From the NCBI GenBank assembly GCA_029879245.1, contig JAOUQQ010000010.1, positions 1 to 41,754 on the forward strand: a stretch of 41,754 nt of DNA, given 5' to 3'. The position numbers and the translations under genes were made by a program. The stretch is from Chromatiales bacterium (GTDB lineage: Bacteria > Pseudomonadota > Gammaproteobacteria > Thiohalomonadales > Thiohalomonadaceae). Positions 1 to 41,754 of this stretch are shown piece by piece (within the stretch, counting starts at the first letter, position 1; each line of letters begins with the position of its first letter). Under the pieces are notes generated by a model, which saw only the letters and a program-made list of their open reading frames with translations, was not told the origin of the DNA and made no database searches.

Positions 1-59
1 GTCACACCGAGAACCTGCCGCGTGCCATGGTCACCGGGAAAAAACGCAGAGAAGAGTAA
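1..59 (+). CDS. Cytochrome b561-family protein, 3' end only
   Basis: Only the last 18 codons are in the window, read from base 3 to a TAA at 57-59. The tail HTENLPRAMVTGKKRREE lines up with QHENLPRAMVSGNKQGEA in the b561 domain of the next gene (its residues 169-186). That identifies this as the end of a second, closely related b561 membrane cytochrome that stops just after its last membrane helix. The next gene starts two bases later, so the two are an adjacent tandem pair in one operon. Role inferred: membrane quinol-to-periplasm electron transfer feeding the c-type cytochromes downstream. Confidence 0.75.
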   Translation, partial: HTENLPRAMVTGKKRREE

Positions 60-60
60 G

Positions 61-1167
61 ATGGCGATGATCCGCGTCTGGGATCTGCCGACACGGACGT
101 TCCACTGGCTCTTTGCCGCGGCCTGCGTCGTTGCCTGGGTAACGGGTGACGATGCCCGCAACACCCACCTCCATACCTTTGCCGGTTATTGCGCCCTTGG
201 GCTGGTCCTGTTTCGTCTGGTGTGGGGTGTTGTCGGTGGACGTTACGCACGTTTCTCAAGTTTTGTACGCAGGCCGCGCGCACTCATCGAACACATCAGT
301 GATCTAAAACGGCCGCTGCGCACACACCATCTGGGCCACAATCCGGCCGGTGGCTGGGCCGTGGTTATCCTGCTCACCCTGGTGCTGCTGCTGGGTATTA
401 GCGGTATCGCCGTGCTGGGTGGTGAGGAGGGATTCGGCCCGCTGGCAGGCGTGTTAACAATTGCACAGGGAGTTGCCATTCATGCTCTGCACGAGTGGCT
501 CGGCTGGGTGTTATTAGGAATGGTGTTGCTGCATCTTGCCGGTGTCATTTTTGAGAGTTCTTTGCAGCACGAAAATCTGCCGCGCGCCATGGTGAGTGGT
601 AATAAACAGGGTGAGGCAGCAGATGCAGAGCCCAATAATTCAACCAGAATTGCGATTGCAATGGTGGCAATCATTACGCTCAGCGCGCTTATCAATCTTA
701 AGCCCTATTTAAGCCAGGATGCGGATAATCCCTATCAGCCCTATCACCAGCCACCGCTGGTTCAGAATACGTTATGGCAGGAGAGCTGCAGTGAGTGTCA
801 CCTCGCCTATCACCCAGCTACCCTGCCATGGCGTAGCTGGCAGCGAATCTTTTATGAGCAAGAGAATCATTTTGATGAGGATCTCGCTCTGGATCCAGGA
901 GATGTTACCGCGCTGCTCGATTTTTCCCGTACCAACAGCGCAGAGAAGATCAATCGCGAGATTTCGTGGCGTACCACACACTCTTTGAACAGTAATGAAA
1001 CCCCGCTACGGATCACCGGGACTAACTACTGGAAGGCCACCCATGCCGATATCGATGAGGCGCTGTGGCGAGATGAAAGAGTAAAGGGAAAATTTAACTG
1101 TAATAACTGCCACCGTGATGCGGAGGCGGGAAGTTTTAGTAACGGTGCCATGGCACTACCGAGGTAG
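61..1167 (+). CDS. Cytochrome b561 fused to a diheme cytochrome c (DHC-like) domain
   Basis: A 368-residue membrane protein. The ATG at 61 is chosen because a GAAGAG ribosome binding site lies just upstream, inside the end of the previous gene; an earlier in-frame ATG at 22 sits inside that gene. Residues about 12-165 hold four membrane segments with histidines placed for two b hemes, as in the nickel/cytochrome b561 family. A fifth helix spans about 195-213. A periplasmic tail follows with two CxxCH heme c motifs, CSECH at 243-247 and CNNCH at 347-351. The tail shares SC.SCHxAY, LPxRSWQ and TPLRI with the soluble diheme protein at 1610. Known: b561, DHC and SHP genes commonly cluster. Inferred: it passes electrons from quinol through its own c hemes to the soluble partners. 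Confidence 0.87.
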   Translation: MAMIRVWDLPTRTFHWLFAAACVVAWVTGDDARNTHLHTFAGYCALGLVLFRLVWGVVGGRYARFSSFVRRPRALIEHISDLKRPLRTHHLGHNPAGGWAVVILLTLVLLLGISGIAVLGGEEGFGPLAGVLTIAQGVAIHALHEWLGWVLLGMVLLHLAGVIFESSLQHENLPRAMVSGNKQGEAADAEPNNSTRIAIAMVAIITLSALINLKPYLSQDADNPYQPYHQPPLVQNTLWQESCSECHLAYHPATLPWRSWQRIFYEQENHFDEDLALDPGDVTALLDFSRTNSAEKINREISWRTTHSLNSNETPLRITGTNYWKATHADIDEALWRDERVKGKFNCNNCHRDAEAGSFSNGAMALPR

Positions 1168-1203
1168 TCCCCCCGGATACCACACAGAAGAGGAGATAGT
1201 GTG

Positions 1204-1596
1204 ATGAAACGTTGTCTGATTATGACCGTACTACTGCTCGGGATAAACAGCCTGGCCATCGCCGATACGGTGGATGAGCGTCTTGCCGCCTACCAGGCGG
1301 AAGGTGCGGGGGAGTTCAGCGCCGAGCGAGGCAGAGAGATGTGGTTTAAAAGTTATAGCACAGAGGGGCAGGAGAGAAGCTGCACCAGTTGTCATACCGA
1401 CAATGCCGGTAAAAGTGGCAAGCATGCAAAGACCGGCAAGCCGATTGAGCCGATGGCTCCCTCGGTCAACCCCGAGCGGCTGACCGATGCAAAGAAGATC
1501 GAGAAGTGGTTCAAGCGTAACTGCAAGTGGACCGTGGGGCGTGAGTGTACCGCGCAGGAGAAGGGTGACTTTCTTACCTACCTCCGTGACCTGTAA
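1204..1596 (+). CDS. shp: SHP-type oxygen-binding monoheme cytochrome c (DUF1924)
   Basis: A 130-residue periplasmic cytochrome. Signal peptide of about 20 residues (cleavage near AIA-DT), one CTSCH heme site at residues 60-64, then the DUF1924/SHP signature with GKSGKHAKTGKPIEPMAPS and a C-terminal RNCKWTVGREC stretch. In Rhodobacter sphaeroides heme protein (SHP) an Asn is the labile sixth heme ligand and leaves on reduction so that O2 or NO can bind. Asn106 next to Cys107 is the candidate here, with Cys107 and Cys115 a possible disulfide. ATG 1204 (AGGAG eight bases upstream) is preferred over the in-frame GTG at 1201. It sits 13 bases before the diheme cytochrome, its expected electron donor. 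Confidence 0.86.
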   Translation: MKRCLIMTVLLLGINSLAIADTVDERLAAYQAEGAGEFSAERGREMWFKSYSTEGQERSCTSCHTDNAGKSGKHAKTGKPIEPMAPSVNPERLTDAKKIEKWFKRNCKWTVGRECTAQEKGDFLTYLRDL

Positions 1597-1609
1597 GTGA
1601 GGTAATGAG

Positions 1610-2140
1610 ATGAAAAAATTAATCGTAGCGATAATGAGTGCGGGGGTAATGGTACTGGTCGGTGTGGCGAGTGCTGATGATGACGAGCGTGGACGCCGTG
1701 GGCCCGATGTGAAACCGATGACAAATCCGCTCTATCTATCTGAGTGCGGCAGTTGTCACTTTGCCTACCAGGCCGGCTTTCTTCCCGCCCGCTCGTGGCA
1801 AAAACTGATGGGTGGCCTGGCCGATCACTTTGGTGACAACGCCGAGCTGAATGAGACAGATCGCGAGGTAATTGAGACCTATCTGGTCGCTAATGCGGCA
1901 GACAGGGTAGAGGGACGCCGTTCGAATAAATTTATGCGCTCCATTGGCGATAGTACCCCGCTGCGTATCAGCGAGGTGCGTTACTTTCGCCATGAGCACG
2001 ACGAGATCCCGCAACGGGTGATCAAACATAAGAATATTGGCAGCTTCAGCAACTGCATCGCCTGTCACACCAAAGCCGATCTTGGCTCCTACGCCGAGCG
2101 GGAGATCCGTATTCCGGGTGTGGGTCGGTGGGAGGATTAA
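1610..2140 (+). CDS. Soluble diheme cytochrome c (DHC family), electron donor to SHP
   Basis: 176 residues with a 22-residue signal peptide (ending ASA-DDD) and two CxxCH motifs, CGSCH at 46-50 and CIACH at 149-153, so a periplasmic diheme cytochrome. The spacing and the LPARSWQ and TPLRI blocks match the DHC family, whose known role is rapid electron transfer to SHP. The same domain is fused to the b561 two genes upstream, so the operon carries a membrane-tethered and a free copy. A GAGG ribosome binding site precedes the ATG. Its stop overlaps the stop of the convergent RNase T gene. Confidence 0.87.
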
Positions 2141-2766
2141 AGCAGTGGGCAACCACCCAGCTCACGCCACCGGTTAACAATCGCACAAAACAATTCAGCG
2201 GTGCGCTCGGCATCATAGATCGCTGAGTGGGCCTGACCACTGTCGAAGGGGATATCTGCCGCCTGGCACGCCTTGGCCAGCACCGTCTGACCATAGGCAA
2301 GACCACCGAGGGTGGCGGTATCGAAACAGCTGAAGCTGTGGAAGGGACTCTTCTTATGGTTAGTGCGCTCCACCGCGGCGCGGATGAATCCCAGATCAAA
2401 GAAGGCGTTGTGCCCCACCAGGATGGCACGCGTGCAGCCCTGTGCCTTTACTTCCTCACTGATGGGGGTAAAGATGTGATCCAGCGCTGCCATCTCCTGT
2501 TTCGCCATACGAAACGGGTTGAAGGGGTCGATACCGGTAAAATCGAGTGCCCGTTGCTCCAGATTAGCCCCGGGAAAGGGCTCCACATGGCAGGAGATGG
2601 TCTGACTGAGGCGCAGGGTGCCATCGTCGTCCATCCGCACCGTAACGGCGGCGATCTCCAGCAGGGCGTCGGTCTCAGCGTTAAAGCCGGCGGTCTCCAC
2701 ATCGACAATCACAGGCAAAAAGCCGCGAAAGCGCTGCGCAATTTTGGGGGTTCTGTTCTCAGGCAT
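2137..2766 (-). CDS. rnt: Ribonuclease T (DEDDh 3'-5' exonuclease)
   Basis: 209 residues, the usual RNase T length. All DEDDh metal ligands are visible: Asp22 and Glu24 in VDVETAGF, Asp124 in [10 protein letters not shown], and His180 with Asp185 in HSAIYDAE, one off from the E. coli numbering. Known function: homodimeric trimming of tRNA CCA ends (end turnover) and 3' maturation of small stable RNAs in the cytoplasm. It is transcribed towards the cytochrome operon and the two stop codons interlock in TTAA at 2137-2140. No terminator is visible between them. Confidence 0.95.
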
Positions 2767-2814
2767 GGGGGCAGCTTACCGGATCGCACGGCAATGATCT
2801 AAGGGGAAGGGGAA

Positions 2815-3681
2815 ATGAAGTTAATGACATCGCTTGCTGCAAGGGTTTTTACGGTGTGGCTGCTACTGCTCGGCTCTGCGCAGGCCGCCGAGCAGGGGCT
2901 GTTGTGGCAGGTGAGTGGCAAGGGTGTAAATGGCTATCTCTTCGGCACCATGCACAGTGAAGACCCCAGGGTCACGACACTGCCCGCCCCAGTGCAGCAG
3001 GCCCTTGAGCGTGCCGAGACCCTGATGCTGGAGCTTTCGCTCGATGCCGGGACACAGTTGGCGGTAGCCCAGGCGATGATGCTGCCGCAGGGGAGTACGC
3101 TCAGTGACCTCATCGGCAAGGAGCTAGCCAGGGAGACAGAGCGGGCGATGGCAGGGTTCGGCATACCGGCAGAGGTCACCTCGCAGATGCAGCCCTGGGC
3201 TTCAGTGCTCACCTTGAGTATGCCGAAGATGGCGACGGGAGAGGTGCTAGATCTGCTGCTCTATCAGCAGGGACAGAATTCCGGCAAACGGTTTGTCGCG
3301 CTGGAGACCCCCGACGAACAGATGGGGATATTTACCAGCCTGAGTGTTAGTGAACAGAAGACGCTGCTGAGTCAGGTGTTAAAAGAGCACAAAACCTACC
3401 CCGAAATGTTTGAACAACTGACCATGGCCTATCTCGAACGAGATCTCGATGCGATGGTGAGACTCAGTGAAGCCAATCCGATGAGTAGCGATACTGAACT
3501 ACAAAAAAAGATGATGAGTAAACTTCTGGAACAACGAAATCATCGCATGGTGGAACGTATTATTCCGGAGCTAAAACAGGGGACGATATTTGTTGGTGTA
3601 GGGGCGTTGCACCTGCCGGGTGAGCAGGGGTTGGTGGCGTTATTGCGTGAACGGGGATATGCGGTGTCGGCACTCTATTGA
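2815..3681 (+). CDS. TraB/GumN family exported protein
   Basis: 288 residues. A signal peptide ends at about residue 24 (AQA-AEQ), so it is exported. The TraB/GumN (Tiki-like, PF01963) hallmarks are present: LFGTMHSEDPRV near the N-terminus, the MLELS strand, and the C-terminal GVGALHLPGEQGLV motif. Tiki proteins are metal-dependent proteases of this clan; the bacterial members are mostly uncharacterised, so the substrate is unknown. A purine-rich AAGGGGAAGGGG ribosome binding site precedes the ATG. It has its own start region back to back with rnt and is followed by an AT-rich patch. Confidence 0.85.
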   Translation: MKLMTSLAARVFTVWLLLLGSAQAAEQGLLWQVSGKGVNGYLFGTMHSEDPRVTTLPAPVQQALERAETLMLELSLDAGTQLAVAQAMMLPQGSTLSDLIGKELARETERAMAGFGIPAEVTSQMQPWASVLTLSMPKMATGEVLDLLLYQQGQNSGKRFVALETPDEQMGIFTSLSVSEQKTLLSQVLKEHKTYPEMFEQLTMAYLERDLDAMVRLSEANPMSSDTELQKKMMSKLLEQRNHRMVERIIPELKQGTIFVGVGALHLPGEQGLVALLRERGYAVSALY

Positions 3682-3845
3682 AAGTAGAGTGATAATGAAC
3701 AGCCGGTGCAGGGATTGGCGGTTGGTTAGGTTAACAGATGGATGTTGGGGGGTAATGGGCTGTTGATTTAAGAAACCGCTGTTAGTGAGGATTTTTCTCT
3801 TATATTAGGCATGATGTTTCTCTGCCGAGGTTATTTTGTGCAGGA

Positions 3846-4157
3846 GTGAAGCTCACCCAGTTTAACGAACACTTTAAATCAGCCACAGAAAACCAATGGA
3901 TTAGAGTCGTTGAAACTCAAATAAGTATGAAAAATTCACTCATTTACGTAATAAAGTATCTAGTTGCTTGGGCATGTGGGCTTGCCATGATTGTTGGGCT
4001 GGCAGCTCTTATATTTGAGGATGATATTGTTGTTAGAGTTGTAGGGGGAGTATCAGCATTGGTGGCTGTTGTTGTTGGTAATATGGTATGGAAGAAGAAA
4101 ACTAACGTTGATACTAAGCGTACCGAAACCAAGGGTTCAGAGTCGTTGAAACCCTGA
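3846..4157 (+). CDS. Small predicted membrane protein, unknown function
   Basis: A 103-codon frame from GTG 3846, or 77 codons from ATG 3927; neither start has a convincing ribosome binding site. Two hydrophobic helices (IYVIKYLVAWACGLAMIVGL and VVGGVSALVAVVVGNMVW) followed by a lysine-rich tail suggest a small inner-membrane protein with two segments. Base composition is visibly more AT-rich than its neighbours, and it lies beside a RAYT remnant and a long hairpin, so it may be acquired DNA. I do not recognise a family. Confidence 0.45.
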   Translation: MKLTQFNEHFKSATENQWIRVVETQISMKNSLIYVIKYLVAWACGLAMIVGLAALIFEDDIVVRVVGGVSALVAVVVGNMVWKKKTNVDTKRTETKGSESLKP

Positions 4158-4201
4158 TGTGCTACCCTTACGTGTAAGGAGCTATAACAACGAGGTACGA
4201 T

Positions 4202-4235
4202 ATGGCAAGGATGCCAAGAGTGATCTGTCCGGGAG
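4202..4235 (+). pseudogene. Remnant of the start of a REP-associated (RAYT, Y1) transposase gene
   Basis: After a GAGG ribosome binding site at 4190-4193 an ATG opens the reading MARMPRVICPG. RAYT/IS200-type Y1 transposases typically begin MAR-x-x-RVV-x-PG followed by a HHVTQRG motif. The similarity ends after about 11 codons, where the long hairpin of the next entry begins; the HxH motif and catalytic Tyr are absent. Read as a broken 5' stub, cut by a deletion or insertion. The match is short, so confidence is limited. Confidence 0.42.
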
Positions 4236-4309
4236 ACTGTAAATTAGATTGCCTATCTCCCTTGTGGGTTAATGATAGGCAGATACACAATCTAATTTAC
4301 AGTCTCCTG
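4230..4309. repeat. 80-bp hairpin element: 20-bp perfect inverted repeat with nested stem
   Basis: Arms 4232-4251 (starting GGAGACTGTAAATTAG) and 4288-4307 are exact reverse complements. Inside them GCCTATC (4251-4257) pairs with GATAGGC (4274-4280), and CCC/GGG closes a small tip loop. Seven bases (4281-4287) bulge on one side only. It does not end in a T-run, so it is not a classic terminator on the plus strand. It could be a MITE or solo IS ends (arms resemble some IS256-type termini), a REP-like target of the adjacent RAYT remnant, or a 3' stabiliser for the minus-strand transcript from 4378. No flanking target duplication was seen. Confidence 0.8.
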
Positions 4310-4377
4310 CCCCCTTGAATTCTACCAAATCATCAGCCGATGAGTAGAACCCCATCTCAATATTGTACGGATGAGAT

Positions 4378-4701
4378 TTAATCCGTGTGCCCCTCAACAT
4401 CCAGATACCCCCGCTCGATCGCTGTCTCCAGTGCCTGTGCCCCTTTAGACAACTCCTCAAAAGAGACGCGAAGGTGTTGCAGTCGTTTGAGTTTTTCCGT
4501 TGTTGGTGAACCCTCTCCCAGGCTATTGGCGAGGGTGAAGATCTCAGCCAGGTAGGCGGCCCTTGCCCGTGCGACCATGATGATAACCGGCTTGAGATCC
4601 TCGCACTTTAGATCATCAATCACGGGATTGATGACCTCGCGATTGATGTCTTTGATGGTTTTGTTGATCTCCAGTAGCAGGCGACTGTTATTGGTAGACA
4701 T
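4378..4701 (-). CDS. Conserved-looking small cytoplasmic protein, unknown function
   Basis: 107 residues, no signal peptide or membrane segment, largely helical, with a DINREVINPVIDDLK stretch and a central ARARAAYLAEIF helix. It lies 62 bases downstream of pyrC on the same strand and could be co-transcribed with it. A strong AAGGAG ribosome binding site precedes the ATG but is embedded in a 9-bp hairpin (next entry), suggesting regulated translation. I do not recognise the family. Confidence 0.72.
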   Translation of the reverse strand: MSTNNSRLLLEINKTIKDINREVINPVIDDLKCEDLKPVIIMVARARAAYLAEIFTLANSLGEGSPTTEKLKRLQHLRVSFEELSKGAQALETAIERGYLDVEGHTD

Positions 4702-4705
4702 GGTT

Positions 4706-4730
4706 ATCTCCTTGGCTTATGCAAGGAGAT
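4706..4730 (-). promoter_or_regulatory. Hairpin masking the ribosome binding site of the gene at 4378-4701
   Basis: On the minus-strand RNA, AUCUCCUUG (from 4730-4722) pairs perfectly with CAAGGAGAU (4714-4706), with a 7-base loop. The second arm contains the AAGGAG ribosome binding site four to five bases before the ATG. The first arm is an exact anti-Shine-Dalgarno. Such a 9-bp stem should hold translation low unless opened by heat, a protein, a small RNA, or ribosomes finishing pyrC just upstream. Pairing is seen; the regulatory effect is inference. Confidence 0.62.
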
Positions 4731-4763
4731 GTAGGGTCTGGGAGGGTGAAAAGCAATGGGCGG

Positions 4764-5801
4764 CTAGACGAGTTGCCAGCCGATCTTCTCACCGGCACGG
4801 AACGGTACTACCACCTCCTCGCCAAACGGGTAGCTGATGGGTACCTCCCACGCCTCCCTGATCAGTGTGATGGTGTCGCTGTTGCGCGGCAGGCGGTAGA
4901 AGTCGGCACCGTGGTGGCTGGCGAAGCCCTCCAGTTTGTCCAGAGCATCTGCCTGCTCAAAGGCCTCGGCGTAGAGTTCGATGGCGGCGTGGGCAGAGTA
5001 GATGCCGGCGCAGCCGCAGGCGTTCTCCTTGGCCCCTTTGGGGTGGGGGGCGGAGTCGGTGCCAAGGAAGAATTTGGGGTTGCCCGAGGTGGCCACCTCT
5101 ACCAGCACCTCGCGGTGGGATTCGCGCTTGAGTACCGGCAGGCAGTAGTGGTGGGGGTGCATGCCGCCCACCAGCATGGCGTTGCGATTGAGCAGCAGGT
5201 GTTGCGGGGTGATGGTGGCGGCCACCTGGTCACCGGCGTGCAGTACAAAGTCGGCCATCTCGCGGGTGGTGATGTGTTCGGCGACCACCTTCAGATCGGG
5301 CACATGATCGAGCAGCGGTTTGAGCACGGTGTCGAGAAACTGCGCCTCGCGGTCGAAGATGTCGATGTGATGATCGGTCACCTCACCGTGCACCAAAAGC
5401 GGCATCCCCAGTTCCGCCATCGCCCGTAGTGCCGCCTCAGGCTTGTAGATGTGGGTCACCCCGGCATCGGAGTTGGTGGTGGCACCGGCAGGATAGAGCT
5501 TGACTGCCTTGACCACGCCGCTCTCCACCGCCCGTTGGATCTCCTCCGGGGTGGTGTTGTCGGTGAGGTAGAGAGTCATCAACGGCTCGAAGTTACTGTC
5601 TGCGGGGAGGGCGGCAAGGATCCGCTCGCGATAGGCGATGGCCTGTTCGGTGGTGGTGACCGGCGGTTTGAGGTTGGGCATCACGATGGCGCGATGGAAG
5701 CGTTCGGCGGTGTGGCCGACCACCGCCTTTAGGCCGTCGCCATCACGCAGGTGAAGGTGCCAGTCATCGGGGCGGGTGAGGGTAAGGGTAGTGCTGCTCA
5801 T
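4764..5801 (-). CDS. pyrC: Dihydroorotase
   Basis: 345 residues, the length of the short gammaproteobacterial class. It catalyses reversible cyclisation of carbamoyl aspartate to dihydroorotate in de novo pyrimidine synthesis. Zinc and catalytic residues are in place: HLH at 15-17, the carbamylated-lysine equivalent Lys101 in VKLYPAG, His138 in LLVHGE, His176 in AEHITT, and Asp249 in LGTDSAPH, each one less than in E. coli PyrC. Other pyr genes are not nearby. A small gene with a masked ribosome binding site follows on the same strand. Confidence 0.96.
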
Positions 5802-5904
5802 ATCGCTATATTCCGTCGTTGCCTGTTTGTGTGGGGGCGGGGCTATTCTGCCGTAGGGCGGTTCGTGCCATTATCGCCTCTACGAGAGAAGATTGGGAGT
5901 CGAA

Positions 5905-6225
5905 GTGGAGATAACCTTGCTGATTGTTGTGCTTCTGCTGGCCTGGTACTGGTACAGCGGGGCGCAGGCGCGGGAGCAGGTGGTGCAGGCGGCCCGGCTT
6001 GCCTGTGAGCGCCACGACCAGTCACTGCTTGATGAGACGGTGTTGCTGGAGCGATTGCGGCCGCGCCGTGATCGCAGCGGTCGGATGCGTTGGCAGCGTG
6101 AGTACAGCTTTGAGTTCAGCGGTGTCGGGGAGCAGCGTCGCCGTGGCACCGTGGTGCTGTTTGGTGGGCGTATCACCGATCTGCAACTGCAGATGGAGGG
6201 GGGTACCCTCCACGATACTCATTAA
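5905..6225 (+). CDS. DUF3301 family membrane-anchored protein
   Basis: 106 residues from GTG 5905, which has GGAG five bases upstream; an in-frame TTG at 5893 is possible but less well placed. One N-terminal membrane helix (ITLLIVVLLLAWYWY) is followed by QAARLACERHDQSLLDETVLLERLRPRRDR and a YSFEFS...RRGTVVLFGGRI region typical of DUF3301. The soluble part should face the cytoplasm or periplasm as a small beta domain. Function unknown in the family. It is divergent from pyrC and about 100 bases before a LysR gene. Confidence 0.8.
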   Translation: MEITLLIVVLLLAWYWYSGAQAREQVVQAARLACERHDQSLLDETVLLERLRPRRDRSGRMRWQREYSFEFSGVGEQRRRGTVVLFGGRITDLQLQMEGGTLHDTH

Positions 6226-6327
6226 TTTGGCTGATAACCACCTTAACTGTTGTCGTTATCCATCGTTATAAAGTATCCTTGCTGGTCATAAATAGAACAT
6301 ATAGAGCCCCGTAAGGAGAGGGTAGTC

Positions 6328-7227
6328 ATGGCCGATAGACGACTACAGGTATTCCACACCGTGGCCCGCCAGCTGAGCTTCACCAAGGCGGCGGAGTCAC
6401 TGCACATGACTCAGCCGGCAGTCACCTTTCAGGTGCGCCAGCTTGAGGAGTATTTCAATACCCGGCTGTTTGATCGCACCCACAACCGCATCAGCCTTAC
6501 CGAGGCTGGGCAGCGGGTCTATGAGTACGCCGATCGCATCTTCTCGCTCTATGCGGAGATGGAGAACTCGGTGCGCGACCTCACAGGTGAGGTGAGCGGG
6601 GTACTTATGCTGGGTGCTAGCACTACCATCGCCGAATATATGCTGCCAGCGCTATTGGGTGACTTTAAGGCGAAGTATCCGGAGGTCTCGATCCGCCTGC
6701 AGGTGGCCAATACCGATGGTATCGTCTCGATGGTGGAGAACAATACCATCGACCTCGGTGTCGTCGAGGCGCCGGTGAGCAACAAAAACCTGGTGGTCGA
6801 GAACTGTCGCATGGACAAGATGGTGCTGGCAGTCCCTCCCAACCATGAACTGGCGGGACGCGACAGCGTGCCGATCACCGAGCTGAGTAACCACCCCTAC
6901 ATCTGTCGTGAGGAGGGCTCCGGTACCCGCGAGGTGATGCTGGAGGCGATGAATGCTGCTGGTGGTAGTCCCTCTAACCTCGACATCGTAATGGAGCTGG
7001 GTAGCCCCGAGGCGGTGAAGGGGGCGGTTGAGGCGGGGATGGGGATCTCGATCCTCTCGCGCGCCACTATCGAGAAGGAGCTGAAGCTCGGCTCGCTGGT
7101 GGCGGTTAACCTCGACGTGCCGATCGAGCGTCCCTTCTCCTTTGTTCACCAGAAGCAGAAGTTCCGCCTGCGTGCGATGGAGAAGCTGCTCGACTTTGCC
7201 AAGAATTACTGTAAAGAGCACCAGTAA
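6328..7227 (+). CDS. LysR-family transcriptional regulator (CbbR/CysL-like)
   Basis: 299 residues. An N-terminal winged helix-turn-helix (about 1-60, SFTKAAESLHMTQPAVTFQVRQLE) is followed by a type 2 periplasmic-binding-protein effector domain (about 90-295). The sequence style, with TTIAEYMLPALLGDFKAKYPEV and EEGSGTREVMLEAM, is that of the CysL/CbbR branch, which senses small metabolites and controls sulfur or carbon fixation genes. The actual target is not evident; no cbb or cys genes are in the window. A ribosome binding site AGGAGAGGG precedes the ATG. The next gene begins immediately after its stop. Confidence 0.88.
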   Translation: MADRRLQVFHTVARQLSFTKAAESLHMTQPAVTFQVRQLEEYFNTRLFDRTHNRISLTEAGQRVYEYADRIFSLYAEMENSVRDLTGEVSGVLMLGASTTIAEYMLPALLGDFKAKYPEVSIRLQVANTDGIVSMVENNTIDLGVVEAPVSNKNLVVENCRMDKMVLAVPPNHELAGRDSVPITELSNHPYICREEGSGTREVMLEAMNAAGGSPSNLDIVMELGSPEAVKGAVEAGMGISILSRATIEKELKLGSLVAVNLDVPIERPFSFVHQKQKFRLRAMEKLLDFAKNYCKEHQ

Positions 7228-7605
7228 GTGTTTCCGATCCCGCAAAATAAAAAGAGAGGACCGGAACGGCGGCTGGCCGAGATCTACGAGTGCCTGGCCG
7301 AAGCGGAGCGCAAGACGCTGCTCGATTTTGCCGAGTTTCTCGCCGAGCGGGCCGGTGCCCAGGCGCCTGAGGTGGCACAACAGCCACTTGAGATCCCACG
7401 CCCTGAGGAAGAGAACGTGGTTGCGGCGATGAAGCGGCTGCGCGAGACCTACCCGATGATCGATCACTCCAAACTGCTGCATGAGTGTTCCGGCCTGATG
7501 GCCGAGCATATGATGCAGGGCCGACCCGCCCCCGAGGTGATCGACGAATTGGAACGGCTGTTCCAGAAGCACTACGAAAAGCAGACCAGTCTAGATAATA
7601 TTTAA
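7228..7605 (+). CDS. Small conserved cytoplasmic protein, unknown function
   Basis: 125 residues starting at a GTG directly abutting the TAA of the LysR gene, so probably translated by coupling; no independent strong ribosome binding site is seen. Highly charged and helical (RLAEIYECLAEAERKTLLDFAEFLAER), with a proline-rich linker near residue 50 and a C-terminal helical part. No signal peptide or membrane segment. It is followed within six bases by a membrane transporter gene, making a three-gene run. Family not recognised with certainty. Confidence 0.68.
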   Translation: MFPIPQNKKRGPERRLAEIYECLAEAERKTLLDFAEFLAERAGAQAPEVAQQPLEIPRPEEENVVAAMKRLRETYPMIDHSKLLHECSGLMAEHMMQGRPAPEVIDELERLFQKHYEKQTSLDNI

Positions 7606-7611
7606 TGCCCT

Positions 7612-8682
7612 ATGAACCTGATTAAAGAGTGGTTCCAGCGCTACTTCTCCGACCCCCAGGCGGTGGTGCTGGCGCTACTACTGCTGATCGGTTTTTCGGT
7701 AGTGGTATTCATGGGCGAGATGCTTGCCCCGGTACTGGCCAGTCTCGTCATCGCCTTTCTGCTCGATGGCATCATCGACGCGATACAGCGGTATGGTGCC
7801 CCGCGCACCCGCATCGTGATCCTGGTTTTTCTTATCTTTATGACCTTCATCTTCTTCCTGCTGTTTGGGGTTATTCCGCTCATGTGGGGACAGGTGCTGG
7901 AGTTGATCCGAGAACTACCCAACTATGTGAGCCGTGGTCAGGCGGCGCTGTTGCAACTGCCGCAACACTACCCGTTGATTACAGAGTCGCAGATCACCGA
8001 GATCACGGGACTGATACAGAAGGAGATCACCACTCTGGGTCAGCGTATCCTCTCACTCTCCCTCTCCTCCATCCCCGGCATGATCACCGTACTGGTCTAC
8101 CTGATTCTGGTGCCGTTGCTGGTCTTCTTCTTTCTCAAGGACAAGAATTTGATCATTCAGTGGATCACCAGTTTTCTCCCCGCCGAGCGCAAGCTCTCTA
8201 CCGATGTGTGGCGCGACGTGGATGTGCAACTGGGTAATTATGTGCGGGGCAAGTTTTGGGAGATCCTGATCGTCGGTATCTCCACCTTTATCGTCTTCAG
8301 TCTGCTGGGGATCAAGTATGCGATTCTGCTTTCGGTACTGGTGGGGCTCTCTGTTGTGGTTCCCTACATCGGCGCCGCGGTGGTCACCATCCCGGTGGCG
8401 CTGGTCGCCTGGTTCCAGTGGGGGTGGGGTGGAGATTTTCTCTGGCTGATGGTTGCCTACGGCATCATTCAGGCGCTGGATGGTAACGTGCTGGTGCCGA
8501 TCCTCTTCTCTGAGGTGGTCAACCTCCACCCGGTGGCGATTATTGTTGCGATTCTGGTGTTCGGTGGGCTGTGGGGTTTCTGGGGGGTCTTTTTTGCCAT
8601 TCCGCTGGCTACCCTGGTGAGTGCGATCCTGGTGGCGTGGCCGAGGCCGCTACGAGAAGAGGGCCCGTTAGCGGCAGAATAA
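7612..8682 (+). CDS. AI-2E family transporter (PerM/YdiK-like permease)
   Basis: 356 residues with seven to eight strongly hydrophobic segments. The layout is that of the AI-2E/UPF0118 family: two N-terminal helices, a polar central stretch (about 95-150), then LVYLILVPLLVFFFLKDK and the C-terminal block VVVPYIGAAVVTIPVALVAW, DGNVLVPILFSEVVNLHPVAI and GFWGVFFAIPLATL. Members export autoinducer-2 (TqsA) or act as Na+/H+ exchangers or unassigned permeases, so the substrate cannot be set from sequence. It ends the run that starts with the LysR gene at 6328. Confidence 0.88.
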   Translation: MNLIKEWFQRYFSDPQAVVLALLLLIGFSVVVFMGEMLAPVLASLVIAFLLDGIIDAIQRYGAPRTRIVILVFLIFMTFIFFLLFGVIPLMWGQVLELIRELPNYVSRGQAALLQLPQHYPLITESQITEITGLIQKEITTLGQRILSLSLSSIPGMITVLVYLILVPLLVFFFLKDKNLIIQWITSFLPAERKLSTDVWRDVDVQLGNYVRGKFWEILIVGISTFIVFSLLGIKYAILLSVLVGLSVVVPYIGAAVVTIPVALVAWFQWGWGGDFLWLMVAYGIIQALDGNVLVPILFSEVVNLHPVAIIVAILVFGGLWGFWGVFFAIPLATLVSAILVAWPRPLREEGPLAAE

Positions 8683-8725
8683 CGGTAACGGTTTGTGGAC
8701 TCAGCAGAGTGTTAACCGGGCCTGA

Positions 8726-9187
8726 TCAGATAGTGCAGTGCTTCTTCGCCTCAATCCTGAGTATGTTCTCCTTCACCACACGCCACTTGCCATCCTCTTC
8801 CCGGACGAGCGTGACCTCCTTCTCCAGCTCAATGCACTGGTTCTGATGGCTGCGCATCTGCTCAAGTACGGTGAAGAAGATGCTATCGGGTTGCTCTTCA
8901 ATCAATTTGACCTTGCGGTGACTAAGCCCGCGCAGCAGTTTCTTTTTAAACTCATTGTGGCGCCGTAATTTCCAGCCGTTGTAGTCTATCTGCTCTTTGC
9001 CTGGGATGCCGGTGACGATAACGCTCCTGGAGACCAGTGCCATGTGTGCCTTGAGGTCCCAGGTGGCGGCACTGTAGGCAAGATCACTTAACCACTGATT
9101 GACGATTTTGTTGCTACTCTGCATCTTTTGTTCTGTATTGATATCTTTCGATGGGTGCTGCCCCCTTTCGTGAAGGGACTGCTGCAT
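8726..9187 (-). CDS. Hypothetical NTF2/SnoaL-like protein
   Basis: 153 residues from the ATG at 9187, chosen because AGGA lies nine bases upstream; longer and shorter starts lack a site. No signal peptide. After a polar N-terminus the order of helices and strands (WLSDLAYSAATWDLKAHMALVSRSVIVTGIPG, then DSIFFTVLEQMRS and EVTLVREEDGKWRVVKENI) resembles the NTF2/SnoaL cone fold, whose last strands often read KEDGxWRV. Function unknown. It stands alone between two plus-strand genes. Confidence 0.65.
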   Translation of the reverse strand: MQQSLHERGQHPSKDINTEQKMQSSNKIVNQWLSDLAYSAATWDLKAHMALVSRSVIVTGIPGKEQIDYNGWKLRRHNEFKKKLLRGLSHRKVKLIEEQPDSIFFTVLEQMRSHQNQCIELEKEVTLVREEDGKWRVVKENILRIEAKKHCTI

Positions 9188-9367
9188 ACTAGTGTTTCCT
9201 GTTGCGGGGGGCAATAGCCGCCACTACCTACTTGAAATTACCCTATTTCCCCCACACAAAGAGAAGGAACGTGCTTGTACGGTCTCGTATCGTTTTGACG
9301 CTATGAAACCGCGAGCTATTGTGTGACCGCGTGTTGTCACTTTGACCATTCAGGGTACCTAGATTCT

Positions 9368-9724
9368 ATGCCACGAGTCCCGTTAAACCGGCTTGAGCCA
9401 GGGATGGTGCTGGCTGCGGATGTTAGTGACCTGAGTGGCCGCGTACTGCTCAAGGCGGGGTGCGTGATCCAGCCCGGGCATCTGCAGATATTGGCCACCT
9501 GGGGTGTCACCGCTGTTGGGGTGACAGGGGAGGGTCTTGGCGGCTCGAATCCGGATCCGGAGCGGGAGGAGTGTCGAATTCCTGCAGCGGCCCTGCGAGA
9601 GATTGAGGCGGAGGTGGTCAGGCGTTTTTCGGTGGTCAATGGTGATCATCCCCTGATGAGGCGGCTGGCGGCGATTGTAAAACAGGATCTGATGAGCAAC
9701 TATTCGCTACATGGTGATGAGTGA
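9368..9724 (+). CDS. Stand-alone N-terminal adaptor domain as found in HD-GYP/HDOD signalling proteins
   Basis: 118 residues from ATG 9368. The stretch LNRLEPGMVLAADVSDLSGR followed by VLLKAGCVI, HLQILATWGVTAVGV matches the small beta domain usually found at the front of HD-GYP and HDOD signalling proteins. Here it is a separate gene, overlapping the HDOD gene that follows by 14 bases. The pair probably forms one signalling complex. Upstream frame continues to GTG 9323, but that extension (MTACCHFD...) looks non-coding. The start is not firmly set because the ribosome binding site is weak. Confidence 0.72.
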   Translation: MPRVPLNRLEPGMVLAADVSDLSGRVLLKAGCVIQPGHLQILATWGVTAVGVTGEGLGGSNPDPEREECRIPAAALREIEAEVVRRFSVVNGDHPLMRRLAAIVKQDLMSNYSLHGDE

Positions 9725-10577
9725 GATGAGTAGTCAGGGGGCGGTTGAGCGGTTGGTCTCGCAGAGTCCACAGGTTGCGGCACTACCACTCATCTATCAA
9801 CGGCTTGATGAGGCGATAAACGACCCTCACAGCAATCTCTCCCGTATCGCCGATATTATTCTTGAGGACTCCTCTCTCTCGGCACGTTTGCTGCGACTCG
9901 CCAATAGCGCCATGTACAGTTTTCCCTCCAGGGTCGAGACCATTAATCGGGCGATCACGATTATCGGTACCAGGCAGTTACAGGACCTGGTACTGGCCAC
10001 TACAGTGGTCTCCATGTTCAGGGGGGTATCGGCAGAGGGGATCGATATGGAGTCGTTCTGGCGCCATTCGATAGCCGTGGGGATCTGTGCCCGGGCGATT
10101 GCCGCCTGTCGTCTGGAGGCGAATGTAGAGCGCTTCTATGTGCTTGGCCTGTTGCATGACATCGGCAGGCTGGTGATCTATATGCAGCTTCCGCAGCAGG
10201 CCGATGAGTCGATCAGGCTGTCAAAGGAGCTGAGGCTATCGCTCTATCAGGCAGAGCGTCGTCTACTCGATTTTGACCACACCGATGTGGGGCGTGTTCT
10301 GTTGTCCTCATGGAGGCTGCCGCTCTCTCTGCAGGAGGGGGTGGGGAGTCACCACACCCCTGGTCGAGCCGGACGCTACCCGGAGGATGCCGCTACGGTT
10401 CATCTGGCAGATATCTTCGCCAATGCCCTGGCCATGGGTAGTAGTGGTGAGCCTGTCATTCCCGTTTTTGAGGCACACGCATGGGAGAGTCTGGGGTTAT
10501 CGGAGGAGGACCTTACCCTTATTATCACGCAGAGTAAGGCGCAATATCAGGATGTGCTGGATATCTTTCTTGAATAG
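9711..10577 (+). CDS. HDOD domain signalling protein
   Basis: 288 residues. An HDOD domain spans about 20-215, with PQVAALPLIYQRL, LARLLRLANSAMYS-type repeats (SARLLRLANSAMYSFP) and INRAITIIGTRQLQDLVL. The HD pair is retained at His149-Asp150 in LLHDIG. HDOD proteins are mostly non-enzymatic hubs in signalling, chemotaxis and c-di-GMP networks. Starts at ATG 9711, 9717 or 9726 are all possible; overlap with the preceding gene argues for coupling. Two GGDEF/EAL proteins elsewhere in the window could belong to the same signalling economy, but that link is only inference. Confidence 0.87.
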   Translation: MVMSEMSSQGAVERLVSQSPQVAALPLIYQRLDEAINDPHSNLSRIADIILEDSSLSARLLRLANSAMYSFPSRVETINRAITIIGTRQLQDLVLATTVVSMFRGVSAEGIDMESFWRHSIAVGICARAIAACRLEANVERFYVLGLLHDIGRLVIYMQLPQQADESIRLSKELRLSLYQAERRLLDFDHTDVGRVLLSSWRLPLSLQEGVGSHHTPGRAGRYPEDAATVHLADIFANALAMGSSGEPVIPVFEAHAWESLGLSEEDLTLIITQSKAQYQDVLDIFLE

Positions 10578-10592
10578 ATAACGGGTTTTTTG

Positions 10593-10808
10593 ATGATGTC
10601 GACGAGTGGGAAGAGGCCTGCTTCTCACTGCTGCGATGGCGGGCGCCCGGTGCTGGAACCGCTCAAACTAGAGGCAGCCGGGGTTGAGATCGAGAATGGT
10701 CTCAGTAACGCCGATGCTCGTCGTTGTACCTCGGTGACCCACACCGTTGCACTACAGGGTAGAGTGGCAGCGGTCACTAACCTTGAGGCGTACGCAAAAG
10801 AGAAATAG
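10593..10808 (+). pseudogene. Decayed fragment of an FAD/NAD(P) disulfide oxidoreductase (MerA/Lpd-like)
   Basis: The 71-codon frame reads GGRPVLEPLKLEAAGVEIENG then NADARRCTSV. In MerA- and Lpd-type flavoproteins the region after the NAD domain reads GRxPN-x-x-x-L-x-LEAAGV-x-x-x-xGxIxVDxxxRTSVPxIxAxGDV, so this matches from the GR motif to the TS. The GD motif that should follow is missing, the N-terminal FAD and disulfide parts are absent, and there is no ribosome binding site. Best read as a relic, possibly expressed as a nonsense tail of the HDOD transcript. It neighbours a second relic at 11450. Confidence 0.45.
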
Positions 10809-10818
10809 ATAAGCCCGG

Positions 10819-11382
10819 TTACAGTGTCGCTATCCATTTATCCATACGCGCTACCTCGGCGGCGATAAAGGTGCGATCACGGTAAACATTGCCGATGAGT
10901 GCGGCGCCCTGGGCGACAGAGAGCAGGTGCAGGGCGTACTCCACTTTTTTCTCCCCCAGTCCGAGCTCATCGAACTGCTGCTCCAGCCAACCCCGGAATA
11001 GGGAGAACATCTCCGTGGCCTGGGATTGCAGGTGCAGCTGGTTTTTGCCCAGCTCTACATTGAGGGAACCCATGGGGCAGCCGTAGCGCAGCACATCGTC
11101 CAGTTCATTCAGCGGAATTTGTGCATAGCGGTGCAGACGAGCCCTGGGGGTTGGGATATCGCGTTGCCATTCGGCCAGCATCTGTTTGATTCCCGCCAGG
11201 CGATCATCAATCACGGCCTCCAGCAGCTCTTCCTTGCTCCTGAAGTAGTAATAGAAGTTGCCCTTGGGGATGCCCGAGGCATCAGCGACCTCGGAGAAGG
11301 CGGTTTGGTTATACCCCTTATGGTAGAAAAGCTGGTTAGCGGCATCGACGATGCGTTTGCGATTGGCTTCGCCCTTTTTCAC
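10819..11382 (-). CDS. TetR/AcrR-family transcriptional regulator
   Basis: 187 residues. A TetR helix-turn-helix occupies about 8-54 (RIVDAANQLFYHKGYNQTAF, then SEVADASGIPKGNFYYYFRSKEELL), followed by a variable ligand-binding domain. It is the last gene of a minus-strand set with an SDR gene and a broken peroxiredoxin. The 34-bp palindrome at the head of that set is the likely operator, giving autoregulation. The ligand is unknown; this type often answers to electrophiles or quinones, which would fit a peroxiredoxin and a reductase as original targets. That last point is inference. Confidence 0.88.
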   Translation of the reverse strand: MKKGEANRKRIVDAANQLFYHKGYNQTAFSEVADASGIPKGNFYYYFRSKEELLEAVIDDRLAGIKQMLAEWQRDIPTPRARLHRYAQIPLNELDDVLRYGCPMGSLNVELGKNQLHLQSQATEMFSLFRGWLEQQFDELGLGEKKVEYALHLLSVAQGAALIGNVYRDRTFIAAEVARMDKWIATL

Positions 11383-11449
11383 AGCACTCTCGGTAGCTCC
11401 TGAAGGTCGGCAAAGTATATCACCTCGTGCGGTGGGCAGCGGTTATTGA

Positions 11450-11697
11450 TCACATGCCGCGACTCTCCACCCCGTAGCGACGGTAGAGTCTTCGATCCGG
11501 GTCCGCAATGATGGCAAGGGGGGTGTGTTGCCGCCCCGCATATTGCCGGATCTTGTCGGCAGGGGACTGGAACACCGCGATCATCTCCAGTCCTTGGGCG
11601 TGGTAGGCCGTCGCCCCTCTGCTGGCAGGCTGACGTGCCTGCCGTAGATATCGTTGAGCGTAAACGGTGGGGCACTTTCTCCTGGTTTGAGTCGCAT
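11450..11697 (-). pseudogene. Peroxiredoxin (AhpC/TSA-like) pseudogene with internal deletion and frameshift
   Basis: From ATG 11697 the frame begins MRLKPGESAPPFTLNDIYG, the classic N-terminus of thioredoxin-fold peroxiredoxin-like proteins. It runs out of frame after about 24 residues and stops. A second frame then gives YHAQGLEMIAVFQSPADKI and LAIIADPDRRLYRRYGVE, the C-terminal half of the same family, to a TGA at 11450-11452. The missing central 40-60 residues would carry the catalytic Cys region. So the gene is broken by an internal deletion plus a frameshift. It lies between the SDR gene and tetR in one operon. Confidence 0.75.
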
Positions 11698-11707
11698 TCT
11701 CCCCTCC

Positions 11708-12715
11708 TCACTCCACAATTGGTTTAGTCATCGACATCGCCTTGTGCTGCCGTTGTTTCATCTCATTCACGGTGGCCCTTACGGAGTCCTTCCAGTGAAC
11801 CTGTGGGCGGTAGCCGAGTATCTTCTCGGCGCGCCCATTATCGGCATCCACCTCTTCCAGCAGGTGGATGATGCTGCGGGTAACCAATGGCTCCCACGGT
11901 ACGATGGGGTCGAGCAGTTCCATCAGGCGGGCAAAGGGGTAGGCGATGAAGAAGGGGACGCCAAAGTGGGGTTTGGGGTAGCCGAGCTCGTCGTGCAGTA
12001 AGGTGAGTACTTCGCGAACCGTGGGTACCTCCGGGCCGACAATGTTAAAGCCCTGATAGCCTGTTAGCTCTGCCTTTGAGGCAAGGGTAATGGCCTGGCC
12101 GATATCCTTCCCGTCGATGAGCGGTGCCGAGGTCTTGCCACCCGCTACCCAGGGCACCAGGTGTGTCTTCAGGCGAGGTAACAGCAGGGGCAACATGCCC
12201 AGGCCGTAGCGCGCACCGGCAAAAGTGCCAAAACGCAGGTTGACCACCGTGAGTGCCTCATCTGCCCGCTGTCGCAGGTGGTTTTCGATACGAATTACAT
12301 TGTTGAGGTGAGGCCAGCGGCTGCGGATGATGCCATGGCTCATCGGGTCGGCGGAGTTATCAGGGGCTGCCGCCGAAGTAGTACTAATGTTGACAATACG
12401 TCGAACCCCGGCAGCGATGGCCATATCGATGAGTTTCAGTGAGGGGCGGTAGAAATACTTTTCTGACTCACGTTCATGTCCCCAGGCGGCGGTCCATGCC
12501 GCACAATTGACCAATACATCGACACCCTGGAACAGGGTATCGAGATAGGCAGGGTCACGAATATCCCCCTCGCGTACCTCACCATTAAAGCCGCAGAGCA
12601 ACTTTGTCCGGTCGCGGCAGGCGGCGATAAGTTTGAGCGAAGGCTCATTGCCCATGGCCTCCAGCGCATGGCTGCCGACGAAGCCGTTGGCCCCGGTAAT
12701 CAATACTGTTGTCAT
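11708..12715 (-). CDS. Extended SDR / NAD-dependent epimerase-dehydratase family protein, atypical active site
   Basis: 335 residues with a Rossmann fold at the N-terminus (TTVLITGANGFVGSHAL, GxxGxxG) and a 3-beta-HSD/epimerase-like body (VLVNCAAWTAAW, LRFGTFAGARYG). Where extended SDRs show YxxxK, this protein reads NNVIRIENHL, so the catalytic Tyr and Lys appear replaced by Asn and Arg. It may be a non-catalytic binder or use a different mechanism. First gene of a minus-strand set ending in tetR; AGGAG lies about 10 bases before the ATG and the large palindrome 22 bases before it. Substrate not predictable. Confidence 0.82.
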   Translation of the reverse strand: MTTVLITGANGFVGSHALEAMGNEPSLKLIAACRDRTKLLCGFNGEVREGDIRDPAYLDTLFQGVDVLVNCAAWTAAWGHERESEKYFYRPSLKLIDMAIAAGVRRIVNISTTSAAAPDNSADPMSHGIIRSRWPHLNNVIRIENHLRQRADEALTVVNLRFGTFAGARYGLGMLPLLLPRLKTHLVPWVAGGKTSAPLIDGKDIGQAITLASKAELTGYQGFNIVGPEVPTVREVLTLLHDELGYPKPHFGVPFFIAYPFARLMELLDPIVPWEPLVTRSIIHLLEEVDADNGRAEKILGYRPQVHWKDSVRATVNEMKQRQHKAMSMTKPIVE

Positions 12716-12736
12716 ATGCGGTGTATCTCCTACACA

Positions 12737-12770
12737 TTTATAAAATAAGACGCCAGTCTTAATTTATAAA
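12737..12770. promoter_or_regulatory. 34-bp near-perfect palindrome, likely TetR operator for the SDR-tetR operon
   Basis: Core TAAGAC-GCCA-GTCTTA at 12746-12761 is flanked by TTTATAAA-type arms that continue the symmetry out to 12737 and 12770, with one mismatched pair (12745/12762) outside the 4-base centre. A further half-site CGTCTTAT at 12781-12788 repeats the motif. The palindrome is 22 bases upstream of the SDR start and the TTGAAA at about 12792-12797 on the minus strand could be a -35, so a bound repressor would block initiation. The regulator is presumed to be the TetR protein encoded at the end of the operon. Confidence 0.7.
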
Positions 12771-12850
12771 CTAATACACTCGTCTTATAATTTCAACAAA
12801 AGCTCACGCAGGAAAGAAAATAATATCTAATCAATAGGATAGAGTTACCC

Positions 12851-13756
12851 CTAAATGGCGCTACGACAGCGAAGCTGTCCGATAAATGCCTCAGCCACCT
12901 GATGGTTAATGTTACTGCGATGGCGAGCGATCCAGAGGGTTCGCAGGATACGAAAACCGGTCACCTTGATGTGATAGAGACGGCCGCGATCGATCTCGTC
13001 ACGTACCGCGAACCAGGGGAGGAAACTGACGTGCTTGCCCCGGCCCAGCATCTCAATGATGGTGTCTGTAGAGCCGACCTCCATTGCTACAGGTATTTCG
13101 GGGACAGCAATTTTGCGTAGCGCCGCATCCAGGGTGAGGCGCATGGAAGATTGAGGCTCACGCAACACGTACTTGAGTTGTGGCAGCTGTTCTACTGGTA
13201 TCAGATCACTCCCCCACAGCGGGTGGCTGGGGCCACACACCAGCACCAGCTCATCGTCCAGCCACTTCTGCACCAGGATGTCCGGGTGATCCGGCGCCAG
13301 CTCCATCAGCGCCAGATCGGCCAGCCCTGTGGCGAGGTTGGTCTGGATCCGACGCGAATAGCGCATGCGGCTCTCTATGCGATAGTCGGGGTGGTTATCA
13401 GAGAAGTCGAGCAGCAGTTGCGGTAGCAGGTGCTCGCCGATGGCAAAGGTGACTTCAAGGCGCAAGTTCTTCTGACCACTTAGCATGGACGCCAGTTTGT
13501 CGGTCAACAGGTTCTGGTGATCCAGTACCAGTTGGGCGTAGGCATAGACCTGCTGACCGGCAGGGGTTAGCTCCAGCCTGCGCCCCTCGCGCTGCATCAG
13601 GGTGGTGTTATAGCAGGCGTCCAACGCCCGTAATCTCTTGGTAACGGCAGGCTGACCGATGTGAAGGGCGTGTGCCGCCTCCTCCACGCCTCCCAGTTCA
13701 ACGACCAGTTTCAGGGTGGCGAGGCCTTTCAGATCGGGGAGGCTGTTATATTCCAT
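12851..13756 (-). CDS. LysR-family transcriptional regulator, divergent from the SLC13 transporter
   Basis: 301 residues: winged helix-turn-helix at about 8-68 (GGVEEAAHALHIGQPAVTKRLRALD), then a substrate-binding effector domain (about 95-295, with FAIGEHLLPQLLLDFSDNHPDYRIE). The classic arrangement, a LysR gene divergent from its target, points to control of the transporter at 13956 and perhaps nhaD behind it. No clear ribosome binding site precedes the ATG at 13756; a 16-bp palindrome starts nine bases upstream, where it could also serve autoregulation. The effector could be the transported anion. Confidence 0.88.
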   Translation of the reverse strand: MEYNSLPDLKGLATLKLVVELGGVEEAAHALHIGQPAVTKRLRALDACYNTTLMQREGRRLELTPAGQQVYAYAQLVLDHQNLLTDKLASMLSGQKNLRLEVTFAIGEHLLPQLLLDFSDNHPDYRIESRMRYSRRIQTNLATGLADLALMELAPDHPDILVQKWLDDELVLVCGPSHPLWGSDLIPVEQLPQLKYVLREPQSSMRLTLDAALRKIAVPEIPVAMEVGSTDTIIEMLGRGKHVSFLPWFAVRDEIDRGRLYHIKVTGFRILRTLWIARHRSNINHQVAEAFIGQLRCRSAI

Positions 13757-13764
13757 GTAGGAAT

Positions 13765-13780
13765 ATTACAATATCGTAAT
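13765..13780. promoter_or_regulatory. Palindrome ATTAC-N6-GTAAT, candidate LysR operator
   Basis: ATTAC at 13765-13769 and GTAAT at 13776-13780 form a 5-bp inverted repeat around AATATC, within an AT-rich stretch between the divergent LysR and transporter genes. LysR boxes are commonly T-N11-A in such symmetry. It lies nine bases before the LysR start and about 175 bases before the transporter start. Confidence 0.5.
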
Positions 13781-13955
13781 TCATTTGAATAGTATTGCCA
13801 GTACAGGCAGACTTGCGCCCCTGTTTGACGGATTTACCCCGTGTACATCCCAATTCCCATGAAGAGTACAGTGAAATTCCCACCAGGAATGTTCACAGGG
13901 ACTGCGTTTTCGGTCCATTTTCTTCGTCTTGCGATACAACTATCAGGAGAATTGC

Positions 13956-15899
13956 ATGTCCCCCTCAGTGAAAAAGTGGGTAGCTGCAGGCATCTTTGCC
14001 CTGCTCACCGCCTACCTGGCATCGGTCGTTCCCAGCATTGAGATCGCCTGGGTAATGGCGCTGTTGATGCTTACCATCTATCTTTTCGCCTTCGAGGTGG
14101 TGGGGGTCGATGTGGCCGCCACCACGGTGATGGTGTTGCTGGGGCTTACCTCGATACTGGCACCACTGATGGGGCTGGAGCAGGGGCTGATCGATACCAA
14201 ATACCTGTTCGACGGCTTCTCCTCCAATGCGGTGATCTCGATCATCGCGGTGATGATCATCGGTGCCGGTCTCGACAAGACCGGACTGATGGGTAAGGTG
14301 GCTAATTTCATCTTGAAGATCGGCGGTACTACCGAGGGGCGCATCATCCCCATCATCTCAGGTACGGTAGGTTTCATCTCGTCGTTCATGCAGAACGTGG
14401 GGGCGGCGGCACTCTTTCTGCCGGTGGTCTCGCGTATCTCGGCACGCTCCGGCCTGCCGATGTCGCGCCTGCTGATGCCGATGGGCTTTACTGCAATCCT
14501 CGGCGGGACCATGACGATGATCGGCTCCTCGCCGCTGATACTGCTCAATGATCTGATCCTCACCTCCAACAAGACACTCTCCGAGACACAGCAGATGGAT
14601 ACCTGGGGGCTCTTCTCCGTCACCCCCATCGGGATCTGTCTGGTCGCCACCGGTATAATCTACTTTGTGCTGGCAGGTCGTTTTGTGCTTCCCGTGAGCA
14701 GGGGGGCAGAGGAGACCACCTCCGGTCAGCGTACCGTGGACTACTTCGATGAGCTGTATGGGGTTGAGTATGACGTCTATGAGGTACGTGTACCGCAGGA
14801 TAGCAAGATCATCGGCCTGAGCCTGGATGAGATCGAGGGGAGCTGCAAGGTACGTATCGTCGCCATCGAAAAGGGCGACGGGATGCGCTTTGGTGCCAAC
14901 AGTGTCGATCGCGCCACCGGCATCGAGGCGGGAACGGTGCTGGGGGTACTGGCCGATCAGGAGAACTTCGACCATTTTGTCGAGAAGTCCAGGGTTGATG
15001 TGAAGCCGGAGCTGGATGTCTTCTCCGATGCGCTGGTACCCACCAAGTCGGGTATTGCCGAGGTGGTTATCCCGCCTGGTTCCACTCTCGTCGGCAAAAC
15101 CGCGCGTGATGTCTGGATGCGCAAGAGCTACGGTCTGTCGTTAATGGCGATCCACCGCGCCGGTGCGACCATCACCCGCGAGGGTGGTGGAGTGCGTGAT
15201 ACCGCCTTCCAGGCCGGTGATGCGCTGGTGGTGCATACCGCCTGGTCCGACCTGGCCCGTCTGGAGAAGGACCGCAACTTTGTGGTGGTGACCACCGAGT
15301 ACCCGCACGAGGAGTTGCGTCCCCACAAACTCCTTCCTGCGCTGATTTTCTTTGTCACGGCGCTGGTATTGATCTTTATGGATGTACGCCTCTCCGTGGC
15401 GCTGCTGACGGGTGCAATGGGGATGGTTCTGACGAAGGTATTAACCATTGAAGAGGCCTATCAGGCGGTGAGCTGGAAGACGGTATTCCTGCTCGCCTCG
15501 CTGATCCCGCTTGGTCTGGCGGTAGAGACCAGTGGTACTGCCAAGTGGATCGCCGGTGAGGTGGTCGCCCTGGTGGGAGATGCCGCACCGTGGGTGATCC
15601 AGGGCTCCATCGCGGTTCTGGCGACATTCTTTACCCTGGTGATGTCCAACGTCGGTGCCACCGTGCTACTGGTACCGTTGGCGGTTAACATCGCTATTCA
15701 GGTGGGTGCCGACCCGGCGGTGTTCGCGCTGACTGTGGCCATCGCCACCTCCAACTCCTTCCTCATTCCTACCCATCAGGTTAATGCCCTGATCATGGGA
15801 CCGGGGGGATACCGTGTACCCGACTTTATGAAGGCGGGCGGTATCATGACCGTACTATTCCTCACGGTGATGCTGCTGGCTATGAATACCTTCTTTTAA
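13956..15899 (+). CDS. SLC13/DASS-type anion:Na+ transporter with two central RCK_C (TrkA-C) domains
   Basis: 647 residues from ATG 13956, which has AGGAG six bases upstream. About six N-terminal membrane segments (residues 8-240) and six C-terminal ones (about 465-647) flank a soluble middle. The middle (about 265-455) has two TrkA-C/RCK_C-like repeats (YEVRVPQDSKIIGLSLDEIE and EVVIPPGSTLVGKTARDVWM). Pseudo-repeats in the membrane halves contain SSFMQNVGAAALFLPV and TLVMSNVGATVLLVP with the SNxG-like motif of the SLC13/CitT superfamily. Relatives include the algal SAC1/SLT sulfate transporters, so sulfate or another divalent anion with Na+ is plausible. Placed between a LysR gene and nhaD. 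Confidence 0.88.
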   Translation: MSPSVKKWVAAGIFALLTAYLASVVPSIEIAWVMALLMLTIYLFAFEVVGVDVAATTVMVLLGLTSILAPLMGLEQGLIDTKYLFDGFSSNAVISIIAVMIIGAGLDKTGLMGKVANFILKIGGTTEGRIIPIISGTVGFISSFMQNVGAAALFLPVVSRISARSGLPMSRLLMPMGFTAILGGTMTMIGSSPLILLNDLILTSNKTLSETQQMDTWGLFSVTPIGICLVATGIIYFVLAGRFVLPVSRGAEETTSGQRTVDYFDELYGVEYDVYEVRVPQDSKIIGLSLDEIEGSCKVRIVAIEKGDGMRFGANSVDRATGIEAGTVLGVLADQENFDHFVEKSRVDVKPELDVFSDALVPTKSGIAEVVIPPGSTLVGKTARDVWMRKSYGLSLMAIHRAGATITREGGGVRDTAFQAGDALVVHTAWSDLARLEKDRNFVVVTTEYPHEELRPHKLLPALIFFVTALVLIFMDVRLSVALLTGAMGMVLTKVLTIEEAYQAVSWKTVFLLASLIPLGLAVETSGTAKWIAGEVVALVGDAAPWVIQGSIAVLATFFTLVMSNVGATVLLVPLAVNIAIQVGADPAVFALTVAIATSNSFLIPTHQVNALIMGPGGYRVPDFMKAGGIMTVLFLTVMLLAMNTFF

Positions 15900-15921
15900 C
15901 TTTAATACCTCGTTAGTCAAC

Positions 15922-15964
15922 GCTCCCGCTCTACTTATGTGAATACATCGGTGGGCTGGGGAGC
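15922..15964 (+). promoter_or_regulatory. Possible structured leader upstream of nhaD
   Basis: In the 114-base gap before nhaD, GCTCCC (15922-15927) can pair with GGGAGC (15959-15964), enclosing a second hairpin ATGT-GAAT-ACAT (15937-15948). Na+ antiporter genes are in some bacteria preceded by Na+- or proton-linked leader RNAs, so this could be a cis-regulatory RNA or simply a weak attenuator-like fold. I could not match it to a known riboswitch consensus. Confidence 0.3.
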
Positions 15965-16013
15965 TGTTGCCTGATGAAACGTTCATACACTCTATTAACG
16001 AGAGAAACAATTG

Positions 16014-17435
16014 ATGAAAAATATCGTAGCAACTCTTGTAGCGCTGCTTATACCGATGCTGCTCCCTACTGTCGCGATAGCAAGTAGCGGTGCAGGGCAC
16101 GAAACTCTGGATATGACGACCAGTAGTGTCGGATACGCTGCTATCGCCATATTTGTCCTGGCCTATATTCTGGTGATGGCGGAAGAGTTCACCCACTTGC
16201 GCAAGTCGAAGCCGGTGATCATCGCTGCCGGTATCATCTGGGCGATGATCGGCGCGGTCTATATGAGCCACGGTATGTCTCATGAGGCGGAGGTGGCGGT
16301 ACGCCACAATCTGCTCGAGTATGCAGAGCTGATGTTGTTCCTGCTGGTGGCGATGACCTACATCAACGCCATGGAGGAGCGCTCGGTATTCGATGCGCTG
16401 CGCTCCTGGTTGATCCAGAAGGGCTTCGGTTTTCGCAAACTGTTCTGGATGACCGGTTTCCTCGCCTTCTTTATCTCGCCGGTGGCCGATAACCTGACTA
16501 CCGCTCTGCTGATGTGCGCTGTTGTGCTGGCGGTAGGTGGTGACAACAGCCGATTTGTTACCCTGGCCTGTATCAACATCGTGGTCGGTGCCAACGCCGG
16601 TGGCGCTTTCAGTCCCTTCGGCGACATCACCACACTGATGGTATGGCAGAAGGGTATCGTCGACTTCTGGGGTTTCTTCGCCCTGTTTATCCCCTCGCTG
16701 GTCAACTTCGTGGTACCGGCGGCAATCATGCATTTTGCAATCCCCAACGAGCAGCCCACCGCTGGTGGTGACGCGGTGAGCATGAAGCGTGGTGCTAAGC
16801 GCATCATCGCACTGTTCCTGCTGACCATCGCTACCGCCGTCTCCTACCACAACTTCCTCGGCCTGCCGCCGGTGATTGGTATGCTGACAGGCCTCGGCTA
16901 TCTCAAGCTGTTCGGCTTCTTCCTCAAGAAGACCGCAAGACGTGATGAGAGCGCAGAGGATGTAGAGCACGAGGGACAGATGGGTGACGTGGTGCCCTTC
17001 GATATCTTCAACAAGATAGCGCGTGCCGAGTGGGATACCCTTTTCTTCTTCTACGGGGTGGTGCTCTGCGTCGGTGGCCTCGGTTTTCTCGGTTACCTCG
17101 CCCTGGTCTCAGATGTGATGTACAACTCCTGGGGTGCTACCAACGCCAACATTACGGTCGGCATCCTCTCCGCCATCGTCGACAACATTCCTGTAATGTT
17201 TGCCGTCCTTACCATGAACCCCGAGATGTCTCAGGGGCAGTGGTTACTGGTTACCCTAACTGCTGGCGTTGGTGGATCACTGCTCTCCATCGGTTCTGCG
17301 GCAGGTGTCGCTCTGATGGGACAGGCTAGAGGCAAGTACACCTTCTTTGGACACCTCAAGTGGTCGCCAGCGATCGCCGCCGGGTATGTGGCGAGCATCG
17401 CGGTCCATTTCTGGATTAATGCACACCTGTTCTGA
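16014..17435 (+). CDS. nhaD: NhaD-type Na+/H+ antiporter
   Basis: 473 residues. An N-terminal signal-like helix (MKNIVATLVALLIPMLLPTVAIAS) is followed by about twelve membrane segments. NhaD hallmarks are present: FISPVADNLTTALLM, NIVVGANAGGAFSPFGDITTLM and the second-half counterpart GILSAIVDNIPVMFAVLTM with GGSLLSIGSAAGVALMG. Known role: exports Na+ or Li+ in exchange for protons, mainly at alkaline pH and in halophiles. ATG 16014 is chosen over the TTG at 16011. It follows the SLC13 transporter by 114 bases on the same strand and ends in a strong terminator. Confidence 0.95.
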   Translation: MKNIVATLVALLIPMLLPTVAIASSGAGHETLDMTTSSVGYAAIAIFVLAYILVMAEEFTHLRKSKPVIIAAGIIWAMIGAVYMSHGMSHEAEVAVRHNLLEYAELMLFLLVAMTYINAMEERSVFDALRSWLIQKGFGFRKLFWMTGFLAFFISPVADNLTTALLMCAVVLAVGGDNSRFVTLACINIVVGANAGGAFSPFGDITTLMVWQKGIVDFWGFFALFIPSLVNFVVPAAIMHFAIPNEQPTAGGDAVSMKRGAKRIIALFLLTIATAVSYHNFLGLPPVIGMLTGLGYLKLFGFFLKKTARRDESAEDVEHEGQMGDVVPFDIFNKIARAEWDTLFFFYGVVLCVGGLGFLGYLALVSDVMYNSWGATNANITVGILSAIVDNIPVMFAVLTMNPEMSQGQWLLVTLTAGVGGSLLSIGSAAGVALMGQARGKYTFFGHLKWSPAIAAGYVASIAVHFWINAHLF

Positions 17436-17451
17436 GGGGATGATTTTCAGG

Positions 17452-17483
17452 AAAAGAGGTCGACTTAGTCGACCTCTTTTTTT
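17452..17483 (+). terminator. Strong intrinsic terminator after nhaD
   Basis: A perfect 13-bp stem (AAAAGAGGTCGAC / GTCGACCTCTTTT) with a TTA loop runs into an unbroken T-run, 16 bases past the nhaD stop. The A-run on the left means it can also act on the minus strand for the holin gene ending at 17489, six bases away. Confidence 0.93.
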
Positions 17484-17488
17484 GTTAT

Positions 17489-17953
17489 TCAGCCCACGGC
17501 ATCGTCGCTGCCAGCTCTTTTTGACTGGCTGACAGTGGTTGCGACCTTTTCGACTGAACGACCTACCACATACCCCCCAAGGCCAATCTGGATGAGATTA
17601 AATAGCTGCTTCTCGACATCTTTGAATGCAGCTTCATCACTGGGTTGAATCCAGCCAAGAAATCTTCCCACGATAAGAGAGACGAAAACCAGCATGGTGA
17701 TTGGACGCCAGTTTCGTGCAAGCCATGATGAGCTGGCGGCCTCTGCCTTGATGATATCTGACTGTAGTCTGTCAAGTTGTGACTGGTAGTCAATCATCTT
17801 CATGGTGACTTGGGACTGAATCTCATGAAGCTCTTTTTTTAGTTCCAGCCTTTTATTCTCCAGTGTCATCTTTTCTTCATCACTGGTGTGTAGATCGTCA
17901 ATGAGATCTGTCGCCGGCCTGAATATTCCACTGACAAAGTCGAGTATACCCAT
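17489..17953 (-). CDS. GTA/phage-type holin (3TM holin family)
   Basis: 154 residues. The N-terminal half is a charged helix, likely coiled coil (about 22-72). Hydrophobic segments follow, SSWLARNWRPITMLVFVSLIV with GRFLGWI, and FNLIQIGLGGYVVGRSV. The ARNWRPITML motif is the hallmark of the GTA_holin_3TM family (PF11351), found in gene transfer agents and prophages, where it forms membrane holes to release the muralytic enzyme. It lies 19 bases after the endolysin gene, behind GAGAGGATC. Base composition is more AT-rich than the flanking nhaD and lpdA. No capsid, tail or integrase genes accompany the pair. Confidence 0.82.
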   Translation of the reverse strand: MGILDFVSGIFRPATDLIDDLHTSDEEKMTLENKRLELKKELHEIQSQVTMKMIDYQSQLDRLQSDIIKAEAASSSWLARNWRPITMLVFVSLIVGRFLGWIQPSDEAAFKDVEKQLFNLIQIGLGGYVVGRSVEKVATTVSQSKRAGSDDAVG

Positions 17954-17972
17954 TATTGATCCTCTCTAATTG

Positions 17973-19319
17973 CTAGCTGCGTATTTTGTTGAATGCGTCG
18001 TAGTGCTCTTTTATCCATTTTCCATATTTCTCCTTCTGACCTGGGCCGTTGTAGTAACTGGCGAATTTTGTAAAGTCTTTGTTGCGTAATGCATTTAGCA
18101 TGGCTGGGTTAAGGAACTCGAACAGCCCAAGAATATGGTAGCGAATATCCTGATTAAATCTTTCAAACATATCCTGCACCGTTTCATATCCCAGTTTCTT
18201 GTGGTGAAATCCCATGATTTGTGGTGCTCCCATACTGATGGATAGCAGGGCTGAGGTGTCATCTAACGTTCGGGCAAACTCCAGTACCTGCCACTCACGC
18301 TGCTGGTTACCATGAAACTTTATCCACTCCATGTCACCGGCATTGCGCCACTGGTGTCCCAGCCACGGTTTACCGGAGAGGTTGAGGGAAAAGTGTTGTT
18401 TGAATTTTTCTGAATGATCTTTGCCCCAGTATTTCCAGAATTTGTGATTTTCAAAACGGATGATCTGCCGCCCCTGATTCTCACGCAGAAAACCATTCCC
18501 GGAACTTTCGACACAGAGTACGGCAATGATGCATGCCGTTTCAATATTATGTACTCCTGCCAGTTGCTGCAGGAGACCACCATACCTGTTCCAGGTCAGG
18601 GCGACGCTGAGCGATCTGCCAGAGCGATCAGTATCTAACAGCTCTGCTGGGGCGAGAGGCGTTGAATCGATATTGATGAGGCTATCCTCTTCTTCAGACG
18701 ACAGATCTGAATGGGGGATTAGCCTGCTATCGTCATTCTCATCAAGTCTAATATATTTTGCCGCGACAAAGGCTGAGAGGTCATTAAAGATAATTTCATA
18801 CCAGTTACCGTGTGTACTGCGCACCGTGATTTTCTCACCCAGGCTTAAGCTGCCAATAACTTTTGCTCGATGGGTGGCTGCCGAGCGGACATTCAAAGCC
18901 ATTGCGTTAACGGTGCCCTGGGTCACAGTGGACGATGCGGTGATCTCAACATGGCTACCGCTGATATAGCCGCTTTTCTGGTTGAAGTTAATCTCTAGCC
19001 AACCACCGTGTTGTGCGGCGACAGTTACTCGTGAGCCCCGGCGTAACTGTCCGATAACACTGCCACTCATTCCGGGTTCGTCACGCACATTGAGTATTTG
19101 CGGTTTGACCCGAGCGGTGAGAGGTCCAGGTTCGGCTATCGGGTCGATGTAGCGGCGCGAGGCAAAGGCGCGTTTGCCTATGTAATCGATCTCATACCAC
19201 TCATCATTTTCGCCAACTATCCCGACTACTGCATCCTGCAGAAGGATGCCGATCGGACTGGCATCAATGCCAGGCCCTGCGCGTACATTGAGTTTGGCGA
19301 CAGATACTTTTCCCTGCAT
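17973..19319 (-). CDS. Endolysin-like protein: three bacterial SH3 domains plus N-acetylmuramidase
   Basis: 448 residues from ATG 19319, with GAGGAG five bases upstream; an in-frame GTG at 19331 is less likely. Three bacterial SH3 repeats fill about 1-60, 65-128 and 133-192, each with a LNVR-type strand and a W-x-E/I-x-YISGxHV-type end. An acidic linker (about 195-230) leads to a C-terminal N-acetylmuramidase domain (DUF3380/PF11860, about 245-448) with the probable catalytic Glu271 in AVLCVESSGNGF, plus MGAPQIMGFHH and FASYYNGPGQ. It should cut the peptidoglycan glycan backbone. No signal peptide, so release would depend on the holin encoded 19 bases downstream. Confidence 0.88.
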   Translation of the reverse strand: MQGKVSVAKLNVRAGPGIDASPIGILLQDAVVGIVGENDEWYEIDYIGKRAFASRRYIDPIAEPGPLTARVKPQILNVRDEPGMSGSVIGQLRRGSRVTVAAQHGGWLEINFNQKSGYISGSHVEITASSTVTQGTVNAMALNVRSAATHRAKVIGSLSLGEKITVRSTHGNWYEIIFNDLSAFVAAKYIRLDENDDSRLIPHSDLSSEEEDSLINIDSTPLAPAELLDTDRSGRSLSVALTWNRYGGLLQQLAGVHNIETACIIAVLCVESSGNGFLRENQGRQIIRFENHKFWKYWGKDHSEKFKQHFSLNLSGKPWLGHQWRNAGDMEWIKFHGNQQREWQVLEFARTLDDTSALLSISMGAPQIMGFHHKKLGYETVQDMFERFNQDIRYHILGLFEFLNPAMLNALRNKDFTKFASYYNGPGQKEKYGKWIKEHYDAFNKIRS

Positions 19320-19638
19320 ATCACTCCTCACCGATTGTTAGAATTGTATTACGCGTGTGGAAATCAGTTGTTATGACCGACTTAAGTACCACCGAATGTG
19401 GTTGTGCTACGTGGGCCGTTCGAATGGGGATATTGTCGTGATTCTCTGATATCCATATGGGGAACGTTCCCTGCAAGTGGTTAGATAGAGATTAGTACAC
19501 AGTCGATTTAGTGTAAAGTGATCGATACGACCGCTATTTCAATAAATAATACAGGTATCGGTCACGCGATTGATTCCTTTGTTGTATCCTTCAAACGCGA
19601 TAGAATAGTGGTCATCATTAGCATTAGATGGATTTGCG
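19320..19638. other. Intergenic region between the endolysin and the gene at 19639, with adjoining palindromes
   Basis: No gene is supported in these 319 bases. CCATATGG (19453-19460) abuts the perfect 12-bp palindrome GGGAACGTTCCC (19460-19471). These are candidate operator sites for one or both divergent genes. No LexA box (CTGT-N8-ACAG) was seen. The endolysin's ribosome binding site is at 19324-19329. Upstream of 19639 the region is AT-rich and could hold a promoter, but no clear -35/-10 pair stood out. Confidence 0.55.
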
Positions 19639-19917
19639 ATGAAACCAAAAACTGAAGTCGTCATGGGTGATATGATCCGCCAGATCAGGGAGAGATTTCC
19701 GTTCGATATGAGCGAGGAGGAGATGTGTGGCGACAGCTGCAGTTATGGCTGCCCGAGAAACCTGCTGGAATATATGCATGCCGAGATCAGTGACTGGGAG
19801 CAACGTATGCAGCAGGGGGAGATCCCCAATTTCGGTGACATTCAGAAATTCTCAAAGAGTGGCAGAATGATCTATCGGGTGCTGGAGAAGAATCAGTTGA
19901 TTAAGAAAGAGGACTGA
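19639..19917 (+). CDS. Small Cys-motif protein, unknown function
   Basis: 92 residues, no signal peptide, no membrane segment. A compact four-residue-spaced cysteine patch, CGDSCSYGCPRNLLEYM (about 30-46), could bind a metal or Fe-S centre. The rest is charged and helical. The ATG at 19639 lacks a strong ribosome binding site. A terminator follows 22 bases after its stop, so it is a monocistronic gene. I do not recognise the family; the cysteine pattern is the only functional clue. Confidence 0.68.
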   Translation: MKPKTEVVMGDMIRQIRERFPFDMSEEEMCGDSCSYGCPRNLLEYMHAEISDWEQRMQQGEIPNFGDIQKFSKSGRMIYRVLEKNQLIKKED

Positions 19918-19938
19918 CTCTTTTGTGTACCTGAACAT

Positions 19939-19969
19939 AAAAAAACCGGCTAGATAGCCGGTTTTTTTA
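19939..19969. terminator. Bidirectional intrinsic terminator between the 19639 gene and lpdA
   Basis: CCGGCTA/TAGCCGG (19946-19952 / 19955-19961) is flanked by seven A on the left and seven T on the right, so the stem works for both convergent transcripts: the small gene on the plus strand and the PDH operon on the minus strand. Confidence 0.92.
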
Positions 19970-19987
19970 TTATGGCGGTGTAAAAAC

Positions 19988-21754
19988 TTACTTCTTCTTT
20001 GGCGCGTAAATGTCAGTACAGGTTCCTTCTGCTACCTCTGCGGCAAAGTTGAAGGTCTCTGACAGGGTAGGGTGCGGATGAATAGTTAGCGCAATATCCT
20101 CGATGTCGGCACCCATCTCCAGCGCCAGTACCGCCTCGGCAACCAACTCGCCGGCATTGGGGCCACACATGGCGGCACCGATAAGGCGGTGATTCTCGTC
20201 GAAGATCACCTTAGTCATCCCCTCATCACGCCCCAGCGAGAGAGAGCGGCCTGATGCAGCCCAGGGGAAGACACCCTTCTCATAGGCGATGCCCTCACTC
20301 TTGCACTGCTCCTCGGTCTTGCCCATCCACGCCACCTCCGGATCGGTGTAGGCAACGGATGGGATGGTCTTGGCATCGAAGAACGATTTGTGGCCGGAGA
20401 TATTTTCAGCGGCCACCTTGCCCTCATGGGTCGCCTTATGGGCCAGCATCGGCTGGCCGACGATGTCACCGATGGCGTAGATGTGTGGCACATTGGTGTG
20501 CATCTGTTTGTCGACCTCTATGAAGCCCCAGTCGTTGACGGTAACGCCCGCCTTCTCCGCATCAATCAGTTTACCGTTGGGTGAACGGCCGATGGCGACC
20601 AGTACGCGGTCGAAAGTATCTTCCTCTGGTGCACCCTTGCCCTCGAATTTACAGACCAAACCCTTCTTTGAGGGTTCGATAGCGGTGACTTTGGTGTTGA
20701 GGAAGATATTTTCGTACTTCTTCTTGATGCGACGCTCCAGCGAGCGCACCACATCGCGGTCGGCACCGGGGATGAGACCCGGTGATAGCTCGACGACCGT
20801 TACCTTTGAACCCAGTGCATCGTAAACAGTGGCCATCTCCAGTCCAATGATGCCGCCGCCGACCACCAGAAGGCGTTTCGGTACCTCTTCGATCTCCAGC
20901 GCATCGGTGGAGTCCATCACACGCGGGTCGTCCCACGGGATGAAGGGGAGTTTGGTGACGCGTGAACCGGCGGCGATGATGCAGTTTTCAAAACCGATGA
21001 CACTCTTGCTGCCATCCTCGGCCTCAACCTCAATGGTGTTGGCTGAGGTAAACTTGCCGTAGCCGTGTACGATCTCGACCTTACGCTGTTTCGCTAGCCC
21101 CTTGAGACCACCGGTCAGTTTGTTGATGACGCTGTTTTTGTGCTCTCGCAGCTGATTGATGTCGATCTTCGGTTTACCGAAGGTCACACCAATGTGTTCA
21201 AACTCCTCCGCTTCGTTGATCACCTGGGCCGTATGGAGTAGTGCCTTGGAGGGGATACAGCCGACGTTAAGACAGACCCCACCGATGTTCTGGTAGCGTT
21301 CGATAAGGATCACATTCTGACCCAGATCGGCGGCGCGGAAGGCGGCGGTGTAACCACCGGGGCCGGAGCCCAGCACCACGGTCTGGGCCGACTTGTCGAC
21401 AGCGCCGCTGTAGCTGGCGGCCTGTGGAGCGGGAGTCGCTGGCTTCTCTTCTGCAACAGGCGCAGCAGCCTCTTCCTTCTTTTCTTCAGCCGGAGATGCC
21501 GCCGCAGCTTCCGCGCCTGCCTCCAGCATCAGAATGGCAGAACCCTCGGAGACCTTGTCGCCGAGAGAGAGCAGTATCTCTTTGACCACACCACCCTGCG
21601 GTGCGGGGATCTCCATCGCCGCCTTGTCGGATTCGACGGAGATGAGGGAGTCCTCTGCGGCGATGGTGTCACCGATACTGACCAGGATCTCAATCACCTC
21701 CACATCGGCAAAATCGCCAATATCGGGTACCTTGATTTCGATTACATTGCTCAT
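19988..21754 (-). CDS. lpdA: Dihydrolipoyl dehydrogenase (E3) with N-terminal lipoyl domain
   Basis: 588 residues, about 110 longer than E. coli Lpd because of an added lipoyl domain (1-80, lipoyl-lysine Lys44 in VESDKAAME) and an Ala/Pro/Glu linker (about 80-120). FAD-binding VVLGSGPGGYTAAF follows, then the redox disulfide Cys161/Cys166 in GGVCLNVGCIPSK, the NAD domain (VVGGGIIGLEMATVY), and the catalytic HPHPTLSE near 559-566. It reoxidises dihydrolipoyl groups with NAD+ in the pyruvate dehydrogenase complex. Last gene of aceE-aceF-lpdA, 10 bases after aceF, before a terminator. Confidence 0.95.
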   Translation of the reverse strand: MSNVIEIKVPDIGDFADVEVIEILVSIGDTIAAEDSLISVESDKAAMEIPAPQGGVVKEILLSLGDKVSEGSAILMLEAGAEAAAASPAEEKKEEAAAPVAEEKPATPAPQAASYSGAVDKSAQTVVLGSGPGGYTAAFRAADLGQNVILIERYQNIGGVCLNVGCIPSKALLHTAQVINEAEEFEHIGVTFGKPKIDINQLREHKNSVINKLTGGLKGLAKQRKVEIVHGYGKFTSANTIEVEAEDGSKSVIGFENCIIAAGSRVTKLPFIPWDDPRVMDSTDALEIEEVPKRLLVVGGGIIGLEMATVYDALGSKVTVVELSPGLIPGADRDVVRSLERRIKKKYENIFLNTKVTAIEPSKKGLVCKFEGKGAPEEDTFDRVLVAIGRSPNGKLIDAEKAGVTVNDWGFIEVDKQMHTNVPHIYAIGDIVGQPMLAHKATHEGKVAAENISGHKSFFDAKTIPSVAYTDPEVAWMGKTEEQCKSEGIAYEKGVFPWAASGRSLSLGRDEGMTKVIFDENHRLIGAAMCGPNAGELVAEAVLALEMGADIEDIALTIHPHPTLSETFNFAAEVAEGTCTDIYAPKKK

Positions 21755-21764
21755 CGTCTGCCCC

Positions 21765-23057
21765 CTATAGCATCAGGCGGCGTGTATCGGATAACACGCG
21801 GCTCAGGAAGGTGGTAAAGCGGGCTCCATCGGCACCATCGATCACGCGATGGTCATAGGAGAGCGACAGCGGCAGCATCATGCGTGGCTCGAACTCCTTG
21901 CCGTTCCACACCGGTTGCATCTTGGAGCGTGAGACGCCGAGGATGGCGACCTCGGGGGCATTCACGATGGGGGTGAATTTGGTGCCACCGATACCACCCA
22001 GACTGGAGATGGTGAAACAGCCGCCCTGCATGTCGGAGGGTTTGAGTTTCTTGTCGCGTGCCTTGATGCTGATCTCGCCAAGTTCAACGGCCAGATCGAC
22101 CAGCGATTTACGGTCCACATCGCGTACCACCGGCACCACCAGACCATCGGGGGTATCTACCGCGATGCCGATGTTGTAGTAGCCCTTCATGATCAGATTC
22201 TCGCCGGTGACATCCAGCGAGGAGTTGAAGCGCGGATACTGCTTCAGTGCGGAGACCACCGCCTTCATCATGAAGACCAGCGGGGTGATACGGATCCCCT
22301 GATCGCGGTATTCGGCTGCCAGCTCCTTGCGGAAGGCATCCATATCGGTAATGTCGGCCTCGTCGAACTGGGTCACGTGCGGAATGGTTACCCAGTTACG
22401 GTGCAGGAACTCACCGGTAAGCTTGTTAATCTTGGTCAGGGCTTTGCTCTCAACGGCTCCCCACTGGCTGAAATCGATCTCGGGCATCGGTGCCACACCA
22501 AGGCCACCACCGGCAGGCTGGGCCAGGACACGCTTGACGAAGTTCTGCACGTCCTCTTTGGTGATGCGTCCCTTGCGGCCTGAACCGTCCACCTTTCCCA
22601 GATCTACCCCCAGCTCACGGGCGAACTTGCGGATCGCCGGTGAGGCGTAGGCCTTGGAGAAGCTCACCTCATCGATGTGGGCGGTGGGCGACTGGCGAAC
22701 GGGTGTCGGGGCAGCTCTGGGTGGCGCTGTTACGGGTGCCGGTGCCGCTGTGGGCTCCTCTTTTGCAGCTACAGGCTCCGGTTCAGCCGCCGCAGCAGGG
22801 ACCGCCTCGGCGGTAGCGCCTTCGGCAGGCTCGAGGATCAGCAGCAGGCTCCCCTCGGAGACGGTATCACCGACCTTGATCTTCAGCTCTTTAATGACAC
22901 CGCCCTCGGGAGCGGGGATCTCCATCGCCGCCTTTTCCGATTCAACGGTGATCAGTGAGTCTTCGGCATTGATGGTGTCGCCGACGCTAACCAAAACCTC
23001 GATAACTTCTACGTCGGAGAAGTCGCCAATATCGGGAACAAAAATCTCTTTTGCCAT
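21765..23057 (-). CDS. aceF: Dihydrolipoyl acetyltransferase (E2) of pyruvate dehydrogenase
   Basis: 430 residues with one lipoyl domain (1-78, lipoyl-lysine Lys42 in VESEKAAME), so shorter than the three-lipoyl E. coli E2. An Ala/Pro/Glu-rich hinge (about 80-125) follows, then the peripheral subunit-binding domain (about 135-180, [19 protein letters not shown]) and the catalytic core with [13 protein letters not shown] (His403, Asp407). It transfers acetyl from lipoyl to CoA and forms the complex core. The lipoyl domain is nearly the same as the one fused to E3. Fifteen bases separate it from aceE. Confidence 0.96.
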
Positions 23058-23072
23058 GGTCGTTACTCCCCC

Positions 23073-25736
23073 TTATGAAAACAACGGATTGCGTTTTTCC
23101 GGGTCGATGCCGTACTTCTTGATCGCCTCGGCTACCTTCCCGGCCGGCAGGTCGCCGGCATCGGCGAGGGCACTCAGCGCGGCGATGACCACATGGTAGC
23201 GATTCACCTCGAAGTGTTTGCGTAGCTGGGCGCGGGTATCGGAGCGGCCAAAGCCGTCGGTGCCCAGCACGGTGTAGTCAGCGGGTACCCACTTGCGGAC
23301 CTGATCGGCATAGCTGCGGATGTAGTCGGTGGCGGCAATCACGGGGCCACGACGGCCGGTAAGGCACTGCTCCACATAGGCGACCTTTTTGTCGGCCAGC
23401 GGGTGGAGGCGGTTCCAGCGCTCTACATCACGTGCCTCACGGGCCAGTTCGTTAAAGCTGGTCGCGGACCAGATGTCGGCATCCACGCCCCACTCCTCGT
23501 CGAGCATCTCGGCCGCGGCAATTACCTCGCGGAAGATGGTGCCGGAACCCATCAGCTGCACCTTCTTGCGCTTCTTGCCACCGGACTTGAAGAGGTACAT
23601 CCCCTTGATGATCCCCTCCTCAGAGCCCTTGGGCATGGCCGGATGGGTGTAGTTCTCGTTCATCGTGGTGACGTAGTAGAAGACGTTCTCCTGCTCCGCA
23701 TACATGCGACGCAGGCCATCCTGCACGATCACCGCCAGCTCGTAGCTGAAGGTGGGGTCGTAGCTGACGCAGTTGGGGATGGTGCCGGCCATGATCAGAC
23801 CATGACCATCCTGGTGCTGCAGACCCTCACCGGCGAGGGTGGTACGGCCTGCGGTGGCACCGATGAGGAAACCTCGGGCCTGCATGTCACCAGCAGCCCA
23901 GGCCAGGTCACCGATACGCTGGAAACCGAACATGGAGTAGTAGATATAGAACGGAATGGTGTTTACGCCGTGGGAGCTGTAGGAGGTGGCGGCAGCGATC
24001 CAGGAGGACATGGCACCGGCCTCGTTGATCCCCTCTTCGAGGATCTGGCCGGACTTGTCCTCTTTGTAGAACATAATCTCGTCCTTATCCTGCGGGGTAT
24101 AGAGCTGCCCTACGGAAGAGTAGATACCCAACTGGCGGAACATTCCCTCCATACCGAAGGTGCGCGCCTCGTCGGGGACGATGGGGACGATGTTCTTGCC
24201 GATCTTCTTGTCACGGCAGAGCAGGGTGAGCAGACGCACATAGGCCATGGTGGTCGACATCTCCTTGTCACCACTACCTTCCAGCAGGCTCCTGAAGGTC
24301 TCCAGTGCAGGCACCTCCAGCGGTGTGGCAAGGTTGCTGCGCGAAGGCAGATAGCCCCCCAGCTCCTTGCGACGCGCGTGCATGTACTTCATCTCTTCGC
24401 TCTCGGGGTCAGGCTGGATGTAGGTACAGGCGGCCGCCTCTTCATCACTCAACGGGATGTTGAAGCGGTCACGTACATAGATCATCTCATCATCGCCCAG
24501 CTTCTTCTGCGAGTGGGTGCGGTTCTGACCTTCACCGGCGGCACCCATGCCGTAACCCTTAACGGTCTGGGCCAGGATGACGGTGGGCTGACCCTTATGC
24601 TCAGCGGCGGCCTTGTAGGCGGCATAGACCTTGTGCGGGTCATGGCCACCACGGTTGAGGCGCCAGATGTCATCATCGGTCATCTTCGAGACCATCGCCT
24701 TCAGCTCGGGATACTTGCCGAAGAAGTGCTCACGCACATAGGCACCGTCCTTCGACTTGTAGTTCTGCAGGTCACCATCGACCACCTCAAGCATGCGCTT
24801 GTGCAGCAGGCCATCTTTGTCCTTGGCCAGCAGCGGATCCCAGTAGGAGCCCCACAGTACCTTGATCACATTCCAGCCGGCGCCACGGAAGCTGGCTTCC
24901 AGCTCCTGTACGATCTTGCCATTGCCGCGTACCGGGCCGTCCAGACGCTGCAGATTGCAGTTGATGACCCAGGTGAGGTTATCGAGCTTCTCGCGCGAGG
25001 CGAGACCGATGGCGCCCAGTGATTCCGGCTCGTCGGTCTCACCATCACCAAGGAAGGCCCAGACCTTGCGGTTTCTGGTATCGGCCAGACCACGGTCCTG
25101 CAGGTACTTCATAAAGCGGGCCTGGTAGATCGACATGATCGGTCCCAGCCCCATCGAGACGGTGGGGAACTGCCAGAAGTCGGGCATCAGCCATGGGTGG
25201 GGGTAGGAGGAGAGGCCATTACCATCGACCTCCTGGCGGAAGTTATCCAGTTGTTCCTCGCTGAGGCGCCCCTCAAGGAAGGCGCGGGAGTACATACCGG
25301 GGGCGGCGTGGCCCTGGGAGTAGATCAGGTCTCCACCATGTTCGTGGGTGGGGGCGCGCCAGAAGTGGTTCATTCCTACATCATATAGGGTGGCTGCGGA
25401 GGCAAAGGAGGCGATGTGGCCACCCAGCTCGGTGGATTTGCGGTTGGCCTTCACCACCATCGCTACGGCATTCCAGCGGATTAAGGCGCGAATGCGATCC
25501 TCAATGGCCGGGTCGCCCGGCATCTGAGGCTCCATGTGGGGGGGGATGGTGTTCACATAGGCGGTATTGGCGGAGTAGGGCAGGTTGACGCCGGAACGGC
25601 GTGCCTGGTCAATCATCTGCTCCATCAGGAAGTGGGCGCGCTCTGCCCCCTCTGCATCAAGAACTGCGGCCAGTGCATCGAGCCACTCCTGAGTCTCGAC
25701 ACTATCGATATCCATGATCCCGGGTTGCTGTGACAT
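23073..25736 (-). CDS. aceE: Pyruvate dehydrogenase E1 component (homodimeric)
   Basis: 887 residues, the length of the single-chain homodimeric E1 of gammaproteobacteria. The thiamine diphosphate motif GDGETDEPESLGAI lies near 230. Other family blocks are PYSANTAYVNTIPPHMEP, SQGHAAPGMYSRAF, GYGMGAAGEGQNRTHSQKKL and the C-terminal VLGTDGFGRSDTRAQLRKHFEV. It decarboxylates pyruvate and acetylates the E2 lipoyl group. Clear ribosome binding site (AGAGGGTGG) before the ATG. First gene of the operon, divergent from lipB-lipA. Confidence 0.97.
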   Translation of the reverse strand: MSQQPGIMDIDSVETQEWLDALAAVLDAEGAERAHFLMEQMIDQARRSGVNLPYSANTAYVNTIPPHMEPQMPGDPAIEDRIRALIRWNAVAMVVKANRKSTELGGHIASFASAATLYDVGMNHFWRAPTHEHGGDLIYSQGHAAPGMYSRAFLEGRLSEEQLDNFRQEVDGNGLSSYPHPWLMPDFWQFPTVSMGLGPIMSIYQARFMKYLQDRGLADTRNRKVWAFLGDGETDEPESLGAIGLASREKLDNLTWVINCNLQRLDGPVRGNGKIVQELEASFRGAGWNVIKVLWGSYWDPLLAKDKDGLLHKRMLEVVDGDLQNYKSKDGAYVREHFFGKYPELKAMVSKMTDDDIWRLNRGGHDPHKVYAAYKAAAEHKGQPTVILAQTVKGYGMGAAGEGQNRTHSQKKLGDDEMIYVRDRFNIPLSDEEAAACTYIQPDPESEEMKYMHARRKELGGYLPSRSNLATPLEVPALETFRSLLEGSGDKEMSTTMAYVRLLTLLCRDKKIGKNIVPIVPDEARTFGMEGMFRQLGIYSSVGQLYTPQDKDEIMFYKEDKSGQILEEGINEAGAMSSWIAAATSYSSHGVNTIPFYIYYSMFGFQRIGDLAWAAGDMQARGFLIGATAGRTTLAGEGLQHQDGHGLIMAGTIPNCVSYDPTFSYELAVIVQDGLRRMYAEQENVFYYVTTMNENYTHPAMPKGSEEGIIKGMYLFKSGGKKRKKVQLMGSGTIFREVIAAAEMLDEEWGVDADIWSATSFNELAREARDVERWNRLHPLADKKVAYVEQCLTGRRGPVIAATDYIRSYADQVRKWVPADYTVLGTDGFGRSDTRAQLRKHFEVNRYHVVIAALSALADAGDLPAGKVAEAIKKYGIDPEKRNPLFS

Positions 25737-26176
25737 GATTCCACCCTCTTTTGGTTTTGTGCCCTCATATTATGGGGCTTTTTGAATGTTGGGCAATGAT
25801 CCGGTCTTTGACGATAAAAAGCAATAAAAAATCGCCTATATTTCTGTAATGTAAAAATAATTAACATATAAAACAATAAGATGCATGACGCAAATAATTT
25901 CCCCTGTTTCTCGGGTGTTAACCGAACAGGGTACAAAATAGGCGATTCTCTGGCTTGATGGGGAAAATTCCCCCTCAATTCCGCCTGTGGTAGTTGAAAT
26001 TTGCCGAATTTATCCGTTAAGTCTTGCCAGATTTTGCATGCGGGTATATTGTTTGTCGTGTTTTCAACATGTTATGACACCTGTTTTATTTTCGTATGTC
26101 GTGGAGATATTCCCGACTAACGACGCCAGACTGGAAGAGCCATCGTCCGGTCAACGGTGTCCACAAGGGAAGGCCC
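25737..26176. other. 440-bp divergent control region between aceE and lipB
   Basis: No gene is supported here; the reading frames inside look random. The half next to aceE is AT-rich. AATCGCCTAT (25830-25839) recurs inverted as ATAGGCGATT (25938-25947). A hairpin lies at 25902-25931, and GGGGAA-AA-TTCCCC at 25960-25973. No match to the PdhR site (ATTGGT-N3-ACCAAT) was found. The region must carry promoters for both operons, and the symmetric elements are candidates for shared control. Confidence 0.6.
25902..25931. promoter_or_regulatory. Hairpin or operator in the aceE-lipB control region
   Basis: CCCTGT (25902-25907) pairs with ACAGGG (25926-25931), with TCGG/CCGA (25911-25914 / 25922-25925) inside and loop GTGTTAA; three bases bulge on the left. 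It could be an operator for a dimeric regulator or a leader hairpin in the aceE mRNA. It is 166 bases upstream of the aceE start. Confidence 0.4.
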
Positions 26177-26851
26177 ATGTCCGCTCCTCACTTACGTATA
26201 CGGCACCTGTCGGGTCTGCTCCCCTATCAGCCAGTATGGCAGGCGATGCAGGCGTACACCGCACAGCGTGATGAAGAGAGCGCCGACGAGGTCTGGTTGC
26301 TGCAGCACGAGCCGGTCTACACTCAGGGGCGTAACGGCAGGCCCGAGCACATCCTCAATCCCGGCTCGATTCCGGTGGTGCAGATTGACCGAGGTGGTCA
26401 GGTGACCTATCACGGACCGGGTCAGCTAGTGGTGTACCTGTTAATAGATCTCAAGCGTCTGAAACTGGGGGTGCGTGAGATGGTCAGTGTGATGGAGCGT
26501 TCTATCATTGCCGTTCTGGCCGAATACGGTGTTCAGGCGGTTGCCCGTGCGGATGCCCCCGGGGTCTATGTGGAGGGTGCCAAGATCGCCGCTCTTGGGC
26601 TGAGGATTCGTAAAGGGAGGTGTTACCATGGCCTCAGTTTCAATCTGCAGATGGCTCTTACCCCGTTTGACCAGATCAATCCATGTGGTTACGAGGGGAT
26701 GGCGGTGACTCAGCTGGCCGACCACAGTGACAGCTGGGAGTGGGAGCAGGTGGAGCAGGCGCTGATCACGCATCTGGTACAGCAGCTTGGCGATATCCCG
26801 TATAGCGAAATTGAGGGCGGCATAGCCATCCCCGGAGCCGAGAGACGATGA
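26177..26851 (+). CDS. lipB: Lipoyl(octanoyl) transferase
   Basis: 224 residues from ATG 26177, preceded by AAGGGAAGG; a longer start at 26096 would add an unrelated N-terminus. Family motifs are [18 protein letters not shown] (about 72-89), the catalytic Lys136 in [10 protein letters not shown] and Cys170 in INPCGYEGM. It moves octanoyl from acyl carrier protein to lipoyl domains, the first step of lipoylation. Overlaps lipA by four bases (ATGA) and is divergent from the PDH genes whose E2 and E3 lipoyl domains are its substrates. Confidence 0.96.
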
Positions 26852-27795
26852 ACGACAAGGGTAAACGTAATCCGCTAAAGGGTGAGTCGAAGACGGCGCG
26901 CATCCCGATCAAGGTGGTGCAGAATGAGGTGAGGCTACCCAAACCGAAGTGGATACGTGCCAAGGTGCCCCGGGGTTCCGGAGTCAACAGAATCAAGCAG
27001 GTGCTGCGTGAGCACAACCTCTATACCGTCTGTGAAGAGGCCGCCTGCCCCAATCTGGGAGAGTGTTTCTCCCACGGTACCGCCACCTTTATGATCATGG
27101 GCGAGGTCTGCACCCGTCGCTGCCCCTTTTGCGATGTGGCGCACGGCCTGCCCGAACCGCTGGATCAGGATGAGCCCGGCAAACTGGCTACAACCATCCG
27201 TGACATGGGGCTGAAATATGTGGTCATCACCTCGGTGGATCGAGACGACCTGCGTGATGGAGGGGCGGCACACTTTGCCGAGTGTATTACCCAAATACGC
27301 GCGCTCTCACCCGATATTCAGATCGAGATCCTGACCCCCGACTTTCGTGGCCGTATGGAGGTGGCACTGCAACTGTTGGCCGAGTCGCTACCCGATGTCT
27401 TTAACCACAATCTGGAGACAGTGCCGCGCCTCTACAAGGCGGCCCGTCCCGGTGCCGATTACACCTGGTCGCTGCGGCTGCTAAAAGAGTTCAAGGTGGC
27501 ACATCCCGAGGTGCTTACCAAGTCGGGGCTGATGGTGGGGCTGGGTGAGAGTAATGAGGAGATCCTTGAGGTGATGCGAGATATGCGCACTCACGATGTG
27601 AATATGCTGACCATCGGTCAGTATCTGCAGCCGAGTGAGTATCACCTGGCGGTGCAGCGATACGTGACCCCGGATGAGTTCGAGATGTTTCGTAGTGAGG
27701 GAGAGAAAATGGGTTTTAGCAATGTTGCCAGTGGCCCGATGGTGCGCTCCTCCTATCACGCAGATCTGCAAACGCGTGGTGACAGGGTGGAATAG
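26848..27795 (+). CDS. lipA: Lipoyl synthase (radical SAM)
   Basis: 315 residues. The auxiliary 4Fe-4S cluster cysteines are Cys62, Cys67 and Cys73 ([12 protein letters not shown]); the radical SAM triad is Cys88, Cys92 and Cys95 (CTRRCPFC). The RSSYHA motif that completes the auxiliary cluster is near the C-terminus. It inserts two sulfur atoms into octanoyl chains on lipoyl domains. Translation is coupled to lipB through ATGA. A probable terminator follows. Confidence 0.97.
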
Positions 27796-27799
27796 GTAA

Positions 27800-27849
27800 A
27801 ATAACTCCGGTACTTCGCAACAAACGTGGAGGTTATTCCCCCCTTTTTT
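27800..27849 (+). terminator. Probable terminator after lipA
   Basis: AATAACTCC (27800-27808) pairs with GGAGGTTATT (27828-27837) with one bulged G and a 20-base loop, followed by CCCCCC and a six-T run at 27844-27849. The T-run overlaps the end of the convergent GGDEF/EAL gene. The long loop makes it weaker than the other terminators in the window. Confidence 0.55.
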
Positions 27850-29773
27850 ATTGCCCGACTGATGTAACATTAGCCATTGCAGGGATTTCCCATGAGCCGG
27901 GTGATTCAAGCCATGTGATGAACGCCTCACCCGGCATCGGTCTGGCAATGTAATACCCCTGGACAATATCGCAGCCAAGCTGTATCAGCTGTTCGACGAT
28001 CTCCCTGTTTTCAACCCCCTCACCGATGACCCTGTAGGACATATTGTGGGCCAGTTCGATAATGGATCGTACGATAGTGGCGTTGCTGCGATTGACATCC
28101 ATATTTCTGACAAAGGATTGATCAATCTTGATCTCGTGTACCGGGAGGATGTTGAGGTATGAGAGGGAGGTATATCCTGTGCCAAAGTCATCAATGGAGA
28201 GGGTGACCCCCATTTCATGAAGTAGTGACAGGATCTCCAGTGCCCTTTGCGGGTCGAGTACGATGGCAGTCTCCGTTATCTCGAGTGTGAGGTATGCAGG
28301 GTCGAGCTTGTACCGCCGCAACAGCTCATAAACCATGTCCGGCAGGTCACTATTCTGGATATTCCGCGCCGAGAGGTTGACCGCTACATTCAGTGGGAAA
28401 CCTCTATGGTAGCTCTCGCTGCTGAACTTGATCGCCTCCTCCAGCACCCACTGGGTAAGAGGGTGAATAATGCCGCTCTGCTCTGCTAACGGGATAAAAT
28501 CGTTGGGCGGGATCATTCCGATGGTTGGATGCTGCCAGCGTATCAACGCCTCGGCGGAGGCCTTGTCTGGATTGCTGGGGTCTATTTGAGGCTGAAAGTG
28601 GAGTAGCAGTTCACCATTGTCGATGGCATTCCGCAGGGAGTTGATCAGGGTGAGGCGGTGGTGGCTGTGTGAGTCCTGGCTGGTATCGTAGTAGCTATAG
28701 CCATAACACCTCTCCTTGGCCTGATACATGGCAATTTCGGCGTGTCGAATCAGGGTGCTGACATCTTCGCCATGGTCAGGATAAAAGGCGATACCAATAC
28801 TGGACTCGACGCCGAACTCATGGTCATCGAGATTGTATGGTTGGGAGAGGGCCGCAATAATCTTTTCGACGACCAGATTGCAGTGCTCTATCGATTCAAC
28901 ACTGATCACCACACCAAATTCGTCTGCACCGAATCGCGCTATCGTGTCGGAGCTACGCAATGAATTAACAAGGCGTCGTGATACTTCGATCAAAACATGA
29001 TCGCCATCCGTATGTCCAAGTGTGTTGTTGATCTCTTTAAAACGGTCCAGATCGATAACCAGCATAGCGACCAGTTTTTTCTGGGCGCGTGCATTATAGA
29101 TAGCCTTTTTTAAATTGGCTCGTAGCGCAAAACTGTTGGAAAGGTTGGTCAGCTCATCGTGGGATGATCGGTACTCCAGCTCTTCATTCTGAGATTGGAG
29201 ACGTCGGTGAATAATGGTAGAGAAGATCATGATCAGCCAGAGAGAGAACCACATCAGTACAACGGCAGAGGCGATTAGCCGTTTATTCATTTTTGACAGG
29301 ATCACGGAGAATTTATCAATCTTGTAGTGTAGATTGAGGAGCGTCAGGTCAGTATCGGCAACATCGGCTTTTGCCCAGATGTAGAACTCGTCACCAATCG
29401 CAATAGAACCGCTACGGCGACTGCTGGTTAATAGTTCCTCCCAGGGTAATAGGGAAAATTCCCCGCTCTGTAACTGTTCCAGTGGGATGGAGGCTGCGAA
29501 AATTTTTCCATCCCGACCTATGAGGTCGATAAAATCGTTTTCCTCCTGAGAGGCCATAAGCCCGGTCCATACAGCAGGGTCATGTACATCCACATGTGAA
29601 GGGATGGCTTTGTAATGATGTTCAACCTCTTCGCGCACGAGACGTTCCAGAAGTCCACTCTCATGGGAGAGCAGGGAGTCGAGAGAGGTCTGATAGGCGA
29701 TCAGGGCGAAGATGGCGATGGTCACCAGAAGTAGTGACGAAAAGCCTATAATCATCAATCGCTTGATATTCAC
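27848..29773 (-). CDS. Membrane-bound GGDEF-EAL c-di-GMP protein with degenerate GADEF motif
   Basis: 641 residues. A membrane helix at about 8-28, a periplasmic sensory domain (about 30-165) and a second helix (about 166-189) precede the GGDEF domain (about 200-360) and the EAL domain (about 375-630). The active-site loop reads FGADEF (281-286), not GGDEF, though the inhibitory RxxD (273-276) is present. The EAL domain looks active: EAL at 408-410, NLSARNI, EITETAI, DDFGTGYTSL, KIDQSFV, GEGVEN, QGYYIARP. Likely a phosphodiesterase, possibly allosterically tuned by its GADEF half. Directly follows the DUF2892 gene on the same strand. Confidence 0.93.
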   Translation of the reverse strand: MNIKRLMIIGFSSLLLVTIAIFALIAYQTSLDSLLSHESGLLERLVREEVEHHYKAIPSHVDVHDPAVWTGLMASQEENDFIDLIGRDGKIFAASIPLEQLQSGEFSLLPWEELLTSSRRSGSIAIGDEFYIWAKADVADTDLTLLNLHYKIDKFSVILSKMNKRLIASAVVLMWFSLWLIMIFSTIIHRRLQSQNEELEYRSSHDELTNLSNSFALRANLKKAIYNARAQKKLVAMLVIDLDRFKEINNTLGHTDGDHVLIEVSRRLVNSLRSSDTIARFGADEFGVVISVESIEHCNLVVEKIIAALSQPYNLDDHEFGVESSIGIAFYPDHGEDVSTLIRHAEIAMYQAKERCYGYSYYDTSQDSHSHHRLTLINSLRNAIDNGELLLHFQPQIDPSNPDKASAEALIRWQHPTIGMIPPNDFIPLAEQSGIIHPLTQWVLEEAIKFSSESYHRGFPLNVAVNLSARNIQNSDLPDMVYELLRRYKLDPAYLTLEITETAIVLDPQRALEILSLLHEMGVTLSIDDFGTGYTSLSYLNILPVHEIKIDQSFVRNMDVNRSNATIVRSIIELAHNMSYRVIGEGVENREIVEQLIQLGCDIVQGYYIARPMPGEAFITWLESPGSWEIPAMANVTSVGQ

Positions 29774-29785
29774 GGTAGTAATTCG

Positions 29786-30007
29786 TTACTTGTTGTCGCA
29801 GGTGCTCATGTTGATAAGTGAGTAGATGGGGCAGACAGCAATGATGGCTACTATCAGATTTACCAGTGCGATTACTCCCAGGATTAGTGCTATGAAGGGG
29901 TCGCTTGAGGTTTCAGGGTAGACAAAGGCAAGGTAGAAGAAGAACGCTGCGAATCCCCCCCTGAGTATGCGATCAAACGGTCCAACGTTCGGTTTTAAGG
30001 TGATCAT
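29786..30007 (-). CDS. DUF2892 family (YgaP-like) small inner-membrane protein
   Basis: 73 residues with the DUF2892 pattern: NVGPFDRILRGGFAAFFFYL, a second hydrophobic segment ALILGVIALVNLIVAIIAVC, then the CPIYSLINMSTC end. Two membrane helices. The family occurs alone or fused to rhodanese, and often in sulfur-related contexts, but the function is not established. The ATG at 30007 has GGGAG nearby. It is 12 bases before the GGDEF-EAL gene, so probably co-transcribed. Confidence 0.85.
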   Translation of the reverse strand: MITLKPNVGPFDRILRGGFAAFFFYLAFVYPETSSDPFIALILGVIALVNLIVAIIAVCPIYSLINMSTCDNK

Positions 30008-30228
30008 TGTTTCTCCCTGAATCGATTTGGTGGCATCGCAGTAAAGCGTGTTCCGCCGACGCCCTGTTTCTTATTGTTACTATTGTTATATATTCATTTT
30101 CTGAACATCATGCTACAAGATATAGACAAAATAAAGACCCTGCCTAATCGAAGAGAATGACATTATCGTAATATTAGCCAATAGTTATTGATTATGCGGT
30201 GGCGTTTTGAATTTGCAGGAGATGAGAT

Positions 30229-31020
30229 ATGAGAGTGTTAGTACTGATGCTACTAAGCGCTGCCGCGATTCAGATGAGCGGTTGTGCCACCAGTCCCACC
30301 GGGCGTACTCAGTTAATGCTGGTGTCAGAGGAGCAGGCGATTTCGGCTTCGCAGAAGGCCTACGCCACTACGGTGCAGGAGCTTGGAAAGGAGGGGAAAA
30401 TCCTGAAAGATACCGCGGCCACTCGCAGGGTTGAGCAGATTACCCGTCGCCTGATCGCTGAGGCGCAAAAGATGCGTCCGAAAACGGCGCGCTGGCAGTG
30501 GGATGTAAAGGTGATTGACGACTCTGAGCAGGTCAACGCCTGGTGTATGGCGGGGGGCAAGATGGCCATCTACACCGGATTGCTGGAGAAGTTGCAGCCA
30601 ACCGATGATGAATTGGCGCAGGTGATGGGGCACGAGATCTCCCACGCCCTGGCTAACCACACCGCTGAGCGGATGTCGACGGCACTGGCGACCTCTTTGG
30701 GGGTGGCAGTGATAGGGGCGGCCACAGACAGTGATGCGGCAACGATGGGTGGTGCGGCTCTGGCCGCTACTCTGGCGATAGAACTGCCCAACAGTCGTGA
30801 TGGTGAGAGTGAGGCCGATGAGATCGGCATGGAGCTGGCGGCACGGGCCGGTTACGAGCCGATGGCCGCAGTGACCCTGTGGCAGAAGATGGGGGAGGCG
30901 GGTGGGGCCACGCCGCCGCAGTTTCTCAGTACCCACCCCAGTCCGGCAAATCGACAGCAAAGGCTGAGAAAACTGGCACAGAAGTGGCGGCCGGTCTACG
31001 AACAGAGCCGCTCACGCTGA
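30229..31020 (+). CDS. M48-family metalloprotease lipoprotein (LoiP/YcaL-like)
   Basis: 263 residues. A lipoprotein signal ends at Cys19 (MSGC), so it should be lipid-anchored, probably to the outer membrane facing the periplasm. The zinc-protease motif HEISH is at 135-139 with a third ligand in DGESEADEIGMELAARAGY (near 193). The family handles misfolded outer-membrane proteins. GCAGGAGATGAG gives a clear ribosome binding site. Followed after 65 bases by motY. Confidence 0.9.
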   Translation: MRVLVLMLLSAAAIQMSGCATSPTGRTQLMLVSEEQAISASQKAYATTVQELGKEGKILKDTAATRRVEQITRRLIAEAQKMRPKTARWQWDVKVIDDSEQVNAWCMAGGKMAIYTGLLEKLQPTDDELAQVMGHEISHALANHTAERMSTALATSLGVAVIGAATDSDAATMGGAALAATLAIELPNSRDGESEADEIGMELAARAGYEPMAAVTLWQKMGEAGGATPPQFLSTHPSPANRQQRLRKLAQKWRPVYEQSRSR

Positions 31021-31085
31021 AAGGCTAAAGTTTTTCCCCTCCCATCCGATGAAATAGCTATCCTTTTCATCGCTGGGAGTTTCGG

Positions 31086-31949
31086 GTGTTCTATCGTCTA
31101 CTACCGCTGCTGCTGCTACTCCCGGTGTCAACCGCCTGGGCATCGACACAGCGATATCTGGCTACTGAGCACGAATCGCGCTGGGTAACCTCCTCCTCAC
31201 GACTCTACTGCTCGTTGAGCCATGAGATCCCGGTCTATGGGCGTGCGGTGTTTGAGCGCTACGCGACACAGCAGTTGGGGATGTGGATAGAGGTGAAGCG
31301 ACAGCCCCATAAGGTGGGGCTGGCACGGCTCATCTCTACCGCTCCGGAGTGGAAGCACGGGGCTCGTGAGCGTGACCTGGGTCAGATTGCCTATACGGTA
31401 GAGCGCACCCCCTTCAAACTCCAGCATATCCTCTCCAGGCGACTGCTATCGGAGCTGGAGCAGGGGATGTTCCCCACCTTTAGCTACCAGGACTGGTCGG
31501 ATGGGCGGGACGAGGTGCAGGTCTCCCTCTCGGCGGTGAATATTCGCGCCGCGCTAGGGGAGTTTCTCGACTGTCTCTCCGCACAGCTCCCCTATGGTTT
31601 TGACCACGTCCGTAGCAGCAAGCTCTATTTTGAGTTTGACAGCAGTGAGCTGGATCACAGGTCGACAGCGCGCCTGGAAGAGGTGGTGGAGTACCTGCTG
31701 GCCGATGAGAAGGTGAGGGTGGTTGCGGTGATCGGGCGCACCGACAGCAAGGGGGTTCGTCCCTATAATGATGGACTTGGCTCGCGGCGTGCTGAAGCGG
31801 TTAAGTTGTATCTGGTTAGCAGGGGTATCAATGAGGAGCGGCTTACGATAAAGCTGAGCTCCTATGGTGAGCGCAGGCCGGTTGCGACCAACCGAACCGA
31901 GAAGGGACGGGCGCTAAACCGGGTGGTTGAGGTCAATCTACTCAAATAG
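31086..31949 (+). CDS. motY: MotY-type flagellar T-ring protein with OmpA-like domain
   Basis: 287 residues from GTG 31086, with GGGAG about seven bases upstream. A signal peptide ends near AWA-STQ. The N-terminal half (about 20-155) is the MotY-specific domain that binds the PomA/PomB stator at the flagellar basal body. The C-terminal half (about 175-285) is an OmpA-like peptidoglycan-binding domain (YFEFDSSELDHRS, RTDSKGVRPYNDGLGSRRAE and GINEERLTIKLSSYGE). Known role: T-ring of Na+-driven polar flagella. No stator genes are nearby. Agrees with the Na+ transporters at 13956 and 16014. Confidence 0.87.
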   Translation: MFYRLLPLLLLLPVSTAWASTQRYLATEHESRWVTSSSRLYCSLSHEIPVYGRAVFERYATQQLGMWIEVKRQPHKVGLARLISTAPEWKHGARERDLGQIAYTVERTPFKLQHILSRRLLSELEQGMFPTFSYQDWSDGRDEVQVSLSAVNIRAALGEFLDCLSAQLPYGFDHVRSSKLYFEFDSSELDHRSTARLEEVVEYLLADEKVRVVAVIGRTDSKGVRPYNDGLGSRRAEAVKLYLVSRGINEERLTIKLSSYGERRPVATNRTEKGRALNRVVEVNLLK

Positions 31950-32023
31950 TCATTCTGGGGTTCTATCGGTATAATCCCCCGATTCTGTCTCTGGTGGCCC
32001 CTCGGGCCAAGTTGAATCGGGAG
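31947..32023 (+). promoter_or_regulatory. argG promoter and folded leader that includes the ribosome binding site
   Basis: TATAAT (31970-31975) with TAGTCA 17 bases upstream gives a plausible promoter whose -35 overlaps the motY stop. Transcription would begin near 31982. The leader folds as CCCGATTC (31978-31985) with GAATCGGG (32014-32021), enclosing TGGCCC-CTC-GGGCCA (31995-32009). The 3' arm runs into the GGGAG ribosome binding site (32019-32023), six bases before the ATG, so folding would partly hide it. No clear ArgR box was found. Elements are seen; control is inference. Confidence 0.55.
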
Positions 32024-32028
32024 TTTCC

Positions 32029-33246
<1,218 letters not shown>

Positions 33247-33298
33247 CATGGCAGGCTGGCCATGGAGGGCCTCACCCTGCGTTAAATGAGACGACTCG

Positions 33299-36202
33299 TT
33301 GCCAGCTGAAACTTTTAGACGCAGATTTCTCCTCTTCATCTTACTGACCTGGATGTTGCCCCCGCTGTTTGGGCTCTCCTTTCTGGTCTTTCTCGAGACG
33401 TTTACCTTTGATGAGATTGCACGGGTGGTGCGAGGCTCGGGCTTCGGCTTCCTTGCTGTCGGAACACTGCTCTTTGCACTCTGGTACTTCAACCGCTTTG
33501 CCCTCCCCTGGTTGGCCTACTTGCGGTTACCGGATCAAAACAATACCGAGAGGGCACTTATTCAGTTAAGACGGTTTGCGTATCACTACTGGGGTCTGTT
33601 TACCCTGACCATGGGGGTACGCCCTACATATATGATGCTGAGCGCAGAGCACCTTCTCGGTAGTGAAACTGTTGCGGCCGACTGGTTTCGGGTGCACCTG
33701 GTACTGTTGCTGGTATTCATCCTCTTTGGACTCCCCTTTTACATCCTGATCTCGGATCTGCTCGGCCAGTTATTGGGGGGGATAAAGCTGGAGCGACCGC
33801 AGCTGAGTGTGAAGGCGAAGATATTCCTCATCGGATCACTGATTCCACTACTGATAGACACGGCCCTGGTACTCTTTTTCTGGTCTCGAACCGGATATTT
33901 TTCCGGTGATACCATCCTCTTCTGGCTCATGCTGGAGGGGCTGGCGATTGCCGGCACCCTGTTGTTTGTGCGCAGCATCACCCAGTCACTTAGCCCATTG
34001 CAGAGTCTGATCCGTCAGCAACCACGATTGAATGAACTGGAGCTTGCCTCACTACGAGGCGTCTCCACCGATGAGCTTGGGATTCTCGCCAATGAGTACC
34101 GGCAACTGCTGCAGCACCATATGGCGCTTACCGCGAGGTTACGTAAGTCAGAGGAGTGGTTGAGCAATATTCTGGAGAATATGCAGGATACCTTCTACCG
34201 TACGGATCTGCAGGGGCGAATCCTCTATATCACCCCCATGGTAGAGCGGGTGCTTGGCTACCGCCCGGATGAACTTGTGGGAACCCGCATGGCCGATCTC
34301 TATCTTGAACCATCGGCACGTGAGCGTTTTTTGGCCGATCTGGAGGCGAATCATGGGGCGGTGCGTAACTATACTTCAGCGCTACGCCACCGTAACGGTT
34401 CTACCGTCTGGGCATCGACCAACGCCCACTATTATCTGGATGAAGAGGGGGCGTTGGCCGGTGTGGAGGGTAACTCTCGAGATATAACAGTACTGAAACT
34501 GGCCGAGCAGGCGTTACAGCAGGAACAACAACGCCTGTTAGCGACTTTAGAGTCGATCACCGACGCGGTGATCACCACCGACACCTCGGGGGTGATTGAC
34601 TACCTCAATCCGGTGGCGGAGCGTCTGCTGAGCAGGGGTGAATCGGTAACCGGTTTCCACTACATATCAGTATTGCCTCTCTATGATGAGGTGAATGAGA
34701 AGGAGCTGGATGATCTGGTTAAGCTCTGTCTTTCGCACCAGGGGAGCTTCGTTAATGCCAACAATGCCGTCTTTAGACGCGAGGATGGGCGAGAGTTTGT
34801 GCTCAAGGTCTCTGCCTCCTCCATGCTAGGCAGCGATGGCAAACTTAGTGGTGCGGTACTGGTGTTACACGATATTACTGAGAGCATGAAGATGACGCGC
34901 CAGCTCAACTATTTGGCGGCCCATGACCCACTCACCGGACTGGTCAACAGGCGCGAATTCGAACATCGGCTTGCCCAGGCGATTCATACTGCTGAGGGTC
35001 AGAGTAAGGGGCATGTACTGCTCTATCTGGATCTGGATCAGTTCAAGGTGGTTAATGATACCTGCGGTCATCGGGCCGGTGATGAGCTACTCAAGCAGGT
35101 AGGACTTTTGCTTGAGTCACGGTTACGCGAAAGCGATGTCCTGGCGCGTCTTGGTGGTGATGAGTTTGCGGTGTTACTCGAACACTGTCCGCTGGAGAAG
35201 GCGCAGCAACAGGCTGACGCGTTGCGCCAGATGGTCAAGGAGTTCCGCTTCGTCTGGGAGGAGAAGAGCTTCGAGATTGGCATCAGTATCGGGTTGGTAC
35301 CCATCTACAGCTCTGAACAGAGTATGGGGGAGCTGCTCTCGGCCGCTGATGCCGCCTGTTATTTTGCCAAGGAGCAGGGACGTAATCGCGTCTACACCTA
35401 TCATGGTGATCATGCGACACTTGAGCGCCACGGTGAGATGAGTTGGGTACACCGTATCACAGAGGCCTTTGAGGCAGAACGTTTTCGCCTCGATGCACAG
35501 TACATCGCCCCATTGCAGCAGAGCGGTGGATTACCTCACTATGAGGTGCTGTTGCGCATGGTCAGCGAAGAGGGCCATATAGTGCCCCCGATGGCCTTTA
35601 TCCCCGCTGCCGAACGCTACAACTTGATGCCGACCATTGACCGCTGGGTGATTCGTACTACCTTTGCTCAGCTATGTCATGCAAGGGAGGAGAGTGGAAG
35701 GGTACCCATTGGGGTCTCTATCAACCTCTCCGGTCAGTCACTGGCGGATGACTATTTCCTCGAATTTGTCGTCGCTCAGCTTGAGAACGCAGATATTGAC
35801 CCATCACAGATCTGTTTTGAGATCACAGAGACGGCGGCTATCACCAATCTAAGCCGTGCGATGATGCTGTTTAGTGAGTTGCGCAAACGAGGTTGCAGCT
35901 TTTCACTGGATGATTTTGGCAGCGGCCTCTCCTCCTACGGTTATCTCAAGACCCTGCCGGTGGACTACCTGAAGATAGATGGTGCCTTCGTCAAGGATAT
36001 CCTTGAGGATCCTATTGATGAAACAATGGTCGAGGCGATCCATAAGGTAGGGCATGTGATGGAGCTGCAGACAATCGCCGAGTTTGTCGAAAGCGAGGCA
36101 ATTGCCACCAGATTGCGGGAGATGGGGGTCGATTTTGCTCAGGGCTACGCTATCTCACCCCCGGAGCCACTTGATGTGGTTCTGGCCCGTCACAATAACT
36201 GA
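33299..36202 (+). CDS. Membrane PAS-PAS-GGDEF-EAL c-di-GMP signalling protein
   Basis: 967 residues from a TTG at 33299 that lacks a strong ribosome binding site; a later start is possible. Order: about six membrane helices (10-225) with a HAMP-like exit (about 226-280), PAS 1 (about 285-400), PAS 2 (about 410-530), GGDEF (about 535-700) with intact GGDEF at 619-623 and an inhibitory RxxD at 610-613, and EAL (about 715-960). The EAL signature reads EVLLR at 749, with NLSGQSL, EITETAA, DDFGSGLSSYGYL, LKIDGAFV, AEFVESE and QGYAISPPEP, so the phosphodiesterase half may also work. Bifunctional or switched enzyme. Follows argG by 52 bases. Confidence 0.92.
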   Translation: MPAETFRRRFLLFILLTWMLPPLFGLSFLVFLETFTFDEIARVVRGSGFGFLAVGTLLFALWYFNRFALPWLAYLRLPDQNNTERALIQLRRFAYHYWGLFTLTMGVRPTYMMLSAEHLLGSETVAADWFRVHLVLLLVFILFGLPFYILISDLLGQLLGGIKLERPQLSVKAKIFLIGSLIPLLIDTALVLFFWSRTGYFSGDTILFWLMLEGLAIAGTLLFVRSITQSLSPLQSLIRQQPRLNELELASLRGVSTDELGILANEYRQLLQHHMALTARLRKSEEWLSNILENMQDTFYRTDLQGRILYITPMVERVLGYRPDELVGTRMADLYLEPSARERFLADLEANHGAVRNYTSALRHRNGSTVWASTNAHYYLDEEGALAGVEGNSRDITVLKLAEQALQQEQQRLLATLESITDAVITTDTSGVIDYLNPVAERLLSRGESVTGFHYISVLPLYDEVNEKELDDLVKLCLSHQGSFVNANNAVFRREDGREFVLKVSASSMLGSDGKLSGAVLVLHDITESMKMTRQLNYLAAHDPLTGLVNRREFEHRLAQAIHTAEGQSKGHVLLYLDLDQFKVVNDTCGHRAGDELLKQVGLLLESRLRESDVLARLGGDEFAVLLEHCPLEKAQQQADALRQMVKEFRFVWEEKSFEIGISIGLVPIYSSEQSMGELLSAADAACYFAKEQGRNRVYTYHGDHATLERHGEMSWVHRITEAFEAERFRLDAQYIAPLQQSGGLPHYEVLLRMVSEEGHIVPPMAFIPAAERYNLMPTIDRWVIRTTFAQLCHAREESGRVPIGVSINLSGQSLADDYFLEFVVAQLENADIDPSQICFEITETAAITNLSRAMMLFSELRKRGCSFSLDDFGSGLSSYGYLKTLPVDYLKIDGAFVKDILEDPIDETMVEAIHKVGHVMELQTIAEFVESEAIATRLREMGVDFAQGYAISPPEPLDVVLARHNN

Positions 36203-36238
36203 TACCGTTATCCTTTGTCGGTAACCGGGAGATAACAT

Positions 36239-36622
36239 ATGCGACTACTCCACACTATGCTACGGGTTGGTGACCTGCAGCGCTCCATTGATTTCTATAC
36301 CCGTATCCTGGGCATGAGACTACTGCGTCAGAGCGACTATCCGGAGGGAAAGTTTACCCTTGCCTTTCTCGGATATGGTGATGAATCAGAAAATACGGTA
36401 CTGGAGCTGACTTATAACTGGGGCGTTGAGCAGTATGACGTCGGGAGTGGTTTTGGTCACCTCGCCATTGAGGTGGAGGATGTCTATCGTGCGGCAGAGA
36501 AGATTGACGAGCAGGGTGGCAAGATCATCCGTGAGGCGGGGCCGATGAATGCTGGCAGCACGATTATCGCCTTTGTCGAGGACCCTGACGGCTATCCGAT
36601 TGAGCTTATCGGTAAACGTTAG
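36239..36622 (+). CDS. gloA: Lactoylglutathione lyase (glyoxalase I)
   Basis: 127 residues. All four metal ligands of the E. coli Ni2+-type enzyme are at the same positions: His5, Glu56, His74 and Glu122, in [23 protein letters not shown] and PIELI. It converts the methylglyoxal-glutathione adduct to S-lactoylglutathione. GGGAGATAACAT upstream of the ATG fits a ribosome binding site. Its stop interlocks with the stop of the convergent lipoprotein gene. Confidence 0.97.
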
Positions 36623-36999
36623 GAGTCGCTGCTACGCAGCAACGACAGTAGTTCGCGGGTGGTTGTACCGGCCACGGCAAACTGCTCGCATCGTCCGTTA
36701 TCACCCGTGTCTTCATAGGAGAGGGCGTAGAGCTGGGTCACCAGTTTGCGACTGGTCAATTGCTCAGGGCTATCACTCCTTAGCAGTCGGCTAAATTGAT
36801 CAAGTGTGTCAACCGTTACCGAGGCCCAGTAGGTGGCGCTGAAACTCTCATCACGGTCACCGCAGTTATTGCTGGCACTGCTCAGGGCATCACTTAGCGC
36901 ATAGAGTTGCCCATAGCGAAATTCGTGGGGTATCGCCTGATCCAGGCTGGCGCAGGCGGAGAGCAGCAGCAGGATCAGCGAGCCTGTTACACGCGTCAT
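36619..36999 (-). CDS. Small predicted lipoprotein, unknown function
   Basis: 126 residues. The signal ends in LLLLSAC, a good lipobox with Cys16 as the first mature residue, so it should be lipidated in the envelope. The mature part has two further cysteines (NNCGDR and GRCEQF) that could form a disulfide. No family recognised. Convergent with gloA, overlapping in stop codons. Confidence 0.72.
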
Positions 37000-37149
37000 G
37001 TACGGTCTCCGTAGCTCAGGAGTTGATCAGGGACTCATCTGGATGGGGTCATCCATTGCAGTCATCGTGTCCCAGGGCCTGGTTGGTGGGATGCCCTGTT
37101 TGGGTGGCACTAAATGGCTGGCTATGGCTCTGAATTGGGGATTGGGTAA

Positions 37150-37165
37150 CCGGCTTTCAAGCCGG
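37150..37165 (-). terminator. Hairpin downstream of the nth operon, possible weak terminator
   Basis: CCGGCTT/AAGCCGG with a two-base gap lies 29 bases after the end of the DUF1841 gene on the minus strand. The following bases are GGTTACCC, not a T-run, so termination would be weak. The rest of 37000-37193 shows no gene. Confidence 0.35.
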
Positions 37166-37193
37166 AAAAGAGGTTTACTGTGTTTGCTTGTGG

Positions 37194-37619
37194 TTACAGT
37201 GACCGTAGGCACTCCAGATAGGCGATCTCGTCCGGGGGGCTATTATTGCGCTGTGCCAGCCACATCACCTCACCCAGGCACTCCATCATTCGATGTTCCG
37301 CTGCATGTGGGTCACTAAATCGCCTCAGCAGGGCGTCATAGGCGCTATCGATGCCAGCCGGACGGCTGGTTGAGAGCTGTTCTCGTATTGCAATATGCAT
37401 CCCCATGTGTAGAAAGGGATTAACCTCACCCTGTTCCGGACTGGTTTCGTGGCCCAGCGCCTGTTCCTCACTGTCTAGCAGAGAGTGGTACTCAGGGTGG
37501 AGGATGATGACATCAATAATCATCGCCTCCAGAGGCTCCACAGGCTGTTTTTCAATATGCTTACGCCAGGCGGTCAGATAGAAACGGCGTAATTCGTCAC
37601 GACTTTGGCCAAAAAACAT
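37194..37619 (-). CDS. DUF1841 family protein
   Basis: 141 residues, soluble, matching DUF1841 from its first residues ([20 protein letters not shown]) through HPEYHSLL, NPFLHMGMHIAIREQLSTSRP and HRMMECLGEVMWLAQRNN. The family often sits next to nth in gammaproteobacteria; its function is not known. Its ATG overlaps the stop of nth by one base (TAATG), so translation is coupled. The conserved histidines could bind metal, but that is a guess. Confidence 0.88.
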   Translation of the reverse strand: MFFGQSRDELRRFYLTAWRKHIEKQPVEPLEAMIIDVIILHPEYHSLLDSEEQALGHETSPEQGEVNPFLHMGMHIAIREQLSTSRPAGIDSAYDALLRRFSDPHAAEHRMMECLGEVMWLAQRNNSPPDEIAYLECLRSL

Positions 37620-38254
37620 TACTCGATCACCTTCTGTTTGTATTCACACAGATCCTCAATGATACAGGCCCCGCAACGTGGCTTGCGTGCCACACAGATG
37701 TAGCGGCCGTGCAGAATCAACCAGTGATGAGCATCCTGCAAAAACTCATCGGGGATGAATTTGAGCAGCCTTTTCTCTACCTCCAGAACCGTTTTGCCTG
37801 GGGCGATTTTTGTACGGTTGGATACACGGAAAATGTGGGTGTCGACCGCCATGGTTGGGTGGCCGAAGGCGGTGTTGAGTACCACGTTGGCGGTCTTACG
37901 CCCCACTCCCGGCAGCGCCTCCAGTGCCTTGCGATCCTCTGGTACCTCGCTCCCATACTGCGCGATAAGGATCCCGCAGGTTTTGATGATGTTAGCCCCC
38001 TTGGAATTGAAGAGGCCAATTGTCTTGATGTACTCCTTCAGCCCCTCCTCTCCGAGGGCGAGGATCTTCTCCGGGGTATTGGCGACGGGAAAGAGTCTAT
38101 CGGTCGCCTTGTTGACACCCTTGTCCGTGGCCTGAGCCGACAGGATCACCGCTACCAGCAACTCAAAAGGGGTAGAGTAATTTAACTCCGTGGTGGGGTG
38201 TGGATTGTCAGAGCGTAGTCGGGCAAAAATCTGCTGGCGTTTTTCTCGGTTCAT
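37619..38254 (-). CDS. nth: Endonuclease III
   Basis: 211 residues. Lys120 in the helix-hairpin-helix [14 protein letters not shown] and Asp138 in [10 protein letters not shown] are the catalytic pair, at E. coli positions. The C-terminal 4Fe-4S motif C-x6-C-x2-C-x5-C is present ([17 protein letters not shown]). It removes oxidised pyrimidines from DNA and cuts the resulting abasic site. First gene of an operon with DUF1841. Confidence 0.97.
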
Positions 38255-38523
38255 GGCTCGCTGATGATGGTGAGGTGAGGCGTTACTCTAACGAATGTCC
38301 CACCGATTGCCTAGGGTGTTCGATGAGCTTGTCGCCTGGCGGGGAGAATCCATACAGAGATTTGCATATTACCCATGAGTTGTAGGAGTATAGAGGGCGT
38401 TGAGATTAATAAAAAACAGGCCGGATTCACCATCGATGTGATTGAACAGGTCGAAGATATAGCACGCATCATAAATCGGCGCTGCAACCGGAGTTTCGGG
38501 GCACGCCAGACAAGGGGGAGAGG

Positions 38524-40005
38524 GTGCGACTCGGTTTGCCATTTGTACTCTGCCTGACGTTTTCTCTAACGTTTAATGCAGCGGCAGCCTCATCTGCAGA
38601 GGATGTTGCCTCGCTCTCGCGTCAGCTCGATCTCTACTACGCCCTGCAACAGCGGATTGCCCAGCCTGGGGAGATCTCCGAGGAGGGTCTATCCGGACTT
38701 AAGCTCCTATTAGCACAGCTCTATACGGAAATGGGGATGTTGCTTGCCGCCGAACATACCCTCAATGAGTTGCAGGGGGGGCCCTCAATACAACAGTTGC
38801 GAGATATGGGGAGGTTGATGTTAGCCCGTCAGTATCGAATGCGTGGAGAGGTGGAGTCCTCTCAGGCACAACTGGATGCGATTGGTGGAAAACTCGATAC
38901 CATGCTGGAGAACGAGCGTCTGCAGATGATAGCCCTCTCGGCGCTGGAACAGGGAGATCGTGATGAGGCGCTGAAGCGATTTGGTGAGGTACAGGGTGGG
39001 GAGCGCGCAATGCTGCTTGCTCGCTTTAACTATGCAGCCCTGTTGTTGCAGGGGGCAAATCAGGAACACGGACTTATCCTGCTACAGGAGTTGGCAGCAC
39101 ACACCTCTAATGCGCCAGCCGTCAGTGCGTTGAAGGATCGAGCCAATTTGTTATTGGGCTACTTTTTTTTGCGCCGCGGACATAATGAAGAGGCAATCAC
39201 ATTTTTACGCAAGATACGTTTACACGGGCCTTACTCACGGGCCGCCCTGCTAGCACAGGGGTGGGCCGAACTGTCGCTACGGGGGCCGGAGTATGCCATG
39301 GCACCATGGATGGAGTTACTCGCTGCCGGGGAGGGAGACAACCTCTCCGAGGAGGCGGCACTCGCCATTGCCAGTGCCATCTCAATAAAGGGGCCTACTC
39401 AGCGTGCGGTTGAACACTATGACCAACTGATAAAGCGTTATGAGGCAGAGCGGGAGCAGGTAAAGAGGGAGCTACATCGTCATCGCCAGCCCTATCCACA
39501 AGAGAGGGTCGAGACATATCTGGATGAACAGATGGGTGGTGATGATGGATATAAGTCGGTACCGGCCGTGGCGTTGAGGCGGTTGTTCGTATTAAAGAGA
39601 GAACTCTCCAGTGGTAGACATCAAAACAGGATTAAATCCGACGATGATAAATCCTACTTTGAGCAATTATGGGGAGTGCTACACGCATTATATCCGCGCA
39701 CAGATGAGTGGAGTGGTGTTGGGATCTCATCCCTTATTGCGCAAGGTACAGAGCAATATATTACCAATTTCAATCAGAGTGTTAGCGGCAGGTCACTGCA
39801 TATTGATTCAGTAGTGGAACAGCGAGTCGAAGAGGACAGACAGACCCTGGATGGTGAGATCACCGTTGTGGCGGAGTGGTATCGTAGGACACGTCTTACG
39901 CATCTGCAGGAGCGTGATGTGAGACTGGTCTCGTACCTTGAGCGGGCGAGGCTGGGGGTGGCGCGTAATCATGACCTTGCACTAAGTCAACAGGAGAGTG
40001 ACTAG
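38524..40005 (+). CDS. Exported TPR-repeat protein, unknown function
   Basis: 493 residues from GTG 38524, with GGGGGAGAGG upstream. A signal peptide (about 1-22, ending NAAAAS) makes it periplasmic or membrane-associated. Helical TPR-like repeats fill about 50-310, such as LYTEMGMLLAAEHTLNEL, EQGDRDEALKRFGEV and YFFLRRGHNEEAITFLRKI. The C-terminal 170 residues are charged. The next gene overlaps by one base and is a TPR lipoprotein, so they likely form one envelope complex. Such TPR pairs occur beside ExbB/ExbD/TonB-type or gliding-type motors, but the neighbours lie beyond the window. Confidence 0.78.
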   Translation: MRLGLPFVLCLTFSLTFNAAAASSAEDVASLSRQLDLYYALQQRIAQPGEISEEGLSGLKLLLAQLYTEMGMLLAAEHTLNELQGGPSIQQLRDMGRLMLARQYRMRGEVESSQAQLDAIGGKLDTMLENERLQMIALSALEQGDRDEALKRFGEVQGGERAMLLARFNYAALLLQGANQEHGLILLQELAAHTSNAPAVSALKDRANLLLGYFFLRRGHNEEAITFLRKIRLHGPYSRAALLAQGWAELSLRGPEYAMAPWMELLAAGEGDNLSEEAALAIASAISIKGPTQRAVEHYDQLIKRYEAEREQVKRELHRHRQPYPQERVETYLDEQMGGDDGYKSVPAVALRRLFVLKRELSSGRHQNRIKSDDDKSYFEQLWGVLHALYPRTDEWSGVGISSLIAQGTEQYITNFNQSVSGRSLHIDSVVEQRVEEDRQTLDGEITVVAEWYRRTRLTHLQERDVRLVSYLERARLGVARNHDLALSQQESD

Positions 40006-41754
40006 TGGCAGTTTGTCGCCGTTTACTAGTGGTGATAGCGATGCTTTCAGCCAGCGGGTGCGTGACGCTGCCAGAATCCAAAAGTAGTGATAGGCAGCTG
40101 GACCTTGGGGAGCTTTCTGATAGAAGTGTCTATATTGGAGATAGTCGACCGTTAAAAAGCAGTACGCCGCAACTACTGCAGGCTTATAGAGAGGTATTAC
40201 AGCACCATCATGATCCGGCGATACAGCGCGAAGCAAGAAAACGGGTTGCCGATCTTGAGGTGGAAGGCGCCATGGAATCGTCAAGAGGGGATTACAGCGG
40301 CAGCATAAGACGTTATCTTGCGATTCTCAGTGAACAGGATGGACATCCTGATAATGAAGAGCTGCTCTATAATCTGGCGCGTGCCTATGCGCAGCAGGGG
40401 CAGTTGGAGGAGCAGTACGGTGTGATGGCGCAGTTGCTTGCGAACTATCCTGATAGTCGATATCGATTGGAGATGTTATTTCGAAGTGCAGAGTATCTAT
40501 TCACCATAGGAAAAAATAGTGATGCTATTCAGCACTATCAGGCAATCCTGGCTATACGTGGCATTAATCCATATTACGAGCGTTCACTATACAAAAAGGG
40601 GTGGGCAGAATTACGGTTAATGAATCTTCAGAACTCCTATGATGATTTTTTTGCCATGATAAAACGTAAACTCCGTCCTGAACTACTGTCAAACAGTGAG
40701 CCACTCGAGTCGTTGCCACTCAGTGATGGCGATCGCGAGATCATTAGTGATGTTCTGCGTGGTATAACGCTTGCAGCGGCATTAAGTGGTGAGGACCTTC
40801 TGCTCAGGGTATTCGAAGATGACACCCTGAAACCCTATGCATATATCTTATATGCTGAAATCGTTGAGCGATATATTTCTCAGGAACGTTACAACGATGC
40901 GGCACGGGTTGCGGAGAGATTTGTACAAACAGCCCCTCATCATAACTATGCACCCAGGCTACAGATGAAGGTTCTTGAAAGTTATCGCTCAGGTGGGTTT
41001 AAGCGTCAATATCAACGGGCGCAGGAGGAATTTGTTGAACGATATCGCATTAATGGAGAACACTGGCGATTTCTGGCTGAGAATAGACAGAGTGAGCTCA
41101 GGCCTCACCTTAAAGAGAGTAATCGCGCATTAGCAACAAATGCCCACACTGTGGCACAGAGAAGCGGCAGGGGTGAGGATTATGACAGGGCGATACACTG
41201 GTATCGAATCTATCTTGACTCCTTTCCCGATGATGTCGAGGCTGCTGATCTTAATTACATGTTGGCAGACCTGCTCTTCTCCATTAAGCGATATGAAGAG
41301 GCTGCGCCAACCTATGAGAGAAGTGCTTACCAGTATCAACGAAGTGAAAAGAGTGCAGATGCGGGTTTTGCGGCACTAATTGCTTATCAGCGCCACGAGT
41401 TAAAAATTAGTGATAATGAGTTTCGCGAGAAGTGGCACTGGCTGGCGGTAAGCAGTGCGCTAAAGTTTGTTAATTACTTCCATGACGACCTGCGAACCCC
41501 AAAGGTGTTGGCAAATGCGGCACAGGAGCTTTATTCAATGCACCGCTATCAGCGATCAGCAGATACGGTACGGCTCCTTCTGACGCGAAGCCCACTGCCG
41601 GAACCCGAAGTGCTACGTACGGCATGGACGATACTCGGATACAGTGAATTTGAATTGGGACGTTACGCCGCTGCCGAGAAGGCCTATCGAGAAGTGTTGA
41701 TATTGACCCGCCCTGGAGATGCGCTCCATGCTCAGCGTATCGAGTGGCTTGCCG
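40005..41754 (+). CDS. TPR-repeat lipoprotein, partial (runs off the window)
   Basis: At least 583 codons, open to the window edge. GTG 40005 overlaps the preceding TAG by one base, with AGGAG eight bases upstream. The N-terminus, VVIAMLSASGC, is a lipoprotein signal with a slightly unusual lipobox (Ala at -3) and Cys19 as the lipidated residue. TPR-like units recur: GDYSGSIRRYLAIL, LYNLARAYAQQGQLEEQY, YLFTIGKNSDAIQHYQAIL, YMLADLLFSIKRYEEAAPTYERSA and LGYSEFELGRYAAAEKAYREV. Probably a scaffold on the outer-membrane inner leaflet working with the preceding protein. Base composition is more AT-rich than nth or argG. Confidence 0.8.
   Translation, partial: MAVCRRLLVVIAMLSASGCVTLPESKSSDRQLDLGELSDRSVYIGDSRPLKSSTPQLLQAYREVLQHHHDPAIQREARKRVADLEVEGAMESSRGDYSGSIRRYLAILSEQDGHPDNEELLYNLARAYAQQGQLEEQYGVMAQLLANYPDSRYRLEMLFRSAEYLFTIGKNSDAIQHYQAILAIRGINPYYERSLYKKGWAELRLMNLQNSYDDFFAMIKRKLRPELLSNSEPLESLPLSDGDREIISDVLRGITLAAALSGEDLLLRVFEDDTLKPYAYILYAEIVERYISQERYNDAARVAERFVQTAPHHNYAPRLQMKVLESYRSGGFKRQYQRAQEEFVERYRINGEHWRFLAENRQSELRPHLKESNRALATNAHTVAQRSGRGEDYDRAIHWYRIYLDSFPDDVEAADLNYMLADLLFSIKRYEEAAPTYERSAYQYQRSEKSADAGFAALIAYQRHELKISDNEFREKWHWLAVSSALKFVNYFHDDLRTPKVLANAAQELYSMHRYQRSADTVRLLLTRSPLPEPEVLRTAWTILGYSEFELGRYAAAEKAYREVLILTRPGDALHAQRIEWLA

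Follow-up and report, generated by a model that had tools for sequence, protein, structure and literature searches.

Bacteria are known to use phage-type holins with peptidoglycan hydrolases for purposes of their own, as in the type 10 secretion systems of Gram-negatives, which pair a holin with a peptidoglycan hydrolase apart from phage (reviewed in PMC9527704) and are exemplified by the Serratia chitinase system and the Yersinia entomophaga lysis cassette. In explosive cell lysis of Pseudomonas aeruginosa, a bacterial holin and the endolysin Lys open a subpopulation of cells (PMC4834629; PMC8131026). The endolysins with a PF11860 catalytic domain, Pae87, LysT84 and AP3gp15, either lack a wall-binding domain or carry a single one, PG_binding_1. 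Pae87 has been crystallised, mutation showed that its glutamates E29 and E46 are needed, and the partner domains named for PF11860 are PG_binding_1, SH3_5 and LysM (PMC8972805). Few cases of holin-endolysin pairs belonging to bacteria themselves are known, and in most of them the pair goes with a toxin, a chitinase, a tailocin or a prophage.

The window (the whole 41,754-nucleotide stretch of DNA analysed) carries a two-gene minus-strand unit, a muramidase gene followed by a holin gene, between nhaD and the pyruvate dehydrogenase (PDH) operon. Like the type 10 examples, it joins a phage-type holin to a peptidoglycan hydrolase outside phage; unlike them it has neither a cargo gene nor a visible spanin gene, and it combines PF11860 with PF11351 and three SH3 domains. 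The resemblance to explosive lysis in P. aeruginosa lies in a holin and endolysin opening a subpopulation, which is proposed for the cassette. It differs in that the cassette stands alone, in a genome with no tailocin sheath, whereas the P. aeruginosa Lys sits in the pyocin cluster. The present pair stands alone, is common to distant free-living bacteria and is strongly selected in at least one genus of which cultured species have been sequenced. What benefit a suicide-type tool brings to a free-living cell thereby becomes a question open to test by deletion. A literature search found no paper on stand-alone cassettes of this kind, which is weak evidence as subscription papers were mostly outside its coverage, and none on Paraglaciecola with holin.

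Layout of the locus and its two products

An earlier note on this DNA had described a GTA-type holin and a three-SH3 muramidase between nhaD and the PDH operon, and the coordinates, domain calls and position all hold against the open reading frames (ORFs), Pfam and PHROG. The N-acetylmuramidase gene (17973..19319, minus strand, 448 aa) was defined from the ORF list, Pfam, alignment and an AlphaFold model. Its product matches PF11860 at 143 bits (cut-off 22.3), preceded by PF08239 (SH3_3) in three N-terminal stretches, and the endolysin family phrog_1224. The ORF opens at GTG 19331; ATG 19319 was taken as the start because of the ribosome site GAGGAG and agreement with the start in relatives.

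The muramidase keeps the predicted catalytic residues Glu271 and Glu290. Both are invariant across 14 relatives (E271 in CVESSGNGF and E290 in RFENHKF) and align with E29 and E46 of Pae87. The AlphaFold model is of moderate confidence (mean pLDDT 76); over the catalytic domain it matches the fold of Pae87, LysT84 and AP3gp15. The likeness to these endolysins therefore covers the catalytic domain, both catalytic glutamates and the fold, and the three SH3_3 domains set the cassette muramidase apart from them. By hydropathy the N-terminus has no signal or SAR helix, and the relatives likewise start straight at the first SH3 domain. The SH3-first architecture noted earlier holds, and holin-dependent export would be the natural reading of it.

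The holin gene (17489..17953, minus strand, 154 aa; ORF list, Pfam, PHROG) begins with an ATG 19 bp past the muramidase stop and has its own ribosome site (GAGAGGATCAATA-ATG). Its product belongs to PF11351 (GTA_holin_3TM; 43.5 bits, cut-off 24.8) and phrog_3427 (holin; 128 bits). The GTA-type call stands as family membership and needs refinement as to topology: hydropathy gives one clear membrane helix (81-105), a low-confidence model allows a possible second, and "3TM" comes from the name of the Pfam family. The structure model is poor (pLDDT 64), too weak for fold conclusions.

On its 3′ side the cassette shares a bidirectional intrinsic terminator (17453..17486; AAAAGAGGTCGAC-TTA-GTCGACCTCTTTTTTT) with the convergent nhaD (16011..17435, plus strand; NCBIfam NF038006). 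The hairpin, which the consensus terminator scan overlooked and folding z revealed, is strong and symmetric (z = -6.6 and -6.8; about -6.7 on either strand) and could act for nhaD and the cassette alike. On the 5′ side, a divergent intergenic region of GC 0.42 (19320..19638) must contain the cassette promoter, which would read on the minus strand. It includes a 12-bp palindrome, GGGAACGTTCCC, near 19460-19471, which may be due to chance; among the fetched loci, that of the window has the palindrome and those of the relatives do not. The flanking 92-aa ORF (19639..19917, plus strand), divergent from the cassette, has no Pfam, PHROG or PADLOC match and nothing ties it to the cassette. It encodes a cysteine-containing motif, CGDSCSYGCP, and is followed by a terminator-like hairpin near 19940-19970. 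Beyond it lie lpdA, aceF and aceE of the PDH operon.

Distribution and conservation of the cassette

Relatives were sought with peptides of the window muramidase across 84,980 genomes. The scan returned 20 muramidase relatives, 18 of them matched over their full length at 39-47% identity, in Paraglaciecola, two Hahella, Aliikangiella, Pseudomaricurvus and several metagenome-assembled genomes (MAGs). Within the Paraglaciecola family, muramidase relatives were present in 13 of 297 genomes, and the family thereby added 7 genomes to those of the peptide scan. After removal of duplicates there were 27 evaluable loci, including the window; locus L016 was left out, as its contig ends too soon. The holin gene is directly 3′ of the muramidase gene in 26 of the 27, the exception (L029) being a muramidase domain with no holin. 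The cassette was single-copy in all ten genomes checked. Host genes stand on either side in the window and in the relatives, and synteny, one of the checks suggested in the earlier note, showed the two-gene pair standing alone in chromosomes with neighbours whose kinds vary by lineage.

The muramidase and holin appear to evolve as a unit: their identity matrices agree (Mantel r = 0.84, reached in 0 of 5000 permutations) and their trees are broadly alike. In Paraglaciecola both genes are under strong purifying selection, the median dN/dS (omega) being about 0.07 for the muramidase (8 pairs) and about 0.03 for the holin (10 pairs).

Nonsense decay, which the earlier note had set against a domesticated module, was found to a small extent. 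The muramidase frame is uninterrupted in 24 of the 26 pairs; one Paraglaciecola copy (L095) has an in-frame TAG in the muramidase gene. A MAG (L021, 4693-7286) has a split muramidase with an additional partial holin of 63 aa downstream, through decay or assembly error. From these two interrupted copies, the cassette can be lost. Its spread is patchy, with one carrier among the 369 genomes sampled in the window's class (the window genome itself) and 2/163, 1/40 and 1/144 in three families, and the cassette is therefore dispensable. No full-length muramidase of the cassette type was found in the other members searched of the window's own family. A candidate carrier from the order of the nearest relative (G1066) was rejected, as it encodes a single-domain muramidase with neither SH3 nor holin.

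Probable conditional wall opening and competing readings

We consider it fairly probable that this is a horizontally shared, stand-alone bacterial cassette for holin-dependent wall opening, that is, conditional lysis. On firing of the cassette promoter, the holin would build up in the inner membrane and open it; the cytoplasmic muramidase would then gain the wall, bind through its SH3 domains and cut glycan strands with Glu271 and Glu290. The expressing cell, probably one of a subpopulation, would open and release its cytoplasmic contents. From the gene content we infer lysis of expressing cells as the simplest outcome of the parts. No separate spanin gene was seen and the window cassette leaves no room for one, so, barring an embedded spanin, rupture of the outer membrane would be mechanical. 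The domesticated stand-alone module of the earlier note is supported by the pair standing alone in bacterial chromosomes and by its purifying selection in Paraglaciecola. The cassette is therefore probably functional, serving to open cells in a controlled way, and not a viral leftover.

A sub-case of this explanation, with which its confidence overlaps, is that Na+/H+ antiport governs the cassette or acts together with it, through NhaR for instance, so that cells would open once they can no longer maintain sodium or pH homeostasis or the proton motive force. By neighbour clustering, 15 of the 26 pair loci have Na+/H+ antiporter genes no more than about 3 kb away from the cassette, an adjacency noticed post hoc and not a planned test. 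They are of three unrelated kinds: NhaA at 11 loci, Mrp subunits at three and NhaD at one, the window. NhaR lies between NhaA and the cassette in seven loci, co-directional with the cassette. The NhaA and Mrp contexts are intermixed in the tree, from which it follows that the neighbour changed kind within Paraglaciecola. On a rough estimate, well under 1% of genes belong to antiporter loci, and the finding of three kinds among some eleven independent contexts therefore exceeds expectation. Holins are also generally sensitive to membrane energy.

Against such a link, the independent events number only about three, with 14 of the 15 loci falling in the Paraglaciecola group; in Hahella, Aliikangiella, Pseudomaricurvus and several of the MAG loci there is no antiporter at this position. 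The window's nhaD is convergent, with the terminator between it and the cassette, and the same-genus genome G001 has an NhaD homologue at the site with no cassette. The shared regulatory motif that the earlier note had suggested seeking was not found either, no upstream 9-mer being common to three distant loci. We regard the link as unlikely on balance, and equally so the wider idea that aquatic bacteria have a class of lysis cassettes that are independent of phage and wired to sodium/proton homeostasis. If it were true, cells losing ion balance, or sensing its loss via NhaR-type regulation, would open themselves by holin and muramidase. The antiporter neighbours offer a first concrete candidate for a trigger. 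Some 1.2 kb upstream of the cassette in Paraglaciecola sp. 20A4 (L022), NhaR is fragmented into three short ORFs, with NhaA and the cassette intact.

A non-lytic use of the type 10 kind, in which a limited amount of muramidase let out by the holin would loosen the wall, periplasmic proteins would leave and the cell would survive, is likewise unlikely. The parts are the same, a holin with a cytoplasmic peptidoglycan hydrolase and no phage, the precedent in Gram-negatives is established (PMC9527704) and the absence of a visible spanin suits a non-lytic role. The type 10 cassettes for chitinases and toxins are, however, linked to their cargo, and here no cargo gene recurs in any lineage; in the relatives' neighbourhoods, no gene family other than the pair itself and the antiporters recurs across lineages.

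Abortive infection, with early lysis of phage-infected cells, is improbable. A patchy, horizontally moving, single-copy cassette in shifting neighbourhoods would fit a defence role, but the best PADLOC score was 13.6 bits, which is chance level, and no defence genes were noticed beside the relatives.

More improbable again is a remnant or cut-down prophage lysis module, now functionless, which the earlier note had offered as one of its readings. The parts are phage-type. The PF11351 holins of Pseudoalteromonas phage HS6 and podovirus ctOsX528, found in the phage records, are 42-43% identical to the cassette holin over 89-94% of its length, and IMG/VR gave more than 580 holin matches, with identities of 40-51% on phage contigs. 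The holin half derives from phages, among which such holins are frequent at present. The window copy is, moreover, AT-rich. The combination of an SH3-muramidase with this holin was, by contrast, not found in phages. Among 50,697 phage records no match spanned 80% of the muramidase, and in IMG/VR close patterns gave no full-length relative and a profile gave catalytic-domain relatives only, so that the SH3-muramidase half was found in cellular genomes only. The HS6 holin lies near an endolysin different from that of the cassette, and the ctOsX528 record names no adjoining endolysin. Of 160 viral contigs chosen for either gene, one had both parts together (in the fetched stretch) and none carried an SH3-muramidase fusion. 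Nearest among the viral relatives seen is a stand-alone muramidase domain on a 168-kb viral contig (L098, 5947-6687), 46% identical to the cassette catalytic domain.

The bacterial loci argue in the same direction. No phage genes were noticed beside the relatives, among the neighbours read and the sampled Pfam matches, which are not a full annotation, and the complete prophage carrying the cassette in relatives, which the earlier note had named as contrary evidence, was looked for and not found. The cassette occurs alone in many chromosomes with its frame mostly unbroken and under strong purifying selection, and in the relatives its composition fits the host. The prophage-remnant reading is largely refuted by this conservation, and on comparative sequence evidence the cassette is a bacterial one assembled out of phage-type components and not a prophage in decay. 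Least probable of all is the release of a GTA or tailocin encoded elsewhere: PF11351 is named after gene-transfer release and the lysis pair has no adjoining particle genes, but neither HK97 capsid (PF05065) nor contractile tail sheath (PF04984) had a match in the 98%-complete window genome, where positive controls were detected, and in 24 loci the 300 bp upstream contain no LexA-like box (CTG-N10-CAG), so that GTA or R-type tailocin release and plain SOS control are all unlikely.

Probable recent arrival of the cassette in the window genome

Returning to conditional wall opening by a horizontally shared cassette, the window copy bears marks of its own arrival. Its GC is 0.487 against 0.575 in the flanks, in keeping with the AT-richness relative to both sides reported earlier, and its GC3 is 0.50-0.53 against a median of 0.69. 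In 12 relatives the cassette differs little in GC from its flanks, which speaks for long residence there, whereas the window cassette is 9 points below its flanks. The cassette is absent at the same site in G001, in which NhaD is 88% identical. The low GC and this absence together suggest a fairly recent horizontal transfer into the window lineage.

The LysR regulator, CitMHS/TrkA_C transporter (13929-15899, Pfam) and NhaD genes form a genus-conserved block (12851-17435), with identities of 72, 81 and 88%, respectively, between G001 and the window, and the transporter pair is present in several family members. In the comparison of window 13929-31020 with L055 2880-12928, NhaD is followed in the window by the cassette, the PDH operon (aceE, aceF, lpdA) and lipB/lipA. 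At the same site G001 has a pyruvate:ferredoxin oxidoreductase together with a partner oxidoreductase, so that one pyruvate-oxidising system appears to have been exchanged for another after NhaD between the two genomes.
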